In this document: positions 1 through 64,000 of the stretch, piece by piece | Numbering within the stretch: the first letter of the stretch is position 1 | Layout: every line of letters starts with the position of its first letter | Source of the DNA: Congzhengia minquanensis | GTDB taxonomy: Bacteria; Bacillota; Clostridia; UBA1381; UBA9506 | Reading direction: 5' to 3' | NCBI RefSeq assembly: GCF_014384785.1 | Contig: NZ_JACRSU010000004.1 | Span: forward strand, 227,917 to 291,916 | DNA length: 64,000 nucleotides | The notes under the pieces: model-generated | Told to the model about the DNA's origin: nothing | Database searches by the model: none | Seen by the model: the letters and a program-made list of their open reading frames with translations, nothing else | Translations under genes and position numbers: made by a program

Positions 1-286
1 TGATGGTGGTGCGTTTTTCCATGTCGTAAGGCTCAATGGTTAGTCCGCAGACCGATTCGTCGATCACAATGGTTTCGGGCACGAACACCTCGCTGTCCAT
101 TATTTTTAAGGTGATGGGTTGTAACATTCCCACCCGGCGCAGGTTTGCAATTTGCATCAGCGCAAATTTAAAGGTTTGTAAGGGGCCGTTGCCCAAACCG
201 TCTTCCTCCGGCAGAAAGCCCATGTTAATATCTGAGCCGTTTTCAGCCGAAATATAAAGGGTTGTCACGTTGCTGAAATTGTACAT
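1..286 (-). CDS. Probable right-handed beta-helix protein, N-terminal part (runs off the left edge)
   Basis: An open minus-strand frame starts at ATG 286-284 behind an AGGAGAG site and is still open at base 1, so only about 95 residues are visible. The start resembles the N-terminal strand of right-handed parallel beta-helix proteins of the pectate-lyase type: a 'YISAENGSD' segment, then a 'G-P-L-Q-T-F' segment and a helix, followed by alternating hydrophobic strands such as 'ITLKIMDSEVF' and 'LTIEPYD'. There is no signal peptide, so a cytoplasmic glycan-active or scaffold protein is more likely than a secreted one. It diverges from lysS. The family call is an inference from the short N-terminus. 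Confidence 0.55.
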   Translation of the reverse strand, partial: MYNFSNVTTLYISAENGSDINMGFLPEEDGLGNGPLQTFKFALMQIANLRRVGMLQPITLKIMDSEVFVPETIVIDESVCGLTIEPYDMEKRTTI

Positions 287-380
287 AACTTTTCTCTCCT
301 TTTCATGCTTAATGAAGTTTCATTTATTTTATAGCAATCGTTTCAAAAAGTCAATAACTTCAAGAAAAATAAAAAAATTA

Positions 381-409
381 TTGTGTAAACAATAAAACTG
401 TAGTATAAT
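381..409 (+). promoter_or_regulatory. Promoter of lysS
   Basis: TTGTGT at 381-386, a 17-base spacer and TATAAT at 404-409 lie 34 bases before the lysS start. The -10 is perfect and the -35 is weak. An AGGAGG site at 431-436 precedes the ATG. Confidence 0.7.
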
Positions 410-442
410 ATTTGATATATACATAATTTTAGGAGGAATACC

Positions 443-1930
443 ATGTCACAGGAAAATAATTCAGTGCCGGAGCTGAGTGAACTTTTGCAAATCCGGCGGG
501 ACAAGCTGACCGAGCTGGTGAATGAGGGGAAAAATCCCTTTGAACAGGTGAAATTTGATAAAACGCACTATTGTGCTGATATTGAAAACAATTTCGAATC
601 TATGGAGGGCGAAGTTGTGTCCGTTGCCGGGCGGCTTATGTCAAAACGCGGCATGGGAAAGGTAATGTTCTGCGATTTGCAGGACGTTTCCGGAAAAATT
701 CAGCTTTTTGTAAAGTTAGACGTGTTGGGTGAAGCGTCTTACGCCGCCTATAAAAAGCTTGACATCGGCGACATTGTGGGCGCAAAGGGAGAGGTGTTTA
801 AAACCAAAACCGGCCAGGTTTCGGTGCGGGTTTCGGAATATACGCTGCTTTCCAAATCACTTTTGCCCCTGCCGGAGAAATTTCATGGCATGACAGACAC
901 AGATTTAAGATACAGGCAGCGCTATGTGGACCTGATTATGAACGAAAGGTCCAGACAGACATTTTTAAAGCGCACACAGATTATTAAAGAAATTCGAAAT
1001 TTCTTAGATAATTTGGGTTTTATGGAAGTGGAAACGCCGGTGCTGCACACCATTCCGGGCGGCGCAGCGGCGCGGCCGTTCATCACGCACCACAACACGC
1101 TGGACATTGACCTTTACATGAGAATTGCCCTGGAGCTGCATTTAAAGCGGCTGATTGTAGGCGGGTTTGAAAAGGTGTATGAAATCGGCAGGGTGTTCCG
1201 CAACGAGGGCATGGACACAAAGCACAATCCCGAGTTTACGCTGTTAGAGCTTTATGAGGCCTATACCGACTATGAGCATATTATGAATTTAACGGAAGAC
1301 CTATACCGCCATGTGGCCCAGGCCGTTTTGGGCACCGGCGTGGTGGAATATGACGGCGCGACGCTGGACTTTTCAAAGCCCTTTGAGCGCATTTCCATGG
1401 TGGACGCTGTAAAAAAATATGCTGGCGTAGACTTTAATGAAATTGAAACGTTAGAGGAAGCCCGCAAGGTTGCCAAAGAGCACCACATTCAGTTTGAGCC
1501 TCACCACCTGAAGGGAGATATTTTGAATTTGTTCTTCGACGAATTTGTTGAGGACAAGCTCGTTCAGCCCACCTTTTTAACTGGGCACCCGGTTGAAATT
1601 TCACCCTTGGCGAAAAAATGCCCGGGGGACAGCCGGTATACGGAACGGTTTGAGCTGTTTATTTGCGGCAGGGAATGTGCAAACGCATTTTCCGAATTGA
1701 ACGACCCCATAGACCAGAAAGAACGCTTTATGGCGCAGGTTGCCAAGCGTGACGCGGGGGACGACGAGGCCAGCATGATGGACGACGATTTTGTTACGGC
1801 GCTGGAATATGGCATGCCGCCCACCGGCGGTTTGGGCATTGGAATTGACCGTTTGGTTATGATTTTAACCGGGGAAAACTCCATTCGTGACGTGCTTTTG
1901 TTTCCGACAATGAAGCCTTTGGATAAGTAA
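443..1930 (+). CDS. lysS: Lysyl-tRNA synthetase, class II
   Basis: Charges tRNA-Lys with lysine in the cytoplasm. The 495 residues match the usual length of bacterial class II LysRS. An N-terminal OB-fold anticodon-binding domain (about residues 50-150, with '[13 protein letters not shown]') is followed by the catalytic domain. That domain carries class II motif 1 around '[17 protein letters not shown]', motif 2 around '[18 protein letters not shown]' and motif 3 '[11 protein letters not shown]' near the C-terminus. The start at ATG 443 has an AGGAGG site 6 bases upstream. The gene appears to be monocistronic and marks the left, host-like side of the A/T-rich island. Confidence 0.97.
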
Positions 1931-2031
1931 AGTGGCTTAAACACAGTGTTTCAGGGGTTTTAAAGCAGTTTGTCTTTATGTTTTACGACAGAATTACGAC
2001 AAATGACGAGCCATGATATAGTAAAAAAATT

Positions 2032-2072
2032 AGAACACTATTGCTTTTATATGGGCGATAGTGTTCTTTTTG
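2032..2072 (+). terminator. Rho-independent terminator downstream of lysS
   Basis: A perfect 10-bp stem (AGAACACTAT at 2032-2041 with ATAGTGTTCT at 2058-2067) is followed by a T run. It lies about 100 bases after the lysS stop. The intervening stretch contains three close copies of an ACGAC/ACGACAA motif of unknown meaning. Confidence 0.75.
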
Positions 2073-2216
2073 TATGTCAGGTGTACAAATACATTTGACT
2101 TTTTGGAGCGGAAGTTCTGTATCAATGGTATCTAATCATTTTACAAATTCATAGTGGATATAATTTCACCGAACTATTATAATATATACTTTCACGTCGT
2201 CCCTTCTGTAAAATCT

Positions 2217-2331
2217 TTACGAACGAATTAAATATTTACCATCTTCTAAAACGCCCATAAAATAAGGCTTTTCGGCACTTTGCGAAAATTGGATAAAAGT
2301 GATATTAATATAAAAGTCGTATCTTTTTGAT
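2217..2331 (-). pseudogene. Decayed coding fragment, C-terminal scrap
   Basis: A minus-strand frame reads roughly 'FIQFSQSAEKPYFMGVLEDG' followed by 'KYLIRS' and a stop (TTA at 2217-2219). The residue mix looks coding, but there is no start and the frame is closed upstream after about 35 codons. It is read here as a relic rather than a gene. The family was not recognised. Confidence 0.3.
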
Positions 2332-2352
2332 TATGAAAGGATATATTCGGCG

Positions 2353-2633
2353 TGGAAAAAAGCGCATATTTCTTTCACTAATCAGTCCTATGTATTTTAT
2401 TTGTTTGGTGCTATGCTGCTCTGTGTTAAACAGGGTATATACAAGGAAGAAGAATATGGTTACTTATTTGCAGACATTATGAGGAAGCAATCGGACACGG
2501 CTCTTTGAATTATCACACAAAAAGGGGTCGAAAGGCAACGTACAAGGAATATGAGAATACAACCGGAGAAACTGCTCCGTGGCCTAAATCCGATGTATTT
2601 ACAGATGATTACAACAGCTCAAATAATGAATGA
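2353..2633 (+). pseudogene. Decayed coding fragment with a frameshift
   Basis: Two plus-strand frames join end to end. The first runs from about 2353 and reads like a protein ('SYVFYLFGAMLLCVKQG', then 'YKEEEYGYLFADIMRK'). Near 2480 the reading continues in another frame ('EEAIGHGSLNYHTKRGRK', then 'YKEYENTTGETAPWPKSDV') and stops at TGA 2631-2633. No start codon with a ribosome site is present. This looks like a gene C-terminus broken by an indel. The family was not recognised. The 13-bp terminator at 2678-2724 sits just behind it. Confidence 0.35.
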
Positions 2634-2677
2634 AAGTAATTTATAAGCGCCTTTATATGGAAGGTGCAGATAGAAAG

Positions 2678-2724
2678 CAGACTGTGAGAAATGCGTATAA
2701 CATAGTTCTCACAGTCTGTTTTTG
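2678..2724. terminator. Strong terminator, possibly bidirectional
   Basis: A perfect 13-bp inverted repeat (CAGACTGTGAGAA at 2678-2690 with TTCTCACAGTCTG at 2706-2718) is followed by TTTTTG on the plus strand. It lies between the decayed plus-strand fragment and the 3' end of the rpiR-type gene, so it may serve both. Confidence 0.75.
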
Positions 2725-2749
2725 TAAATAACGAGACAATCCCAAATGG

Positions 2750-3583
2750 TTAAAACTTTTTGTTTTGCAAGGATTCCTCTGTCGTTTTTATTGTATTGAA
2801 TGCTTTTTTATCTTGACAAGATATGTAATAATAAATTGCATTGATAATCGCAAGCTGTGCTATTCTTGAATTAAGCCCTAAAATACTGTATTTCGTTTCA
2901 TTGGAAGCAGTATAAAGCGCAACATCGCTTTGCTTCACTATTGGAGATTTTCCGTTGTTGGTGATAGAAATAGAAAAAGCACCATTTTCTTTTGCGATTT
3001 TTAATGCATCTACAATATCTTTTGATGAACCTGAGTGGGAGATTCCAATCACAACATCTTTTTTCGTAAGATGAGAAGCGCTGATTGACTGCATATGATT
3101 ATCACTAAAGGCAATTGCATTATAACCTAATCGCATAAGTTTATGTTGAAAATCCAAAGCCACTGCCGAAGAATTCCCAAGACCATATATGACAATCTTA
3201 TTTGCGTTCATAATCATTTTAGCTGCAGTTTCAAGAGATTCTGAATCAAGGCTTTTTTTTGTCATTTCAAGAGAACAGTATATATCATTAGAAACCTTTT
3301 CGAATATTTCGATACAGGAGTCTTCCTTTGAAATTCCGTCGGCTATTTTTGTACTGCCCTCTTCTCGAGCAAATGAAATTTTCAATTCCTGATAGCCACT
3401 AAACCCAAGTCTTCGTGCAAATCGTACAAGCGTAGCCTCTCCACATTTGCACTCTTCAGCCAATTCACTTATAGACAATGATATAATTTTTCCAGGATTT
3501 TTTATAAGCCAGTCGGCGACTCTCTTTTCCGCACCACCCATTTTATCATATAGCATTTTTATCTGTAATGTTGTTTTATTCAT
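2750..3583 (-). CDS. MurR/RpiR-family transcriptional regulator
   Basis: A 277-residue one-component regulator. An N-terminal HTH_6 domain (about residues 1-80) contains 'ISELAEECKCGEATLVRFARRLG', shown here as its two helices SELAEECKCGEA and TLVRFARRLG. A C-terminal SIS sugar-phosphate-binding domain (about 105-250) contains 'IYGLGNSSAVA' and 'VIGISHSGSSKDIVDAL'. In this family a sugar phosphate or amino-sugar phosphate is the usual ligand. The gene diverges from the catabolic operon starting at 4031, and A+T-rich palindromes of the family's usual TGAAA-N-TTTCA type lie in between, so it is probably the island's own regulator. The start at 3583 has a GAGG site. Confidence 0.9.
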   Translation of the reverse strand: MNKTTLQIKMLYDKMGGAEKRVADWLIKNPGKIISLSISELAEECKCGEATLVRFARRLGFSGYQELKISFAREEGSTKIADGISKEDSCIEIFEKVSNDIYCSLEMTKKSLDSESLETAAKMIMNANKIVIYGLGNSSAVALDFQHKLMRLGYNAIAFSDNHMQSISASHLTKKDVVIGISHSGSSKDIVDALKIAKENGAFSISITNNGKSPIVKQSDVALYTASNETKYSILGLNSRIAQLAIINAIYYYISCQDKKAFNTIKTTEESLQNKKF

Positions 3584-3688
3584 AATTACCTCGCATTATA
3601 TCCAAGAGCAATTTAACACATTTTTTGAAGTTCCATTGTTATATTTTCGAATATTTTACTTAACATGCAGTGATTGTATTTATGCAGT

Positions 3689-3823
3689 TTATAATCCATG
3701 AGGCTGAGAGTAGATTTTAAGTAATTCTAAAACAGTACAATTTTCATAAAAATCCGAAACATATTTTGAATCACAAGCATCAAGAGAAATAACTCCGTTT
3801 TCCACAAGCGTAATAAAGTCCAT
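3689..3823 (-). CDS. 44-residue small ORF ahead of the rpiR-type gene
   Basis: ATG at 3823-3821 follows AAGGAGAC at a good distance, and the frame runs 44 codons to TAA at 3691-3689. The peptide begins MDFITLVENGVISLDACDSK and ends in QPHGL. It is acidic, with two cysteines, and has no membrane segment or known motif. It lies directly downstream of the perfect minus-strand promoter at 3866-3894 and upstream of the regulator gene, so both are probably on one transcript. It may be a small partner protein, a leader peptide, or the start of a lost gene. No function is claimed. Confidence 0.5.
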   Translation of the reverse strand: MDFITLVENGVISLDACDSKYVSDFYENCTVLELLKIYSQPHGL

Positions 3824-3865
3824 AATAGTCTCCTTGTAGGAATCTTGAAAATTATTTTCATTTTT

Positions 3866-3894
3866 AGTATATCAAAAAAACAAAAAAATGTCAA
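3866..3894 (-). promoter_or_regulatory. Minus-strand promoter for the small ORF and rpiR-type gene
   Basis: Read on the minus strand: TTGACA (3894-3889), 17 bases, TATACT (3871-3866). This is close to the sigma-A consensus. The palindrome at 3846-3860 starts 5 bases past the -10, so a bound regulator would block initiation (autoregulation). Confidence 0.75.
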
Positions 3895-3941
3895 TGATAA
3901 ACCGTTTGAAAAAAAATATTGAAAAATATTTTCAGAAACTA

Positions 3942-3970
3942 TTGAAAATTATTTTCATATATGATAGAAT
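3942..3970 (+). promoter_or_regulatory. Plus-strand promoter of the catabolic operon
   Basis: TTGAAA at 3942-3947, 17 bases, TAGAAT at 3965-3970. The palindrome at 3943-3957 overlaps the -35 and part of the spacer, as expected for a repressible promoter. The first gene of the operon starts at 4031. Confidence 0.6.
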
Positions 3971-4030
3971 TTATTTAAAACATAAAAAAGTTTATGGAAA
4001 TATTTTTCAAATTAAAAGGAGAGTGTTAAA

Positions 4031-5434
4031 ATGTTGGATTTTAAAGTGAAAATCGGATTGATTCCTGATGTGCGTGATTTGTTTGATTTTTCTACTCGCA
4101 AAGGTATTTTTGAACCTGCAAAAGGTGTAGAAAATAAAAACAAAGTTTTAGAATATATCAAGAACAATTTTTCTGATGAAATTACCGAGTTTTGTGATTT
4201 GGAATGGCTCAATGACTTGGGAGTTGTGTATAAGAACTTTGATTGTGATAGAGTTTGTGAGTACTTAAGAGAACAAAAAGTGGATGCCATATTTATTATT
4301 AATTGTAATTTCGGAAATGAAGAGGTTTGTGGCCAAATTGCGAAGAAGATGGGACTCCCCGTTCTTTTGTGGGGACCTCAAGATATGGTCTTTGAGCCTG
4401 ATGGACAGAGATACACAGACTGTCAGTGCGGTTTGTTTGCAATCAGTAAGCAGTTAAGGCGTTATGGTGTTCCGTTTAGTTATATAGAAAATTGTGAGGT
4501 TGAAGATGATATATTTAAAGATGGACTTCATCAATTTTTATCAGTAGTTACAATGATTAAAAACTTTAAAGAAATGAGAATTACACAAGTTGGTACAAGA
4601 CTTAATCCATTTAAGAGCGTTATGTATAACGAGCTTGAGCTGATGGAAAAGTTCGGTCTTAATATGCAGACTGTTAATATGGCTGTTGCCGAAAAGCATT
4701 TTAACGAAATTATGGAAACAAAGCAAGACAAGCTTAAGTTCTCCCTTGCAGATTTGAAGGAAAAATATGATGTTGACGGGCTTGACGATGCTCTTCTTAC
4801 AAAAATGCTTGCATTTGTTAATATGTATATAGAAATTTTTGAAGAAACTGATTCCGATGTAATGGCATCGGAGTGTTGGACGGCAATGCCTATGGCAATG
4901 GGCGCAAATCCTTGCCTTGCTATGAGCATCCTCTATGATATGGGATATATTGTTGCGTGTGAATCTGATATTTATGGAGCAATTACAGCAGCACTTTTAA
5001 CTTGTGCATCAAGAGGAAAGGTTGCTGCAACCTTTGGTGAATTTACAACAAGGCACCCCGGGAATAAAAACGCAGAGCTTTTATGGCATTGCGGTCCATT
5101 CCCCTACTCAACAAAAAGAGATGACGAAAAGGCTATATTATTTAACACAAAACCCAGCTTTAGAGCGAAAGATGGCAAATATACAATTGCAAGGTTTCAG
5201 GCAGACCATGGTCGCTATACATTGCTCGGTGGCGAATATCATACAACAGAGGGTCCTAATACATTCGGCACATATATGTGGGCAGAATTTAAGGACTTAT
5301 CGAAAATTGAGAAAAAACTAATAAATGGCCCATATATTCATCATATGGTTGAAGCTTATGGTAATTATAGTGAAATTTTGAGGGAGTTTTGTAAATACGT
5401 TCCCGAACTTGATTTTGACCCGATAGAGGAATAA
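4031..5434 (+). CDS. L-fucose/L-arabinose isomerase-family protein (COG2407-like)
   Basis: First gene of the island operon, 467 residues, starting at ATG 4031 behind AAAGGAGAG. By general sequence character it belongs to the FucI/AraA-like ketol isomerases, which interconvert aldoses and ketoses with a divalent metal. Visible features are an N-terminal Rossmann-like half ('DAIFIINCNFGNEEVCGQ', 'PVLLWGPQD'), a central 'SECWTAMP' segment carrying a likely metal-binding Glu, and a C-terminal half with 'ACESDIYGAITAALLT' (another likely Glu ligand) and 'HHMVEAYG' (likely His ligand). The presumed role is isomerisation of the incoming sugar before FGGY phosphorylation. The substrate cannot be read from sequence, and members of this family outside true FucI/AraA have varied substrates. 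Confidence 0.75.
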   Translation: MLDFKVKIGLIPDVRDLFDFSTRKGIFEPAKGVENKNKVLEYIKNNFSDEITEFCDLEWLNDLGVVYKNFDCDRVCEYLREQKVDAIFIINCNFGNEEVCGQIAKKMGLPVLLWGPQDMVFEPDGQRYTDCQCGLFAISKQLRRYGVPFSYIENCEVEDDIFKDGLHQFLSVVTMIKNFKEMRITQVGTRLNPFKSVMYNELELMEKFGLNMQTVNMAVAEKHFNEIMETKQDKLKFSLADLKEKYDVDGLDDALLTKMLAFVNMYIEIFEETDSDVMASECWTAMPMAMGANPCLAMSILYDMGYIVACESDIYGAITAALLTCASRGKVAATFGEFTTRHPGNKNAELLWHCGPFPYSTKRDDEKAILFNTKPSFRAKDGKYTIARFQADHGRYTLLGGEYHTTEGPNTFGTYMWAEFKDLSKIEKKLINGPYIHHMVEAYGNYSEILREFCKYVPELDFDPIEE

Positions 5435-5457
5435 TATAAAGAAAGAAGGATTAAAAA

Positions 5458-6882
5458 ATGACAGACTTTTTATTTGATGTAGTTGCAACCGAACTTGAGG
5501 ATGCAGTCGGAAGAGAAAACTGTTCTACAAGAACAATTGATAAACTCGCACATAGTGTTGACTATTTCTGGCTTTCAAGAATGTGGGCAGATAGAGGCTT
5601 AAGAATGCCTGAAGGCGACTTTATAGTTGCGCCAAAGGATGCAAAAGAAGTTTCTGCAGTATTAAAAATCGCAAATTACTATAAAATCCCTGTTACAACA
5701 TGGGGCGCTGGTGGTGGCACACAAGGTGGCGCTGTTCCGGTTTGTGGTGGTATTGTATTAGACACAAAGAGAATGAATAAAATTTATGATGTGAATGAAC
5801 AGGGTATGTACATAGAATGTGGCACAGGTGCTATCTATAAGCATCTTGAATATGCCGCAAACGAAAAAGGCTATGCAACAATGCATTATCCATCTTCCCT
5901 TACATGTTCAACAGTTGGTGGATTTTTGGCTCATCGTGGAATTGGTGTATCATCAACTAAATACGGAAAAATTGATGATATGGTACTTCAGATGGAGGTT
6001 GTTTTGCCAAATGGTGACATCATTGAAACATCACCTGCTCCAAAACATGCAGCAGGTCCTGATTTGAACCAAATATTTATCGGTTCAGAGGGTACACTTG
6101 GTGTTATGACAAAGGCTCAAATGAGAATTTATGAACAACCTGAATCAAGACAGTTTAGAGGATTTTTGTTCCATAATATGACAGATGCTTTTAATTCAGG
6201 AAGAGAATTATTGCAAAAGTTCAAGCCATCAGTTATGCGTCTTTATGACGAAGCAGAAACTGCATCTTTAATCAAGAAAATTGTCGGAGTTGAAAAGAAA
6301 GGTGCATTTATGAATATTGCAATTGAGGGCGTTAAAGAAATGGCAGATCTTGAAATGAAGATTTTGCTTGAAACTTTCGCAAAATACGGAGCAGAAGATT
6401 TAGGCTCAGAGTACGGTGAAAAATGGTGGAAAGAAAAGATTACATTCTTCTACCCAGGTCATATGATGGATATTCCGCAATGCTTTGGCACAATGGATAC
6501 AATCGCACCTTATGATAAGATAGAAAAGATTTACTGGGCGATGAAGGAAGCAATTGAAACAAACTTCCCACAAGCTAAATTTATCGCCCATTTCTCACAC
6601 TGGTATGAGTGGGGTTGTATGATTTATGACAGATTTATTGTTGATGGCGATAAAGTTCCTCAAGACCCACACGAAGCTTTTAGACTTCATCAAGCAATTT
6701 GGAACTGCGGTGTAAGAACTGCACTTGCTAACGGTGGTGTTGTAAACGACCACCACGGTGTAGGCATCAAACTCGGCAGACTTATGAAAGAACAGTATGG
6801 ACCTGCGATGCAGGTGTTTGAAGGAATTAAGAAACAACTTGACCCAAATGGTATTATGAATCCATTCAAGCTTGGACTTTAA
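5458..6882 (+). CDS. FAD-linked oxidase/dehydrogenase (GlcD/LctD/AGPS superfamily)
   Basis: A 474-residue flavoprotein of the VAO/PCMH fold. The FAD-binding domain (about residues 50-215) shows 'PVTTWGAGGGTQGGAVP', 'DTKRMNKI' and 'GSEGTLGVMTKAQ'. The substrate/cap domain follows, and the C-terminus has 'NDHHGVGIKLGRL', then 'LDPNGIMNPFKLGL'. The double-His 'HHGVG' is more like the alkyl-DHAP-synthase branch than classical GlcD ('EHGIG'). It would oxidise a 2-hydroxyacid or sugar-derived alcohol. The downstream Fe-S gene starts 13 bases after its stop, and an ETF gene closes the operon. This recalls the Lct/GlcDEF arrangement, with electrons leaving to a carrier rather than to oxygen. The substrate is unknown. 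Confidence 0.85.
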   Translation: MTDFLFDVVATELEDAVGRENCSTRTIDKLAHSVDYFWLSRMWADRGLRMPEGDFIVAPKDAKEVSAVLKIANYYKIPVTTWGAGGGTQGGAVPVCGGIVLDTKRMNKIYDVNEQGMYIECGTGAIYKHLEYAANEKGYATMHYPSSLTCSTVGGFLAHRGIGVSSTKYGKIDDMVLQMEVVLPNGDIIETSPAPKHAAGPDLNQIFIGSEGTLGVMTKAQMRIYEQPESRQFRGFLFHNMTDAFNSGRELLQKFKPSVMRLYDEAETASLIKKIVGVEKKGAFMNIAIEGVKEMADLEMKILLETFAKYGAEDLGSEYGEKWWKEKITFFYPGHMMDIPQCFGTMDTIAPYDKIEKIYWAMKEAIETNFPQAKFIAHFSHWYEWGCMIYDRFIVDGDKVPQDPHEAFRLHQAIWNCGVRTALANGGVVNDHHGVGIKLGRLMKEQYGPAMQVFEGIKKQLDPNGIMNPFKLGL

Positions 6883-6895
6883 GGAGGTAACTATA

Positions 6896-7966
6896 ATGAA
6901 TTTTTCGCAAAAAGCAAAAGAACATATAGATAGTTGTCGTTTCTGCTGGATGTGCCACCATGTGTGTCCCGTAGGTAATGCAACAGGATTAGAAAGAAAC
7001 ACAGCAAGAGCAAGAGCATTAGGGTTATCACTTGTTGCCCGTGGAGCTGTTGAATATTCAGAAGATATTATTAACAATGTTTATGAATGTACACTTTGTG
7101 GCGGTTGTATGACAGACTGCGTAACAGGTTGGGACCCAGTAATGTTTGCTAAAGAAGCAAGACTTGGTGCGGCTCTAGATGGAAAACTTCCTGAATATGT
7201 ATTAAAAATGATAAATAACCTTACCGAAAAGGGAAGTATTTACGGTGCAGAAAAGAATCCAAATATTCCTGTTTTTGAAGATAAGGATACATTGTTCTTC
7301 TTAGGGGAGGATACTCGTGCTAAAGGCTGTGCTAAAGCTGCAGTTGAACTGTTACAGAAAGCAGGAGTAAAATTTGCTTTACTTGAAAATGAGCCTAACA
7401 GTGGTGCGTCAATGAACTTTTTAGTAGGTGCTGCTAATGAAACAAAATCTATGATGGAGGAATGTACAAAAATCCTTTCTTCCTATAAAACTGTTATCTG
7501 CTACGACCCTTATGATGCTGATGTAATACTTCGCGAATACAAGGAATGGGGCATTGATGTAAAGGCAGAGGTTAAGACATTTACTTCATATGTGGCAGAG
7601 CTTATTGAGAACGGCGCATTAAAAATTAAAAATAATGGCAAGTCATATACTCCTCAAGATAGTCCATATCTTGCAAGAGATTTGGAAGAAACACAGCCAA
7701 TCCGTAAAATTTTATCTGCTTGCGGAACTGTAAATGAAATGTTATTAAACAGAGAACACACCGTTTTAGCAGGTCAGCTTATTATGGGTGAATATATGAA
7801 TGATGTAATTGAAAAAATTGCGTCTAACAGATGGAGTAATGCCAAAAATATGAACACAAAAACTTTAGTTACTGCCTCTACTGCAGAATATGAATATTTG
7901 TCAAGAACGAAGCCTGAAGGTATGGAGCTTTTAAAAATTGAGGAGGTTGTTTTACAGTGCTTGTAA
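6896..7966 (+). CDS. Two-cluster [4Fe-4S] electron-transfer protein, GlpC/GlcF-like
   Basis: A 356-residue protein, with ATG 6896 chosen because AGGAGG sits 7 bases upstream. Two CxxCxxCxxxC motifs are visible: Cys14/17/20/24 ('CRFCWMCHHVC') and Cys65/68/71/75 ('CTLCGGCMTDC'), each able to bind one [4Fe-4S] cluster as in the N-terminal part of GlpC, GlcF and HdrC. The C-terminal two-thirds corresponds in position to the CCG (HdrB-like) domain, but the paired Cys-Cys-Gly motifs are missing; only 'SACGT' remains. It therefore looks like an electron wire between the FAD oxidase and the ETF rather than a catalytic subunit. Confidence 0.85.
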   Translation: MNFSQKAKEHIDSCRFCWMCHHVCPVGNATGLERNTARARALGLSLVARGAVEYSEDIINNVYECTLCGGCMTDCVTGWDPVMFAKEARLGAALDGKLPEYVLKMINNLTEKGSIYGAEKNPNIPVFEDKDTLFFLGEDTRAKGCAKAAVELLQKAGVKFALLENEPNSGASMNFLVGAANETKSMMEECTKILSSYKTVICYDPYDADVILREYKEWGIDVKAEVKTFTSYVAELIENGALKIKNNGKSYTPQDSPYLARDLEETQPIRKILSACGTVNEMLLNREHTVLAGQLIMGEYMNDVIEKIASNRWSNAKNMNTKTLVTASTAEYEYLSRTKPEGMELLKIEEVVLQCL

Positions 7967-8790
7967 ATCTTAAATATGTTTTAGATTTAGCGGAAAAAGG
8001 CAATTTTGCAATTCCTGCATTTAATGTATATAATATGGAGACAGTAATGGGTATTATTAAAGCTGCAGAAGAAACAAAAGCCCCTGTTATTATTCAAAAT
8101 TATTCAAGACTTGTAACGAACGAGGAAGGCTATTATCTTGCTCCAATTGTTTTGGCTGCAGCAGAAAAGGCAAGCGTTCCTGTTTGTTTCCATCTAGACC
8201 ATGGTGCAAGCGAAGAAGCTGTTGTACGTTCACTCAGATTTGGTGCAACAGGAATTATGATTGATAAATCACTTCTTCCATTTGAGGAAAATGTAGCAGC
8301 AACAAAGTCTGTTGTAGAACTTTGTAAAGCAGTTGGAGTAGAGGTTGAAGGTGAAATTGGTCATGTAGGTACTGCTGCAAATGGCGATGAACAGACTACC
8401 GAGTACACAACTGTTGAAGAAGCAAAAACTTTTGTTGAAAACACAGGTGTTGTTGCACTTGCAATTGCAGTTGGTACGGCTCACGGCAGATATAAGAAGG
8501 CTCCAAGGATTGCAATAGACAGAATTGCAGAAATTCACGATGCAGTTGACGCATCCCTTGTTTTACATGGCGGCAGTGGTATTCCTGATGAAGAAATTAA
8601 AGCTTCCATCAAAGCAGGTATCAGAAAAATCAACTTTGGTACAGACATTTGTTTTTCTTTCTTAGATAAAGTTTTTGAAACATCAAGGGATGTATATGCA
8701 ATAGATCTATTTATGAAGGATGCAATAGAGAATGTAAAAGAGTTTGCAATTAAAAAAATTAAACTTTTGGGTGCGGAGAATAGAATATGA
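7957..8790 (+). CDS. Class II (metal-dependent) ketose-bisphosphate-type aldolase
   Basis: A 277-residue TIM-barrel aldolase of the FbaA/GatY/IolJ family. The start is GTG 7957 with AGGAGG at 7941-7946, overlapping the end of the Fe-S gene by 10 bases. Metal ligands are visible in 'CFHLDHGAS', 'EGEIGHVG', 'VGTAHGRYK' and 'LHGGSGIP'; the last also binds substrate phosphate. Enzymes of this family cleave phosphorylated ketoses to DHAP plus an aldehyde. Lying next to a PfkB kinase and an IolB-like protein, it could play the IolJ role (cleaving a kinase product into DHAP and a three-carbon aldehyde), or cleave a ketose phosphate made by the FGGY kinase. The exact substrate is open. Confidence 0.88.
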   Translation: MLVNLKYVLDLAEKGNFAIPAFNVYNMETVMGIIKAAEETKAPVIIQNYSRLVTNEEGYYLAPIVLAAAEKASVPVCFHLDHGASEEAVVRSLRFGATGIMIDKSLLPFEENVAATKSVVELCKAVGVEVEGEIGHVGTAANGDEQTTEYTTVEEAKTFVENTGVVALAIAVGTAHGRYKKAPRIAIDRIAEIHDAVDASLVLHGGSGIPDEEIKASIKAGIRKINFGTDICFSFLDKVFETSRDVYAIDLFMKDAIENVKEFAIKKIKLLGAENRI

Positions 8791-9716
8791 TTAAGATTGT
8801 AGGAATAGGCGCTAATGTATATGATACATTAATCACTTTACCTGAATTTCCTGCAGAAGATACTAAAATGAGAGCAAATTCAACTTGCGTAAGCGGTGGC
8901 GGTCCTTGTGCAACAGGACTTGTTACCGCAAGCAAGCTTGGGGGTTCATCTGCTTTTATTGGTGTATTGTCCGATGATAATGCAGGTAAGTTTTTATTAG
9001 AAGATATGAAAAAATATGGTATGACAGACGAATATGTTGATGTCAAAAAAGGATATTCGTCTTTTTCCTCATATATATTGTTAAATACAAAAAAAGCATC
9101 ACGAACTTGTGTTTTTAATAAAGGAAATCTTCCCGCTTTGGAACTTTCCGAAAAACAAAAACAGGTTATTTGTGATGCTGAAATTCTTATGGTTGACGGA
9201 AACGAAATGGAATCTGCAATTGAGGGTGCAAAACTTGCAAATCAATCAGATACAAAGGTTTTGTATGATGCAGGTGGATTGTATGATGGTGTAGAAAGAT
9301 TGTTGCCATATGCAGATATTTTAATCCCGTCGGAAGAATTTGCATTAGGGCACACAGACAAAAAAACTGCAGATGAAGCGGCTATAGTATTGTATAAAAA
9401 ATATTCACCTGAAGTTGTAGTTATAACACAAGGTAAAAATGGCGGAATTATTTATGATGGTAAAGAAATTGCAAAATATCCTGCGTTTTTAGTTGATGCT
9501 GTGGATTCAAACGGCTCTGGAGATGTATTTCACGGTGCATTTGCTTTTGCGGTCAGTATAGGTTATAATTATAAAAAAGCATGTGTTTTTTCTAGTGCCG
9601 TATCTGCACTTAAGTGTACAAAGGTAGGCTCAAGAGCATCAATACCTACTTTAGATGAAGTTAAAAAATTTTTAAAGGAGCGTGGATGTAATGAATTTGA
9701 AGAAAACATGGAATAA
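8787..9716 (+). CDS. PfkB-family carbohydrate kinase
   Basis: A 309-residue ribokinase/PfkB-type sugar kinase whose ATG overlaps the aldolase stop (ATGA), a sign of translational coupling. Motif 1 is the glycine-rich 'CVSGGGPCATGLVTASKLGG' region (about residues 35-54). The C-terminal signature 'DSNGSGDVFHGAFAFA' (about 238-253) carries the catalytic Asp of GxGD. It would phosphorylate a sugar or sugar-acid intermediate with ATP. In inositol catabolism a kinase of this family (IolC) sits between IolB and IolJ, and the same three gene types are contiguous here. 2-keto-3-deoxygluconate or tagatose-6-phosphate kinase activities are alternatives. Confidence 0.85.
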   Translation: MIKIVGIGANVYDTLITLPEFPAEDTKMRANSTCVSGGGPCATGLVTASKLGGSSAFIGVLSDDNAGKFLLEDMKKYGMTDEYVDVKKGYSSFSSYILLNTKKASRTCVFNKGNLPALELSEKQKQVICDAEILMVDGNEMESAIEGAKLANQSDTKVLYDAGGLYDGVERLLPYADILIPSEEFALGHTDKKTADEAAIVLYKKYSPEVVVITQGKNGGIIYDGKEIAKYPAFLVDAVDSNGSGDVFHGAFAFAVSIGYNYKKACVFSSAVSALKCTKVGSRASIPTLDEVKKFLKERGCNEFEENME

Positions 9717-10479
9717 AAAATATGGTAAATCTGAAATAGTTACAAAAGATAATAGCCCATGCAAAAATATTGAAATTGACATGGTAAAATTAACAAAGGG
9801 TGATAAAAAAATCTATAGTGAAGCCGACAAAGAGTATGGTTTACTTATTTTAAATGGCAAATGTACAGTTGAAGGTGCAACATTCAAGTACGAAAATGTT
9901 GGCGAGCGTGAAACTGTTTTTGAGGGAAATGCAACGTGTGTATATGTCCCAAGAAATACAGATTTTACAATTACTGCTTGTGGTGAAGTTGCTATTGCAG
10001 TTTGTAAATGTCCATCAACTAATGACCATAAGCCTGCACTAATTAAGCCTACTGATGTTACCGGTAAAAAATTAGGTAAACCAGGCTGGGAAAGACATGC
10101 TATGTTTATACTTGATGAGAGAGTTGAAGCCGACCAAATTTATATCGGTGAAGCATGGATTGACGGCGGTCAGTGGTCTAGCTACCCTCCGCACAAGCAT
10201 GATGATATGAATATGCCAACAGAAGCAAATACTGAAGAAATTTATTACTTCGAGTTTGAAAAGCCACAAGGCTTTGGTATTCAAAAGGTATATACAATGG
10301 AAGGAGATATTGACGAAACTTATACTGTTAAATCAGGTGATTTCGTTGAAATTCCAAGAGGATATCACCCATACCATTCAGCTCCGGGTTATAAAAGTTA
10401 TATGCTTTGGATTATGGCAGGACCAATCAGAGGTTTTTATATGACTACGGATGAGGAACATAAATGGCTAAACAATTAA
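9691..10479 (+). CDS. IolB-like bicupin isomerase (5-deoxyglucuronate isomerase family)
   Basis: A 262-residue KduI/IolB-type bicupin. ATG 9691 is preferred over GTG 9682 because AAAGGAG ends at 9680, leaving 10 rather than 1 base of spacing. The metal-site motif 'PPHKHDDMNMPTEAN', followed by 'TEEIYYF', gives the His, His and Glu ligands. The downstream 'IPRGYHPYHSAPGYKSYMLW' region and 'MAGPIRGF' match the IolB C-terminal cupin. IolB converts 5-deoxy-D-glucuronate to 2-deoxy-5-keto-gluconate in inositol breakdown, and an analogous aldose-ketose isomerisation is likely here. It overlaps the end of the kinase gene by 26 bases. Confidence 0.82.
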   Translation: MNLKKTWNKKYGKSEIVTKDNSPCKNIEIDMVKLTKGDKKIYSEADKEYGLLILNGKCTVEGATFKYENVGERETVFEGNATCVYVPRNTDFTITACGEVAIAVCKCPSTNDHKPALIKPTDVTGKKLGKPGWERHAMFILDERVEADQIYIGEAWIDGGQWSSYPPHKHDDMNMPTEANTEEIYYFEFEKPQGFGIQKVYTMEGDIDETYTVKSGDFVEIPRGYHPYHSAPGYKSYMLWIMAGPIRGFYMTTDEEHKWLNN

Positions 10480-10483
10480 TTAC

Positions 10484-10738
10484 AATAAAAAGCACCTTTT
10501 TACGGCAGAAATAAGCACTATAGGTTGAAATTCAATCATAAAAAAGTTAGATGGCACAGAGTATATTTAGCAGGGCGCCCCTGATGTTTGGGCAAAAAGG
10601 GCGCCTATGCTTTTTCCTATTTATGGTGGTCTTAAAGAGGACAAATATGTTTTTGATGGGGAAAATATATACTTTCTAAATATGGTTACGCTTTAAAGAG
10701 TGAATTTGAGGGTATCTTTTGGCTTTAAACAAAAGAAA
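10484..10738 (+). pseudogene. Relic of an aldose 1-epimerase (galactose mutarotase, LacX-type)
   Basis: The 330-base gap between the IolB-like and DUF4867 genes is a dead gene. One frame reads 'TAEISTIG', a stop, 'IIKKLDGTEYI', a TAG where this family has Trp, then 'QGAPDVWAKRAPMLFPIYGG' and 'LKEDKYVFDGENIYF'. After a frameshift it continues 'KYGYALKSEFEGIFW'. This follows the mutarotase N-terminal pattern KKDGTEYLWQGDPxYWxRRxPVLFP, then GxLKDxKYxxxGKxY, then HGFAxxSEFE. Two stops, a frameshift and loss of about 200 C-terminal residues make it nonfunctional. A weak GC-rich hairpin (GGCGCCC/GGGCGCC) near 10580-10606 falls inside the relic's coding sequence and so need not be a terminator. Confidence 0.75.
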
Positions 10739-10808
10739 GGGTATCAATAAAATTGGTTCGGGAAAAACGCACGAAAGAATATATACAATGATAATAGAGG
10801 GATAAATA

Positions 10809-11429
10809 ATGAAACTTCACACTATACACGACAAAGAATTTGCGCCTTACGGCAGAGTTATTGATTGCGACTGTAGTGAAATAATTGATATGGCAAAAAA
10901 AATTGAATTGCCAAAAGAGGGTTCAACATATCTTGCTTCAGTAGAAGATTTTGAAAACCTAGAAGTAAAAACACAACTTGAAAAGGAATATTTTGGAGAA
11001 ATTCCAATTCAGGTGGGTTATTGTTTCGGTCATTCTACAAAGCTTAATGGTTTCGAATGGCACAAAAGTTCAGAAATAAATATAGCGGTAACCGATGCAA
11101 TATTATTTTTAGGTAATATTGCAGAAATGGAAAATGACAGGTATAATTCAGAAAATGCAAAGGCGTTCTTGCTTAAACGTGGTGATATTGTTGAAGTTTA
11201 TGCCACAACATTGCATTTTTGTCCTTGTGAAGTTACAAAAGATGGCTTTGGAGTGGTGGTTGTATTGCCAAAAGGCACAAACACAAATTTAGAACACACA
11301 CCAAAAGACAAAAAAATGTTTAAAAAAAATAAGTGGATAATCGCACACGAAGATAATGACAATTTGTTGAAAAGAGGCGTTGTTCCGGGAGTTTATGGAA
11401 AAAACTTTGAGGTAGGTAAGGATATATGA
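10809..11429 (+). CDS. DUF4867-family protein (cupin-like)
   Basis: A 206-residue cytoplasmic protein starting at ATG 10809 behind a GAGGG site. It resembles the DUF4867 family of Firmicutes, whose fold appears cupin-like and related in character to ureidoglycolate-lyase-type cupins. 'FEWHKSSEINIAVTDAILFL' gives a His and a Glu in a cupin-1 arrangement, and 'LHFCPCEV' supplies a His in the second motif. In my recollection such genes travel with sugar kinases and isomerases, but no reaction is established. Its stop overlaps the FGGY kinase start (ATGA), so the two are probably translated together. It may be a sugar isomerase, mutarotase or lyase that compensates for the dead epimerase next door; that is only inference. 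Confidence 0.65.
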   Translation: MKLHTIHDKEFAPYGRVIDCDCSEIIDMAKKIELPKEGSTYLASVEDFENLEVKTQLEKEYFGEIPIQVGYCFGHSTKLNGFEWHKSSEINIAVTDAILFLGNIAEMENDRYNSENAKAFLLKRGDIVEVYATTLHFCPCEVTKDGFGVVVVLPKGTNTNLEHTPKDKKMFKKNKWIIAHEDNDNLLKRGVVPGVYGKNFEVGKDI

Positions 11430-12895
11430 AGTATTTACTAGGAATTGATTTTGGTGGGGGCGCATCTAAAGCCACACTTCTTTGCGAAAATGGTGAGATT
11501 ACAGCAACTGCCGCATACGAATACGATACATATTATCCACAAAATGGATGGGTAGAGCAAAATCCTGAAGATTGGTACATTGCGACCAAAGAAAATATCA
11601 AGGCAGTTCTTGAAAAAAGTAAAATCAACCCATCGGATATTAAAGCAGTTGCACTAGATGCCGCAACACATACTGCAGTTGTTATGGATAAGGATTTTCA
11701 TGTTTTAAGACCAAGCATATATTGGACAGACACAAGAACACAAAAAGAAGTTGCAATTCTAAATGAAAAATACTACAATATTATTTTGAAACAAGTTTTA
11801 CACAATCCGGGAACAATATGGACTCTGCCACAGCTTATGTGGATAAAGGAAAATGAACCTGAAGTTTGGGAAAATGTTGAAAAAATCTGTTTTGCAAAAG
11901 ATTATGTACGCCATAAATTAACAGATGATTATGTAACTGATCATATTGAGGCTGAGGGTAGTATGCTCTTTGACTATAACAAACAGTGTTGGTCGAAGGA
12001 ATTATGCGATATTATAGATTTTGGTACAGAAAAACTCCCTCGAATTGTAAGCCCCACGGATTTAGTTGGTAAAATAACAAAAGAGGCTGCTGAAGATACA
12101 GGACTTTTTGAAGGTACACCTGTTATTTGCGGAAGCACCGATACGGTTATGGAGGTTTTTGCCGCAGGCGGTATAGAAAAAGAAGCTATGACGATTAAGC
12201 TTGCAACTGCAGGTAGAATTTGTGTCATTACAGATAAGACGTATCCTGACAAAAATCTTATAAATTATTCGCATTTTATTGACGGACTTTGGTATCCTGG
12301 CACTGCAACAAAAGCTTGCGCCGCATCTTATAGATGGTTTCGCGATACTTTTGGCGGGGATTACAAAGAATTAGATAATGAGGCGGAAATGCTGCCTATA
12401 GGATCGGATGGTCTTGTTTTTCATCCGTATCTTAATGGAGAACTTACACCTTATCAAAATCCAAAACTTTGTGCAAGTTTCGTAGGCGTCAGAGCGTATC
12501 ATACAAAATCACACTTTGCAAGAGCTGTTATGGAAGGTGTTTGTATGTCTATGATGGATTGTTTGGATGCTTTGAAAAATATTGGTATCAAGTATGATAA
12601 AAAGGCAGTTGTTATAGGCGGTGGCGGAAAAAGTGCCCTTTGGCGTCAAATATTAGCCGACAGTCTTGGAATAACATTGGTTCAAAATAAATATTCTGAT
12701 TCATCTTTTGGAAGTGCAATGCTTGCTGGTGTTGCAATAGGAGTATGGAATTCGGCAGTAGATGCCCTAAATATATGTAATGAAACTATATTCGAAACTG
12801 TGCCAAATATTGAAAACAATAAAAAATATAAATCACTTTTTGAAAAATACAAAAAAATACAACAGGCATTAGAATTAGTTTATAATGAGGATTAA
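11426..12895 (+). CDS. FGGY-family carbohydrate kinase (xylulokinase-like)
   Basis: A 489-residue ATP-dependent ketose kinase. The N-terminal FGGY domain opens with 'LLGIDFGGGASKATLLCENG' (phosphate-1 motif), then 'QNPEDWYIATKENIKAVL' and 'ALDAATHTAV'. The C-terminal domain has 'GVCMSMMDCLDALKNIG' and the adenosine-binding 'VVIGGGGKSALWRQILAD'. Length and layout fit xylulokinase/L-fuculokinase relatives. Its substrate is probably the ketose produced by the FucI-type isomerase, and its product could feed the class II aldolase. It is coupled to the DUF4867 gene by a 4-base overlap, and the ETF gene starts 3 bases after its stop. Confidence 0.87.
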   Translation: MKYLLGIDFGGGASKATLLCENGEITATAAYEYDTYYPQNGWVEQNPEDWYIATKENIKAVLEKSKINPSDIKAVALDAATHTAVVMDKDFHVLRPSIYWTDTRTQKEVAILNEKYYNIILKQVLHNPGTIWTLPQLMWIKENEPEVWENVEKICFAKDYVRHKLTDDYVTDHIEAEGSMLFDYNKQCWSKELCDIIDFGTEKLPRIVSPTDLVGKITKEAAEDTGLFEGTPVICGSTDTVMEVFAAGGIEKEAMTIKLATAGRICVITDKTYPDKNLINYSHFIDGLWYPGTATKACAASYRWFRDTFGGDYKELDNEAEMLPIGSDGLVFHPYLNGELTPYQNPKLCASFVGVRAYHTKSHFARAVMEGVCMSMMDCLDALKNIGIKYDKKAVVIGGGGKSALWRQILADSLGITLVQNKYSDSSFGSAMLAGVAIGVWNSAVDALNICNETIFETVPNIENNKKYKSLFEKYKKIQQALELVYNED

Positions 12896-12898
12896 TTT

Positions 12899-14251
12899 AT
12901 GAAAATAGTTGTGTGTGCAAAAATAATCAAAGGCGAGATAAATCCATTTGATGCCTGTGCGTTGGAAACAGCGCTTAGACTTAGTGATGATGTAACGGTG
13001 GTGTCTATGGCACCACCATCTGCTATAAATGAACTTACTCGCTTAACAAGACTTGGTGCTAAAGTTATATCTATAACAGATAGTGCTTATGCAGGGTCTG
13101 ATACTTTGGCAACATCATATATTTTGTCTTGTGCAATAAATAAAATCGACTATGATTTAATCATTTGCGGAAGACAAACCATTGATGGTGATACAGCGCA
13201 GGTGGGCCCGTCCCTTGCTACAAGACTTAATATTAATCTAATAACAAATGTTTTGGATGTTTCTTTAAACGATAACACTTTAAGTTGTAAAACCCGTATT
13301 AAAGATGAAACTTGCACACTTCCTGCATTAATTACAGTAGAGAGGATAAATGAACTTAGATTCCCGAGTATATTTTCAAAAGCGGGAACTCCCATGCTTT
13401 GGAACAATATTGATTTGAAGGCAGATTTAAGTAAATGTGGGCTAAATGGATCTCCCACCCAAGTATTAAAAACCTTTGAAAACGAAAAAGGTAAAAGACA
13501 TTGTAAATTTATTTCTTTTCATGAGTTAGATTCTTTAATTGATGATTTGCTTAAAAAAGAAAAATCGGGTATTGAATTTAGTCCGAGTAAAACAAAATTA
13601 AAATCGGTATGGGCAATCGGAAAAGAAGTTGAGCAAGAAGCGTTTGCAATTGCAGAAAATGTTATTGTTCTTGATGAAAAAGATCCATTTAAAATTGCAG
13701 AAATAGCAAGAAAAGATTGTCCGGATGTTATTCTTTGGAGTGCAGATTTATGGGGTAGAAAAAACGCACCAATTGTGGCATCGCTTTTGGAAACAGGTTT
13801 GTGTGCTGATTGTACTGCACTTGAAAATGATGGTGAAAGATTATATATGTATCGACCTGCTCTTGGTGGAAATATAATTGCCAAAATTGAGTGCAAGACG
13901 AAGCCCCAAATGGCAACAGTTCGCACAACCCCTGATTTTGCCGACATTATTGTTTCCGGTGGCAAAGGTGTTGCAAATAAAATAGATAAATTAGAAAAAA
14001 TTGCATTGAAATATAATGCCGAACTTGGCGCTTCTCGTGGTCTTGTTGATATGGGAAAAATCCCATATAGCGCTCAAATCGGTCTTACAGGGAAAACGGT
14101 TTGCCCCAAAATATATATTGCTATAGGAATATCAGGAGCAGTTCATCATACCGTAGCAATTGAAAATGCAGATACTATAATTGCAATAAATCCTGATAAA
14201 GATGCACGTATTTTTGAATATGCAGATTTTGGTATAATAGATGAGTTTTAA
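12899..14251 (+). CDS. EtfB-EtfA fusion: single-chain electron transfer flavoprotein
   Basis: A 450-residue protein that joins both ETF subunits. Residues 1 to about 230 are EtfB: 'MKIVVCAKIIKGEINPFDA', 'GSDTLATSYILSCAI' and 'IICGRQTIDGDTAQVGPSLA', the last being the nucleotide/FAD motif in the form seen in bifurcating and FixA-type ETFs rather than mitochondrial-type ones. Residues about 240-450 are EtfA, with a shortened domain I ('PDVILWSADLWGRKNAPIVA') and the intact FAD domain: 'GASRGLVDMGK' (about 377), 'QIGLTGKTV', 'IAIGISGAVHH' and 'ADTIIAINPDKDARIFEYAD'. Normal EtfA is over 300 residues, so about a third is missing. It ends the operon and presumably accepts electrons from the FAD oxidase/Fe-S pair. 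Confidence 0.9.
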   Translation: MKIVVCAKIIKGEINPFDACALETALRLSDDVTVVSMAPPSAINELTRLTRLGAKVISITDSAYAGSDTLATSYILSCAINKIDYDLIICGRQTIDGDTAQVGPSLATRLNINLITNVLDVSLNDNTLSCKTRIKDETCTLPALITVERINELRFPSIFSKAGTPMLWNNIDLKADLSKCGLNGSPTQVLKTFENEKGKRHCKFISFHELDSLIDDLLKKEKSGIEFSPSKTKLKSVWAIGKEVEQEAFAIAENVIVLDEKDPFKIAEIARKDCPDVILWSADLWGRKNAPIVASLLETGLCADCTALENDGERLYMYRPALGGNIIAKIECKTKPQMATVRTTPDFADIIVSGGKGVANKIDKLEKIALKYNAELGASRGLVDMGKIPYSAQIGLTGKTVCPKIYIAIGISGAVHHTVAIENADTIIAINPDKDARIFEYADFGIIDEF

Positions 14252-14387
14252 CGGCCAATATGTATGCATATATTTGTATATTCCCATTCGCTTAATGAAA
14301 ACGTGACAACGTATGGTTAAGCTTAATGGTGTTATATATATTCAATATAGAACATATGCAGCAAATTTAATTTCAGTAATTTCATCA
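14252..14387. other. A/T-rich spacer between the island operon and the IS relic
   Basis: No gene or convincing terminator is visible directly after the ETF stop. The last part (from about 14340) still reads in the transposase frame but no longer resembles the family, so it is probably decayed IS sequence. Confidence 0.4.
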
Positions 14388-14500
14388 GAATACAATGATA
14401 GAATATCCTTGAAATTAAAAGGAATGAGTCCGGAGCAATACCAAACTCATTCACAAGAAAGTTAATATTAAATTTAGTCTAAACTTTTGGGTTCACTTCA
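14388..14500 (+). mobile_element. Relic of an IS3-family (IS150-like) element: transposase C-terminus and right end
   Basis: A frame ending at TAA 14463-14465 reads 'EYNDRISLKLKGMSPEQYQT' followed by 'HSQES', the characteristic C-terminus of IS3/IS150-type OrfB integrases ('YNxxRIxLKLKGMSPxxYR'). The bases after the stop, AGTCTAAACTTTTGGGTTCACTTCA (first part at 14477-14490, end at 14500), look like the terminal inverted repeat of that group. Upstream sequence is decayed, so the element is dead. It lies exactly at the right edge of the A/T-rich island. Confidence 0.75.
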
Positions 14501-14529
14501 TATACGAGGGGTTATTTAATGTGTATGTT

Positions 14530-16878
14530 TTACCAGATTTTCACTCTGTTTTCGAGAGCTACCCACATTCCGTCGTTTTCATCAATGTCGAAGACTTCAT
14601 AAAATTCGTCTAAATTTACCACCACGCGGTTCACTCTGAGCTTTTCCGTACTGTGCACGTCTGCCTGGGACGCAAACTGGCAATATTCTCTGCTGGCGGT
14701 AGACGCCCAGCAGTTCGCCATGCTGGTGTAAAGGGTTTTAAAGTCCGGGTTGTCAAGTCCGGCTGCAATTTCCGTAATGCAGGCAGCCGCTCCCTGATCC
14801 GCAACATTCTCACTTAAGGTGAGCGTTCCGTTCATGGGAATGCCGGGAACACCCTCCTGAGCGTCGTAAAAGCTTACCATTTTGTCGCACAACTTTTGAA
14901 AGGCCGCATAGTCCTCTTCTGTCCACCAGTCGGCAGCGTTGCCGTTTTCGTCGAACTTTGCGCCGTTGTTATCAAAAGCGTGGGTAATTTCATGGGCAAT
15001 GATGTAGCCAATGCCGCCCAGGTTTTGTTCGTAGGAAGCATTTACATCATACATAGGCGCCTGCAGAATTGCCGCCGGGAACGTGATGTCGTTCTGGGTT
15101 GCGCTGTAGCAGGCGTTCACTGTGAAGGGATACATAATCCACTGTGTTTTGTCCACAGGCTTGTTTTGCAGCGACAGGGTATATTCCCGCTGGGCTGCAG
15201 CAATCTCTAACATGTTGGCAAAATAGCTTCCGCCGTCTGCCGCGGATCGGATTTCCGCTCCGTCTAAATACGTTTCCCATTTGTCGGGATAGCCAATTTT
15301 AATGCCCATGGTGTCTAACTTTTTCAGGGCGCGTTCTTTTGTGGCGCCGCTCATCCAAGTAAGGTTTTCAATCCGCTTTCTATAAACGGATATAATGTCC
15401 TGCACCATCTTCTCCACGTCCTGCTTTGCTTCTTCCGTGAAATATTTTTCTGCATAAATTTCTCCGATATAGTCCGGCATGGTGCTTTGCAGCGTCATGG
15501 CCGCACGCTCCTCCGGCGAATAACTGCCTGCGGTGCCCATAAATTCCTGGTTAAACTTGTCGGCCGCGTCGATAAATTCCTGGTTCAGCGCGCCGCCCCA
15601 GCCGGAGAGCAGACTGATTTTTGCCCATGCCTTTAAGGTTTCGGTGTTTTTATCGCTGAAGATGCCGGCAAACGCCTTGGTGCGTTCTACGTCAAAAATA
15701 ACGAAGCTGTCTGCTTTGGAAAGACCGGACGCTTCAAACACCGCGTCAATATCCACGTTCGGGAACATGTCCTTAATTTCCTGCATGGTGAAGACGTTGT
15801 ATATCTTATCCACGTTGTTGCCGTCTTCGGTGTTCATCATAGAGGCGGCAATTTCCGCTTCCATGTCATAGCACTTCTGCGCCATTGCTGCTGCGTTATC
15901 TTCCGGTTCACCGCCTAAAACCAGCAGGTTTTTTAAATAATTTATATAGCTGTTTTTTTGCGTTTCTGTGCCGTTTTGATAAGTGTCTTTGGGCAGACTG
16001 GGAGAAAAGGTGTAAAATACAGGCATATATTTCGTGCTGTCCTTCAAGTCTACCGACAGGTTAAAGCCCATATACGGCGTTATATACATCTCCTGTGACA
16101 AGGTGTTTTGCACGTTGATTAAATCTTTTGTTGTTTTGGCAGAGTCAACCAAATCAAGATATGGTTGAATGGGGGCGATGCCGGCCTTGTTTCGCGACTC
16201 CATGTCTGTGATGTTTTTATAAAAGTCAGCAATTTTTTGTTCTTTGCTGCCGGCCTCATATGTACCGCCGATAATTTCTTTAATAATGGCATCCACATTT
16301 TCGGTACTTTTGTCGTTCAAATCATACAGCGTTCCGCTGATGGTTCTGCCCGGTTTTATTTCCAGGCTGTTTAGCTTGTCCTTGTTCACCGCGGCATAAA
16401 AGTCGTCTTTTAAATTTGTGCCGTAAAGGGAAAACACTCTGTCGATGAACAGTTCCATCTGATCTTTTGTTACGTTCTGGTTGGGCGAAAAAACGCCCGG
16501 GGCAGTTCCGGCCACAATTCCTGCTTGAAACACGCCTGAAAGCTCGGTTTTTGCCCATTCGGGAATATCGGTGAAGCTCTCCATTGGAATAGCCACTCTG
16601 GCGTTGTGGCCTGTGGGCTGCGGAAGCTCGCCAAAGGCGCGCTTTAACATCACCAATGCCTCGGCCCTGGTAACGGACCGCTCCTCGTGAAGCTGGCCGT
16701 CTTCATAGCCTTTTATAATATCCGTTTTTTGAACTGCAGGGTTATAGTCGTCTGCCGCGGAAAGCAGCATGGCGGCAACGTCGCCCCTTGTTGCATAGTC
16801 TTCCTCCGCCATTGCCACAGGAACGCTGCCAAGCAGCGCCGCGCACAGCAGAAAAGAAGTGATTTTTTTTGCAAGCAT
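14530..16878 (-). CDS. SLH-domain M13-family (neprilysin-like) zinc metallopeptidase
   Basis: A 782-residue exported protein. A signal peptide (about residues 1-24, 'ITSFLLCAALLGSVPVAMAEE') is followed by two to three S-layer homology repeats (about 28-150, with 'YATRGDVAAMLL', 'SVTRAEALVMLKRAFG' and 'NVTKDQMELFIDRVF') that would tether it to the cell wall. The rest is an M13 peptidase. 'IAHEITHAFDNNGAKFDENG' supplies the HExxH zinc site and catalytic Glu, and 'ENVADQGA' supplies the ExxxD third-ligand motif. M13 enzymes cleave peptides outside the cell. The SLH anchor in front of an M13 domain is an uncommon arrangement. The start at 16878 has AAGGAGAAC. It looks monocistronic. Confidence 0.9.
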   Translation of the reverse strand: MLAKKITSFLLCAALLGSVPVAMAEEDYATRGDVAAMLLSAADDYNPAVQKTDIIKGYEDGQLHEERSVTRAEALVMLKRAFGELPQPTGHNARVAIPMESFTDIPEWAKTELSGVFQAGIVAGTAPGVFSPNQNVTKDQMELFIDRVFSLYGTNLKDDFYAAVNKDKLNSLEIKPGRTISGTLYDLNDKSTENVDAIIKEIIGGTYEAGSKEQKIADFYKNITDMESRNKAGIAPIQPYLDLVDSAKTTKDLINVQNTLSQEMYITPYMGFNLSVDLKDSTKYMPVFYTFSPSLPKDTYQNGTETQKNSYINYLKNLLVLGGEPEDNAAAMAQKCYDMEAEIAASMMNTEDGNNVDKIYNVFTMQEIKDMFPNVDIDAVFEASGLSKADSFVIFDVERTKAFAGIFSDKNTETLKAWAKISLLSGWGGALNQEFIDAADKFNQEFMGTAGSYSPEERAAMTLQSTMPDYIGEIYAEKYFTEEAKQDVEKMVQDIISVYRKRIENLTWMSGATKERALKKLDTMGIKIGYPDKWETYLDGAEIRSAADGGSYFANMLEIAAAQREYTLSLQNKPVDKTQWIMYPFTVNACYSATQNDITFPAAILQAPMYDVNASYEQNLGGIGYIIAHEITHAFDNNGAKFDENGNAADWWTEEDYAAFQKLCDKMVSFYDAQEGVPGIPMNGTLTLSENVADQGAAACITEIAAGLDNPDFKTLYTSMANCWASTASREYCQFASQADVHSTEKLRVNRVVVNLDEFYEVFDIDENDGMWVALENRVKIW

Positions 16879-16993
16879 AAATGTAGTTCTCCTTTTTATC
16901 AGTTTGTCTTCATTATACGCCCGTTTGAGGGGTGAATCAAGCGCTATATGCCAATGTTCATACTTTTTTTATGATTGGGGGAAAAGATTGGTC

Positions 16994-17022
16994 TTGATTA
17001 TTTTGCAAAATCTTGCTATACT
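16994..17022 (+). promoter_or_regulatory. Promoter of the one-pass membrane protein gene
   Basis: TTGATT at 16994-16999, 17 bases, TATACT at 17017-17022. It lies 31 bases before ATG 17053. This rules out an earlier in-frame ATG at 16975, which lies upstream of the promoter. Confidence 0.65.
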
Positions 17023-17052
17023 AAAGATATTATTAGAAAAAGGCGGGATTTC

Positions 17053-17703
17053 ATGGCAGAAAAAAAAGAAAAAGGCTTTTTGCTCTCTTCATTGGAAAAT
17101 TTTTGGTATTATTATAAATGGCCCTTTTTGGGCGGCATTGTAATTTTCTTTGTCGTGATAATTGCAATGATAAATTTTTCCAGCGTGGAGGAGCCGTCAG
17201 ACGCCAGCGTGCTGGCGGTGTTTGCCCGTCCGCTCACCACACAGGAGTTTGAGTTTCAATCCAGGCTGGAGGGTGTGATTGAAGATGCAGACGGCAACGG
17301 CACAAAGCAGATTTCTACCAACGCCCTATATATTACAGAAAGCGGGAAGAGCGACGAGGACTCCCTGGCCATCAGCAAGTTTGAAAACACCATAGCCTAT
17401 GCCCAGTCGGATTTGGTGCTTTTAGACGGCACGAACTTAAATCGGTTTCAATCAAAGGATTTTTTAGAACCCCTGGAAAACTATGTTGATGTTTCACAGT
17501 TTGATAGTGACAGCCTGGTTTACCGTGACGGCAAAGCGGTTGCTGTAAAGCTAACAAATAGTAAGCTGCTTTTAGACATGCAGTTTTTTATTGACGACGT
17601 TTATGCAGGGATTATGTTTGTGCCGGAGGAGGGGACGCCAAGTCTTGAAACTCATAGGAAAAATGCAGCTGCCATGTTGCTGAAACTGAGCGAAAAAGAG
17701 TAA
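17053..17703 (+). CDS. One-pass membrane protein of unknown function
   Basis: A 216-residue protein. The start at ATG 17053 is set by the promoter at 16994-17022. The short basic cytoplasmic N-terminus ('MAEKKEKGFLLSSLENFWYY') leads into one strong transmembrane helix (about residues 33-52, 'GGIVIFFVVIIAMINF'). The remaining 160 residues would lie outside. The external part contains 'SDLVLLDGTNLNRFQSKDFL' and 'LEPLENYVDVSQF', reminiscent of periplasmic-binding-like proteins in which a residue stretch refers to a bound ligand, but no family was recognised. It is monocistronic, with its own promoter and terminator. Confidence 0.75.
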   Translation: MAEKKEKGFLLSSLENFWYYYKWPFLGGIVIFFVVIIAMINFSSVEEPSDASVLAVFARPLTTQEFEFQSRLEGVIEDADGNGTKQISTNALYITESGKSDEDSLAISKFENTIAYAQSDLVLLDGTNLNRFQSKDFLEPLENYVDVSQFDSDSLVYRDGKAVAVKLTNSKLLLDMQFFIDDVYAGIMFVPEEGTPSLETHRKNAAAMLLKLSEKE

Positions 17704-17716
17704 AAAAAGACCAAAA

Positions 17717-17743
17717 ACCTGCGCGAACTGCGCAGGTTTTTTT
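17717..17743 (+). terminator. Rho-independent terminator
   Basis: The stem ACCTGCGC (17717-17724) pairs with GCGCAGGT (17730-17737), has a 5-base loop, and is followed by a run of seven Ts. It lies 14 bases after the stop of the membrane protein gene. Confidence 0.9.
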
Positions 17744-17883
17744 ATAACCATTTTTCTTCAAAATCAGTCCCTTTCTGACAGTTTATGTCACGATTTTTAT
17801 GTGGTATTGTATTTCGCTTTAAAACATTATAAAATATAAATAAATGTAACAATTCTATATTTGTTATATTCTTCCATAATAGG

Positions 17884-17912
17884 AACTAATTAAGGAAAAA
17901 CCTTTATTAGTT
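17884..17912. promoter_or_regulatory. Imperfect 12-bp inverted repeat upstream of the XRE gene
   Basis: AACTAATTAAGG (17884-17895) and CCTTTATTAGTT (17901-17912) pair with one mismatch around a 5-base loop. It lies about 60 bases before the putative TTG start of the XRE regulator. It could be an operator for that protein or a short hairpin. There is no T run, so a terminator is unlikely. Confidence 0.4.
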
Positions 17913-18015
17913 TATTTTATTCTTCTGATTTTTGCGATACAATATTTGTCGTATTTTGAAAAGGGAGTGGTTATTTTGGAATTAGATTTTAAAAGCACTC
18001 GGTAGAAGAATTAAA

Positions 18016-18339
18016 ATGGCCAGAACGAAAGCCAACATATCGCAAAAATTGCTGGCTGAGAAAGTTCATATCAGCAGCAAACACCTCAGCAACATTGAAA
18101 CGGGTAACACCACGGTGAGCCTGCCTATTTTTCTCGATATTGCAAACGAACTTGAAGTTTCTCCCGACACACTTTTGTGTGATTCTATGATCAATGCCAA
18201 ACAGGCATACATCAAAAAAATCAGTTTACTCATGAAAGATTGCGACGATTACGAGGCGCGGTTCATAGAGGAAAACCTGACACAGATGTTGGATTCGTTT
18301 CGAAAGCTTGAAAAAATGAGGCGGGAAAAAGGTTCTTAA
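18016..18339 (+). CDS. XRE-family HTH regulator, 5' end apparently frameshifted
   Basis: From ATG 18016 the frame encodes 107 residues with an HTH_3 core ('NISQKLLAEKVHISSKHLSN', 'IETGNTTVSLPIFLDIANEL') and a C-terminal helix. The first helix of the fold is missing from this start, and no good ribosome site precedes it. Upstream, TTG 17976 behind AAGGGAGTGG opens a frame encoding M-E-L-D-F-K. After one base too many in the AAAA run at 17991-17994, the downstream frame resumes as A-L-G-R-R-I-K-M. Together these give a complete XRE N-terminus. The gene is therefore probably a single-base frameshift of a TTG-initiated regulator, either real or a sequencing error. Confidence 0.75.
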   Translation: MARTKANISQKLLAEKVHISSKHLSNIETGNTTVSLPIFLDIANELEVSPDTLLCDSMINAKQAYIKKISLLMKDCDDYEARFIEENLTQMLDSFRKLEKMRREKGS

Positions 18340-18428
18340 ATCACTGATATTTTCAGTGTCAAAGCCCGAACAGGGCTTGACATAGGACCTGCCAAACGGG
18401 TCCGGGGTGGTGCGTTGCCACAGAGGTT
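18340..18428. other. Short hairpin-rich gap between convergent genes
   Basis: Three small stem-loops follow each other: CACTGATATTTTCAGTG, AAGCCC-GAACA-GGGCTT, and GGACC-N8-GGTCC. They lie between the XRE stop and the addB stop. None has a T run on the plus strand. They may act as a weak bidirectional terminator or form a structured transcript tail. Confidence 0.35.
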
Positions 18429-21400
18429 TTAATTCATTTTGTTCCACACTTCATCGTCAGATGAAAACTCAAAGGCCCTGCGGCACGGGTGGATATTCGG
18501 GTCGAATCCGCACACAGATACATATTTGCAAAAAGAGCATTGGAGAGCTTTTCCAGATTTTACAGGCCGAATATCCACATTTCCACCCATAATTTCCTGC
18601 CCGATTTTTATAAGCGTGTTATGAATATACCGGTTTAACGTTTCAAACTGTTCTCTGCTGGCGGTTTTCGACTGCGATTTGGACACGGTTCCGTCTGACT
18701 TTAAGTAAACGGGAATTACGGCCGACCAGCCGCTGATTTCTCCGTCGATTGCGCGGATAACCTCCGGATCGTCGGAGGAAAGACCGCTCATTTTAAAGGC
18801 TTTTATATCCTTGGCGTTGTCAGCTCCGGTTTCCGGTGTGCCGTCTAACACCGGGTCGTCTAACCGGAAATAAAACATGCCGCCGAATTCTGTGTCACCG
18901 TTTGTTTTTTCCGCAATTCCTTTTGCTGCGGCCGCCATATATACGGCGAGCTGCAGGGTTGTGCCGTTAAAAATGTCCGCCAGAGAATATCCCTTTGCGC
19001 CGGATTTATAGTCTATGACCTTTAAATAGAGCTTCCCGCCGCGGGATAAGGTGTCAATCCGGTCAATTCTGCCAGACATGGTAACTTCGCCGCCGCCGGG
19101 CAGCGCAACGGTTACAGGAGGCAATTCGCCGTTTTTATCGAACTTCACTTCAAATGCCGCCGGTTCAAATTCTCCCCGGGCCACATGTTCACAAATGGCC
19201 CAAACAGATTTTGAAACCAGGCTTTTCAGCCTTTTTTTCAGGGCCTCCAACCGGCCGGCGCTATACATATTTTTAATAAACATAGTGCCGAATAAATTTT
19301 CTATAATGGCGTCTGTCATTTCGCGCTGCTCATCTGGCGTAATGGTGCGAAAAGACAGATTTTGTTTTTTCATTTCTGCGGAAAACCGCTCAATAATTTC
19401 ATGAAGCAGGCTGCCAATATCCGGCGCCTCAACCTTTAACACCTTTCGTTCCTTTGCCTTTAACCCATACTCAATGAAAAATGAAAACGGACACGCAGAA
19501 TACCGCTCAAAGCGGGAAACGCTGCCGTATAAACTGCTGCCGTAAAGGTTTAAAACCGTGTCGTTTGAAAGTTTTCCGGCTGTGTTTGTATATTTAAAGA
19601 ACCGCTGGGCCCTCTCGAGCCTCTGCCGGTAAGCTTCATCCTCCATCAAAACAGAAAACAGGGCTTTTGCCGCGTCGTTTTCGCCCAGCTGGTCCATATG
19701 CGTTAAAACATAGGTATAGGCCGACTGCTTGGAGGCTACCGTTGTTTCCGGCCGCTGCTCTTTTAAGCTGAGCTCGTTTGAAGCTTTCAGCCCGGGAAAG
19801 GTGCGCTTTAATTTTGATATGAACATAGAGGGGCGCAGGCCGCCGCCAAAATCGTCCCCCACGGGGTAGGAAACAAACAGCTTTTCCCGGCAGATGTTCA
19901 CAGCAGTGTAAACCGAAAATTCTGCGTCGCTGATCAGTTTTTTTGCGTCAGGTGCCACAGATATACCCTGCGAAAGCAAAAATTCCCGTTCGCTGTCGGA
20001 CAGGAGGGCGCTGGGGGCGGGGGCGGGCGGGAATATTCCGTCGTTTGCGCCGATAACAAAGGCCGCGCGGACGTTTTTGATTACGGAGCGGTTTAAATCA
20101 CCGAACGATACCTGGTCGTAAACCGTTGGAATCACTCCAATGCTTTTTTGGGAAAGCCCGGCTTCTAAAATTGCTCGCATGCCGGAAAGGCCTATGGTTT
20201 CGTTTCCCAGCAACTCTTCCATCAAGCTAAAGGTTTGCGTTAAAATATTATATACTTCTGTATATTCGTCCGCCTGGCGCAGCAGGCCCTCTGCCTGAAA
20301 CTTGCTGATAAGCTGTTCAATTTTTTCCTGCAGATGAGTCGCTTCAAAAAAGGACAGAAAAGCAGCAATGCGGCCGCCAACGGTTTTTGCTGCCGTAATT
20401 GTTTCTTTCAGCAGCAAAACGGGTTTCAGCAGACGGTTTTTCACTTCCAGGCAAGATGCGGCTTCGTCCGTCTGCGCGTCTTCACTGTCAAAAACGCCCC
20501 TTGCTTTGCGCAGAAAGCGTTCGTCGCTGAGCCAGTCGCCAAATTCCACTGCGCCGGCTAACGCATAGTTTTCCAGGCGGAACGCCTCCTCCTCGCTGAT
20601 ATCCGCAAAGCCCGATTTCATATAGGCCGTAACACGCTTTGTGGTGATGCCCAAGAGCAAATCGAACAGGGAAAACAGGTATAAAACAATGGGGTGGTTT
20701 AAAAAATCCCGGCGCGTGTCGGCAAAAACCGGAATGTCATACAGAGGGAAAACGGACTGGACGAGGTCGGCATAGCCGTCGTAGTCACCGGTGATCACAG
20801 CAATTTCGCGGTAGCTTGCCCCGGTTTCTTTCACAAATTTTTTGATTGCCGCCGCTGCATATACCACCTCTTCATATTTGCCCTTTGCAACATAGAGGGA
20901 AACGTCGGCGGGGGCGTCTGTTTTCAAAACCGCTTTTTTGCCGGACATGGCCTGTTCCAAAACAGACAGCTCCGGAGAGGAAAAACGCAGCGCAAGATTT
21001 AGCACCACAGGGGGCAAAACCTTTGCACCCGCATTTTGTGCAATGCGTTCTAAGGCCTTTTTCGTGTTGTTTGCGCTTGCAAAAACCGAGTTGGGGGGCA
21101 CGTGATCGCCGGGCATGGTCAAGGTCACAGTGACAGAAGCGCCCACTGCCAGAAATGCTTCAATGCAGGCCAGCTCGTTTTGTGTAAATCGATAGAACTC
21201 GTCAATAAAAATATTTGCATTTTTAATATAGTCGCTGTCAAAGCACAAAGACGCCATCAGCGTTAAATCGTCGTCGCTGTCTGAAATGCTTTCAGACAGG
21301 AGTTTGTTATATGCTTCATAGATGTAAGAAAGGTCGCGCAGCCGCGCCGAAAACAGGTGTTCCTCTGTTTTTTCTGCTGCTGCCTGCAACGCTTCCGGCG

Positions 21401-21791
21401 TTACCTGTCCTTTTTTCAGTTCGGAAACCGCATCCATAAATAGACGGATTAAGCCCTGCTTGTCCGCCGCTGTGCGGTAAAACACCAGCTTGTTTTTGCA
21501 GCTGCTAAAGGCCCTTAACACCAGCATGGCTTTGCCTGCGCCGTCTGTGGGATTATGGTTCAGGCCCGCGCCGGCAATGAGTTTTTTTGCAAGGCGGCCA
21601 AAGGAGGTTACGTTAAAATCGTCGTGAATATAGCCCTTTTCGTTTAAAAAGGCGCTCTCGCCCTGATGGGAATATTGTTCCGGAACAATCATTAGTGTGC
21701 GCAAGCCTTTTTCCTCCGCCTGAGCCGCCTGTTTCACGCAGTATTCACTTTTTCCGCTTCCTGCCCGTCCGAGCACAAATTGCAGCGGCAT
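18429..21791 (-). CDS. addB: ATP-dependent helicase/nuclease subunit B (AddB)
   Basis: A 1120-residue protein, close to the usual AddB length of about 1160. AddB works with AddA to resect double-strand breaks and find Chi sites. The N-terminal Walker A 'GRAGSGKSEYC' is at residues 8-18, and 'FIDEFYRFTQNELACIEAFL' is the motif II-like region. The C-terminal RecB-type nuclease has 'VIDYKSGAKGYSLA'. The Fe-S staple is one Cys in 'YSACPFSFFIEYGLK' plus 'CSFCKYVSVCG' at the end. The start at 21791 has AAGGAGGC. AddA, normally the next gene, is absent from this window; addB is instead last in a minus-strand run of envelope-type genes. Confidence 0.93.
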   Translation of the reverse strand: MPLQFVLGRAGSGKSEYCVKQAAQAEEKGLRTLMIVPEQYSHQGESAFLNEKGYIHDDFNVTSFGRLAKKLIAGAGLNHNPTDGAGKAMLVLRAFSSCKNKLVFYRTAADKQGLIRLFMDAVSELKKGQVTPEALQAAAEKTEEHLFSARLRDLSYIYEAYNKLLSESISDSDDDLTLMASLCFDSDYIKNANIFIDEFYRFTQNELACIEAFLAVGASVTVTLTMPGDHVPPNSVFASANNTKKALERIAQNAGAKVLPPVVLNLALRFSSPELSVLEQAMSGKKAVLKTDAPADVSLYVAKGKYEEVVYAAAAIKKFVKETGASYREIAVITGDYDGYADLVQSVFPLYDIPVFADTRRDFLNHPIVLYLFSLFDLLLGITTKRVTAYMKSGFADISEEEAFRLENYALAGAVEFGDWLSDERFLRKARGVFDSEDAQTDEAASCLEVKNRLLKPVLLLKETITAAKTVGGRIAAFLSFFEATHLQEKIEQLISKFQAEGLLRQADEYTEVYNILTQTFSLMEELLGNETIGLSGMRAILEAGLSQKSIGVIPTVYDQVSFGDLNRSVIKNVRAAFVIGANDGIFPPAPAPSALLSDSEREFLLSQGISVAPDAKKLISDAEFSVYTAVNICREKLFVSYPVGDDFGGGLRPSMFISKLKRTFPGLKASNELSLKEQRPETTVASKQSAYTYVLTHMDQLGENDAAKALFSVLMEDEAYRQRLERAQRFFKYTNTAGKLSNDTVLNLYGSSLYGSVSRFERYSACPFSFFIEYGLKAKERKVLKVEAPDIGSLLHEIIERFSAEMKKQNLSFRTITPDEQREMTDAIIENLFGTMFIKNMYSAGRLEALKKRLKSLVSKSVWAICEHVARGEFEPAAFEVKFDKNGELPPVTVALPGGGEVTMSGRIDRIDTLSRGGKLYLKVIDYKSGAKGYSLADIFNGTTLQLAVYMAAAAKGIAEKTNGDTEFGGMFYFRLDDPVLDGTPETGADNAKDIKAFKMSGLSSDDPEVIRAIDGEISGWSAVIPVYLKSDGTVSKSQSKTASREQFETLNRYIHNTLIKIGQEIMGGNVDIRPVKSGKALQCSFCKYVSVCGFDPNIHPCRRAFEFSSDDEVWNKMN

Positions 21792-21821
21792 AAAAAGCCT
21801 CCTTTTTTGATGAAAAGCCGG

Positions 21822-23552
21822 TTAAGCGAAGGCGATGGCTTCACTCACCGTCAGCGCCTTGAGATATAGCTTCACATTATTAGCGTTATTGTTAATTTTT
21901 ATATATTTCACGCCATTTATGTCGGACAGATAGCGGTTAAACCAGCCGAATCCAAACATTTGCTCGTTTCCGCCGTCATATAAAACGCCGTCAATTATAA
22001 ACATTACAATTCTGGGGCCGCCGTCCACAATGATAGTGACGTGGTGTGGGCCGGAGGATAAGGCATTTTCTCCTGTCGTTTTGGTGCACCAGAACTTGCC
22101 GTCGCCAATGGAGAATATCAACTGCCCGTCTTTTTGTTCAACGGCAATTCCCTTTTCGTTTTCCACGGTGGAGAGCAGCATGCCGTTTTCTCCCGTGATG
22201 TCGAAATCTAATGTAAAGCCGCAGTTGATGAATTTTGAGCGGCAGTCGATCTCCGCCTCAAAATCTTTCACGGTGAACGGTTGCAGGTAGGGCATGGCGC
22301 TGCCGTTTTCAAGGGTCGCAGCGTTTTTTGGTACGCGTCCTGCGTTCTCCAACTGTGCCCAGAGGCCCTCAATCAGATTTTTATCAATGTGGTTCACCGC
22401 CGCGTTCTGTTTTTGGGTTTCGGTTATGTAATATTCCCCGTTTGCTTCAATGAGGTCGGGGTAGGAAATGCGAATGTTAATGTCGTCGTCATACAACACA
22501 ATTTCCGGCTGGGAAAACCTTAAAATTTTACCTTGGGGAGAGTCGGCCTCCACCGCGCCGCACAGCCAGGCCGGGTTCCGCTCCTCATACCACCGGCAGC
22601 CGTTGTTGTGATACCAGTATAAATATTTTCCGTTTTCACACTTCCAAATGAAGTTGGCCGCCCGCGGGTGTTTCACCTGCCGCCCGTTATCGTAGGTGAG
22701 GGGCTCGGGTTTCGAAAAGCTCACGCCGCCGTCCCGGCTGTAGGCACAGTAGGGATGGCCGGTCACCGTTCGGAAGGTGCAGAAAATGCTGTTGTCGCTC
22801 AGCACAACAAAGCTATGCTCCTCTGAGATATTGCTCACCGCCCGGTCTGTACGAATGCCCCTGCCGCCTTTGGGAAACGTTTCCCAGGTAAGCTTTTCGG
22901 GGTTTGTTTCCGTTTCGATGTTTTGACAAAACAACAGCGTCCCTTCGGAATGATACATAAAACCTTCTCCGAATTTGCCAACCTTATATTGGGGAACAAA
23001 CACCCCGCCGTTATAAGAAAATGGCTTGCCTACGTTCCAGAAAAACTTGATTTTTCCGCCGTAGGGGTTCTCTAAATCCACCTGAAAATTTTCAAGGGGA
23101 ATGTCGTACCAGTTCTTTGACCAGGAGCGCCCGCAGTCGTCGCTGAATTTAAACACAAAATGACCTTGCGTATCTACCCGGGTGGTTACGCCGTTTTCAA
23201 AGGGAGGATCGTCTGCCAAAATGCTTCTTGTGTTGTCTGCGTTAAAGTTATAGAAGCAGTATATTCTGCCGGAACTGGTTTTATAAAGCACCGCATAAGA
23301 GGATTCGGGGCTGTTTGCGGATTCCACGTCGGTTACGTCTGTCCAGGTTTTGCCGCAGTCTGTGCTGCGCATGGAAATCACGTGCTGGCCGGCGTCGCCC
23401 TCCATGCCTGCCCCGGTGGTCACCACAAGCACCCACGCGCCGTCGTCTGCCTTCACAACATAGGGCTGGTCGGAATAATATTCCACAGGGATTTTGCTTC
23501 CGTTTTTAATGTTTCTCGCATCGTACGATGCATCTTTTTTTGTGTTGCGCAT
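21822..23552 (-). CDS. Sialidase-fold (BNR-repeat) protein with C-terminal jelly-roll domain
   Basis: A 576-residue protein without a signal peptide, so intracellular. The first 380 residues carry Asp-box (BNR) motifs SxDxGxxW ('STDCGKTWTD', 'SDDCGRSWSK', 'SRDGGVSFSK') typical of six-bladed sialidase propellers. The last 190 residues look like a LamG/concanavalin-type beta-sandwich ('FTVKDFEAEIDCRSKFINCG', 'HHVTIIVDGG', 'MFIIDGVLYDGG'). It may be a glycosidase acting on an imported oligosaccharide, but the sialidase arginine triad cannot be confirmed by eye, so sialidase activity is not claimed. Start at 23552 with AAAGGCGG. It sits between ktrB and addB with gaps under 35 bases. Confidence 0.65.
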   Translation of the reverse strand: MRNTKKDASYDARNIKNGSKIPVEYYSDQPYVVKADDGAWVLVVTTGAGMEGDAGQHVISMRSTDCGKTWTDVTDVESANSPESSYAVLYKTSSGRIYCFYNFNADNTRSILADDPPFENGVTTRVDTQGHFVFKFSDDCGRSWSKNWYDIPLENFQVDLENPYGGKIKFFWNVGKPFSYNGGVFVPQYKVGKFGEGFMYHSEGTLLFCQNIETETNPEKLTWETFPKGGRGIRTDRAVSNISEEHSFVVLSDNSIFCTFRTVTGHPYCAYSRDGGVSFSKPEPLTYDNGRQVKHPRAANFIWKCENGKYLYWYHNNGCRWYEERNPAWLCGAVEADSPQGKILRFSQPEIVLYDDDINIRISYPDLIEANGEYYITETQKQNAAVNHIDKNLIEGLWAQLENAGRVPKNAATLENGSAMPYLQPFTVKDFEAEIDCRSKFINCGFTLDFDITGENGMLLSTVENEKGIAVEQKDGQLIFSIGDGKFWCTKTTGENALSSGPHHVTIIVDGGPRIVMFIIDGVLYDGGNEQMFGFGWFNRYLSDINGVKYIKINNNANNVKLYLKALTVSEAIAFA

Positions 23553-23576
23553 CTTTTTTCCGCCTTTCGTTTTATC

Positions 23577-24887
23577 TTACCCAACGGACAAATAGCCCTC
23601 CGGGTAAGAAAAGGTATTGTCATCTTCCGAGTGCCACATGGTGGCCACCGTTAAAACACCAATTCTTCCGATATACATAATAAAAATTAACACAATTCTG
23701 CTGGCGGAGGAAAGCTCCGGCGTAATGCCGCAGGAAAGCCCCACCGTTCCGAAAGCGGAAACCACCTCGAACAGAATTTGGGAAAAGCTCATGTCCGGCT
23801 CAAAAAACAGCAGCAGAAAGGTTCCCACAATCACCACAGTGAAAGCCAGGGTGATGATTTGCGACGAGCGGACAATGGTGTTTCGTGCAATTTTATATTT
23901 GAAAAACGAGCCGGGATGCAGGCCCGCCGCCTCGCCAGTGGAGCTTAATGCGCAAAAAAGCGTGGTGGTTTTAATGCCGCCGCCGGTGCCGCCGGGGGAA
24001 GCGCCGATAAACATCAGCGCAATCATCACCAGAAGGGCTGCGCTGGGAAACGCGCCCAGATTATGGGTGGCAAACCCTGCCGTTCTGGCAGACACGCTGT
24101 TAAAAAGTGATTCCAGCCAGGTGAAATCACCTGTCAGCTTCAGCAAAAGCGTGCCGGCAAGAATTAACCCCAAGCTCATGAAAAGCGCCACCTTTGTATG
24201 AAAACGAAGCTTTTTCACGGTGCGGAATTTTATGGCGGAGGTAAGGTCGTGAATGACTAAAAAACCAATTCCGCCAAAAAAGATGAGCGTGCAGGTAACG
24301 ATATTCAACAGCACGTCTTCCGAATAGTCCGTAAGGCTTTTCATGCCGCCCAAAATGTCGAACCCGGCGTTGTTAAACGCAGAAATGCCGTGAAACACCG
24401 AAATTTGCACAGCGCGCCAAAAGGAATATTGTGGGTAAAAGGAGAAAAAGCTTAAAACAGCGCCGGAAAGCTCAAAGGCAATGGTAATAAGAAAAATTTT
24501 TTTCAAAAGCATTAAAAGGCCCTCAAAGGAGCCTAAATTGATGGACTCTTTCAGCAAAAGCCGCTCGTTTAAACCAATGCGCTTGCGAAGAGCGAGCATA
24601 AACGCCGCGCCGATTAACGAAATGCCCAGGCCGCCGGCCTGAATAAGCAGGGCAATGACGGTTTGACCGAAGCCGGTGAAGGTGTCGAAGGGGTCAACTG
24701 TCACCAAGCCCGTCACGCAGACAGAGCTGGTGGCGGTAAAAAAAGCGTCTAAAAAAGAGAGGCGCACGCCGTCGCGGACACTGAAAGGGAGGGAAAGCAG
24801 GCATGCGCCGGATAAAATCAGAACCAAAAAGCCGATGGCAGTTATGGCCGCCGGCCGTAAATGTTTTTTAAATATCATTTTTTTCAC
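23577..24887 (-). CDS. ktrB: TrkH/KtrB-type potassium uptake membrane subunit
   Basis: A 436-residue integral membrane protein, the usual KtrB length, with four M1-P-M2 repeats forming one K+ pore. The P-loops with the selectivity-filter glycines are visible in order: 'SSVCVTGLVTVD', 'ISAFNNAGFDIL', 'NSVSARTAGFAT' and 'SAFGTVGLSCG'. KtrB needs a cytoplasmic KtrA/TrkA ring; none is encoded in this window. The annotated start is GTG 24887; ATG 24878 is equally possible because neither has a strong ribosome site. It is co-directional with the short gene upstream (gap about 40 bases) and the sialidase-fold gene downstream. Confidence 0.88.
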   Translation of the reverse strand: MKKMIFKKHLRPAAITAIGFLVLILSGACLLSLPFSVRDGVRLSFLDAFFTATSSVCVTGLVTVDPFDTFTGFGQTVIALLIQAGGLGISLIGAAFMLALRKRIGLNERLLLKESINLGSFEGLLMLLKKIFLITIAFELSGAVLSFFSFYPQYSFWRAVQISVFHGISAFNNAGFDILGGMKSLTDYSEDVLLNIVTCTLIFFGGIGFLVIHDLTSAIKFRTVKKLRFHTKVALFMSLGLILAGTLLLKLTGDFTWLESLFNSVSARTAGFATHNLGAFPSAALLVMIALMFIGASPGGTGGGIKTTTLFCALSSTGEAAGLHPGSFFKYKIARNTIVRSSQIITLAFTVVIVGTFLLLFFEPDMSFSQILFEVVSAFGTVGLSCGITPELSSASRIVLIFIMYIGRIGVLTVATMWHSEDDNTFSYPEGYLSVG

Positions 24888-24927
24888 CAGTTATATTTTT
24901 TCTAATTGCCGCACAGAGACCGCGCGG

Positions 24928-25257
24928 TTAAACGGGAAGAAGGCTTTCGTCGTTTTGCAGCAGCGTTGCCAGCGTGCAGTCGATGGTATTAGTCCCATCT
25001 GCAAGCACAAAGCCGCCCTGAATGTCAGCCGTTTGGGCCGCAATTTTCAGCAGGGGCACAACCCTGCCCGTTGCCTTGAATTTTGCGTTCAGCATAACGA
25101 TAAACCGCATGAGGCTCAGGCGGTTTTTGTCCCGCAGGTTAAACTGAATTTCGTCAAATCCAGGACGGTAATACTTCACAATGAGGTTTGCCAGCAGCTC
25201 TTCATATTCCTGCTGGGGCATGGAAACGATTTTTTTCATTCTGTCTTCTTCCGCCAT
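24928..25257 (-). CDS. Short conserved-looking protein, weakly like V-ATPase subunit E C-terminus
   Basis: A 109-residue soluble protein. The start at ATG 25257 is preferred to ATG 25263 because AGGAG then has 9 rather than 3 bases of spacing. The middle ('EIQFNLRDKNRLSLMRFIVM') and end ('IQGGFVLADGTNTIDCTLAT') follow the pattern of the C-terminal domain of V/A-type ATPase subunit E ('...GGVIVESEDGKIxVNNT'). No other ATPase subunit is nearby and it lacks the long N-terminal coiled coil, so it is not a normal subunit E. It lies between wecB and ktrB in a tight minus-strand run. Function unknown. Confidence 0.6.
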   Translation of the reverse strand: MAEEDRMKKIVSMPQQEYEELLANLIVKYYRPGFDEIQFNLRDKNRLSLMRFIVMLNAKFKATGRVVPLLKIAAQTADIQGGFVLADGTNTIDCTLATLLQNDESLLPV

Positions 25258-25271
25258 AAACATACGCTCCT

Positions 25272-26423
25272 TTAATAGCTGAAATTTGAAGGTTTTTCGG
25301 CCTTTCTTCCAAAGGCGTATAAAATCGCGTCTGCAATGCGTTCCGACGCTAAGCCGTCCCCATAGGGGTTCACGGCTTTGGACATTTTTTCATATTCGGT
25401 TTTATCAAACAGCAGGGTTTTTGCCAGGTCGGTGATGTGGTTTTCGTCTACGCCGGCAATTTTCACCGTTCCGGCGGTCACGGCCTCCGGCCGCTCGGTT
25501 TCGTTTCTTAAAACCAGCACAGGCTTGCCCAGAGAGGGAGCTTCCTCCTGCAGGCCGCCGGAGTCGGTCATCACCATATAGCACCGGTCCATCAGGTTGT
25601 GAAGCTCAGTAACGTCTAACGGGTCGATTAAATGAATGCGGCTGTGGTTTCCCAAAATTTCGTTTGCCGTGTTCCGAACAAGTGGATTTAAATGCACGGG
25701 GTAAACCACTTCCACGTCCTCTGCGGCGTTTGCCGCGTTTAAAATTGCCCGGCAAATGTTCTGCAGCGGCTCGCCCAGGTTTTCCCGCCGGTGGGCGGTT
25801 ACCAAAATGACCCGTTTGTTATCAAAATCAATCTGTTTTAAGGTGTCGTCGTGAAACACGTAATTTGGCTGAACGGTGTGTTTAATTGCGTCAATCACGG
25901 TGTTGCCTGTGACGTATATGTCAGAGGGGTTCACATTTTCTTTTAACAAATTATTTTCGTTGTTAATGGTAGGTGCAAAATACAGGTCGGCAAGATAGGT
26001 GGTGAGGCACCGGTTCATCTCCTCAGGGAAAGGGGAATATTTGTCGTAGGTCCTCAGGCCTGCCTCCACGTGGCCGATTTTGGTCTGGCAGTAAAACGAG
26101 GCCAGAGCACCGGCAAAGGTAGTGGTGGTGTCGCCGTGAACCAAAACAATGTCGGGCCGGGCGGCCTTTATGGTTTCTTCAATGCCTTTCATCACCCGCG
26201 CCGTTATGTCGGACAGGGTTTGCCCCGATTTCATAATGTCCAAGTCGAAATCCGCGCGGATATTAAAAATGTCCATTACCTGGTCTAACATTTGCCTGTG
26301 CTGCGCGGTGACGCACACAACGGATTCAATTTCCTCCCGCTGTTCCAAAACTTTTACCAGCGGAGCCATTTTAATCGCTTCCGGCCGGGTGCCGAAAACC
26401 GTCATTACCTTTAGCTTTTCCAT
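25272..26423 (-). CDS. wecB: UDP-N-acetylglucosamine 2-epimerase (non-hydrolysing)
   Basis: A 383-residue GT-B-fold enzyme that interconverts UDP-GlcNAc and UDP-ManNAc for teichoic acid or other envelope glycans. The N-terminal 'MTVFGTRPEAIKMAPLV' is diagnostic. Also visible are 'HGDTTTTFAGALASFY', 'GHVEAGLRTYDKYSPFPEE', 'ILVTAHRRENLGEPL' and 'VMTDSGGLQEEAPSLGKPVL', with the family's catalytic and allosteric residues. Start at 26423 with AAAGG 9 bases upstream. It follows the tagO/wecA-type gene by about 100 bases on the same strand. Together the two supply the first steps of an undecaprenyl-linked polymer. Confidence 0.95.
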   Translation of the reverse strand: MEKLKVMTVFGTRPEAIKMAPLVKVLEQREEIESVVCVTAQHRQMLDQVMDIFNIRADFDLDIMKSGQTLSDITARVMKGIEETIKAARPDIVLVHGDTTTTFAGALASFYCQTKIGHVEAGLRTYDKYSPFPEEMNRCLTTYLADLYFAPTINNENNLLKENVNPSDIYVTGNTVIDAIKHTVQPNYVFHDDTLKQIDFDNKRVILVTAHRRENLGEPLQNICRAILNAANAAEDVEVVYPVHLNPLVRNTANEILGNHSRIHLIDPLDVTELHNLMDRCYMVMTDSGGLQEEAPSLGKPVLVLRNETERPEAVTAGTVKIAGVDENHITDLAKTLLFDKTEYEKMSKAVNPYGDGLASERIADAILYAFGRKAEKPSNFSY

Positions 26424-26520
26424 GTTGTTTAAACCTTTCTTTTCGTATCAATCTTTTTGAAATGTAAAAAGAAGATATGAAAAAGCATACCTTCTTTTTT
26501 ATGATTATCGTTAAAATAAA

Positions 26521-27654
26521 CTATTTTTCTGTCTTTTTCGTCACACATTCAGCGCCGGGCTGTGCGTCCTGGGGACTTTCGGTTTCCGTACTTTCGTCCT
26601 CCTGCTTATCGGCAGAATTTGTGCGGCTCATCATAGTGAACACCGCAAACAGCACAATGGACAAAAACAGAACAAACGCCCGCAGGAAGTTCGACACGAA
26701 CATCACAATGGCGCTGATTGCCAGAATTGCCGACAGCGCGTAGAGTATAATCACGGCGGAGCGCTGGGAAAAGCCCATGTCAATCAGCCGGTGGTGCAAA
26801 TGGCCTCTGTCCGGCGTCATAATACCCTGGCCTTTTAAAAGCCTTCGGATAATGGCAAACAGAGTATCGAAAATCGGAAGCCCCAAAATTAAAAACGGCA
26901 GAGCAAAAGCCACATAGGTTTTAAAGGGTCCCTGAATGGAGATACATGCTAAAACAAAGCCTAAAAACGTTGCCCCGGTGTCCCCCATAAAGGTTTTGGC
27001 GGGATTAAAGTTAAAGGGCAGAAAGCCGAAGCACGAGCCTGCCAAAGCGGCTGCCAAAATCAGCATGGTGGCATTGGCGTTGTGTTGCATTAAAAGAATG
27101 GACAAAAGCGCCACGGCGGCAATAGAAGACACGCCGGCGGCAAGCCCGTCCAGCCCGTCGATTAAGTTCACCGCGTTGGTAACGCCCACAATCCACAAAA
27201 CGCTGCCGCCGATGGAAAGCCATTCGGGCACGCGCACCAAAAGGCCGTTCATGGGGTTTGCAACCGCAATGACCCGCACGCCCAAAAGCACCGGAATGCA
27301 GGCCGCGGCGATTTGTATTACGAATTTTAAAAGGGCCGGCTTTGGTTTTAAATCGTCTAAAAAGCCCAGCACAGAAATAATCATAGAGCCGATTAAAATG
27401 CCAATGAGCGGCTTATTTAAAGCCCCGTCCACCATGAAGCTGGAAAAACAGCACACGCTGATGAGGAACCCGTAGACAATGGCAATTCCGCCAATTCTGG
27501 GAATTGGTTTTTTATGCATCCGCCGGTTGTCCTTCGGAACGTCCAGCGCGCCGATTTTAAATGCAAGCTTAATGGAAAGCGGCGTTGTGGCATAGGCCAC
27601 AATCAGTGCAACCACAAACGCAAACACAATAAAAAGTCCGTTTTGTTCAGTCAT
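26521..27654 (-). CDS. tagO: Undecaprenyl-phosphate GlcNAc-1-phosphate transferase (MraY/WecA/TagO family)
   Basis: A 377-residue polytopic membrane enzyme that moves GlcNAc-1-P onto undecaprenyl phosphate, opening wall-polymer synthesis. The start at ATG 27654 is chosen for its GGGAG site and family N-terminus; an upstream ATG at 27699 has neither. Diagnostic stretches: 'LDVPKDNRRMHKKPIPRIGG', 'GFLDDLKPKPALLKF', 'NAVNLIDGLDGLAAG' (catalytic Asp cluster), 'FMGDTGATFLGF' and the cytoplasmic HxH-type loop 'DRGHLHHRLIDMG'. A charged C-terminal tail ends the protein. It is the first gene of the minus-strand run and diverges from the methyltransferase gene at 27814. Confidence 0.92.
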   Translation of the reverse strand: MTEQNGLFIVFAFVVALIVAYATTPLSIKLAFKIGALDVPKDNRRMHKKPIPRIGGIAIVYGFLISVCCFSSFMVDGALNKPLIGILIGSMIISVLGFLDDLKPKPALLKFVIQIAAACIPVLLGVRVIAVANPMNGLLVRVPEWLSIGGSVLWIVGVTNAVNLIDGLDGLAAGVSSIAAVALLSILLMQHNANATMLILAAALAGSCFGFLPFNFNPAKTFMGDTGATFLGFVLACISIQGPFKTYVAFALPFLILGLPIFDTLFAIIRRLLKGQGIMTPDRGHLHHRLIDMGFSQRSAVIILYALSAILAISAIVMFVSNFLRAFVLFLSIVLFAVFTMMSRTNSADKQEDESTETESPQDAQPGAECVTKKTEK

Positions 27655-27753
27655 ATCATACTCCCGAAAGCAATTTACAATTGAAATTAATTTTATCATT
27701 TGATATTGTATAAAATTATATACCGAAAAGCAGGGTTTGTCAATACAATTCAG

Positions 27754-27782
27754 TTGTATTTTTTGCGTGGTTATGATATACT
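27754..27782 (+). promoter_or_regulatory. Promoter of the RlmD-type methyltransferase gene
   Basis: TTGTAT at 27754-27759, 17 bases, TATACT at 27777-27782. It lies 31 bases before the TTG start at 27814. Confidence 0.6.
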
Positions 27783-27813
27783 TGACATAATCATTTTAAA
27801 AGGAGCATTGCCA

Positions 27814-29178
27814 TTGAAGCCGGGTGACACAATCAAGCTGAACATATTAAACACCGCGCCGGACGGGCGCGGAATTGGAAAAATAGATCACTTTGTAATT
27901 TTTGTAATTGGCGCCTGCGAGGGCGATTTGGTTTTGGCAAAAATTTTAACCGTACACAAGACCTATGCCACGGCGGCAGCGGTTCAGGTGCTTGCGCCTT
28001 CACCTTTCCGGCAGGAAAGTTTTTGCCGGGCGTCGTCTGCATGCGGCGGCTGCCCGCTTTCACACATTCAATATGAAAAGCAGCTTGCAATAAAAAAGCA
28101 GACGGTTACCGACGCTCTTGCCCGCATCGGCGGGTTTGATTTGCAGACGGTAGAAATTTCAGACGCTTTGGGTATGGACAGGCCCTTTTGCTACCGCAAC
28201 AAAATGGTGTTCCCTGTGGGACAGGCAGGCGGCAAGGCCGTGGGCGGGTTTTACGCCCCCAAAAGCCATGACATTGTGCCGCTTGACAGCTGTTTGGCCG
28301 GGGAGGAGGCTGCCATGCAGGCGCTTTCCTGCGTGGTGCAGTTTTTAAATGACGAATGCATCGCCCCCTTTCACGAGGCGAAAAAGTGCGGAACCGTGCG
28401 GCGGGTTTTTGTCCGCACCGGATTTCATACAAAAGCGCTTATGGTGGTAATCTCCTCTTTTACAGAGCGCATCAGGCATTTGGACAGGCTCGTTTCCGCC
28501 CTGCGGGAAACAGAATTTGCAGGATATTGCCTAAAAAGCGTGGTTTTAAATGTAAATCAAAAAATAAATAATTTGGTGCTTGGGGATAAAAATATTACAT
28601 TGTGGGGCAGCGATACCATTGAAGATGAACTGATGGGACTTATCTTTTCCATTTCGCCCCACAGCTTTTTCCAGGTGAATCCCGTGCAGACGCAGGTGCT
28701 GTATCAAACTGCAATGAGCCTTGCAGAGCTTGACGGCACAAAAACGGTTTTAGACGTTTACTGCGGCATTGGAACCATTTCCCTCTGCGCGGCAAAGCTG
28801 GCAAAGCGGGTAATTGGAGTGGAAATTGTGAAGGAAGCAGTGTTAGACGCAGGTGTGAATGCAGAGAGAAACAACATTAAAAATGCTGAATTTTACTGCG
28901 GGGCGGCGGAACAGGTTGTGCCGGATTTAATCGGCCGGGATATCAGACCCGACGTTGTGTTTTTAGACCCGCCGCGAAAGGGCAGCGATGAAAAAACCCT
29001 GTCGGCAATTTTGTCGGCACGGCCTGAGCGCATTGTGTATGTTTCGTGCAACCCGGCGACGCTTGCAAGGGACGCGCGGTATTTGGCAGACGGCGGATAT
29101 CGCTTAACCCGCGCCGTGCCGGTGGACATGTTCCCCCATACAGCGCATGTGGAATGCGTGGCTTTATTAAATAAATGA
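27814..29178 (+). CDS. rlmD: 23S rRNA (uracil-5-)-methyltransferase, RlmD/RlmCD (RumA) family
   Basis: SAM-dependent tRNA/rRNA m5U methyltransferase of 454 residues. TTG 27814 is preferred because AGGAG ends 8 bases upstream; the frame is open further up but without a start signal. An N-terminal TRAM domain ('PGDTIKLNILNTAPDGRGIG') leads to an Fe-S cysteine cluster ('CRASSACGGCPLSHIQY'), a linker domain, then the Rossmann methyltransferase: 'SPHSFFQVNPVQTQVLY', 'VLDVYCGIGTISLCAAKLA', 'FLDPPRKGSDEK' and the catalytic Cys motif 'VSCNPATLARD'. Firmicutes RlmCD homologues can modify two sites; which site is used cannot be told here. Confidence 0.93.
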   Translation: MKPGDTIKLNILNTAPDGRGIGKIDHFVIFVIGACEGDLVLAKILTVHKTYATAAAVQVLAPSPFRQESFCRASSACGGCPLSHIQYEKQLAIKKQTVTDALARIGGFDLQTVEISDALGMDRPFCYRNKMVFPVGQAGGKAVGGFYAPKSHDIVPLDSCLAGEEAAMQALSCVVQFLNDECIAPFHEAKKCGTVRRVFVRTGFHTKALMVVISSFTERIRHLDRLVSALRETEFAGYCLKSVVLNVNQKINNLVLGDKNITLWGSDTIEDELMGLIFSISPHSFFQVNPVQTQVLYQTAMSLAELDGTKTVLDVYCGIGTISLCAAKLAKRVIGVEIVKEAVLDAGVNAERNNIKNAEFYCGAAEQVVPDLIGRDIRPDVVFLDPPRKGSDEKTLSAILSARPERIVYVSCNPATLARDARYLADGGYRLTRAVPVDMFPHTAHVECVALLNK

Positions 29179-29237
29179 AATTTGAAGCAGATCAATGGTA
29201 GATGATTGTGCTTAAAAGCAAATAAAGAGGTGCGCGT

Positions 29238-29912
29238 ATGAAAAAAATAATTTTTCGCATAACAATTTGTGTGATAGCCGCGGCGGTGCTTTGTGCGGCA
29301 GCCGTTTTGGGCATGAACGTGTATATGAAAAATAAGGTAAAGAACCGTATTTTTCCTGCGCCGGAGGCGTATAATAATGGAAAGGCCGACTGCATTGTGG
29401 TTTTGGGCGCTGCGGTGTATGACAACGGCACGCTGAGCTACATGCTGCGGGACAGGCTGGACTATGGCATTGCGCTTTATAAAGACGGCGCCGCGCCGAA
29501 ACTGGTTATGAGCGGCGACCACGGCCGGGAGCATTATGACGAAGTGAACGCCATGAAAGACTATGCCGTTTCGTGCGGCGTTCCGTCGGAGGATATTTTT
29601 ATGGACCATGCCGGGTTTTCCACCTACGACAGCATGTATCGCGCCAAAGAAATTTTCGGCGCGGAAAACTTGATTGTGGTTACGCAAAAATACCACTTAT
29701 ACAGGGCGCTCTACATTGGGGACAAGCTTGGAATTGACGTTTACGGCGTCTCTTCAGACCAGCGGCAATATGCGGGACAGGCCCGGCGCGAGGTGCGGGA
29801 GATGTTTGCCCGGTGCAAAGACATGGTGAAGGTAATGGCCCGCCAAAAGCCCCAATATTTGGGGGAAGCAATTCCGCTGTGGAACAACGGCGACGTGACC
29901 AACGACAAATAA
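29238..29912 (+). CDS. ElyC/SanA/YdcF-family (DUF218) membrane protein
   Basis: A 224-residue protein with a single N-terminal transmembrane helix or uncleaved signal ('ITICVIAAAVLCAAAVLG', about residues 8-25) and an external DUF218 Rossmann-like domain. The family pattern is clear: 'ADCIVVLGAAVYDNGTLS', 'RLDYGIALYKDGAAPKLVMS', 'DHGREHYDEVNAM' and 'VTQKYHLYRALYIGDKLG' followed by 'DVYGV'. SanA homologues affect envelope integrity and vancomycin exclusion, but their reaction is unknown. The start at 29238 has an AGAGGTG site. It is followed 31 bases later by the esterase gene. Confidence 0.88.
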   Translation: MKKIIFRITICVIAAAVLCAAAVLGMNVYMKNKVKNRIFPAPEAYNNGKADCIVVLGAAVYDNGTLSYMLRDRLDYGIALYKDGAAPKLVMSGDHGREHYDEVNAMKDYAVSCGVPSEDIFMDHAGFSTYDSMYRAKEIFGAENLIVVTQKYHLYRALYIGDKLGIDVYGVSSDQRQYAGQARREVREMFARCKDMVKVMARQKPQYLGEAIPLWNNGDVTNDK

Positions 29913-29942
29913 TTTTTTTAAAACCCTGGAAGGAGCAACAAA

Positions 29943-30662
29943 ATGGCACACATTGAAATGACTTACCGGTCGGAACAGCTTGCCTGCGACACAGACATCA
30001 ACCTGCATCTGCCGGAGGGAATTCAAAAAGGGGAGCGGCTCCCCGTTTTATATCTTTTGCACGGCTTGGGAAGCGGGAGCCGCTCGTGGGACAAATATAC
30101 CGCCATTGGACGGTATGTGAGAAACAAGAAAATTATTGTGGTGATGCCCTACGCTGGAAAAAGCTTTTATATGAACGAAAAGTATGGGTTAAATTATTAT
30201 GACTATATTGCAAAGGAACTGCCGGACATGATTGAAGCCACATTTCCCGCGTCAGACCGCCGGTTTATTGCCGGGGCCTCCATGGGCGGCTATGGCGCGT
30301 TTCGAATTGCGTTTAAAAACCCCGGCCGGTATGAGTGGGCCGCGTCTTTTTCCGGGGCGCTTGATATGAAGCCCCTTTTAAAGCTGGACGAAAAGCGGTA
30401 TGAGCTTATTGCCGGAAGCGAATTTGTGCCGGAGGAGCAGGATCTTTTCACCATGGCGGAACTGGCAGACCAAAGCCCTGTGAAGCCCAAGTTTTATCAG
30501 TGGTGCGGCACGGAGGACTATTTATATAAAGGAAACGTTAAATTTAAAAACTTTATGGAAACGCTTTCGTTTGACTATACCTATGCCGAGTCTCCCGGCG
30601 ACCACAGCTGGGTTTACTGGGACCGGGAAATTGAAAAAACACTGAAGTTATTTGGGTTTTAA
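29943..30662 (+). CDS. Alpha/beta-hydrolase esterase (esterase D/PHB-depolymerase-like)
   Basis: A 239-residue cytoplasmic serine hydrolase. 'LPVLYLLHGLGSGSRSWDKY' contains the oxyanion-hole segment, 'FIAGASMGGYGAFRIAF' is the nucleophile elbow (GxSxG, Ser), and 'SPGDHSWVYWDREI' supplies the catalytic His. The acid residue is probably in 'WCGTEDYLYK'. The family (Pfam Esterase, PF00756) includes S-formylglutathione hydrolase, acetylxylan and feruloyl esterases. With glycosidases elsewhere in the window, de-esterifying imported oligosaccharides is plausible but unproven. AGGAG precedes the start, and a strong terminator follows the stop. Confidence 0.88.
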   Translation: MAHIEMTYRSEQLACDTDINLHLPEGIQKGERLPVLYLLHGLGSGSRSWDKYTAIGRYVRNKKIIVVMPYAGKSFYMNEKYGLNYYDYIAKELPDMIEATFPASDRRFIAGASMGGYGAFRIAFKNPGRYEWAASFSGALDMKPLLKLDEKRYELIAGSEFVPEEQDLFTMAELADQSPVKPKFYQWCGTEDYLYKGNVKFKNFMETLSFDYTYAESPGDHSWVYWDREIEKTLKLFGF

Positions 30663-30667
30663 ACCCC

Positions 30668-30703
30668 ATCCCCCGCTTTCGTTGGAAGGCGGGGGATTTT
30701 TTT
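30668..30703 (+). terminator. Rho-independent terminator after the esterase gene
   Basis: ATCCCCCGC pairs with GCGGGGGAT around a short loop, followed by a T run. It starts 6 bases past the stop codon. Confidence 0.9.
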
Positions 30704-30718
30704 CTAAACCGTGCATAT

Positions 30719-30740
30719 ATTTTCTGAATTTACAGAAAAT
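30719..30740 (+). promoter_or_regulatory. 8-bp inverted repeat in the sleB promoter region
   Basis: ATTTTCTG (30719-30726) and CAGAAAAT (30733-30740) flank AATTTA, 33 bases before the sleB start. GCATA at 30713-30717 followed about 16 bases later by CAGAAAATA could be a sigma-G-like promoter, which is how sleB is expressed in spore-formers. The match is loose. Confidence 0.35.
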
Positions 30741-30772
30741 AACTGTAACCAAAAAAGGAAAGGAACGGTTTT

Positions 30773-31237
30773 ATGAAAAAATATATTTTGGCGGCAGTTT
30801 CGTTCATACTTATTTTCACCATGCAGGTTGCTTTTGTGACCATTGGCAAGCAGGAGCAGGTAATGGCGGCGGGAAACTATAAAAATGAGCTTCAGCTTTT
30901 GGCAAGATGTGTAAACGGCGAGGCACGGGGCGAGCCCTATGCAGGCCAGGTGGCTGTTGCGGCTGTTATTCTAAACAGGGTGAAGCACCCGTCTTTTCCC
31001 AACACCATCTCCGGTGTGATTTATCAAAAAGGGGCGTTCACCGCAACGGTGGACGGGCAGATTAACGTGCCCATCAGCGAGGGGTCTTCGGTTTACAAGG
31101 CCTGCCGCGACGCCATGAACGGCTGGGACCCCACAGGCGGCGCAATTTATTATTATAACCCGAAAAAGACCACAAACAAGTGGATTTATTCCCGTGAGGT
31201 CATTAAAATCATTGGCAGCCACAGATTTGCGAAATAG
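30773..31237 (+). CDS. sleB: Spore cortex-lytic enzyme, SleB-type cell-wall hydrolase
   Basis: A 154-residue exported protein. A signal or anchor helix (about residues 4-24, 'ILAAVSFILIFTMQVAFVT') is followed by one Hydrolase_2 lytic transglycosylase domain: 'LLARCVNGEARGEPYAGQVA' with the catalytic Glu, 'VAAVILNRVKHPSFPNTI', 'GAFTATVDGQI', then 'YYYNPKKTTNKWIYSR' and a final 'IGSHRFAK'. SleB cuts muramic-lactam cortex during germination. It lacks the peptidoglycan-binding domain of Bacillus SleB, so it is the short clostridial form. It is followed 14 bases later by ypeB, the partner it needs for stability. Confidence 0.93.
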   Translation: MKKYILAAVSFILIFTMQVAFVTIGKQEQVMAAGNYKNELQLLARCVNGEARGEPYAGQVAVAAVILNRVKHPSFPNTISGVIYQKGAFTATVDGQINVPISEGSSVYKACRDAMNGWDPTGGAIYYYNPKKTTNKWIYSREVIKIIGSHRFAK

Positions 31238-31251
31238 GAGGATGAAAACAC

Positions 31252-32616
31252 ATGTCAAAAAAGGCAAACAATCAATCAAAAGGTTTTTATGCCGTGCTGA
31301 CCATAGCCCTTGTATCTTTGGCGGTGGTGGCTTTGGGCGGCGTTTATTACTATAAACAGGCCGACGGCCTGCGGGAAGAGCTGCACAACACCTATATGCG
31401 GTCGTTCCACGACATGGCAGACTATTTAAACGACATTGACGTGGAGCTAAAAAAAACCATGCTGGCAAGGGATGCGGGCCAGATGTCCACCCTGTCCGCC
31501 CAGCTTTATATGCAGGCGGAGGCGGCAAAGGCCTGCCTTGCGCAAATGCCGGTGGAGAACGCTTCCTTTGACAACACATCGAAATTTTTGTCCCATGTGG
31601 GGGACTATTCGTCCTACCTGTCCCGGAAAGTGATTGGGAACGGTGAGGTGACGGAGGAGGAATATCAAAACCTGGCGAGCCTTTCGGCCTATGCCGAGGC
31701 GGTGAACGAAGAATTTTCCAAAATGGAAAGCGCCGTTTACGACAACACCATGCGGGTGGAGTCTTTAAAGATACGGAATCCCTTTGTGGTGCACGCGGAC
31801 GGAGACAGCTTTCAAGACGGCATGACGCTGATTGAGTCGATGCCCCAGGAATATCCCTCTTTAATTTACGACGGCCCGTTTTCCGAGCATTTGCAGACCA
31901 CAGAGCCGGAACTGTTAAAAGGAAAGCAACAAATTTCCAGGTTTACCGCGGAAAGTGTTGTCAAGCTGTTTTTGGGCGAGGAGCGCGCATCAAAGGTGGC
32001 ATATGAAAGCGACGGCAGCGGACAGATAGAAACCTACATGTTTTCCGGCAATTCAGACAATGGCTCTATCAGCGTTGAGGTGACAAAGGAGGGCGGCATG
32101 GTGCTTTGGATGCTGGACTCCAGGGAAGTGAAAGAGGAACGGCTCAGCGTGGAACAGGCCATGTCGGCGGGAGAGCTGTTTTTGTCTCAGCGGGGCTACC
32201 CGAACATGAAAAGCAGCTATTACGACGTGGCGGACAATGTGGCCACTGTGAACTATGCTTATTTTCAAGACGGCACTACCATGTATCCCGATCTGATTAA
32301 GGTGAAGATTGCATTAGACAACGGGGAAATTGTGGGGTTTGAGTCCTTAGGCTACATTATGTGCCACAGGGACCGGGAATTTCCCCAGACCATTATCAGC
32401 GAGCAGGAGGCCCGGGAAAAGGCAGGCACACACCTATCTGTAGACACGGTTTCAAAAGCCTATATTCCCCTTGACAGCAAGCGTGAAGTGTTCTGCTATG
32501 AGCTTAAAGGCACTTTGGGAAAAAATAATTTCTTAATTTATATCAATGCGGAAACCGGCCGGGAGGAAAAAATTCTGATGCTGCTGGAGTCGGACAAAGG
32601 TATTTTAACCATTTAA
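31252..32616 (+). CDS. ypeB: Germination protein YpeB
   Basis: A 454-residue protein with one N-terminal transmembrane helix (about residues 13-32, 'AVLTIALVSLAVVALGGVYY') and a large external part. The N-terminal half is the YpeB helical domain. The C-terminal half carries PepSY-type repeats ('VVKLFLGEERASKVAYESDG', 'SVEQAMSAGELFLSQRGYPN', 'ISEQEAREKAGTHLSVDTVS'). YpeB and SleB protect each other in the spore coat/inner membrane region. Gene order sleB-ypeB is the standard arrangement and strongly suggests an endospore-forming host. AGGAGGATG precedes the ATG. Confidence 0.94.
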   Translation: MSKKANNQSKGFYAVLTIALVSLAVVALGGVYYYKQADGLREELHNTYMRSFHDMADYLNDIDVELKKTMLARDAGQMSTLSAQLYMQAEAAKACLAQMPVENASFDNTSKFLSHVGDYSSYLSRKVIGNGEVTEEEYQNLASLSAYAEAVNEEFSKMESAVYDNTMRVESLKIRNPFVVHADGDSFQDGMTLIESMPQEYPSLIYDGPFSEHLQTTEPELLKGKQQISRFTAESVVKLFLGEERASKVAYESDGSGQIETYMFSGNSDNGSISVEVTKEGGMVLWMLDSREVKEERLSVEQAMSAGELFLSQRGYPNMKSSYYDVADNVATVNYAYFQDGTTMYPDLIKVKIALDNGEIVGFESLGYIMCHRDREFPQTIISEQEAREKAGTHLSVDTVSKAYIPLDSKREVFCYELKGTLGKNNFLIYINAETGREEKILMLLESDKGILTI

Positions 32617-33013
32617 AAAATTTACAAAATTTTCTTGATATAAAAAAGCCTTAGCAGCACAAACTATGATTGTAACGAAGCGGTGATATGATAAAATCGG
32701 ACGTTTAAAGCATTGGCCGTTTTAAACGAGATGATGAAAATACCATATCAGAAAGCGTTCGTTACTGATATAAATCGTGATGCGTTGTGCGAAGGAAATT
32801 GAGCAAACATTCAGACGGTGAAACGTAAATGTTACAAAAACAGCTTTTTTAGTTTGAAATGATTGATTTTGTTTTGATGAATGGAAAAGTGGTTTTGCCG
32901 AATGAGGTACTGTAAGTTCCGTAGAAGAAGTAGTTTTATTTGAAGTGAAACATGTGAGTGTATTGGTTTGAAGAAGCGAAAGAAGTAACACAAAAAAACG
33001 TATCACGGCGAGG
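32617..33013. other. Gene-free stretch of about 400 bases
   Basis: After ypeB there is A/T-rich sequence with no supported gene on either strand. A minus-strand open frame at 32722-33030 has no ribosome site and an unprotein-like composition, so it is not called. No known riboswitch or RNA fold was recognised. Confidence 0.5.
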
Positions 33014-33066
33014 GAGCTGCCCATGTGCAAACTGTTGACTGTTTGCGTAGGGCAGCTCTTGTGTTT
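33014..33066 (+). terminator. Long stem-loop terminator
   Basis: GAGCTGCCC (33014-33022) pairs with GGGCAGCTC (33050-33058), and an inner TGCAAAC/GTTTGCG stem extends it. TTGTGTTTTTG follows. What transcript it ends is unclear, since ypeB stops about 400 bases upstream. Confidence 0.7.
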
Positions 33067-33092
33067 TTGTGCAATTATGTGCCTGCCTGGAC

Positions 33093-33122
33093 TTGATTTA
33101 AGCGGTATAGTTGTGTTATACT
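33093..33122 (+). promoter_or_regulatory. Promoter of the PHP-domain gene
   Basis: TTGATT at 33093-33098, 18 bases, TATACT at 33117-33122, followed by AAAGGAG at about 33136 and the TTG start at 33153. Confidence 0.6.
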
Positions 33123-33152
33123 GATTATAATGTTAAAAAGGAGTGAACTGTT

Positions 33153-33983
33153 TTGGAAATTTATGACTGTCATCTGCATACCACCTATTCTAAGGACGGG
33201 AAATCCACCCTGGATGAAATGTGCGGCCGGGCGCTTGCCCTTGGAATGCACGCAATTACAGTGACAGACCATAACGAGCCGGACACGCCCGGCTTTCCCG
33301 CTTATGAACATATACGGCAATCTGTGGCGGCGGCAAAACGAAAGAACGAAGAACTTGGCGGAAGGCTTCAGGTTTATGCAGGCGTGGAGCTGGCAGACCA
33401 GTTTATCGGCGGGCAGGATCCGGCGCCCTATTATGAAATGGATTTGGATTGTATTTTGGGTTCTATTCACTCCACAAAAATGTATTCTGCCTTTTTCCCC
33501 GACCATACATTTGGTTCCGATTTGCTGCAGTCGGCACAAAAGGCCGACATGGACTTTTTAAAAAAATTTGTTGAAGCTTATTATTCAGAACTTAGAAAAA
33601 CAGCGGAGAAAGCAGACGTTGATGTGATCGCACATTTAACGTTTCCTCTGCGCTACATTAACGGCCGGGCAAACCGCGGGCTTGACATTGCAGAATTTTA
33701 TCCGCTGATTGACCAGGTGCTTGCGGCTGTTGTAAAAACCGGAAAAGCCTTAGAGGTGAACACCTCCGGCATGGCCACGGATTGGAAGCACTTTATGCCG
33801 GATGAAGATATTTTAAAACGGTATTATGCTTTGGGCGGCAGATTTGTCACCACCGGCAGCGACGCCCACAGGGCGGAAAATTTAGGCGTGGGAATTCCCG
33901 AGGCCATTCACATGCTTCAAAAAATCGGGTTTACCCACGGCTCTTACTTTGTGAAACGAAAACGTTTTGAATATCAATTTTGA
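33153..33983 (+). CDS. PHP-domain phosphatase, histidinol-phosphatase (HisK/HisJ) family
   Basis: A 276-residue metal-dependent phosphoesterase with a TTG start (33153) 10 bases after AGGAG. The PHP metal ligands are all present in order: '[11 protein letters not shown]', 'VTDHNEPD', 'GVELAD', 'GSIHSTK', 'VIAHLTFP' and '[12 protein letters not shown]'. Dephosphorylation of L-histidinol phosphate in histidine synthesis is the family's best-known reaction. No other his genes are nearby, so a different phosphate ester is possible. The next gene starts 16 bases after the stop on the same strand. Confidence 0.85.
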
Positions 33984-33999
33984 AACGGAGGGAAAAACA

Positions 34000-35121
34000 A
34001 TGGCTCTTTCTTATACGTTCAGCGTGTCCTTTAAAACAGGCTGTTACCGCCACATAAAAATTTCAGCGGAGGCAGCTTTGGCGGTGTTTCACGAGGCCAT
34101 AGTTGAGGCTTTTGGCCTGGCCGACGGCCACATGCATGTGTTTTTTATGAATAACTGTGCCTGGGACAATACCTGCGGCTACTACTGCACCGGCTTTTTA
34201 GAAAGCAAAAATCCCGCCACAGACGAGGTGCGGTTGTGCGATTTTAAGCTGGAGAAAGGCGCCCAGTTCGTTTATATTTACGATTTTGGGAACGAGCAGC
34301 GGTTTTCTGTGAAGCTCCTTAAAAGTTCAGAGGAGGAAACAAAGAAACCGATTTTAGTGCGCAGCAAGGGTGAGTTCTTTTTCAGCGACCTTTTGGTGAA
34401 GGGCGAGGACGACGAGCCGGAAAAAAAGCTGCCCATTCACGGAAACGACAGGGCAGCGCTGGTGCACCTGTATGCAAGCGCCGCGGTGAACCTTTATGGG
34501 TTTGTTTCCCTCTCTACTTTTTGCAAAATTTTTAACAGCCAGAATGAAGAACAGTTAGACGTAAAAGAGGCCGGGGAGCTGCTTTCGGCAGGTTCCGGCG
34601 GGGAGTATGTGCTCTATGGCGAGCACCTTGTGTTTCCGGCGGGGAACGAGGTGCCTGCGCTGTTAGAAATTTTAGGGCACGAAACAGAGGGCAAGCCCCG
34701 GTTTGTGCCTGCCAGCCGGGAGTCGTTTTTAAAATATCTGGATGTTTATTATATGGACGAGCCCGAAATCCCGGAGAAAATTAAGGCATTTTTCAGGCCG
34801 CTTTTAAAAAGCGAATCGCAGGTTTTCACCATTTGCAGCGAGTTTTTGCAAATGCTGCGGCTGGATTATCCCATACAGGCGTTTTTAGGGCTTTTGCCCC
34901 AATACGGCATTTCGCCGGAAGCCGTGGGCCAGAATTTTACCAATTTGGTGATTGAGGCCAAAAACAGCAGCAGAATTTGGAAGAACAAGGGCTTTACGCC
35001 GCCGGAAATGGCGCGGCTTATGGGAACTGCCAAAAGAATTTTGAAAAAAGTGGGCCGAAACGACCCGTGCCCCTGCGGAAGCGGAAAAAAGTATAAAAAA
35101 TGCTGCGGAAGAAATGAATGA
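34000..35121 (+). CDS. pRiA4b ORF-3-like (IS1096 TnpR-like) protein with SEC-C zinc motif
   Basis: A 373-residue protein, with ATG 34000 chosen for its CGGAGGG site. The N-terminal ~110 residues match the plasmid pRiA4b ORF-3-like domain ('[20 protein letters not shown]', '[20 protein letters not shown]', '[18 protein letters not shown]'). A middle region of about 200 residues is unassigned. The C-terminus is a textbook SEC-C zinc finger ('[18 protein letters not shown]'), as in SecA. Both parts are common in mobile-element passengers and stress proteins of unknown role; ribosome or translation-factor contact has been suggested for SEC-C. It overlaps the start region of lepA, hinting at coupling. 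Confidence 0.8.
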
Positions 35122-35140
35122 AATTGGAATGGAGCAAATG

Positions 35141-36946
35141 ATGGACAGACAGAAAAATATCAGAAATTTTTCAATTATTGCACATATCGACCACGGTAAA
35201 TCCACCCTGGCGGACAGGCTGCTGGAAAAAACCGGCACCATGACCGAACGGGAAATGGAAAACCAGATTTTAGATAACATGGACTTAGAGCGCGAGCGGG
35301 GCATTACCATTAAGGCCCGGGCGGTGCGGCTGTTATACAAAGCGTCTGACGGAGAGGATTATGTTTTAAACCTCATCGACACCCCGGGGCACGTGGATTT
35401 TAACTATGAGGTTTCCCGCAGCTTAGCCGCCTGCGAGGGGGCGGTTTTGGTGGTGGACGCGTCCCAGGGCATTGAGGCGCAGACCTTAGCAAACACCTAT
35501 TTAGCCATTGACCACGACTTGGAAATTATGCCCGTTATCAACAAAATTGACCTGCCGGCGGCGCAGCCGGAGCTGGTGGTTGAGGAAATTGAGAACGTAA
35601 TTGGCATTCCCGCAGAGGACGCGCCTAAAATTTCCGCCAAAAACGGAATTGGCATTGAAAGCGTGCTGGAGCAGATTGTGAAAGTTATTCCCGCGCCCCA
35701 CGGCGACCCGAACGCCCCCTTAAAAGCTTTGATTTTTGACAGCGTTTACGACGCATATAAAGGCGTTATTATCTATTTTCGCGTGTTCGACGGCGAGGTG
35801 AAGGCCGGCGACAGAATTCGGCTCATGTCCACCGGGGCGGAGTTTGACGTGGTGGAGGCCGGCTTTTTAAATCCTTCGGGCTTTTTAAACAGCGGCAAGG
35901 TTTCCGCCGGCGAGGTGGGATATTTAACGGCTTCGATAAAAAGCGTGTCCGACACGCGGGTGGGCGACACGGTGACAATTGCGGCAAGACCTGCAAAAGA
36001 GCCTCTGGCGGGCTACAAGCAGGTGAATCCCATGGTTTACTGCGGAATTTATCCGGCGGACGGCGCAAAATATGACGACTTAAAAGAAGCCCTGTCTAAG
36101 CTTCAGCTAAACGACGCGTCGCTGGCCTTTGAGCCGGAAACCTCCGCCGCGCTGGGCTTTGGTTTTCGGTGCGGATTTTTAGGGCTTTTACACATGGAAA
36201 TTATTCAGGAGCGTTTAGAGCGGGAATATAATTTAGACCTGGTGACCACCGCGCCCAGCGTTATTTATAAGGTGCAAAAAACCAACGGCGAAATGGTGGA
36301 CATTTCAAATCCCTCCAACCTGCCGGACGGAAGCGAAATTGAATATATGGAAGAGCCTATGGTGAACGCAGACATCATGTGCCCCACGGAATTTATCGGG
36401 AACATTATGGAGCTGTGCCAGGAGCGGCGGGGTATTTATAAAAACACAACGTATATCGATTCCACCCGAGCCCAGCTTCACTATGAGCTGCCTTTAAACG
36501 AAATTATTTACGACTTTTTCGATACCTTAAAATCCCGCACAAAGGGATATGCCTCGTTTGACTACGAGCTTTCCGGCTATCAGCAGTCGGATTTGGTAAA
36601 GCTGGACATTTTGCTCAACGGCGAAATGGTAGACGCGCTGTCGTTCATTGTCCACTCCACAAAGGCCTACGGACGGGGACGGAAAATTGCGGAAAAACTG
36701 AAGGCAAGCATTCCGCGCCAGCTGTTTGAAATTCCCATTCAGGCGGCCATCGGCACGAAAATTATTGCCCGAGAAACCGTGAAAGCCTTGCGCAAGGACG
36801 TTTTGGCCAAGTGCTACGGCGGCGATATTACCAGAAAGAAAAAGCTTTTGGAAAAACAGAAAGAGGGCAAAAAGCGCATGCGCCAGGTGGGTTCGGTGGA
36901 AGTGCCCCAGGAGGCGTTTATGTCTGTGCTGAAACTGGACGAATAA
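35141..36946 (+). CDS. lepA: Elongation factor 4 (LepA) GTPase
   Basis: A 601-residue translational GTPase that back-translocates or remodels stalled ribosomes. ATG 35141 is preferred (GGAG at 35131-35134); other in-frame ATGs at 35114, 35129 and 35138 have poorer spacing. G1 '[17 protein letters not shown]', G2 '[13 protein letters not shown]', G3 '[10 protein letters not shown]', G4 'NKIDLPAA' and G5 'SAKNGIG' are present, then EF-Tu-like domain II. The LepA-specific C-terminal domain ends '[20 protein letters not shown]', then '[11 protein letters not shown]'. It is followed by hemW, the usual neighbour of lepA in Firmicutes. Confidence 0.97.
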
Positions 36947-36961
36947 GAGGTGTTTTCTGCC

Positions 36962-38065
36962 ATGCGCGGATTATATGTTCACATTCCCTTTTGCCTGAAA
37001 AAGTGCGGCTACTGCGACTTTGTTTCCTATAGCGGCGCCTTTGGCTTAGAGGACGATTATGTAAACGCCCTGCTTTCAGAATTTGCTAGCTTTCGCGGCG
37101 AAAAAGTTGACACGGTGTATTTCGGCGGCGGAACGCCCACGTCCCTGAAAACGGAAAACTTAACCAGGCTGTTAGACGGGGTTTTTTCCTCGTTTCATGT
37201 GGCGCAGGACGCGGAGGTCACCATTGAGTGCAACCCGAAAACCGCGGATTTTTCAAAATTCCGCGCGCTGCTTTCCCACGGCGCGAACCGGCTCAGCATT
37301 GGGGTGCAGACCTTTGACGAACAGTGCTTAAAGGCCATTGGCCGCGTACATGCGGCAGACGATGCGAAACGGTGCATTCAAGATGCGGCGCGGGCAGGTT
37401 TTTTAAACCTGAGCGCCGACCTGATGTTCGGCCTGCCGGGGCAAAGCGTTGCGTCGGCAGTGGAGAGCATTGAAATTGCCGCGGCCATGCCCGTTCGCCA
37501 CATTTCCTGCTATGGGCTGATTTTGGAAGAGCACACCCCCCTATGGGAGCAGGTGCAGGCAGGAACGGTTTCGTTGCCGGAGGAGGACACGGAGTTTTTA
37601 ATGTATTGTGAAATGAAAAACGCGCTCAATTCGCGGGGGTTTCACCAGTATGAAATTTCTAACTTTGCAAAAGACGGGTTTTCTTCCCGGCACAACTTAA
37701 AATATTGGAACTGCGAAGAATATATCGGCTGCGGAGCGGCGGCCCACTCCTATTTTGAGGGGGCGCGGTTCTGCCACGGGTCGAATCTTTTGGATTACAT
37801 TCAAAATCCCGCCGCCCGTGAAGATGTGACGGTTCTGGACAAAGAGGAGCAGATGAGCGAATTTTTGATTTTAGGCCTGCGCAAAACGGCAGGCGTGTCG
37901 GAAACAGAATTTTTTGCGCGGTTCGGGGTTTCCATGAATGAGCGCTACAATAACGTAATTGAAAAATTCACAAAGGCCGGGCTTTTGGTGCGTGACGGCG
38001 GCGTCCTGCGGTTTTCCGAACAGGGCGTTTATGTTTCAAACACGGTTTTGTGTGAATTTGTGTGA
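36962..38065 (+). CDS. hemW: Radical SAM protein HemW (coproporphyrinogen-oxidase-like heme chaperone)
   Basis: A 367-residue radical SAM enzyme. ATG 36962 follows AGAGGTG; an upstream in-frame start at 36950 would sit on the ribosome site. The [4Fe-4S]/SAM motif is 'CLKKCGYCDF' (CxxxCxxC). 'YFGGGTPTSL', 'NRLSIGVQTFDEQCLKAIGR' and 'DLMFGLPGQ' are family hallmarks. HemW differs from HemN by lacking the fourth Cys spacing needed for oxidase activity and acts in heme delivery. It follows lepA by 15 bases and precedes the flavoprotein gene by 6. Confidence 0.94.
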   Translation: MRGLYVHIPFCLKKCGYCDFVSYSGAFGLEDDYVNALLSEFASFRGEKVDTVYFGGGTPTSLKTENLTRLLDGVFSSFHVAQDAEVTIECNPKTADFSKFRALLSHGANRLSIGVQTFDEQCLKAIGRVHAADDAKRCIQDAARAGFLNLSADLMFGLPGQSVASAVESIEIAAAMPVRHISCYGLILEEHTPLWEQVQAGTVSLPEEDTEFLMYCEMKNALNSRGFHQYEISNFAKDGFSSRHNLKYWNCEEYIGCGAAAHSYFEGARFCHGSNLLDYIQNPAAREDVTVLDKEEQMSEFLILGLRKTAGVSETEFFARFGVSMNERYNNVIEKFTKAGLLVRDGGVLRFSEQGVYVSNTVLCEFV

Positions 38066-38071
38066 GGTGCT

Positions 38072-39652
38072 ATGTTTGTTAAAATAAGCAATTTAAAAAT
38101 GCCCATAGACGCCCCCCTGCCTGAGGTTTTAGAGGCGGCGGAGGGGCTTTTGCATATTCAGAGAAGCGAGCTGCGATCGATGAAGCTTTTGCGCAGGTCT
38201 GTTGACGCACGCCACGGCAGCGTGCAGTTTGTTTATACCATTTTAGCGGAAACAACAGCCGAGATTTTGTGCGATGGAAAAAAGCTCATTTCAATAACGC
38301 CAACAGCAATGGAGGAGCCGGAGTGCGGCAAAAAGGCGCTTGCACACCGCCCGGTGATTGTGGGGTTTGGCCCCTGCGGCATGTTCTGCGCCCTGTGGCT
38401 GGCAAGGCGGGGCTACCGCCCGCTGGTGTTAGAGCGCGGCGCAGATGTAGACGCGCGCACCGCAGCGGTTAACGCGTTTTGGAAAACCGGAACATTAAAC
38501 GAAACTACTAACGTGCAGTTTGGCGAGGGCGGCGCGGGGACGTTTTCCGACGGCAAGCTCACCACTCGCATTGGGGACGCTTCTTTAGAAGCTATTTTAC
38601 AAGAGTTTGTGCGCCACGGCGCGCCGGAAGATATTTTATATAACGCCATGCCCCACATAGGAACAGACGTGCTGAAAAGTGCTGTAAAAAACATTCGGGA
38701 AGAAATTCTCTCTTTAGGCGGGGAAATTCAATTTCAAGCCGCTGTTAGCGACATTGTCTTGAAAAACGGGGAAATAACGTCCGTCCGCTTGGCTGGCAGC
38801 GGCGAAATTCCCTGCGGGCCGCTGGTAGCGGCCATTGGCCACAGCGCGAGAGACACTTATGAAATGTTGTTTTCCCACGGAATTGCAATGGTGCAAAAGC
38901 CCTTTTCCGTGGGATTTCGGGCGGAGCATCTGCGCGAGGACATTGACCGCGCCATGTATGGCAAGTTTGCCGGGCACCCATTGCTTGGCGCTGCACCCTA
39001 TAAGCTTTCTTACCGAGAGGGAGACCGGGGCTGTTACAGCTTTTGCATGTGCCCCGGCGGAAGTGTGGTGAACGCCTCCTCCGAACAGGGGCGGCTGGTG
39101 ACCAACGGTATGAGTGAGCGTGCGAGAGATAGAAAAAATTCCAATAGCGCCATTTGCGTGTCTGTTACCGGAGCGGATTTTGGTACAGACCACCCGCTTT
39201 CGGGGATTGCCTTTCAGCGCAAATTGGAAGAAGCGGCGTTTGTCGCAGGGGGAAAGAACTTCTGCGCCCCGGTGCAGCTTTTGGGCGATTATTTAAGCGG
39301 GCGCTGTTCTGCCCGGTTTAAACATGTTCGTCCCAGCTTTTTGCCCGGAACCCGGTTTTTTGATTTAAACCTGCTGCTTCCGAAGCAAATAAACGATTTT
39401 ATGAAGGCCGGTATGCTGCGCTTTGAACGCAAAATCCGGGGCTTTACCAGCCCCGGCGCGGTGCTGACCGGAATAGAGACGCGAACCTCCTCCCCGGTGC
39501 GTATTTTGCGAAACGAAAATTTAGAAAGCGTGTCGGTCCGAGGGCTTTTCCCTGCGGGGGAAGGGGCGGGCTATGCCGGCGGTATTATGAGCGCCGCGGC
39601 AGATGGCGTTCGCATTGCCCATCAAATTATGAAAACCTATCAGCCGTTTTAA
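38072..39652 (+). CDS. COG2509-type FAD-dependent dehydrogenase
   Basis: A 526-residue flavoprotein. An N-terminal ~90-residue alpha/beta domain precedes the dinucleotide fold 'PVIVGFGPCGMFCALWLARR' (GxGxxG). It continues with 'EGGAGTFSDGKLTTRI', 'VAAIGHSARDTYEMLFSHG', 'GGSVVNASSEQGRLVTNGMS' and a C-terminal 'LFPAGEGAGYAGGIMSAAAD' that closes the FAD site. This uncharacterised family is widespread in Firmicutes, and its physiological reaction is unknown. It starts 6 bases after hemW. The shared terminator at 39659-39693 ends it. Confidence 0.9.
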   Translation: MFVKISNLKMPIDAPLPEVLEAAEGLLHIQRSELRSMKLLRRSVDARHGSVQFVYTILAETTAEILCDGKKLISITPTAMEEPECGKKALAHRPVIVGFGPCGMFCALWLARRGYRPLVLERGADVDARTAAVNAFWKTGTLNETTNVQFGEGGAGTFSDGKLTTRIGDASLEAILQEFVRHGAPEDILYNAMPHIGTDVLKSAVKNIREEILSLGGEIQFQAAVSDIVLKNGEITSVRLAGSGEIPCGPLVAAIGHSARDTYEMLFSHGIAMVQKPFSVGFRAEHLREDIDRAMYGKFAGHPLLGAAPYKLSYREGDRGCYSFCMCPGGSVVNASSEQGRLVTNGMSERARDRKNSNSAICVSVTGADFGTDHPLSGIAFQRKLEEAAFVAGGKNFCAPVQLLGDYLSGRCSARFKHVRPSFLPGTRFFDLNLLLPKQINDFMKAGMLRFERKIRGFTSPGAVLTGIETRTSSPVRILRNENLESVSVRGLFPAGEGAGYAGGIMSAAADGVRIAHQIMKTYQPF

Positions 39653-39658
39653 AAAAAA

Positions 39659-39693
39659 CAGGCGGAAACGTTTCGTTTCCGCCTGTTTTTTGA
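39659..39693. terminator. Bidirectional terminator
   Basis: A perfect 12-bp stem (CAGGCGGAAACG at 39659-39670 with CGTTTCCGCCTG at 39674-39685), with A and T runs on the two sides. It separates the convergent flavoprotein and rubrerythrin genes. Confidence 0.93.
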
Positions 39694-39694
39694 T

Positions 39695-40228
39695 TTAGGG
39701 AAGCTGGTGAAACACTTCAAAATAGGCCTTGGGGTGGGCACAAACCGGGCAAATTTCCGGCGCGGCCGGGCCTTTGTGAATATATCCGCAGTTCCTGCAA
39801 ATCCAAATTGCGTTGCCGTCTTTGGTGAACACTTTGTTTTGCTCCACGTTTTCTAATGTGCGTTTGAAACGTTCCTCGTGCTCCTTTTCAATTTCGCCTA
39901 CATGCTCAAACAGCCAGGCGATGTGGTCGAACCCCTCCTCCTTTGCAACCTGGGCAAACTCGGGGTACATCTGCGTCCATTCGCTGTTTTCCCCGGCGGC
40001 CGCAACGGCCAGGTTTTGTTTTACGTCTTGAATGCCGGACAGCTCTTTCAGCCAAATTTTCGCGTGGGCATATTCATTGTCCGCTGTGGTCTGAAAAATG
40101 CCTGCAATTTGTTCATATCCCTCTTTTTTTGCCGCGCCTGCAAACATGGCATATTTATTTCTTGCCTGAGATTCGCCGGCAAACGCAGTAATTAAATTTT
40201 GTTCTGTTTTTGAGCCTTTCAGTTCCAT
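39695..40228 (-). CDS. rbr: Rubrerythrin
   Basis: A 177-residue non-heme diiron peroxidase that reduces hydrogen peroxide in anaerobes. ATG 40228 is the family start; the frame continues upstream without a ribosome site. The N-terminal ferritin-like domain has the iron-binding helices 'AFAGESQARNKYAMFA', 'ADNEYAHAKIWLKE' and 'VGEIEKEHEERFKRTLE'. The C-terminal rubredoxin domain has two CxxC knuckles, 'CRNCGYIHKG' and 'CPVCAHPKAYFE'. Electrons usually come from rubredoxin or an NADH oxidoreductase, neither of which is encoded next to it. Confidence 0.96.
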   Translation of the reverse strand: MELKGSKTEQNLITAFAGESQARNKYAMFAGAAKKEGYEQIAGIFQTTADNEYAHAKIWLKELSGIQDVKQNLAVAAAGENSEWTQMYPEFAQVAKEEGFDHIAWLFEHVGEIEKEHEERFKRTLENVEQNKVFTKDGNAIWICRNCGYIHKGPAAPEICPVCAHPKAYFEVFHQLP

Positions 40229-40382
40229 ATTTATTCTGCCTTTCCGCCCGCTGATGTAAAATGGCATCGCTTCTTTAGCGGGCTTTTTTAAGAAGCGCTT
40301 TTTCTTCCCCTGCCGCGGGGCTTTCATCTACCATTATTGCCCAAAAAAATTTTTTTATACGGAAAACCTGTATAGAAAATTT

Positions 40383-40748
40383 TTAAAAAATCAATTTGTT
40401 TAGGCAGGCAAAAAAATCTGATTCCAAGACGGGCAGTTCCAAAAATGCGTCGGCACAGCCTTCCGCTATGCCCTGCACAAAATCCATCCAAACATGACGG
40501 CTGAGAACAACAAATTTTGTTTGCTTACTATGACGGTGCATTTGTCTTAATACAGACATTTTTTCTGCTATGGGCAGGGAAAAGCCGATGAAAACAAAGT
40601 CTGGCAGAAACAGGTGATATGCCGCAAGGCCCTCTAAAGGAGTGCAGGCATATTTTACTGCAAAACTGCATGCATTTGCACGATTTAAAAAAAGTTTTAC
40701 GTTATCAAATAGCGTAATGTCTTCGTTAATGATTAATAACTTTTTCAC
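40383..40748 (-). CDS. Stand-alone receiver-like protein lacking the phospho-acceptor
   Basis: A 121-residue CheY-like fold. 'KLLIINEDITLFDNVKLFLN' gives the first strand with an acidic pair. 'LPDFVFIGFSLPIAEKMSVL' is where the phosphorylated Asp and following 'MP' should be; the Asp is replaced (I-G-F). 'TKFVVLSRH' keeps the Thr/Ser-type switch, but the conserved Lys in the last loop ('AFLELPV') is absent. It is therefore probably a pseudo-receiver that binds a partner without phosphorylation. It shares a divergent promoter region with the XRE gene at 40871. Confidence 0.75.
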   Translation of the reverse strand: MKKLLIINEDITLFDNVKLFLNRANACSFAVKYACTPLEGLAAYHLFLPDFVFIGFSLPIAEKMSVLRQMHRHSKQTKFVVLSRHVWMDFVQGIAEGCADAFLELPVLESDFFACLNKLIF

Positions 40749-40801
40749 AGATATCCCCTCAAAATATAAAATAAATTTACGTTTTGCTGATTATTAACAC
40801 A

Positions 40802-40830
40802 ATTATACAAAAGATATATGTTAAAGTCAA
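40802..40830 (-). promoter_or_regulatory. Promoter of the pseudo-receiver gene
   Basis: On the minus strand: TTGACT (40830-40825), 17 bases, TATAAT (40807-40802). The left arm of the 13-bp inverted repeat lies across the spacer and -35. Confidence 0.7.
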
Positions 40831-40855
40831 GAAAAATTCTGAACTTTAACATATA
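40815..40855. promoter_or_regulatory. Perfect 13-bp inverted repeat, likely operator
   Basis: TATATGTTAAAGT (40815-40827) and ACTTTAACATATA (40843-40855) are separated by 15 bases. The repeat lies between the divergent pseudo-receiver and XRE genes, over the minus promoter and just before the XRE start. A dimeric XRE protein binding both half-sites is the simplest explanation. Confidence 0.6.
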
Positions 40856-40870
40856 GTGAGTGTGATTTGT

Positions 40871-41128
40871 ATGAAAATTTATGATTTTAATGGAAAAAAG
40901 AATATTTGTGGAAACCAAATTCGGTTGGCGAGGGTTAGAAGAAGAATGTCGCAGTCTGACCTGGCAGCAAAAATGCAGGTGGAAGGGGTAATTTTGGAAC
41001 GGGACAGCATTTCGCGGATTGAAATTGGCACCCGGTTTGTTACCGATTATGAGCTATTAACCTTTGCAAAGGTGCTGAATACTGATATTGACTGGCTTCT
41101 TACAGACGGGGATGATGCGGATGCTTGA
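40871..41128 (+). CDS. XRE-family HTH regulator, 85 residues
   Basis: A short DNA-binding protein. ATG 40871 is preferred to an in-frame GTG at 40856, which abuts the inverted repeat. The HTH_3 domain spans about residues 15-80: 'NQIRLARVRRRMSQSDLAAK' and, after an insert, 'RDSISRIEIGTRFVTDYELL' with 'TFAKVLNTDIDWLL'. The extra residues between helices 2 and 3 ('MQVEGVILER') are typical of a recognised Firmicutes subgroup. No effector domain is present. It is divergent from the pseudo-receiver and may repress that gene and itself. Confidence 0.85.
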   Translation: MKIYDFNGKKNICGNQIRLARVRRRMSQSDLAAKMQVEGVILERDSISRIEIGTRFVTDYELLTFAKVLNTDIDWLLTDGDDADA

Positions 41129-41175
41129 GACTGCCTTTTTATATTTTAACAGTTTTTAAAGTTCGAGAAAGTTTC

Positions 41176-41204
41176 TTGACAAGCGTTGTAATTCGTAATA
41201 TAAT
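41176..41204 (+). promoter_or_regulatory. Consensus promoter of the sugar isomerase gene
   Basis: TTGACA (41176-41181), 17 bases, TATAAT (41199-41204), a perfect sigma-A promoter 83 bases before the gene start. Confidence 0.85.
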
Positions 41205-41287
41205 ATAATTAATTGTGTGACATTTGCAGATTATGACAGAAAAAAAGACAAAATGTGACGAATATTGCGCAGAATGGAGATTGTAAA

Positions 41288-42058
41288 ATGGAAAAATTGG
41301 GCTTACAGCTATTCACCATCAGAGACTTTTTAAAAACCCCTGAAGACGTAAAAAACAGCTTTTCAAAACTCATAGAGCTGGGCTACACCGAAGGGCAGAC
41401 CGCAACAAGCGACTGGTATGGCATGGGCGCGGAAAAGTTCCGCGACATCTGCCGGGAAACCGGGCTTTCCATTTGCGGAACACACTATAGTTTTGACCGC
41501 ATTTATGACGCCACCGACGAGGTGATGAAAGAGCACGAAATTGTGGGTACCACTAACATTGGTATCGGCGGAATGCCGGGTTTATCTGAAATGACGCTGG
41601 AATCTGTGAAGGTGTTTGTTGAAAAGTTTAACGAAGTTGCACGAAAGATTCATAAGCACGGCTTTAAGCTTACATATCACAACCATCACTGGGAATTTGC
41701 CAAGCACAGCGGCGTGCGGATTATGGACTATTTGGCGGACAACTTGGACAAAGACGCAACCTCTTTTGTGTTGGATACGCACTGGGTGCAGGCCGGCGGC
41801 GGCGACGTAATTGACTGGATGAAAAAGCTTGCCGGCAGGATTGATATTCTGCATTTGAAAGATTATAAAATTGAAAACGGCGAACGGGCATTTGCCGAGA
41901 TTTATGAGGGCAACATCAATTTCGACGGCGTTTTGAAAACGGCGGAAGAAATCGGCGTGAAGCATTATGTTGTTGAAGAAGACACCTGCCCCGGCGACCC
42001 GTTTGACAGCATTCGGATTTCGGCTGACAACTTAAAGGCAAGAGGGTATTTAAAATAG
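41288..42058 (+). CDS. Sugar phosphate isomerase/epimerase (xylose-isomerase-like TIM barrel)
   Basis: A 256-residue AP-endonuclease-2/IolE-like TIM barrel. ATG 41288 is set by GGAG 8 bases upstream. 'LGLQLFTIRDFL' opens the barrel, 'LTYHNHHWEF' gives the His-x-His pair and Glu region, 'FVLDTHWVQAGGGDVIDW' gives the metal Asp and His, 'HLKDYKIENG' gives further ligands, and 'YVVEEDTCPGDP' gives the last Glu. Members isomerise or epimerise sugars and inososes. No sugar genes adjoin it, so the substrate is open. It is probably strongly transcribed from the consensus promoter at 41176. Confidence 0.88.
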   Translation: MEKLGLQLFTIRDFLKTPEDVKNSFSKLIELGYTEGQTATSDWYGMGAEKFRDICRETGLSICGTHYSFDRIYDATDEVMKEHEIVGTTNIGIGGMPGLSEMTLESVKVFVEKFNEVARKIHKHGFKLTYHNHHWEFAKHSGVRIMDYLADNLDKDATSFVLDTHWVQAGGGDVIDWMKKLAGRIDILHLKDYKIENGERAFAEIYEGNINFDGVLKTAEEIGVKHYVVEEDTCPGDPFDSIRISADNLKARGYLK

Positions 42059-42156
42059 TGGAGTTAACGTTTTGCGGCTTCGTAAAATGTTGATGAATAT
42101 AAAGGCTTCGGATGGTTTTTGTGCCGGCCGTCTGCGGCTTGTAGGATGTGATTCAG

Positions 42157-42462
42157 ATGAATAGGGAATGCACATTGGGGAAAGATGAAAAGCAGAGGTT
42201 AATTCATTGTCTTGCAAAAAGCCTGAGGGGATTCAGAGCAACGTGCGGATGGTCGCAGGAGAAACTGGCTACGATTATCGGCGTAACAAGGCAGACGGTA
42301 CTCGCGGTCGAAAATGGGAAAAGGGAAATGACCTGGACAATGTTTTTAGCGTTTTCACTGTTGTTTTTGGGCAACGAGAAAACAAGACAGAGCTTTATCG
42401 AGTCCGGCGCGTACACGGAAGAACTTGCATGCTTTTTAGGCATTAGCGAGCGTAGACGATAG
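42157..42462 (+). CDS. XRE-family HTH protein, 101 residues
   Basis: An N-terminal HTH ('LAKSLRGFRATCGWSQEKLA', 'TIIGVTRQTVLAVENGKREM') is followed by a hydrophobic stretch ('WTMFLAFSLLFLGNEKT') and a charged tail. ATG 42157 is taken because the upstream in-frame ATG 42148 overlaps the only G-rich site; neither has a strong ribosome site. It precedes the propeller-like membrane protein gene by about 100 bases and may regulate it. Confidence 0.75.
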   Translation: MNRECTLGKDEKQRLIHCLAKSLRGFRATCGWSQEKLATIIGVTRQTVLAVENGKREMTWTMFLAFSLLFLGNEKTRQSFIESGAYTEELACFLGISERRR

Positions 42463-42482
42463 GAACACAATTTAAAAGGGGG

Positions 42483-42526
42483 CACCCGCGTGTATTTGTC
42501 TTTTTTGGGGCGAATATGCGCGGGTG
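42483..42526 (+). promoter_or_regulatory. 8-bp stem-loop ahead of the membrane propeller gene
   Basis: CACCCGCG (42483-42490) pairs with CGCGGGTG (42519-42526) across a 28-base loop that holds a TTTTTT run. There is no T run after the stem. It could be a processing or regulatory hairpin in the leader of the next gene. Confidence 0.35.
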
Positions 42527-42568
42527 TCGTTCTAACTGCACTTTGCAGCTTTCGAGGTGATTTTTTTT

Positions 42569-44440
42569 ATGAAAGAGCATGAAAAAGCGGATAAAGTGAA
42601 TATGGAAGAAGAACCGGCCTTTGGAAACGCCAGTTTCGGCATTCCGGCCGACTGCACCCAAAAGCAGAAGATGAGCGGCATTAAGCTGGCCTGCTACATT
42701 GTGGTGGTTCTGCTGGTTTGCAGCGTGGTTTACGGAAGCTACCGGGCTGCCACCTCATACTTTTTGCCGGTGATGACGTTTGACAAGTCGGCCCAGCCAA
42801 TTTTATATATTAAAAATTCCGAAGTGACGCTGAAAACAAAAGAGGACCGCAAGGGAAAAAGCGTGGTGAATTCTGAGCGGTTTGTAAGCTCTGACGCCCA
42901 GCGCTATGTGCAAATGTCTGCAGACGGAAGAACTGTTTTTTATGCGCAAGACAGCGCAGACAGCGCAGCTGGCTTCGATTTGTGTTACCGCAGAGTTTCG
43001 GCAATTGACGACGACAAAGACACACCGGAGGAGGCCGTGCGTATTGACGGCGGTGTGACTGATTTTAAAATTCATCCCGAGGGGCAGTTTGTGCTGTATT
43101 TAAAAGGGACGCGGCTGTATTTTTCCAATTTAACCAGCGCACACGTTGTGGCTTCGGACGTTTCCGATTTTTATTTGAGTAAAAACAATCAGCAGATTGT
43201 ATATTATAAAGACGGCGGAAAAATGTATACCTGCGGAACGGCGAAGAAGGACATGCCTGTGTTGGTTGATACAGAGATTGACAAGGTGCTTTCGGAAAAG
43301 GATGAATATGCCAAAGTTTTTTATATCAAACAGGGCGCGCTCTTTTTGAAGGAAACGGACAAGGAAGCAGTTTGCCTGGCAGAGGACGTGAAAGATGGAA
43401 TTTTGCTGGGGGACTATGTGTATTTTGTGAAAGAAGAAGTGCGGCCTAAGCGGTTTCAGGAGGTATTTTATGACGACAAGGCAGCCCGGGACGCAGGGAC
43501 GGAAAAGCCGTTGAAATCAGATTTTATGACGCCGGACGAAACCGGGCAACCGGTTTTCGACGAAGCCGGGTATAACGCCGCGCTGAAACGGTTTGAGGAA
43601 AAAGAGTTCCGCGAATCCATCCGAAATTATTTTTTAATAAACCCTGTGATGGAACCGACAAATGTGCTATATACCATGAAACGCAGCGGTCCGAAAGAGG
43701 TGGACGCCGGACTGACGGAAGCGTCGCTGGCTTATAACAGCTGCAGGCAGGCCATTGTTTATAAAAAGGAAGCCAAAGGAAATGAAAAAATTAGGTTCAG
43801 CACGGTTGAAAGTGTTGACGATGCGCTTTTAAAAATTGCGGACAAGCAGGCGGAGCAAAAGGAAAACAGCCTCTATGTGCTGATGAAAGACAAGATGCCG
43901 TTTTTGGGAATAGACCGGTTTCCCGGCGGGCAGATTGAAATTTCTTTGGACGGAAAGTTTTTATATTGCATTGAAGACGTAGGCGATGACGGCCGCGGAA
44001 CCCTTGTGCGCTATGCTATGAGTGCGAAAGAGCTGAAAAACAGAAAGGAACTGCGGGAGGGTGTGACGGATTTTGCGTTAGACGGCGCGGATTCTACCAT
44101 TGTGATGGTGTTTGACGGGAACAAGCTGGGACTGAGCACGGGAGATACGTATACGCACCTTTCAGACAGCTCCTGCCATTCGTTTTTCTATGTGGACGGC
44201 ACCCTCTATTTCTTTGACGACTATGATTTTGCATCCGAATCGGGCAGACTGAAAATGTTCCGTGACGGAAAGATTAAGCTTGTGGACACAAGCGTGCACG
44301 AATTTGACGCAAGAAACTTAAAAACCGTAGCCTATATTAAGCATTTTAATAAGGAATTTGGCTTTGGAGATTTATACCTGAAGAGCGGCAATAAAAGAGG
44401 GAGAAAACAGGATATTTGCGTCAGAAGTATTCTGCATTGA
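42569..44440 (+). CDS. Membrane-anchored beta-propeller-like protein
   Basis: A 623-residue protein, with ATG 42569 placed 9 bases after GAGGTG. About 40 cytoplasmic residues lead to one transmembrane helix (about 39-58, 'LACYIVVVLLVCSVVYGSYR'). The outside part repeats a pattern seen in WD40/TolB-like and DUF5050 proteins: 'RYVQMSADGRTVFYAQDSAD', 'DFKIHPEGQFVLYLKG', 'DFYLSKNNQQIVYYKDGGKM', 'IEISLDGKFLYCIEDVG'. A charged helical insert of about 90 residues ('KRFQEVFYDDKAARDAG', 'KRFEEKEFRESIRNY') interrupts it. No catalytic motif is visible, so it is probably an envelope sensor or scaffold. Confidence 0.75.
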   Translation: MKEHEKADKVNMEEEPAFGNASFGIPADCTQKQKMSGIKLACYIVVVLLVCSVVYGSYRAATSYFLPVMTFDKSAQPILYIKNSEVTLKTKEDRKGKSVVNSERFVSSDAQRYVQMSADGRTVFYAQDSADSAAGFDLCYRRVSAIDDDKDTPEEAVRIDGGVTDFKIHPEGQFVLYLKGTRLYFSNLTSAHVVASDVSDFYLSKNNQQIVYYKDGGKMYTCGTAKKDMPVLVDTEIDKVLSEKDEYAKVFYIKQGALFLKETDKEAVCLAEDVKDGILLGDYVYFVKEEVRPKRFQEVFYDDKAARDAGTEKPLKSDFMTPDETGQPVFDEAGYNAALKRFEEKEFRESIRNYFLINPVMEPTNVLYTMKRSGPKEVDAGLTEASLAYNSCRQAIVYKKEAKGNEKIRFSTVESVDDALLKIADKQAEQKENSLYVLMKDKMPFLGIDRFPGGQIEISLDGKFLYCIEDVGDDGRGTLVRYAMSAKELKNRKELREGVTDFALDGADSTIVMVFDGNKLGLSTGDTYTHLSDSSCHSFFYVDGTLYFFDDYDFASESGRLKMFRDGKIKLVDTSVHEFDARNLKTVAYIKHFNKEFGFGDLYLKSGNKRGRKQDICVRSILH

Positions 44441-44501
44441 CACAATTCGGAAAACTGCCATCCAACAGAGCGCAATTAGGCGGGGTTTGGACAAGTTTTT
44501 C

Positions 44502-44530
44502 TTTACTTTATCTTTTATTTATGGTATAAT
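44502..44530 (+). promoter_or_regulatory. Promoter of the 44578-47331 operon
   Basis: TTTACT (44502-44507), 17 bases, TATAAT (44525-44530), followed by AGGAGG at about 44563. Confidence 0.6.
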
Positions 44531-44577
44531 ATACGCAAAATAAAGGTAGAATTTAAATTTATTAGGAGGTAATGGGA

Positions 44578-45270
44578 ATGAGAAGGTCGAAACGGTCTAG
44601 AGAAGAGGACTATATAGAAGAAAACGAAGCATTGGATGAAACAGAAGATTTAGAAGAATATGTCGAAGGGGATTATGACGGGAACGATTACGACGAAGAA
44701 GGCTATGACGAATCTGACGAAGAATTTGACGAAAACGGCGAACCCATTAAAAAATCCGGAAAGGGCAAAAAGGTTTTAACCGTTTCCATCATTTTGGTTG
44801 CTTTAGTGGCGCTGTTTTTTGCGTCTTCCAAGCTCACGGGCCTGTGGCTGGACTATAACCAGGAGCCGTCGAGCTATCAGAGCGACGCGCCTGACTTAGA
44901 TGATGACAAGTCCCTGACAGATGATGTGGACAACGCGAACAACTCGGCTGATAACAGCGAGGCGCCCGTTGTAAACAACGACGATTCCAAGCCGTCTTCA
45001 AAGGCGACGTCTGCGTCTACGTCAAAATCCAGCTCGAAAACAAGCTCCTCCAAGAGCACAAAGCCCAGCGCAAAGGCAAGCTCCAGCGCAAAAGCTTCGG
45101 CTTCAGCAAGCAGCAATGCATCGAAATCGCCTTCCGCTAAGCCAAGCTCTGCAGCTCCGAAATCAGAAGCGCCAAAAACTACAACGCCTGCAACCTCTAC
45201 GCCGAAACCGGAAACGCCTTCTGCCAAACCGTCTTCTCCTGCCATTGTTCCCGGCAATCCGGCGGCATAA
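44578..45270 (+). CDS. Acidic membrane protein with a Ser/Ala/Lys/Pro-rich wall-spanning tail
   Basis: A 230-residue low-complexity protein; ATG 44578 gives the best spacing to AGGAGG. Residues 1-60 are very acidic ('EENEALDETEDLEEYVEGDY', repeated D/E-G-Y units). A single transmembrane helix follows (about 66-83, 'VLTVSIILVALVALFFASS'). About 140 external residues are made of Ser, Ala, Lys, Thr and Pro ('SKSSSKTSSSKSTKPSAKAS'), a composition typical of peptidoglycan-spanning linkers. No folded domain is seen. It is the first gene of the operon with tsaE, tsaB, rpiB and the deaminase; the link is probably positional. Confidence 0.8.
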   Translation: MRRSKRSREEDYIEENEALDETEDLEEYVEGDYDGNDYDEEGYDESDEEFDENGEPIKKSGKGKKVLTVSIILVALVALFFASSKLTGLWLDYNQEPSSYQSDAPDLDDDKSLTDDVDNANNSADNSEAPVVNNDDSKPSSKATSASTSKSSSKTSSSKSTKPSAKASSSAKASASASSNASKSPSAKPSSAAPKSEAPKTTTPATSTPKPETPSAKPSSPAIVPGNPAA

Positions 45271-45273
45271 GGC

Positions 45274-45693
45274 ATGGAACTGAAAACGAAAAGCAGCGGA
45301 GAAACGCAAAACGCTGCGAAAGAATTTGCGGCGCGGCTTCGCGCCGGCGATGTAATCCTCCTGCGCGGTGAAATGGGCGTGGGAAAAACCGTATTTACAA
45401 AAGGTCTGTGTCGGGCTTTGGGCGTAGAGGATTACGTTACAAGCCCGACATTTACTGTTGTGAACGAATATGAGGGGAAGGCCTTCCCCATTTATCACTT
45501 TGACCTTTACCGGATTGAAGACGAAGACGAGCTTTTGGAAATTGGATTTGAGGAATATTTGCAGTCCGGCGGTGTATGCATCATTGAATGGCCCCAGAAC
45601 GGACAGCGGTATTTGCCGGAGCACAGGTATGAGGTGGAACTGAAAAAGGAAGACGGTGCAAACGACAGGACAATTGTAATTTTAAAGAGGTAA
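45274..45693 (+). CDS. tsaE: tRNA t6A37 biosynthesis ATPase TsaE
   Basis: A 139-residue P-loop protein of the usual length. Walker A is 'LRGEMGVGKTVFTKG'. 'YVTSPTFTVVNEYEGK' and 'YHFDLYRIEDEDELLEIGFE' are signature stretches, and 'IIEWPQNGQRYLP' closes the family core. TsaE, with TsaB and TsaD, makes N6-threonylcarbamoyladenosine at A37 of ANN-decoding tRNAs. The next gene, 3 bases on, is tsaB; tsaD is not in the window. Confidence 0.95.
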   Translation: MELKTKSSGETQNAAKEFAARLRAGDVILLRGEMGVGKTVFTKGLCRALGVEDYVTSPTFTVVNEYEGKAFPIYHFDLYRIEDEDELLEIGFEEYLQSGGVCIIEWPQNGQRYLPEHRYEVELKKEDGANDRTIVILKR

Positions 45694-45696
45694 CCT

Positions 45697-46404
45697 ATGT
45701 TAATGCTGAGCATTGATTCATCATCTCAGGCGGCTACCGCCGCTGTTCTGCGAGACGGTGAGCTGTTATGTGAATATACGCAAAATCAAATGAAAACCCA
45801 CTCTGTGAAAATGCTGCCCATGATTGAGCAAATGTTAAAGGACGTGGAGCTAAAGCTTTCAGACATTGATGTGTTTGCCTGCGGAATTGGGCCGGGGTCA
45901 TTTACAGGTGTGAGAATTGGCGTGGCAACTGTGCGCGGGTTTGCAAAAACACTGAACAAAAAGGTGGTTCCTGTAAACAGTCTGGAAATTTTGGCGAACA
46001 ATGTTTCCAGTTTCAGCGGAAGTGTGTTTGCGCTGTTAATGGCCCGGGAAAATGAGTGTTACGCTGCTGTTTATGAAAACGGGAAGGAAGTTGTTTCCCC
46101 CTGTGTGATGACCACCCGTGAAATTGCCGCTTTAGGAAGCAATCAGACCTGCCTTTTGGTGGGCGACGGGGCGCTGAAAAACAGGGAGTTTTTTCAAACT
46201 GCGCTGCCGGGCGCGAAAATTGCGTTTGGCCGCAGCAATGTGCTTTCCGCCGCGTCGCTGGGCGAGGTTGCTTTCCAAAAGAGCGCAAATGGCGCAGTTT
46301 CAGACTGTGAGGGGCTAATTCCTCTTTATCTTAGAAAATCCCAGGCGGAGCGGGAATATGACGAAAGAATAAAAACGGTGCCGTCAGGCGGAAAGGATGC
46401 GTAA
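45697..46404 (+). CDS. tsaB: tRNA t6A37 threonylcarbamoyltransferase subunit TsaB
   Basis: A 235-residue ASKHA-fold protein that scaffolds TsaD. The N-terminus 'MLSIDSSSQAATAAVLRDGE' and 'FACGIGPGSFTGVRIGVATV' are the family hallmarks, as is 'NSLEILANNV'. It lacks the metal-binding HxxxH of TsaD, as expected. AGAGGT precedes the start at 45697. It overlaps nothing; rpiB begins 2 bases after its stop. Confidence 0.94.
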   Translation: MLMLSIDSSSQAATAAVLRDGELLCEYTQNQMKTHSVKMLPMIEQMLKDVELKLSDIDVFACGIGPGSFTGVRIGVATVRGFAKTLNKKVVPVNSLEILANNVSSFSGSVFALLMARENECYAAVYENGKEVVSPCVMTTREIAALGSNQTCLLVGDGALKNREFFQTALPGAKIAFGRSNVLSAASLGEVAFQKSANGAVSDCEGLIPLYLRKSQAEREYDERIKTVPSGGKDA

Positions 46405-46405
46405 C

Positions 46406-46843
46406 ATGAAAGTAGTAATTGGCTGCGACCACGGCGGCTTTGAACTGAAAGAAGTTTTATCCGCCCATTTAAAGGACAAAGGGTTTGACGTTGTTGACGT
46501 GGGAACCTACGACACCAATTCTGTGGACTATCCCGACATTGCCCAAAAGGCCTGCGAAGAGGTGACCTCCGGCAGATGTGAATGGGGCGTGTTGATTTGC
46601 GGAACGGGAATCGGCATTTCCATTGCCGCCAACAAGGTAAACGGCATTCGGTGTGCACTGGTTTCAAACGAATATTCCGCTGAAATGACCAAACGGCACA
46701 ACAACGCCAACATGGTTGCCTTTGGCGGCAGAGTGACAGGCCCGGATCTGGCAAAACATATTTTAGACGCCTATGTCGGCGCCGAATTTGAGGGCGGCAG
46801 GCACGAAAAACGAATTGAAAAAATTAGCGCTTTGGAAGGGTGA
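46406..46843 (+). CDS. rpiB: Ribose-5-phosphate isomerase B
   Basis: A 145-residue enzyme of the non-oxidative pentose phosphate pathway that interconverts ribose-5-phosphate and ribulose-5-phosphate. ATG 46406 follows AAAGGA. The N-terminal 'VIGCDHGGFELKE' and 'GTYDTNSVDYPDIAQKA', the catalytic Cys in 'LICGTGIGISIAANKVNGIR' and 'RHNNANMVAFGGR' are all present. Related LacA/LacB subunits act on galactose-6-phosphate, but single-gene organisation favours RpiB. Confidence 0.94.
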   Translation: MKVVIGCDHGGFELKEVLSAHLKDKGFDVVDVGTYDTNSVDYPDIAQKACEEVTSGRCEWGVLICGTGIGISIAANKVNGIRCALVSNEYSAEMTKRHNNANMVAFGGRVTGPDLAKHILDAYVGAEFEGGRHEKRIEKISALEG

Positions 46844-46851
46844 CAGCCTGT

Positions 46852-47331
46852 ATGAAACAAAGACGGGACAAAACCAACTATTATTTAGACATTGCCCAGG
46901 CAGTGGCGGGCCGTGGAACGTGTCTCAGGCGCCACTATGGTGCGATTATTGTAAAAAACGACGAGATTATTTCCACCGGCTATAACGGCGCACCCCGGGG
47001 CAGGAAAAACTGCATTGACTTAAACCACTGTGTGCGGGAGGAACTGAAGGTTCCCAGCGGCGAGCGGTATGAGCTGTGCCGGTCTGTTCACGCAGAAGCC
47101 AACTGCATTATCAGCGCCTCCCGGCGGGATATGCTGGGAGCGACCCTTTACCTGGCCTGCCTGGACGGAAAGACAGGAGAGCTTTTAGCGGGCACCAACA
47201 GCTGCACCATGTGTAAGCGGCAGGTGATTAACGCAGGAATTCAAACCGTAATAATCCGCGACACAAAGGATGAATTCCGCGTAATAGACGTAAATAAATG
47301 GATTGAAGATGACGATTCGCTATCCGATTAA
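46852..47331 (+). CDS. comEB: dCMP deaminase (ComEB-like)
   Basis: A 159-residue zinc deaminase converting dCMP to dUMP for dTTP synthesis. ATG 46852 is chosen over GTG 46840, which directly touches the GGAAGG site. The zinc site is 'SVHAEANCI' (HAE, with the catalytic Glu) and 'SCTMCKRQVINAG' (CxxC, where a Pro is usual before the first Cys). 'GYNGAPRGRKNC' binds nucleotide. It is the last gene of the operon; a terminator follows at 47342. Confidence 0.93.
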   Translation: MKQRRDKTNYYLDIAQAVAGRGTCLRRHYGAIIVKNDEIISTGYNGAPRGRKNCIDLNHCVREELKVPSGERYELCRSVHAEANCIISASRRDMLGATLYLACLDGKTGELLAGTNSCTMCKRQVINAGIQTVIIRDTKDEFRVIDVNKWIEDDDSLSD

Positions 47332-47341
47332 AAAAATTTTT

Positions 47342-47367
47342 AAAAACTCGGCCCGCGCCGGGTTTTT
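47342..47367 (+). terminator. Rho-independent terminator after the deaminase gene
   Basis: AAAAACTCGGC pairs with GCCGGGTTTTT (one G-T wobble) around CCGC, ending in T runs, 11 bases after the stop. Confidence 0.85.
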
Positions 47368-47429
47368 GGTTTACTAATCTTCATTTAATTGGGTATCCTA
47401 TAGATGATTATGGAAAGGAGGGCATTGTT

Positions 47430-48011
47430 TTGGACGAGAATGAACTGATTCGCCGCAGCAAGGAAGGCGATACGGAAAGTTTTTCACAGCTTGTGCTGAT
47501 TTATGAGCGCAGGATTATAAACTATGCCTTTCGAATGCTGCGCGACCAAAACGACGCGGAAGACGCGGCCCAGGAAGCCTTTTTAAGAGCCTACCGAAAG
47601 CTGGACTCTTTTAACGGCGACGCGGCATTTTCTACCTGGCTTTATACGATTTTAAACAACATTTGTTTAGATATTTTAAGAAAGAGAAAGCGCAGCGGCG
47701 AACATGCCCAGGTGAGCATTAATCAAAGCAGCGCAGATGACGATGAATATGAAATTCAGATAGAGGACTCCTCTCCCGGTCCCTACGACAGCTACCGCAA
47801 AAAGGCGGCTATGAAAGCGCTGGAGGCGGCAATTGAAAAGCTATCCGACGAGCACAAAGCGGTAATTGTCATGCGGGACATTCATGGGTTGGAATATGAC
47901 GAAATTGCAAAAGTGACGGGAACCTCATTGGGAACGGTGAAATCCCGCATCAGCCGGGCGCGAATTGCCCTCAGAAAAATTTTGGAAGAAGACAGGGAAC
48001 TTTTCACTTAA
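47430..48011 (+). CDS. ECF-type RNA polymerase sigma factor (SigW-like)
   Basis: A 193-residue sigma-70 family factor with a TTG start 8 bases after AAAGGAGGG. Sigma region 2 spans about residues 10-80 ('SFSQLVLIYERRIINYAFRM', 'DAEDAAQEAFLRAYRKLDSF', 'STWLYTILNNICLDILRKRK'). Region 4 is about 130-185 ('HKAVIVMRDIHGLEYDEIAK', 'GTSLGTVKSRISRARIALRK'). The zinc-finger anti-sigma gene follows 40 bases on, the normal ECF pairing, so envelope stress is the likely trigger. The target promoters are unknown. Confidence 0.94.
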   Translation: MDENELIRRSKEGDTESFSQLVLIYERRIINYAFRMLRDQNDAEDAAQEAFLRAYRKLDSFNGDAAFSTWLYTILNNICLDILRKRKRSGEHAQVSINQSSADDDEYEIQIEDSSPGPYDSYRKKAAMKALEAAIEKLSDEHKAVIVMRDIHGLEYDEIAKVTGTSLGTVKSRISRARIALRKILEEDRELFT

Positions 48012-48051
48012 AATTTCGTCTTATTCTATAGAAGAAAGGAGAGAAGCACAT

Positions 48052-49173
48052 ATGGCAAAATCGGAATGCACGAACATATTAAATTTAATACCGCTTTATA
48101 TTGACAACATGCTTTCCGACGAAGAGAATGACATCGTGTGTGAACATATAAAAGAATGCGCGTCCTGCAGGGGCGAATATGAATTTTTAAAATCTATCAT
48201 GGCAGGCGCCGAAAGCCTTCCTGAAATAGAAGTTCCGAAAGATTTTCACGAAACTCTGATGAACAAGGTTCGGGCAGAGGCAAAAGGCCAAAAACTGCAC
48301 AGGCACAAATTTTCGGGCTGGCGTTCTTTTGCCGGAATTGCCGCGGCTGCCGCGGTGGTTGCCGTTTCAATCGTATCGTACATCAATCTTGAGGGGAACG
48401 GAAATTCTGTGAACCCTGATGAATTTATTCCGTCAACATATCCTTCTGAAGCGCCGGGTCAGCCGAATTCTGACCAGGGCACAGACGTTGTGCTGCCGGG
48501 CGTGGAAGACAAATACGAACATACACAGTCACCTGAATTGGACGAAAGTGGGAACGCGGCGCAGCCTTCAGCTAAGGCTCAGCCCTCTGCCAAGGCGCAG
48601 CCTTCGGCTTCAGCACAGACACCATCTGGTGCAAAAACAGGCAATAACAACCAGAGCGGCCAGACACCTGCCGCGGCGGACAAAAATACCGTAAAACCGG
48701 ACAACTCCCCATCGGCACAGCCACCGGCGGCGGATAACCGGAGCAATGGGGGAACGGCGCCGGAAACGCCTATGCCGGCTGATGTGAACAGCAACGATAT
48801 TTCTGCCTTTAAAACAGACAATGACGTAGACGAAGCTGCTGAACCCAATGTTGTGTCTGACAGCGCTGGACAGGAGGCAAAGTCCGGCGGCGGAGGAAGC
48901 TCTAAAGGAAGCTTAGGAGCAGATCCTGCGGCAAACGGGGCCACGGCTGAGCGCGCGGCAAGATTCCGCGTGATTAACGTGACCGTTTCTGAGGAGGAAT
49001 TCAGCAGGGCAAAAGAAATTTTGTCGGGCTATCAAAAAGACAAAACCGGCTACCGCATGGAGCAGGACGCTGACAGCGTGCTTTCCAAGCTGGAAAAACT
49101 GAAGGGTTTTTCTGCCAAGGCGGATTTAACTGCTGACTCTGACAGCGACTACATTGTGTTAAAAGGTGAATAA
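48052..49173 (+). CDS. Membrane anti-sigma factor with zf-HC2 domain and long extracytoplasmic tail
   Basis: A 373-residue partner of the ECF sigma factor. ATG 48052 follows AAAGGAGAG. The N-terminal cytoplasmic anti-sigma domain has the zinc motif 'CEHIKECASCRGEYEF' (HxxxCxxC). A transmembrane helix (about 95-115, 'GIAAAAAVVAVSIVSYIN') is followed by about 180 residues of Ala/Pro/Ser/Gln-rich linker with a tandem 'AQPSAK' repeat. A small C-terminal domain (about 305-373, 'FRVINVTVSEEEFSRAKEIL') could sense the envelope. Release by regulated proteolysis is the family norm. Confidence 0.9.
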   Translation: MAKSECTNILNLIPLYIDNMLSDEENDIVCEHIKECASCRGEYEFLKSIMAGAESLPEIEVPKDFHETLMNKVRAEAKGQKLHRHKFSGWRSFAGIAAAAAVVAVSIVSYINLEGNGNSVNPDEFIPSTYPSEAPGQPNSDQGTDVVLPGVEDKYEHTQSPELDESGNAAQPSAKAQPSAKAQPSASAQTPSGAKTGNNNQSGQTPAAADKNTVKPDNSPSAQPPAADNRSNGGTAPETPMPADVNSNDISAFKTDNDVDEAAEPNVVSDSAGQEAKSGGGGSSKGSLGADPAANGATAERAARFRVINVTVSEEEFSRAKEILSGYQKDKTGYRMEQDADSVLSKLEKLKGFSAKADLTADSDSDYIVLKGE

Positions 49174-49331
49174 ATAAAAATAATAAATTGTAAATTATGA
49201 ACTGTACCAGCAAGGCTACTAAAAGACGTATTTGGCTTAGGAATGTTCTATAGAATTTCCGTCTTAACAAAGACGGTGTAATGTCATAGTCTTGAATCAA
49301 AGGGGAAAATACGCTTGCGATATATTGAAAT

Positions 49332-49371
49332 GGTCACTGTGGAGTTGTAACTCTGCAGTGACCGTTTCTTT
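49332..49371 (+). terminator. Rho-independent terminator of the sigma/anti-sigma unit
   Basis: GGTCACTG (49332-49339) pairs with CAGTGACC (49356-49363), with further pairing inside, then GTTTCTTTTTTT. The 160 bases before it hold a small CCGTCTT/AGACGG hairpin and nothing else recognised. Confidence 0.85.
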
Positions 49372-49469
49372 TTTTGAGCATTATATATTCATGCTATAGC
49401 TACTAAGTTGCATGTATTTTTTACTTTTGGATATAATTTTTTATAGTGCTGATTCTAATCTGTCTTTTA

Positions 49470-49712
49470 TTATTCCGGTTTGCGCTTGTTTTTATTAATG
49501 AGACCAATGATTAGCCCGCCTAACAGCCCTGCTACGACGCAAATAATCATTCCCCTGAGGAAGTTCCCGAACAACAGGTTTCCTGCAGAAAAGCCAGCGG
49601 CAACGCCAAACGCAAAACCAATGCCGATAAAGCCGCCAAGCGACAGACGCTTCACATCTTCATACTCCACTTTTTCTGTATCTTCTGTAACAATTTTATT
49701 TTTTTCTTCCAT
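49470..49712 (-). CDS. Small two-helix membrane protein
   Basis: An 80-residue protein; ATG 49712 with AAGGATT upstream is favoured over a longer frame to 49799 that lacks a ribosome site. About 25 charged residues are followed by two Gly-rich transmembrane helices ('GGFIGIGFAFGVAAGFSAGN' and 'GMIICVVAGLLGGLIIGLIN') and a basic end. The two halves look like glycine-zipper hairpins found in small stress or envelope proteins. Family not recognised. Confidence 0.7.
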   Translation of the reverse strand: MEEKNKIVTEDTEKVEYEDVKRLSLGGFIGIGFAFGVAAGFSAGNLLFGNFLRGMIICVVAGLLGGLIIGLINKNKRKPE

Positions 49713-49802
49713 TTTAACCGAATCCTTTCCGTAACAAATAATGCTTGCGCAGCAAAGACTTTCTGTACATATTATATCATGCTTTCTTGAAAAATGCAAA
49801 TT

Positions 49803-52800
49803 TTAGTTGGTTTTTGGTTTGCAGTAATAGTTTCCGGTTTCCAGTGCGCGGATAATTGTGTCTGCATAGACAATATGCCCCTCGGCGGAAGGGTGAATTT
49901 CGTCATACAAATATCCCTCCGAAACAGCGTCGCTTCCATTTAAATGGGTTCGCAAAGCGCCGGACAGGTCAATCTGCGGAATGGAAAACTCCTCTGCAAC
50001 CAGGCTGTGATACCGCGACAGATTGGTGTAGCCCCGGTCGGCGGCATATAGAAAGATAATATACGGAATTTTTTCGCCTGCACAAAGCAAATTCACCATT
50101 TCACGCAATTCGCTGCGCATGTCCAACCCGCCGTCATCGGCGGAAAAATCAATGAAAACCACATCCGGCTGCCGGGCCGCTACATCTGCCGTCCGCAAAA
50201 GCCCATCTGCCGTGGTGCTGCCGTCCTTTGCAGACTGGACAATTTGAATGGTTTTGTTGTAATAGGTATCTTGAAAATATTCCGAAATAAAGGCGCTGTA
50301 AGAGGCGGTTTCAGGCGCATACAGTCCCTTTCCGCACATGGGGGAGCCGCCCAGGAATGCAACGGTAATTTGCTCCTGACCATCAAAGGGAGCGTTGTTT
50401 TTTGGAAACGACAACGCCGTTTTGCTGTCGCAGCAGGGCAGCATGGATGAGAAGCTTTCAACGGCAAACAGCTTTACCTTTGCTGCGCCGTCTAAAGGTG
50501 CAGCACCGTGCAGCACATTTGCGGCCGTCTGCGTCTCAACGGGGATATAAACCGTTTTTAAAAGCTGGTTTTCCGAACTGTAAAACGCCAGGCAGACATC
50601 AACTTTGGGCTGTGTAAAATTCGGCGCAAAAACAGACTCGATTTCATATTCTGCATCAGCCCCCTTTATGGATAGGCTGGGGAGCACTTTTCCCGCAACA
50701 ATTTGCTCAAATTGAACGCGATAGACCGCGCCAGTTTCGCCAGCCTTGCTTTTCGGAATAATTTCTATTCCCGGCCGGCTTCCTAAAAGCATGTCGGGAA
50801 TTCTTAATAACGTTTTGCTGTCCCCTTTACAATAGGTCATGCCAATTACGGCATAATTTCCATTTTCGTCCCCTGAAAGGAACTTTAAGATGGAGTTTCC
50901 CTCTTTCACTCCTTCGTTAACGGTTTCAAAGTCGTAATAGATTGAAAAATAATTGCCCACGTAAAGGGAGGCGCCGGTGTCTTCCGCGTGGAGGTTGTCA
51001 ATTTTAATTTCGTCGTCTAATTTATTCAATCTCTGAATTTGAATGTCTGCCAAGCGAAAATCCGCCGGCCCGGACGCGGCAATTTTAAATTTCGGCAGGC
51101 GGTAGTGGTCGCCTTCATAATCCCATCGGTAAACACATTCATATTTTTTCCACTCGTCTGTCAATTGCATATTCTGGGACGTTGACGGTACTTCGTCGGC
51201 GTTTGACGAAACCCAGCCGCTGCCGTTATAAAACTGATAGTTCCAGGCGGTGGGCGTTTCCTGGCTTTCGTAACCGTCTGTGGAGTTCATGCGGGCAAAA
51301 TAATCGTCATAAACCAGCGTTTCGCCGCTGTTTACATTTAATTCGGTGTATTTGTGGGTAAACAGCGGGCCCTGATACATATAATATGGAATGTCGCCGG
51401 TTTCACCTGTCAGGCTGCCATAGCCGAAGCGTCCCTCGGTGTTTATTTCGGTAACGTCGCTGTTTCGAACCGGACCGGTTATGCTTCTGTCAAACATAGG
51501 GGAAAGGCTTTGACCCACGCTGTCCGGCGAGTCGGCCCTGGCCCAGAAAGAAATTTTATAATAGGTTTTGTTTTGCACCTCAACGCTTTGACCGGGACGG
51601 CCATCCTCTTGTGAAAGCTTTAGCACGTTGCTGCAGGGCACGCCGCTGGTTTGGGCAAAGGTTTCGTCTTGAACAATGGTTCCTGCCCCAAAAATGTTGG
51701 GCAGCAGGTTATTTTCACCGGGGGCGAAGCAGGTACTGTCCCAGGTGGAAAGGGTGTTTATGTCCTGGGGGGATTTCATACTTAAGTCCCCGTTTAAAAC
51801 AAGCTCCATAGGCTCAATGGAAATGTCGTCAAACCAAACCTGAAAATCTTCAAACCCCGCATAAACTGTGTTTCCGGACGGGTCCTCATAGGAATAGGCA
51901 TAGGTCATTTTTTGGCCGTTAATGGTTTCGTCTTTTAAAGCAGCAGGAATTCCATTAATGCGGAAGTCCAAGCGCACAGAGGCGTCGTTCTCTGTGTCGC
52001 GGCCCAACATGGTTTCGTTTGGTTCATACCAGATTATCTCAAATTTTTCATAGTTTTGTGAAAGCTTCTTTTTTAAAATCGTATCTGCCCATTTGTGTTT
52101 GGAACGTTCTAAACGGTTTTCACTGGGCCGCTCGGGAATCATTTTAAAATAGAAAGGTTTTTCTTCAAAATAGCTGACAAGTGCGTCAGATGCTTTTGCC
52201 CAAAATGAAATTTTATAGGCCCTGTTGTGAATAATGGAAGTGTTTTGGTCAAGATGGGCGGACAGCTCCATATACCCATTCGGGTTGCCGTTATAGGTCA
52301 GCTTTAAAGCGTGGGTGCTGCTTTGCGATGGAGCGGCGTCATTTGCTATCGTTTCAATTTCCGCTTTGGAGGCGGTAGACGTCCAGCGCACACCGGAGGC
52401 GGCAGCCCACGAGGAGCTTTCAAAGTCGTTGGTGACGGAAGCGTCTTTTACCTCGCCCGCTTTTTCCACAAAGGGGGTTAGGCTCCAGTCGTCAATGGCA
52501 TAATCGCTGTAAAAACCGTTTTCGTCAATATTTCCCTCGCTGTCGGTGATAGAGGCAATAAATTCGTCGGTATAGTCGGAAAGGGTTTTAATAGAATGTT
52601 CGTTAGAGCCAATGCGCAAAAACATGGAGCAGGAAACAGGCTCCGTTTTTTTAACAAAATATTTCCCCAGCTTGCCCGGCATGGTAAACGTGGTTTCCGC
52701 CAATTTCCAGTCGCCGGATATGGTGCCGTCTTCCTTTTTAAACCCAATTTCTGCACCTGTAATTTTCACCAGGTTATAGTAACCCGAAACGGTTTGGACG

Positions 52801-53258
52801 GGAATGGTGCAGGCTTCGTCCTCATAAAGCGGGGTGCCGTTGTTCATAATAAAAAAATTAAAGTTTGGCGCCACTTTATAAATTTCATTTGCAATCAGCT
52901 TCACCCAAGCGCTTAACCGGTAGGTTCTGCCGGGAACGAGGTTTAAGTTTTTCACGCCGTTGTTCACAATGCCGTTTATGGTCGCCGCGCTCTCGGCCCG
53001 AACATGCAGCGCGGCGGCAGAGCCGCCGGCGCCGGGCACAAATTCTTTTTCCTCTGCACGGTTATCATAACTTGTGGCAATGGGAAGATTTTCGTCGTTA
53101 AAATCGGACTCATTTTCAAAAGAAAAGCAAAAAGCGTCGCCGTCATATTTTGACGGGACAGATTCTTTGGCAGCCGCCGCAGCTTTTGTTTCGCAAGTGT
53201 GGGAAAACGCAGGTAAAATCAGGATAGCAGCAATGAGCAAACACACAAACTTTTTCAT
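49803..53258 (-). CDS. Large secreted multidomain protein with C-terminal SGNH hydrolase
   Basis: A 1151-residue exported protein. A signal peptide (about 1-28, 'KFVCLLIAAILILPAFSHT') is followed by several beta-sandwich modules of the CBM4/9/22 type, each with a 'TYRLSAWVKL', 'AYKISFWAKA' or 'YYKISFWARA' strand (near residues 118, 358 and 568). The last 210 residues form an SGNH/GDSL esterase: 'VAFLGGSPMCGKG' (block I, Ser), 'QSAKDGSTTADG', 'FIDFSADDGG' (block III, where Asp replaces the usual Asn) and 'DEIHPSAEGH' (catalytic Asp-x-x-His). It is probably a wall-released polysaccharide de-acetylase-type esterase. Confidence 0.85.
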   Translation of the reverse strand: MKKFVCLLIAAILILPAFSHTCETKAAAAAKESVPSKYDGDAFCFSFENESDFNDENLPIATSYDNRAEEKEFVPGAGGSAAALHVRAESAATINGIVNNGVKNLNLVPGRTYRLSAWVKLIANEIYKVAPNFNFFIMNNGTPLYEDEACTIPVQTVSGYYNLVKITGAEIGFKKEDGTISGDWKLAETTFTMPGKLGKYFVKKTEPVSCSMFLRIGSNEHSIKTLSDYTDEFIASITDSEGNIDENGFYSDYAIDDWSLTPFVEKAGEVKDASVTNDFESSSWAAASGVRWTSTASKAEIETIANDAAPSQSSTHALKLTYNGNPNGYMELSAHLDQNTSIIHNRAYKISFWAKASDALVSYFEEKPFYFKMIPERPSENRLERSKHKWADTILKKKLSQNYEKFEIIWYEPNETMLGRDTENDASVRLDFRINGIPAALKDETINGQKMTYAYSYEDPSGNTVYAGFEDFQVWFDDISIEPMELVLNGDLSMKSPQDINTLSTWDSTCFAPGENNLLPNIFGAGTIVQDETFAQTSGVPCSNVLKLSQEDGRPGQSVEVQNKTYYKISFWARADSPDSVGQSLSPMFDRSITGPVRNSDVTEINTEGRFGYGSLTGETGDIPYYMYQGPLFTHKYTELNVNSGETLVYDDYFARMNSTDGYESQETPTAWNYQFYNGSGWVSSNADEVPSTSQNMQLTDEWKKYECVYRWDYEGDHYRLPKFKIAASGPADFRLADIQIQRLNKLDDEIKIDNLHAEDTGASLYVGNYFSIYYDFETVNEGVKEGNSILKFLSGDENGNYAVIGMTYCKGDSKTLLRIPDMLLGSRPGIEIIPKSKAGETGAVYRVQFEQIVAGKVLPSLSIKGADAEYEIESVFAPNFTQPKVDVCLAFYSSENQLLKTVYIPVETQTAANVLHGAAPLDGAAKVKLFAVESFSSMLPCCDSKTALSFPKNNAPFDGQEQITVAFLGGSPMCGKGLYAPETASYSAFISEYFQDTYYNKTIQIVQSAKDGSTTADGLLRTADVAARQPDVVFIDFSADDGGLDMRSELREMVNLLCAGEKIPYIIFLYAADRGYTNLSRYHSLVAEEFSIPQIDLSGALRTHLNGSDAVSEGYLYDEIHPSAEGHIVYADTIIRALETGNYYCKPKTN

Positions 53259-53455
53259 AGGTTTTCAAGCCTTTCCGCCCTTATGCAGGGACAAACTTTT
53301 TTACAATTTAAATTAATTTGATTTTAACATAAAAATCCGGAACGTGCAACTTTTTTCTGCATTGTCAAATTACTTCGTTTTACATATTTTTGCGCTGGGT
53401 GAAGAAACTAAAAAGGGGCGTTAAAACCTTTTTAATTTAAAGTGAGGTGGGTTTT

Positions 53456-53713
53456 ATGAACAGAAAAATGTATGAAATAAACGCGCGAAAAAAACCGACT
53501 GAGCACTATGACCACTTAGACGACGCATATGGAAATACTAACTCTGCAACTGAGTGTACGGGATTAATTGCACACGCCCCGCTGACGGAGGAGGAGTTGG
53601 AGTCCTTTATGGATATTTACGACTTCTCACCGCCAATTGTAATTTCTGACAGTGCCGAGGCCGGAAGCGGCCCCGCATATGGCAGTGACATCACCACTGA
53701 CAGCATCAAATAA
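53456..53713 (+). CDS. Small acidic protein, 85 residues
   Basis: ATG 53456 follows AGTGAGGTGGG; an in-frame GTG 9 bases earlier overlaps that site. The protein is soluble and acidic, beginning 'MNRKMYEINARKKPTEHYDH' with a central 'ATECTGLIAHAPLTEEELES' and 'DIYDFSPP'. The combination of 'ECTGLI' and a following 'EEE...Y.D.Y' stretch resembles small clostridial proteins of unknown function, but no named family is assigned. It stands alone ahead of the MarR operon. Confidence 0.65.
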   Translation: MNRKMYEINARKKPTEHYDHLDDAYGNTNSATECTGLIAHAPLTEEELESFMDIYDFSPPIVISDSAEAGSGPAYGSDITTDSIK

Positions 53714-53737
53714 AGTTTGAACAATTTATGAAGTCTA

Positions 53738-53794
53738 TTGACATGAACGATGAAGCGTAGTATAATTAACCTGTTAATAATTAACAGGTTAATT
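53738..53794 (+). promoter_or_regulatory. Consensus promoter with overlapping 15-bp palindromic operator
   Basis: TTGACA (53738-53743), 17 bases, TATAAT (53761-53766). AATTAACCTGTTAAT (53764-53778) and ATTAACAGGTTAATT (53780-53794) form a perfect inverted repeat with a one-base centre. It covers the -10 and transcription start, as expected for a MarR autorepressor site. Confidence 0.88.
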
Positions 53795-53815
53795 ATTTTT
53801 TGAGGAGGCGGTGAA

Positions 53816-54277
53816 ATGGCGCAGGAGGACGACAGACTTATGGAGCTTGCTCATGGGTTCGTTAAGGTAAATCGGCTGCACCGTGCTTATTGCGACAGGC
53901 TAATGGCGGAAATTGATATGCACAGAAGCCAGCATATGATTTTGATGAACCTGGCACATCAAAAGACAAAAACATCACAAAAGGAGCTGGCCGACAGGCT
54001 GGAAATTAGTCCGGCGGCGGTTACAGTGATGATTAAAAAGCTGGAGAAGGGTGGATTTATTTCAAAAAATTCATCAAAGGGTGACAGCCGTTTCAACGAA
54101 ATTGCGATAACCGAAAAAGGACGGGAAACGGTGCAAAAGACCCATCAGTTTTTTTTAGATGTAGATAAAACGCTGTTTTCCGGAATTGATGAAACGGAGC
54201 TGTGCGTTTTGGAACACTGTTTTGCAAAAATGGCAGATAACCTGACAGATGTGTTAAAAAAGGAGGAGAACACGTGA
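53816..54277 (+). CDS. MarR-family transcriptional regulator
   Basis: A 153-residue winged-helix repressor. 'SQHMILMNLAHQKTKTSQKE', 'LADRLEISPAAVTVMIKKLE' and 'KGGFISKNSSKGDSRFNEIA' form the HTH and wing with the Asp-Ser-Arg tip. N- and C-terminal helices make the dimer interface. GAGGAGG precedes ATG 53816. It probably represses its own operon through the palindrome at 53764-53794 and is released by a toxic or lipophilic ligand. It overlaps the first ABC gene by 4 bases. Confidence 0.93.
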   Translation: MAQEDDRLMELAHGFVKVNRLHRAYCDRLMAEIDMHRSQHMILMNLAHQKTKTSQKELADRLEISPAAVTVMIKKLEKGGFISKNSSKGDSRFNEIAITEKGRETVQKTHQFFLDVDKTLFSGIDETELCVLEHCFAKMADNLTDVLKKEENT

Positions 54278-56010
54278 AACGGTGGATGAAATATGTAAAG
54301 CCCTATAAATGGTATTTTATTTTAGGGCCGCTTTGTATGATTATTGAAGTTGTGGGCGAGGTAGTTATGCCCAAGTTTTTGGCGTCGATTATCAACACCG
54401 GCATCGCGGACAAAAGCGTAGGATATGTGTTGATGATTTGCGCGTTCATGGTGGTTACGGCGCTTTTGATGATGGCCGGCGGCGTGGGCGGCGCCTATTT
54501 TGGCGCAAAGGCGGCAGTTGGCTTTGCCACGGATTTAAGAAAAGACGTTTATGGAAAAGTGCAGGAATTTTCGTTTGCGAATATTGATAAATTCAGCACA
54601 GGGTCGTTGGTGACGCGGCTCACCAACGACATTACACAAATTCAAAACTTTATCAACATGCTTCTGCGCATGTGTTTAAGAGCGCCGGGAATGCTGATTG
54701 GCGCGCTGATTATGGCAATTCTTTTAAGCCCGTCGCTGTCTGTTATTTTTGCGGTGGCAATGCCGGTTATTTTAATAACGCTGCTGTTTGTTATTTCAAA
54801 GGGATATCCGCGCTTTTCAAAAATGCAGACGAAAATCGATGCGCTCAACTCCAACGTTCAGGAAAACCTGACAAACGTGCGGGTGGTGAAATCCTTTGTA
54901 CGGGAGGACTATGAACGGCAAAAGTTTGGTACATCCAATCACAATTTAAGAAAAGCCACTACCTCGGCCATGACGGTGATGATTACCATGATGCCGCTTA
55001 TGATGCTGTTTATGAATTTAACAACCATTGCTGTGCTTTGGTTCGGCGGAAACCAGGTTATTGCCGGTGGTATGCCGGTGGGGGATTTAACTGCGTTTGT
55101 TACATATATCACGCAGATTTTAATTTCCCTTATGATGGTTGTAATGATGTTTATGACGAGCTCCCGTGCTTTGGCCTCCGCAAACCGTGTGGTTGAGGTT
55201 CTGGACGAAGAGCCGGATTTAAACGACTTTCATGCGGCACACAAGGATGCTGAAATTCAAAACGGAAAAATTGAATTTCGCAATGTGGATTTTAAATACT
55301 ATAAAACCAGCCAGGATAAGGTGCTGGAGAATATATCACTTACCATTGAACCGGGAGAAACCGTGGGCATTATCGGTTCAACTGGCTGCGGAAAATCGAC
55401 ACTGGTGTCCTTAATCCCGCGGCTATACGACGCAGACAGCGGCGAGGTTTTAATTGACGGCATTGATGTGCGCGACTATGACTTAAAAAAGCTGCGCCAG
55501 GGGATTGGCATGGTTCTGCAAAAAAACGTGCTGTTTTCGGGTACGCTTGAAGAAAACATGCGTTGGGGCAAAGAGGACGCCACCATGGAAGAAATTGAAG
55601 AAAACGCAGGCTACGCCCAGGCGGATTTGTTTATTAAAGGCTTTACAGACCAGTATCAGACAGAGCTGGGGCAGGGCGGCGTGAACTTGTCCGGCGGACA
55701 GAAGCAGAGGGTTTGCATTGCACGTGCGCTGATTAAAAATCCGAAAATCATTATTTTGGACGACAGCACCAGCGCTGTGGACACGGCAACAGAGGCAAAA
55801 ATCAGAGAAGCGTTTTCTACAAATTTGAAACATTCTACAAAAATTATCATAGCCCAGCGCATTACGTCCGTTTCAGGCGCTGACAAAATTGTGGTGCTTG
55901 ATGAGGGCAAAATCTGCGGTGTCGGTACCCACAAGGAGCTGCTGGCAAGCAACGAAGAATATCAGGAAATTTATTATTCGCAGAACGAAAAAAAGGAGGC
56001 GAATGCATAA
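54274..56010 (+). CDS. ABC exporter half-transporter, subunit with degenerate Walker B Glu
   Basis: A 578-residue type IV (MsbA/LmrCD-like) exporter. Six transmembrane helices (about 15-305) are followed by an NBD: Walker A 'IIGSTGCGKSTLVSL', signature 'NLSGGQKQRVCIARAL', Walker B 'IIILDDSTSAVD', and an H-loop where Gln occurs ('IIAQRIT'). Asp replaces the catalytic Glu and Gln the switch His, so this is the degenerate half of a heterodimer. GTG start at 54274 after AGGAGGAG. Its partner begins 0 bases after the stop. Confidence 0.92.
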   Translation: MKRWMKYVKPYKWYFILGPLCMIIEVVGEVVMPKFLASIINTGIADKSVGYVLMICAFMVVTALLMMAGGVGGAYFGAKAAVGFATDLRKDVYGKVQEFSFANIDKFSTGSLVTRLTNDITQIQNFINMLLRMCLRAPGMLIGALIMAILLSPSLSVIFAVAMPVILITLLFVISKGYPRFSKMQTKIDALNSNVQENLTNVRVVKSFVREDYERQKFGTSNHNLRKATTSAMTVMITMMPLMMLFMNLTTIAVLWFGGNQVIAGGMPVGDLTAFVTYITQILISLMMVVMMFMTSSRALASANRVVEVLDEEPDLNDFHAAHKDAEIQNGKIEFRNVDFKYYKTSQDKVLENISLTIEPGETVGIIGSTGCGKSTLVSLIPRLYDADSGEVLIDGIDVRDYDLKKLRQGIGMVLQKNVLFSGTLEENMRWGKEDATMEEIEENAGYAQADLFIKGFTDQYQTELGQGGVNLSGGQKQRVCIARALIKNPKIIILDDSTSAVDTATEAKIREAFSTNLKHSTKIIIAQRITSVSGADKIVVLDEGKICGVGTHKELLASNEEYQEIYYSQNEKKEANA

Positions 56011-57888
56011 ATGGCCGCAAGAACATTAGAAGTTTTAACGAAGCGTTACAACAGTTCACCAAGAGCCGCAGCTGGCGCACAACCCATGCCCGGAGGCGGG
56101 CCGGGTGGTGGCCCTCGTGGCGGCAGGCACGGCTCCGGCGGAAGCGGGAGGCCGAAAGACACAAAAAATGTGCTGCTAAGGCTCTACCGTTACCTTTCAA
56201 AATATAAATTCAGAATTGGCATTGCGCTGTTTTTCATGCTGGCTCGTGCAATTTCACAGATTGTGGGATCCTACATGCTGCGACCTATTATTAACGACTA
56301 TATAGCGGCGGGCAGGCTTGAGGGATTTGCGTTTGCGCTGGCAGTTTTGGCATCGATTTATTTTGTGGGTGTTATTTCCACATATTTGCAGAACCGCATT
56401 ATGCTTTCTGTTTCGCAGAGCACCATTGAGGCAATCCGCAACGACCTGTTTCACAAGGTGCAAAAGCTGCCGGTGCGTTTTTACGACACGGAAAATACCG
56501 GAGAAATTATGAGCCGGTTTACAAACGATGTTGATAATATTGGAATGATGTTAGATTCCTCCGTTATGACGGTGGCGTCCGGTATCATTTCTCTGGTGGG
56601 AACTTTTGCCATGATGCTTTACACCAACATATGGCTTTCGTTGATTACGGTTGTGTTTGTTCCCATTTTTGTGAAAGGCGGCGGCATGATTGCAAAGCGC
56701 AGCCGCAAATATTACTCCCAGCAGCAGGCGGCGCTTGGTGCCTTAAACGGTTACATTGAAGAGTCGGTTACAGGTCAGAAGGTTGTGAAGGTGTTCAATC
56801 ACGAGGAAGACTGCAAAGCAGAATTTGGACTTTTGAACGACGACCTGAAAGGCAAACAGTTTTTTGCCCAGTTCTTCGGCGGCATTATGGGCCCGGTCAT
56901 GGGGAATATGAGCCAGGTTTGTTATGCGCTGACTGCAGGCATTGGCGGTGTGCTCTGTGCATTAGGCAAATTTGACATTGGCGGTCTCACGGTTTTTGTA
57001 AACTATTCCAGACAGTTTTCACAGCCGATTAATGAAGTTTCCATGCAGATGACTACTGTGTTTTCAGCTTTGGCTGGTGCCGAGCGGGTATTTCAAATTA
57101 TGGACCGTGAGCCGGAAGCAGACGACAAGCCAAAAGCAGTTGCGCCTGAAAAAATTCACGGCGACGTGGTCTTGGAAAATGTCACCTTTGGCTACAATCC
57201 GGACAAAATAATTTTAAAAAATATTTCTCTTTATGCACACCCAGGGCAGAAAATTGCCTTTGTTGGCTCTACCGGTGCGGGAAAGACTACCATCACCAAC
57301 CTGTTAAACAGGTTTTATGACATTGGCAGCGGCAAGATTGCCATTGATGGAATTGATATCTGCGATTATAAGCGGGATTTTCTGCGGCAGAACATTGCAA
57401 TGGTGCTTCAGGATACCCATTTGTTCACTGGTACGGTGATGGAAAATATTCGCTACGGCAGGCTTGATGCCACCGATGAGGAGGTTATCGCCGCGGCAAA
57501 GACAGCCAGCGCACACTCATTTATTATGCGGCTGTCCGACGGGTATAACACGGTGCTGTCGGGCGACGGCGCAAACCTTTCCCAGGGGCAGCGTCAGCTT
57601 TTAAACATTGCCCGGGCGGCGATTTCAAAAGCGCCGATTTTGGTGCTGGACGAGGCTACAAGCTCGGTTGATACCAGAACAGAGCGTCACATTGAGCACG
57701 GCATGGACCGTTTGATGGCAGACAGAACCACATTTGTCATTGCTCACAGACTGTCTACTGTGAGAAATGCTGACGCAATTATGGTTTTGGAAAACGGCGA
57801 AATTATTGAGCGCGGAAACCACGAAGAGCTGCTGCAATTGGGCGGCAGATATTATGAGCTTTGTACCGGACAAAAGGAATTAGATTAA
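56011..57888 (+). CDS. ABC exporter half-transporter, catalytically intact subunit
   Basis: A 625-residue partner of the preceding gene, starting right after its stop codon. An extended N-terminus with a Gly/Arg-rich stretch ('GGGPGGGPRGGRHGSGGSG', about residues 30-48) precedes six transmembrane helices. The NBD has Walker A 'FVGSTGAGKTTITNL', signature 'NLSQGQRQLLNIARAA', Walker B 'ILVLDEATSSVD' with catalytic Glu, and 'FVIAHRLSTVR' with the switch His. The pair resembles LmrCD/BmrCD/YheHI multidrug exporters, in keeping with MarR control. A terminator follows. Confidence 0.93.
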   Translation: MAARTLEVLTKRYNSSPRAAAGAQPMPGGGPGGGPRGGRHGSGGSGRPKDTKNVLLRLYRYLSKYKFRIGIALFFMLARAISQIVGSYMLRPIINDYIAAGRLEGFAFALAVLASIYFVGVISTYLQNRIMLSVSQSTIEAIRNDLFHKVQKLPVRFYDTENTGEIMSRFTNDVDNIGMMLDSSVMTVASGIISLVGTFAMMLYTNIWLSLITVVFVPIFVKGGGMIAKRSRKYYSQQQAALGALNGYIEESVTGQKVVKVFNHEEDCKAEFGLLNDDLKGKQFFAQFFGGIMGPVMGNMSQVCYALTAGIGGVLCALGKFDIGGLTVFVNYSRQFSQPINEVSMQMTTVFSALAGAERVFQIMDREPEADDKPKAVAPEKIHGDVVLENVTFGYNPDKIILKNISLYAHPGQKIAFVGSTGAGKTTITNLLNRFYDIGSGKIAIDGIDICDYKRDFLRQNIAMVLQDTHLFTGTVMENIRYGRLDATDEEVIAAAKTASAHSFIMRLSDGYNTVLSGDGANLSQGQRQLLNIARAAISKAPILVLDEATSSVDTRTERHIEHGMDRLMADRTTFVIAHRLSTVRNADAIMVLENGEIIERGNHEELLQLGGRYYELCTGQKELD

Positions 57889-57890
57889 AA

Positions 57891-57920
57891 ACAGTGCGGC
57901 AACCGCCGCACTGTTTTTTA
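57891..57920 (+). terminator. Rho-independent terminator of the MarR-ABC operon
   Basis: ACAGTGCGG (57891-57899) pairs with CCGCACTGT (57906-57914) and is followed by TTTTTT, starting 2 bases after the stop. Confidence 0.92.
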
Positions 57921-57941
57921 TTGACAAAAGTATTGTTATAC

Positions 57942-57970
57942 TTGACACAAACGACGCAAAAACGTATAAT
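57942..57970 (+). promoter_or_regulatory. Consensus promoter of the diguanylate cyclase gene
   Basis: TTGACA (57942-57947), 17 bases, TATAAT (57965-57970), 32 bases before the TTG start. Confidence 0.85.
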
Positions 57971-58002
57971 ATAGATATAAATAAGAACAAGGGGGCGGCG
58001 TT

Positions 58003-58980
58003 TTGAAGCAATTATTGGGTAGTTTGGCGGTTTTGCAGGCGGTATTTGTAAATTTATATACATTTTATAGTTTATATAAAAAAGGGATACGGCGGCTTTC
58101 TGATTTGGCAATGGCGCTGTGTATGTCATTAGTATATTCCTTTTTGGTGTTTCTGCTGGCGAAGCGGAGTGCTTTATTTGTGCAGTCCCGGTTATTTTAC
58201 AATGCAGTTTTTTTGTTTCAAACGGTATTGTATCTGGGTAGTATATATTTTTACTGTTATTTTCTTCAGCAAAAGTTTTGGTTTCTATTAAACAATGCCG
58301 GACGGAAAACCCGAATATTATTTTTTATCATGTCTGTTTGCTGGCTCATTTTTTTGCCGGCGGCCGGAGTACTTTTTTCATTTGGAGATAACCGCCTTTT
58401 CGCGCTGGCGGTAAGCCTTGTTATTGGTATCAGTATCGTTTTAAGCTGTGAGGTATTTTATTGTTTGTCGGCAGCCGGGTTTGAAGCGGAACTGTTTAAA
58501 AAAAGAAGTGAGTTTGACGTTACAACCGGGTTGAGAAACAAAAGCTCTTTTTATATTGATTTAGAAATGTTGCTGGAGACAGGTGAACCGTTTACAATCT
58601 TTTTTATGGACCTGGACAATTTCAAAAGCATTAACGACCTCTACGGACATAACGCAGGAGACCGGTATTTACAGGCGTTCTCCGAAATCATCGGAAAATC
58701 ACTTTTCAAATTGGGGCAGCTTTACCGCATATCCGGCGACGAATTTATCTTTTTGCATTTGGGTGAGCAGAATGAGGAGGTAATTCAAAGAATTCATGAA
58801 ATAAACGAAATGAAAGAACTTATTTACGGTGAACATAAATTTCCGTTTTTAGGTGTCAGTTACGGGGTTTCAACCTATCCCTGCGATGCCGCCGGCCTGG
58901 CGGAACTGCTGTCGGAAGCAGATATGAAAATGTATCGGCAAAAAACAGTGCGGAAGGAAAACGGCGCAGCCATTGGCTAG
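58003..58980 (+). CDS. Membrane diguanylate cyclase (GGDEF domain)
   Basis: A 325-residue enzyme that would make c-di-GMP. TTG 58003 follows GGGGGCGG. Five hydrophobic helices span about residues 5-165 ('LLGSLAVLQAVFVNLYTF', 'LFALAVSLVIGISIVLSC'). The GGDEF domain is about 170-315: 'TTGLRNKSSFYIDLEML', 'FFMDLDNFKSINDLYGHNAG', and the active-site loop 'YRISGDEFIFLHL', where Ser replaces the first Gly, a tolerated change. No RxxD inhibitory site is seen upstream of the loop. The membrane part has no recognised sensor family. Confidence 0.9.
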   Translation: MKQLLGSLAVLQAVFVNLYTFYSLYKKGIRRLSDLAMALCMSLVYSFLVFLLAKRSALFVQSRLFYNAVFLFQTVLYLGSIYFYCYFLQQKFWFLLNNAGRKTRILFFIMSVCWLIFLPAAGVLFSFGDNRLFALAVSLVIGISIVLSCEVFYCLSAAGFEAELFKKRSEFDVTTGLRNKSSFYIDLEMLLETGEPFTIFFMDLDNFKSINDLYGHNAGDRYLQAFSEIIGKSLFKLGQLYRISGDEFIFLHLGEQNEEVIQRIHEINEMKELIYGEHKFPFLGVSYGVSTYPCDAAGLAELLSEADMKMYRQKTVRKENGAAIG

Positions 58981-58996
58981 CGCCGTTTCTTTTTTT
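58959..58996 (+). terminator. Terminator overlapping the cyclase stop codon
   Basis: AAACGGCGC (58959-58967) pairs with GCGCCGTTT (58980-58988), then CTTTTTTT. The cyclase stop TAG at 58978-58980 lies within the hairpin. Confidence 0.85.
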
Positions 58997-58998
58997 AC

Positions 58999-59187
58999 CT
59001 ATCTTCCGCCTTTGGGCACAAATGTTGCACACTGCACGCTGCACTGCTGAACCGGGTCGCAGGAGCAAACTTTAATTTCAGAAGCTTTGCACTCGCTGCC
59101 CTCCCCGTGATATTCACAGTTTGTAACATCACAGGAAATGCCTGAGATCGGAGACTGTGTTTTTTCTGGTTTACAACAACATGACAT
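58999..59187 (-). CDS. DUF1540 cysteine-rich protein
   Basis: A 62-residue protein with eleven cysteines. The DUF1540 pattern 'ISCDVTNCEYHGEGSECKAS' is followed by 'VCSCDPVQQCSVQCATF', a probable metal-binding knot. Such proteins are common in clostridia and bacilli, and their function is unknown. A strong AAAGGAGG site lies 9 bases before ATG 59187. It converges on the cyclase gene. Confidence 0.92.
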   Translation of the reverse strand: MSCCCKPEKTQSPISGISCDVTNCEYHGEGSECKASEIKVCSCDPVQQCSVQCATFVPKGGR

Positions 59188-59309
59188 AGTTCATAACCTC
59201 CTTTACTGTTGTTATCCTTTGCAGATAAATTTATTTTATTCGAAAGAATTGACATGGAATTTTGTGTGTGATAAAATGAACTAAATTTTATTTTGTGGAG
59301 GGATTTTTT

Positions 59310-61841
59310 TTGTTATACGAGAGAGAGTATTTAAACGAAATTTCATTTCCCTTAGGAGGAATCGGAACTGGTTCCATTGGCCTTGCAGGTAACGGCCGGC
59401 TAATCGACTGGGAGATTTTTAACCGTCCCAACAAGGGCGGCACAAACGGCTATACCAATATTGTTGTCCGTGTAAAAGAGAAAGGCGGAAAAACGTTTGC
59501 TAAGGTTTTAAACGGCGACATTTTGAAGGACCTAACAGGCACTTACAAGCAGCAAATGTATTCAGGCTTTGGTTACGGGCCGGACAAAGAGTCTATGTGC
59601 GGGCTTTCCCATTTTAAAAATTGCTCCTTTTTAGGTGAGTTCCCGGTTGCAAAGCTAACGTTTACGGACGATGATTTTCCTGGAGCCGTGGTGCTTACAG
59701 CGTTTAACCCGCTTATCCCGGGCGACTGCGACAGTTCGTCAATTCCGGCGGCGTTTTTTGAAATTTCATATGAAAATAAAACCGGCGCGGAAGTGGAATT
59801 TTCTGTTTCGTTTTCTCTTCAAAATCCATTTGACGTTTCGAAAAATGAAGCGGGGCAGGACGGAGATATTTCTTTCATCAAGCTTTCAAACGCCGGCGCG
59901 GATAAAAACGATATATCTTATGGCGACCTTTGTTTGGCGACAGATGCAAAAAATGCGGCTGTTCAGGAATACTGGTATCGCGGCGGCTGGTGCGACGGCA
60001 TTTCAGTTTATTGGCGCGAACTTTTGGAAACCGACCGGCTGCGGGAGCGGCATTATGAGGGAACCGGCGTTCATGATATATGCGCGCTGATGGCGTCTGA
60101 ATCGCTTTCTCCGCAGCGAAAAGGCAATTTTCGGTTTGTGCTCTCCTGGAACATGCCCAACAACTATAATTACTGGGACGAAGACCCAGAGGTGAAAGGT
60201 AAAACCTGGAAAAACTATTATGCAACCGTTTTTGAGAATTCGGTTTCGTCTGCCGTGCATTCGCTAAATGAATGGGAACGGCTCTACAGCGAAACGGACG
60301 AATACCGCTCTGCCTTGTTTTCCTCTACACTGGACAGCGCTGTGATTGACGCCGCGGCTTCTACGCTGTCGGTTATCAAATCGCCTACCGTGCTGAGGCT
60401 GGAAAACGGCGCGTTTTACGGCTGGGAGGGCGTGCACGAAAAGGCCGGTTCCTGTGAGGGAACATGTCAGCATGTGTGGAACTATGCCTATGCCCTGTGC
60501 TTTTTATTCCCGTCTTTAGAGCGTTCTATCCGCGATTTGGAGTTTACATACAGCACAAGCGAAGACGGGGAAATGCAGTTTCGGTTAAGGATTCCTTTGG
60601 GAGCGAAGCCGCACACGCACATTCCCTGCGTAGACGGGCAGATGGGTGCGGTGATTAAAACTTACCGGGAATGGAAAATCAGCGGAGACGACGAGTGGCT
60701 GAAACGGTACTTTGACAAGGTGATGAAGGTAATTGACTACGCCTGGAGCGACAAAAATATATGCCAGTGGGATAAAAACCATGACGGCGTGTTAGAAGGT
60801 AGGCAGCATCACACGCTGGACATGGAGTTGTTTGGTCCGTCCTCCTGGCTTCAGGGATTTTATTTGGCGGCGTTAAAAGCCGGCGCCGAAATGGCGGAGC
60901 ATTTAGGCTTTCATGACAAGGCCGCCGAGTATCGTGAATTGTTTGAAAACGGAAAACAATATACGAAAGAACATCTGTTTAACGGAAAATATTTTGTTCA
61001 GGAGGTGAACCTGGGCAATAAACAGATTTTAGAGCAATTCGGCGTGGCAGATACCTATTGGAACAGTGAAGCCGGTGAAATGAAATATCAAATTGCCGGG
61101 GGCAGCGAAATTGACCAGCTTTGCGGACAGTGGCACGCAAACCTTTGCGGGCTGGGTGAAATTTTTGATAAAGCCCAGGTGAAAACCGCACTGAAAAACA
61201 TGTATGAGCTGAATTTTGTAAAATCCATGCGGTCTATTTCCAATATGTGGCGGAATTTTGCCGTAAATGATGACAGCGGGGCGATTATCTGCGCCTATCC
61301 TAAAGACGTGTATAAGCCGGTGATTCCTGTGCCTTACTGCGAAGAAACCATGCACGGTTTTGAATATCAGCTGGCGGGCCTTATGATTAGCGAGGGAATG
61401 ATTGACGAGGGATTAGAAATTGTCCGCGGCGTGCGCGGCCGCTACAACGGTGCAAACCGCAACCCGTGGAACGAAATTGAGTGCGGCAGCAACTATGCCC
61501 GCTCAATGGCAAGCTTTGCCTTAATACCCATTTTCAGCGGCTTTTATTTCGATATGCCCAACAAGACCATTGGGTTTGACCCCATTTTAAACCAGCCTTG
61601 CTTTAAAACCATCTGGAGCTTAGACTGCGGCTGGGGAGTTTATGAAAAGACAGAAACCAAAACAAAAATTACAATAAAAGGCGGCCATCTTGCGGCAAAC
61701 AAAATCCGCCTGCCTTACATGAAAGACATAAAAACGGTAACGGTAGACGGAGAAAAAACAGCGTTTTCGTTTGAAAACGGCGTTTTGTGCGTGGCGGCAG
61801 AAAACGTGCAAAAAGAAATTATTATAGAACAGGAGAAATAA
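59310..61841 (+). CDS. GH116-family glycoside hydrolase (GBA2-like beta-glucosidase)
   Basis: An 843-residue intracellular enzyme; TTG 59310 lies 7 bases after GGAGG and gives the family N-terminus 'EISFPLGGIGTGSIGLAGNG'. The first ~300 residues form the N-terminal beta-sandwich (GBA2_N). The rest is the (alpha/alpha)6 catalytic domain (DUF608), with 'SCEGTCQHVWNYAYALCFLF' and 'GRQHHTLDMELFGPSSWLQG', where the catalytic Glu and Asp of GH116 are expected. Members act on beta-glucosides, beta-xylosides or N-acetylglucosaminides. The gene is paired with a GH42 enzyme 3 bases downstream. Confidence 0.87.
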   Translation: MLYEREYLNEISFPLGGIGTGSIGLAGNGRLIDWEIFNRPNKGGTNGYTNIVVRVKEKGGKTFAKVLNGDILKDLTGTYKQQMYSGFGYGPDKESMCGLSHFKNCSFLGEFPVAKLTFTDDDFPGAVVLTAFNPLIPGDCDSSSIPAAFFEISYENKTGAEVEFSVSFSLQNPFDVSKNEAGQDGDISFIKLSNAGADKNDISYGDLCLATDAKNAAVQEYWYRGGWCDGISVYWRELLETDRLRERHYEGTGVHDICALMASESLSPQRKGNFRFVLSWNMPNNYNYWDEDPEVKGKTWKNYYATVFENSVSSAVHSLNEWERLYSETDEYRSALFSSTLDSAVIDAAASTLSVIKSPTVLRLENGAFYGWEGVHEKAGSCEGTCQHVWNYAYALCFLFPSLERSIRDLEFTYSTSEDGEMQFRLRIPLGAKPHTHIPCVDGQMGAVIKTYREWKISGDDEWLKRYFDKVMKVIDYAWSDKNICQWDKNHDGVLEGRQHHTLDMELFGPSSWLQGFYLAALKAGAEMAEHLGFHDKAAEYRELFENGKQYTKEHLFNGKYFVQEVNLGNKQILEQFGVADTYWNSEAGEMKYQIAGGSEIDQLCGQWHANLCGLGEIFDKAQVKTALKNMYELNFVKSMRSISNMWRNFAVNDDSGAIICAYPKDVYKPVIPVPYCEETMHGFEYQLAGLMISEGMIDEGLEIVRGVRGRYNGANRNPWNEIECGSNYARSMASFALIPIFSGFYFDMPNKTIGFDPILNQPCFKTIWSLDCGWGVYEKTETKTKITIKGGHLAANKIRLPYMKDIKTVTVDGEKTAFSFENGVLCVAAENVQKEIIIEQEK

Positions 61842-61844
61842 ACA

Positions 61845-63872
61845 ATGAATTTATTGTATGGATTTTCATTTTATCCCGAACATATTTATGAGGAAGAAGC
61901 ATATCAAAAGGACTTAAAGCTCATCAAAGAGTCCGGCGCAAACGTGGTAAGAATGGGCGAGTTCTGCTGGGATGTGTTAGAGCCGTCAGAGGGTGTTTAC
62001 GACTTTTCCACAATTGAGCGTGCCGTAAACGATTTGGGAAAAATGGGAATTCAGACAATTATCTGCACGCCCACGGCGTGTCCGCCTGCCTGGATGTCGA
62101 GAAACTATCCGGAAATTGCCTATGTGGACAATCGCGGCATAAGGCGCGATTTTGGCGCGCGGCACCACTATTGTTACAACAACGAAACATACCGCGGTTT
62201 TACAAAAAAAATTGTAGAAAAAATTGGTGAGACGTTTGGGAAAAATCCTTATGTTGTCGGTTTTCAAATCGGCAACGAGTTTGCCCAGGAGGGCAGCGGC
62301 AGATGCCACTGTGATGTTTGCCGTGGAAAATTTGTTCAGTCGGTTAAGGAACACTATAAAACCACAGAGAATTTAAATCAAAGCTGGGGACTTCGGTTCT
62401 GGGGGCAGAGCTATACTGATTTTAACCAGATTGAACTGCCCATTGCTCCCACAGAGCGCGACGCGAGGCCGCTCATCAAAAGTTATTTTGACAGCCCGTC
62501 CCTGCGCCTCAATTTTGAGCGGTTTGCAAGCGACAGTTTCATTGAATATTTTAATTTGCAAGCGGACATACTGAAATCATATACGGATAAGAAAATAACG
62601 ACAAATACCACAGGATTTGGCACAAACGGCGTGGATTATTTTAAAATGTTTCAAACAGCCGACGTATTCGGCTTAGACGCCTACCCGGATTTGTACCGCG
62701 ACAATATGGACAATTCCTCCTTTGAAAATTCCTTTGCTAGAAATATAATTAGAAACGAAAAGTTCTGGATGCTGGAGTTTTCCATCGGCGGCGGCCACGG
62801 TTTGTGGTCCGGCGAGGGCAGGCTGCAGCCGTATCCCGGCGCAATTGAAAATGCGGTTATGCACACCTTTGCATCAGACGCAGGCGCTGTGGTGCATTTT
62901 CAGTATAAAATTTTCTGCTCCGGTGCAGAGCAGTTAAACTATGCGCTAATTGATCAGGACCGCGTGCCCAGGCGCCGATATTTTGAATTCCAAAGGACAA
63001 TGGAACATTTAAAGGAACACAGCGCGGTTTTAGAACATTCCCAGGTGAAAAAAGCAGATACGGCAATTTTGATTGACTACAACTCTCTGTGGGCGCTCCG
63101 CATTAAGCCTGTCAAGCATGAACATTCCTACATCGGTTATGCCTGCGAACTTTACACGGCGCTGAAAGAGCTAGGCTACAGCGCTGACGTTATATCATGG
63201 AAGAACGATTTTTCAGACTATAAAACGGTAATTGTTCCGAATATGTTTGTTATCTGTGACGAAGCCGCGGAAAAGCTAAAAGCATATACCGCCGCCGGAG
63301 GAACCCTGGTAGGCACCTTTCTAACGGCGATTAAAGATACAGACAATGTAGCAATCAGCGAGTCGGGCCCCTGTGGGCTGACCGAGGTGTTCGGCGTAAA
63401 CATTTCTGAAATAGAGCCGGTTTTTGAAGATACTGTTGCAACGATTGATTTTGGCAGTTTTCAAGGAAAAGACAAATATTGGCTGGACGTTTTGGAGGGC
63501 AAAGGGGCAGAGCCCATCGGAACCTTTGCAAATTCTTATCGCCGGGGAGAAATGATTGTCAGCAAAAACAGTTATCAAAAAGGAACGGCTTATTACATAG
63601 GAACAGCGTTTGACGACGACTGCACAAAAAAATTATTAGATACAATTTTAAAAGAAGCAAGTGTCGCAAAAGCGCCTTTCACCCTTGCCAAAGGTGTTGA
63701 GGTTATTACAAGGGAATGTAGCGATGGCGATCTTGTACACTATATATTTAACTTTAAACGGGAAGATGCTCATGTTCAAGCAGAGAAAAATTGCACATGT
63801 GCAATTACCGGAAAACAACTTGGTAAAAGTATTAAAATTGCTCCAAAAGGATATATTGCTATAAAAATTTAA
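61845..63872 (+). CDS. GH42-family beta-galactosidase
   Basis: A 675-residue cytoplasmic enzyme with AGGAG before ATG 61845. 'GFSFYPEHIYEEEAYQKDLK' and 'NVVRMGEFCWDVLEPSEGVY' open the TIM barrel. 'VVGFQIGNEFAQEGSGRCHC' contains the acid/base Glu and the start of the family's zinc-site cysteines ('CHCDVC'). 'FWMLEFSIGGGHG' has the nucleophile Glu. A trimerisation domain ('TVIVPNMFVICDEAAEKLKA') and a beta-sandwich end it. Together with GH116 it would strip beta-linked galactosides, arabinosides or glucosides imported as oligosaccharides. Confidence 0.93.
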   Translation: MNLLYGFSFYPEHIYEEEAYQKDLKLIKESGANVVRMGEFCWDVLEPSEGVYDFSTIERAVNDLGKMGIQTIICTPTACPPAWMSRNYPEIAYVDNRGIRRDFGARHHYCYNNETYRGFTKKIVEKIGETFGKNPYVVGFQIGNEFAQEGSGRCHCDVCRGKFVQSVKEHYKTTENLNQSWGLRFWGQSYTDFNQIELPIAPTERDARPLIKSYFDSPSLRLNFERFASDSFIEYFNLQADILKSYTDKKITTNTTGFGTNGVDYFKMFQTADVFGLDAYPDLYRDNMDNSSFENSFARNIIRNEKFWMLEFSIGGGHGLWSGEGRLQPYPGAIENAVMHTFASDAGAVVHFQYKIFCSGAEQLNYALIDQDRVPRRRYFEFQRTMEHLKEHSAVLEHSQVKKADTAILIDYNSLWALRIKPVKHEHSYIGYACELYTALKELGYSADVISWKNDFSDYKTVIVPNMFVICDEAAEKLKAYTAAGGTLVGTFLTAIKDTDNVAISESGPCGLTEVFGVNISEIEPVFEDTVATIDFGSFQGKDKYWLDVLEGKGAEPIGTFANSYRRGEMIVSKNSYQKGTAYYIGTAFDDDCTKKLLDTILKEASVAKAPFTLAKGVEVITRECSDGDLVHYIFNFKREDAHVQAEKNCTCAITGKQLGKSIKIAPKGYIAIKI

Positions 63873-63891
63873 AAAAAAGGGAAAAAGGGGG

Positions 63892-63920
63892 TTGACAAAA
63901 GGGGAGGGATGTGATATTCT
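63892..63920 (+). promoter_or_regulatory. Strong promoter, first of a tandem pair
   Basis: TTGACA (63892-63897), 17 bases, TATTCT (63915-63920). No coding sequence begins after it inside the window. Confidence 0.7.
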
Positions 63921-63974
63921 AAATAAGCTGTCGGTTTTGAGCGGGGCTTTGCAGAAAAAAGTTTCAAAAAAGTC

Positions 63975-64000
63975 TTGACAAAGGATTGACAGCGTGGTAT
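63975..64000 (+). promoter_or_regulatory. Second tandem promoter, cut by the window edge
   Basis: TTGACA (63975-63980), 17 bases, then TAT at 63998-64000, where the window ends. Two close TTGACA promoters embedded in an A-rich tract like AAAAAAGTTTCAAAAAAG are typical of clostridial rRNA operon leaders. Confidence 0.55.

Follow-up and report, generated by a model that had tools for sequence, protein, structure and literature searches.

Which compound is consumed by an operon that joins sugar isomerases, sugar kinases and an aldolase to a FAD oxidase, an Fe-S protein and an Etf of its own? The question is raised by a cluster near the start of the window, by which we mean the whole 64-kb stretch of DNA that was analysed. 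The cluster is a conserved operon and, as far as can be judged from its genes, this ten-gene cassette of grazing-animal gut bacteria appears to oxidise a sugar acid by means of a flavin enzyme provided with an electron outlet of its own. Its features are the following.

2750..3583, minus strand: regulator of the RpiR/MurR family (PF01418 and PF01380)
3846..3860: operator-like palindrome TGAAAATTATTTTCA, exact (motif scan)
3920..3934: palindrome with one mismatch (motif scan)
3943..3957: palindrome TGAAAATTATTTTCA, exact (motif scan)
3995..4009: palindrome with two mismatches (motif scan)
4031..5434, plus strand: FucI-like aldose/ketose isomerase, 467 aa (sole NCBIfam match SftI, 100 bits, cutoff 700)
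5458..6882, plus strand: FAD oxidase (FADox) of the AGPS/D-LDH fold, hyperconserved (PF01565 and PF02913)
6896..7966, plus strand: Fe-S protein with eight conserved cluster cysteines and no CCG domain match (ATG at 6896; TTG at 6872 as alternative start)
7957..8790, plus strand: class II aldolase of the DHAP type (among solved structures it scores best with YdjI, 186 bits, and AgaY, 179 bits)
8787..9716, plus strand: sugar kinase of the PfkB family (among solved structures it scores best with sulfofructose kinase)
9691..10479, plus strand: KduI/IolB isomerase (TIGR04378, 253.4 bits, above the cutoff of 205; ATG at 9691, GTG at 9682 as alternative start)
10538..10681, plus strand: degraded aldose-1-epimerase gene (found by tblastn with the intact homologue from locus L007 as query)
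10809..11429, plus strand: DUF4867 cupin of the SqvB/SftX family (PF16161, 247.6 bits)
11426..12895, plus strand: FGGY kinase of the XylB type (TIGR01312, 383.5, narrowly above the cutoff of 380.25)
12899..14251, plus strand: fused EtfB-EtfA (EtfBA) with the b-FAD motif DGDTAQVGP at residues 96-104 (Pfam ETF and ETF_alpha)

The sequence-only reading had described ten co-directional ORFs, separated by overlaps or tiny gaps and preceded by a divergent RpiR regulator, in DNA richer in A+T than its flanks. The divergent regulator is confirmed by its two domains and the co-directional run extends from 4031 to 14251, but it comprises nine intact genes and not ten; likewise the tight spacing is found at the other junctions, but not between the IolB and DUF4867 genes, which lie 329 bp apart. 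This spacing contains a decayed aldose-1-epimerase, which tblastn detects with 62 bits and E 4e-12 at 62.5% identity over 48 residues. Also the difference in composition is real, as each 1-kb bin from 2001 to 14000 has a GC fraction of 0.311-0.389, compared with 0.385-0.535 in all other bins of the window.

A scan of species genomes with FADox yielded 278 confirmed relatives, and the best 80 of these 278 were used as loci; one of the 80 belongs to a Planctomycetia bacterium and the rest to Clostridia or other Bacillota, many of them sampled from ruminants or the hindgut. FADox is directly followed by the Fe-S gene in 75 of the 80 loci, and the other five contigs stop at most about 115 bases past FADox. 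Gene counts were made on 55 loci picked for having FGGY and the upstream sequence in view, so that FGGY is present by selection, and contig ends are uncorrected; these loci contain IolB (54), the aldolase (53), PfkB (52) and EtfBA (48), followed by FucI (38), RpiR (30), DUF4867 (26), a mutarotase (13) and Nag genes (10). The conservation of the set in other genomes, on which its interpretation as a system had been made to depend, is thus borne out by 48 to 54 of 55 loci for the aldolase, PfkB, IolB and EtfBA. An alternative order with the blocks FADox-FeS, IolB-FGGY-EtfBA and Ald-PfkB is present in L044, L046, L073, L077 and L080, and also in L065, in which PfkB is not in view. Because the gene set recurs across genomes with strongly diverged synonymous sites, and because a promoter palindrome recurs with it, the set is more than a chance assembly. 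In the class of G001, FADox is found at E ≤ 1e-150 in 25 of 391 sampled genomes; the identity is 85-98% in 24 of these and 54% in one. Among 119 genomes of the family to which the Planctomycete G018 belongs, 15 have FADox. Twelve regions were inspected in the latter family; eight are of the window type, with EtfBA in view in five of the eight, and the other four are of a sister type that consists of NagB, FADox and the Fe-S gene, with no match for EtfBA. The sister-type contig of G404 is just 5.4 kb long. Glycyl-radical enzymes are encoded near L001, L005, L006, L014, L053 and L055, and they fall in different subgroups.

The regulation of the operon can be approached from the palindrome TGAAAATNATTTTCA, which, with up to two mismatches, has four copies in the 64-kb window, all of them in the RpiR/FucI intergenic region (against an expectation of 1.22 copies; four were reached in no shuffle out of 100). 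With the same tolerance it is present in 25 of 33 RpiR-divergent intergenic regions, the window included, as opposed to 0.35 of 33 in base shuffles, a comparison in which the motif was derived from the same 33 regions that were later scored. In 26 related genomes there are, among the matches listed, six exact sites, which by contig coordinates lie at the FADox operon. With one mismatch allowed, these genomes have 146 sites and the reversed control has 41, and this excess makes further targets besides the operon possible. In a search for other regulon members, 20 one-mismatch sites outside the operon were picked among the matches listed; 18 lie within ORFs, and the two intergenic ones have no telling neighbour. 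From this pattern of sites, the regulon likely consists of the FADox operon alone, which is probably controlled by its own RpiR protein via TGAAAATNATTTTCA as the putative operator.

FADox is the most distinctive component. Its identity across the best 80 of the 278 relatives is 84-98%, compared with 50-69% for LysRS, but at synonymous sites it has diverged to much the same degree as the neighbouring genes. Recent transfer as the cause of this identity was considered and is not supported (in L001 the four-fold sites of FADox match at 0.56 and those of the neighbouring genes at 0.34-0.53; nine loci compared). The protein has the fold of D-lactate dehydrogenase and AGPS, which is shared by LctD and D-LDH; D-LDH-type relatives oxidise the carbon that adjoins a carboxylate, and VAO-type enzymes of this fold oxidise benzylic carbons. 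The structure model used has a pLDDT of 87 from 74 sequences (an earlier model from 14 sequences reached 54). AGPS is the top match both by Foldseek and by phmmer, and the best NCBIfam match is GlcD with 198 bits, at a cutoff of 568. The motifs HxSHxY and HHG are AGPS-like, whereas the position at which AGPS has three consecutive histidines reads DHH in FADox and EHH in the sister proteins. A metal motif of the D-LDH type does not occur in FADox, which has AHFSHWYEWG and NDHHG instead.

The Fe-S protein that follows FADox conserves eight cysteines of the cluster type (C14, C17, C20, C24, C65, C68, C71 and C75). It had been likened to the Fe-S subunits of GlcDEF and GlpABC, but Pfam finds no CCG domain in it, whereas the sister protein of L145 has one. 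As FADox carries AGPS-like rather than D-LDH-type motifs and no CCG match is found in its partner, the labels "Lct type" and "GlcDEF-like" describe analogies and not membership. The assignment of the Etf to the bifurcating type fared better. The EtfB half scores 86-112 bits with five bifurcating Etfs and 26-35 bits with four non-bifurcating ones, which are all nine matches. Its b-FAD motif DGDTAQVGP agrees with this assignment, and in 13 homologues eight of the nine motif positions are invariant and G103 is nearly so. According to PMC9232219, the motif corresponds to D122-P130 of LctB and flanks the bifurcating flavin, and an LctB variant with a changed motif site retained 7% of the confurcation activity. 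The presence of this motif makes confurcation to NAD+ by EtfBA plausible. The LctBCD system of Acetobacterium woodii likewise combines an FAD oxidase of this fold with an Etf that bears the b-FAD motif. In LctBCD, however, LctB and LctC are separate and LctC has a ferredoxin domain, whereas EtfBA is fused and short, and Pfam finds only ETF and ETF_alpha in its 450 residues, with no ferredoxin domain. Moreover, LctD has been modelled with an active-site metal, for which FADox does not have the motif type, and unlike LctD, FADox is encoded in a sugar operon with an Fe-S protein of its own.

The carbon enzymes resemble parts of several known routes. In 71 sequences the IolB residues H168, H170, E178, E183 and H226, the likely metal ligands, show conservation of 95% or more. 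The same level is reached in 33 sequences by E83, H85, E89 and H136 of DUF4867, also likely metal ligands, whose spacing equals that of the 2His-2Glu metal site of BmSqvB (E97, H99, E103 and H150), a protein for which mutarotase activity was not detected, according to PMC11968277. In 14 of the 80 relatives an intact aldose-1-epimerase (mutarotase) gene separates IolB from DUF4867 or FGGY, and 12 of these 14 loci also have DUF4867; in the 55 chosen loci the two genes co-occur with p 0.003. A mutual exclusion of mutarotase and DUF4867 was rejected, as the 58 loci with IolB and FGGY contain both in 12 cases, DUF4867 only in 15, mutarotase only in two and neither in 29. No association of FucI with DUF4867 at p < 0.05 was found in the 55 chosen loci, a result that lends no support to their working as a pair. 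The aldolase is nearly as close to the tagatose-bisphosphate aldolase AgaY as to YdjI, and PfkB reaches 115 bits with sulfofructose kinase. Myo-inositol catabolism uses IolB, IolC and IolJ, and it shares with the operon the IolB family, a PfkB kinase and a class II aldolase; by contrast, IolD, IolE and IolG are not among the operon genes, and the kinase matches the IolC model with 91 bits at a cutoff of 300. For Clostridium saccharobutylicum, PMC6158908 reports that growth on xylose depends on an xylB gene whose operon also contains DUF4867 and a FucI-like gene. That operon resembles the present one in its XylB-type kinase, DUF4867 and FucI-like isomerase, but as described there it consists of xylB, a ROK regulator, F6P aldolase, transketolase, DUF4867 and FucI, without FAD oxidase, Fe-S protein, IolB or Etf. 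The sequence-only reading knew of no described pathway with the same genes; this is consistent with the open-licence literature, in which, among the matches listed, nothing on the gene set was found, the topics of muramic acid and 4-O-methylglucuronate included.

We tentatively propose a self-contained catabolic operon, under its own RpiR control, for a hexuronate-type substrate or its glycoside. The substrates of KduI and IolB are hexuronates without a C5 hydroxyl group, and together with the oxidation site of D-LDH-type enzymes, this suggests that a hexuronate-type compound is oxidised at C5. FADox would take a hydride from the carbon beside the carboxylate, C5 of the hexuronate, to give a 5-keto-uronate, and the electrons would pass via the two-cluster Fe-S protein to EtfBA, which together with reduced ferredoxin would reduce NAD+ in the manner of LctBCD. 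The KduI/IolB enzyme would then turn the aldehyde into a ketose, and after phosphorylation by PfkB the class II aldolase would release DHAP and a three-carbon acid. FucI, aided by DUF4867 or the mutarotase, and the XylB-type kinase may channel a companion neutral sugar, possibly xylose, into central metabolism, and in some genomes NagA/NagB-type genes may handle an N-acetylhexosamine instead. The presence of two isomerases and two kinases fits a substrate built of two sugars, of which one would be acidic and the other neutral or aminated. Several observations speak against this proposal. FADox does not have the D-LDH-type metal motif and VAO-type members of the fold act on benzylic carbons, the aldolase is about equally near to AgaY and YdjI, FucI is present in only 38 of 55 loci and is not associated with DUF4867, EtfBA has no ferredoxin domain, unlike LctC, and cleavage of a 5-keto product would yield an unusually reactive three-carbon acid. 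In addition, UxaC, which belongs to the ordinary route for hexuronates, is present in 20 of the 25 cluster genomes, which argues against ordinary glucuronate or galacturonate as substrate and led to the rejection of the operon as a substitute for a missing hexuronate isomerase. An enrichment of alpha-glucuronidases was not seen either (GH67 in none of 25 genomes with FADox and four of 25 without; GH115 in two of each). GH88/105 above cutoff is found in 14 of 25 genomes with FADox and in six of 25 without, a weak difference that is uncorrected for relatedness. A bolder and rather improbable version regards FADox as an oxidative uronidase, in which hydride abstraction at C5 would open the ring and collapse the glycosidic bond, freeing the companion sugar (xylose or an N-acetylhexosamine) and leaving a 5-keto-uronate for the IolB-like isomerase. 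If true, it would be the redox counterpart of the route via GH88/GH105 and KduI, with electrons recovered by confurcation, and the two isomerases and two kinases would serve both halves of one disaccharide.

As alternative to the hexuronate proposal, FADox could oxidise a small 2-hydroxy acid from the end of the pathway, for example glycerate, lactate or glycolate, so that the sugar would be an ordinary aldose or ketose and the redox module would dispose of the aldolase product. The fold common to LctD and D-LDH, the GlcD model as top NCBIfam match (albeit with 198 bits at a cutoff of 568) and the Ldh2-type dehydrogenase gene that follows EtfBA in L043, L049, L059 and L070 (the L059 copy by family scan) point in this direction, but the D-LDH-type metal motif is absent, and neither the extreme conservation of FADox nor the presence of an IolB-type isomerase would be accounted for, so that we consider it somewhat unlikely. 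A variant of sulfoglycolysis that acts on sulfoquinovose or a related sulfosugar is a further candidate. The isomerase is nearest to SftI and the kinase to sulfofructose kinase, and PMC9594981 describes for sulfo-EMP2 and sulfo-TAL (SqvD/SftI, SqvB/SftX and SqiA) the same combination of FucI-like isomerase, DUF4867 (as SqvB), sugar kinase and class II aldolase (as SqiA); the Ldh2 of L059 is, moreover, nearest to sulfolactate dehydrogenase. Nevertheless, SftI (NF048012) is matched with 100 bits at a cutoff of 700 and Ldh2 with 241 at a cutoff of 500, and the routes as described there give no role to FADox, IolB or EtfBA; the Fe-S protein and FGGY are further additions in the operon. According to PMC11968277, DUF4867 together with the fucose-isomerase and FGGY families accounts for 434 of 557 in one network cluster and is common outside sulfoglycolysis. 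We consider such a variant very improbable.

The Nag genes lead to another candidate, namely an amino-sugar acid such as N-acetylmuramic acid, whose D-lactyl ether carbon, similar to the substrate of D-LDH, would be oxidised to give pyruvate and a hexosamine. NagA and NagB-like genes sit inside the operon at several loci; in L001 NagA scores 281 bits (cutoff 226) and the NagB-like protein 104 (cutoff 237). A NagB-like gene is found in 15 of 25 genomes with FADox and in one of 25 without, and GH123 in 16 and seven, respectively, counts that are uncorrected for relatedness and for the completeness of the MAGs; the NagB-like protein of G404 matches at only 30% identity, and without it 14 FADox genomes are left. 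NagB is also present in all four sister clusters, and the sister cluster of L144 has a polysaccharide-deacetylase domain. This co-occurrence is a hint towards N-acetylhexosamines. On the other hand, just 10 of 55 loci have Nag genes, and FucI, IolB, PfkB and the aldolase would go unexplained, so that we think an amino-sugar acid is an unlikely substrate. In the NagB-like proteins of the window type, the phosphate-binding loop is altered compared with that of NagB, and in L163 and L164 an RpiR-FucI pair precedes NagA and NagB, with no FADox there. Finally, the rank of AGPS in both searches, its fold and its HxSHxY and HHG motifs could mean that FADox carries out AGPS-like, redox-neutral ether chemistry and that EtfBA works for another enzyme. 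This idea is hardly credible, because Asp or Glu occupies the position of the first histidine in the AGPS triplet, and because the Fe-S gene follows FADox wherever the contig continues, with EtfBA in the same operon.

The occurrence of FADox in 25 of 391 genomes of the class, the many carriers sampled from ruminants or the hindgut and its presence in Planctomycetes suggest that the substrate is probably an abundant compound of dietary or microbial origin. The operon provides a defined protein set with which this substrate could be found, and a new set of candidate partners for electron confurcation by an Etf. It also offers a natural context for the role of DUF4867 proteins, which accompany the mutarotase in 12 of 14 loci.

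The FAD oxidase of the operon (window 5458-6882) and its relatives are far more strongly conserved than LysRS and than the operon partners, and despite this higher conservation the synonymous-site divergence of the oxidase is about that of these partners. In Planctomycetes, sister-type clusters (loci L143-L146) combine NagB with the FAD oxidase and an Fe-S gene, and no match to EtfBA was found in these four. CCG domains are present in the Fe-S protein of L145, and, where tested, MFS genes occur in L143 and L145 and a polysaccharide-deacetylase gene in L144. An additional RpiR-FucI pair is found in L163 and L164 (genomes G280 and G367), where NagA and NagB-like genes follow in the place of the oxidase.

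In L001, L005, L006, L014, L053 and L055, genes for glycyl-radical enzymes are found no more than about 10 kb away from the operon, and the subgroups of these enzymes differ. The window also has the following genes outside the operon:

21822-23552, BNR_2 (sialidase-like) protein
59295-61841, GH116 glycoside hydrolase
61845-63872, GH42 glycoside hydrolase

The gap between IolB and DUF4867 (window 10480-10808) contains a decayed aldose-1-epimerase, which is intact in the same part of the operon in 14 of the best 80 of 278 confirmed relatives. In L046, a 671-aa protein (13334-15349) is inserted between IolB and DUF4867; it has no Pfam match and is possibly an unrecognised glycoside hydrolase.
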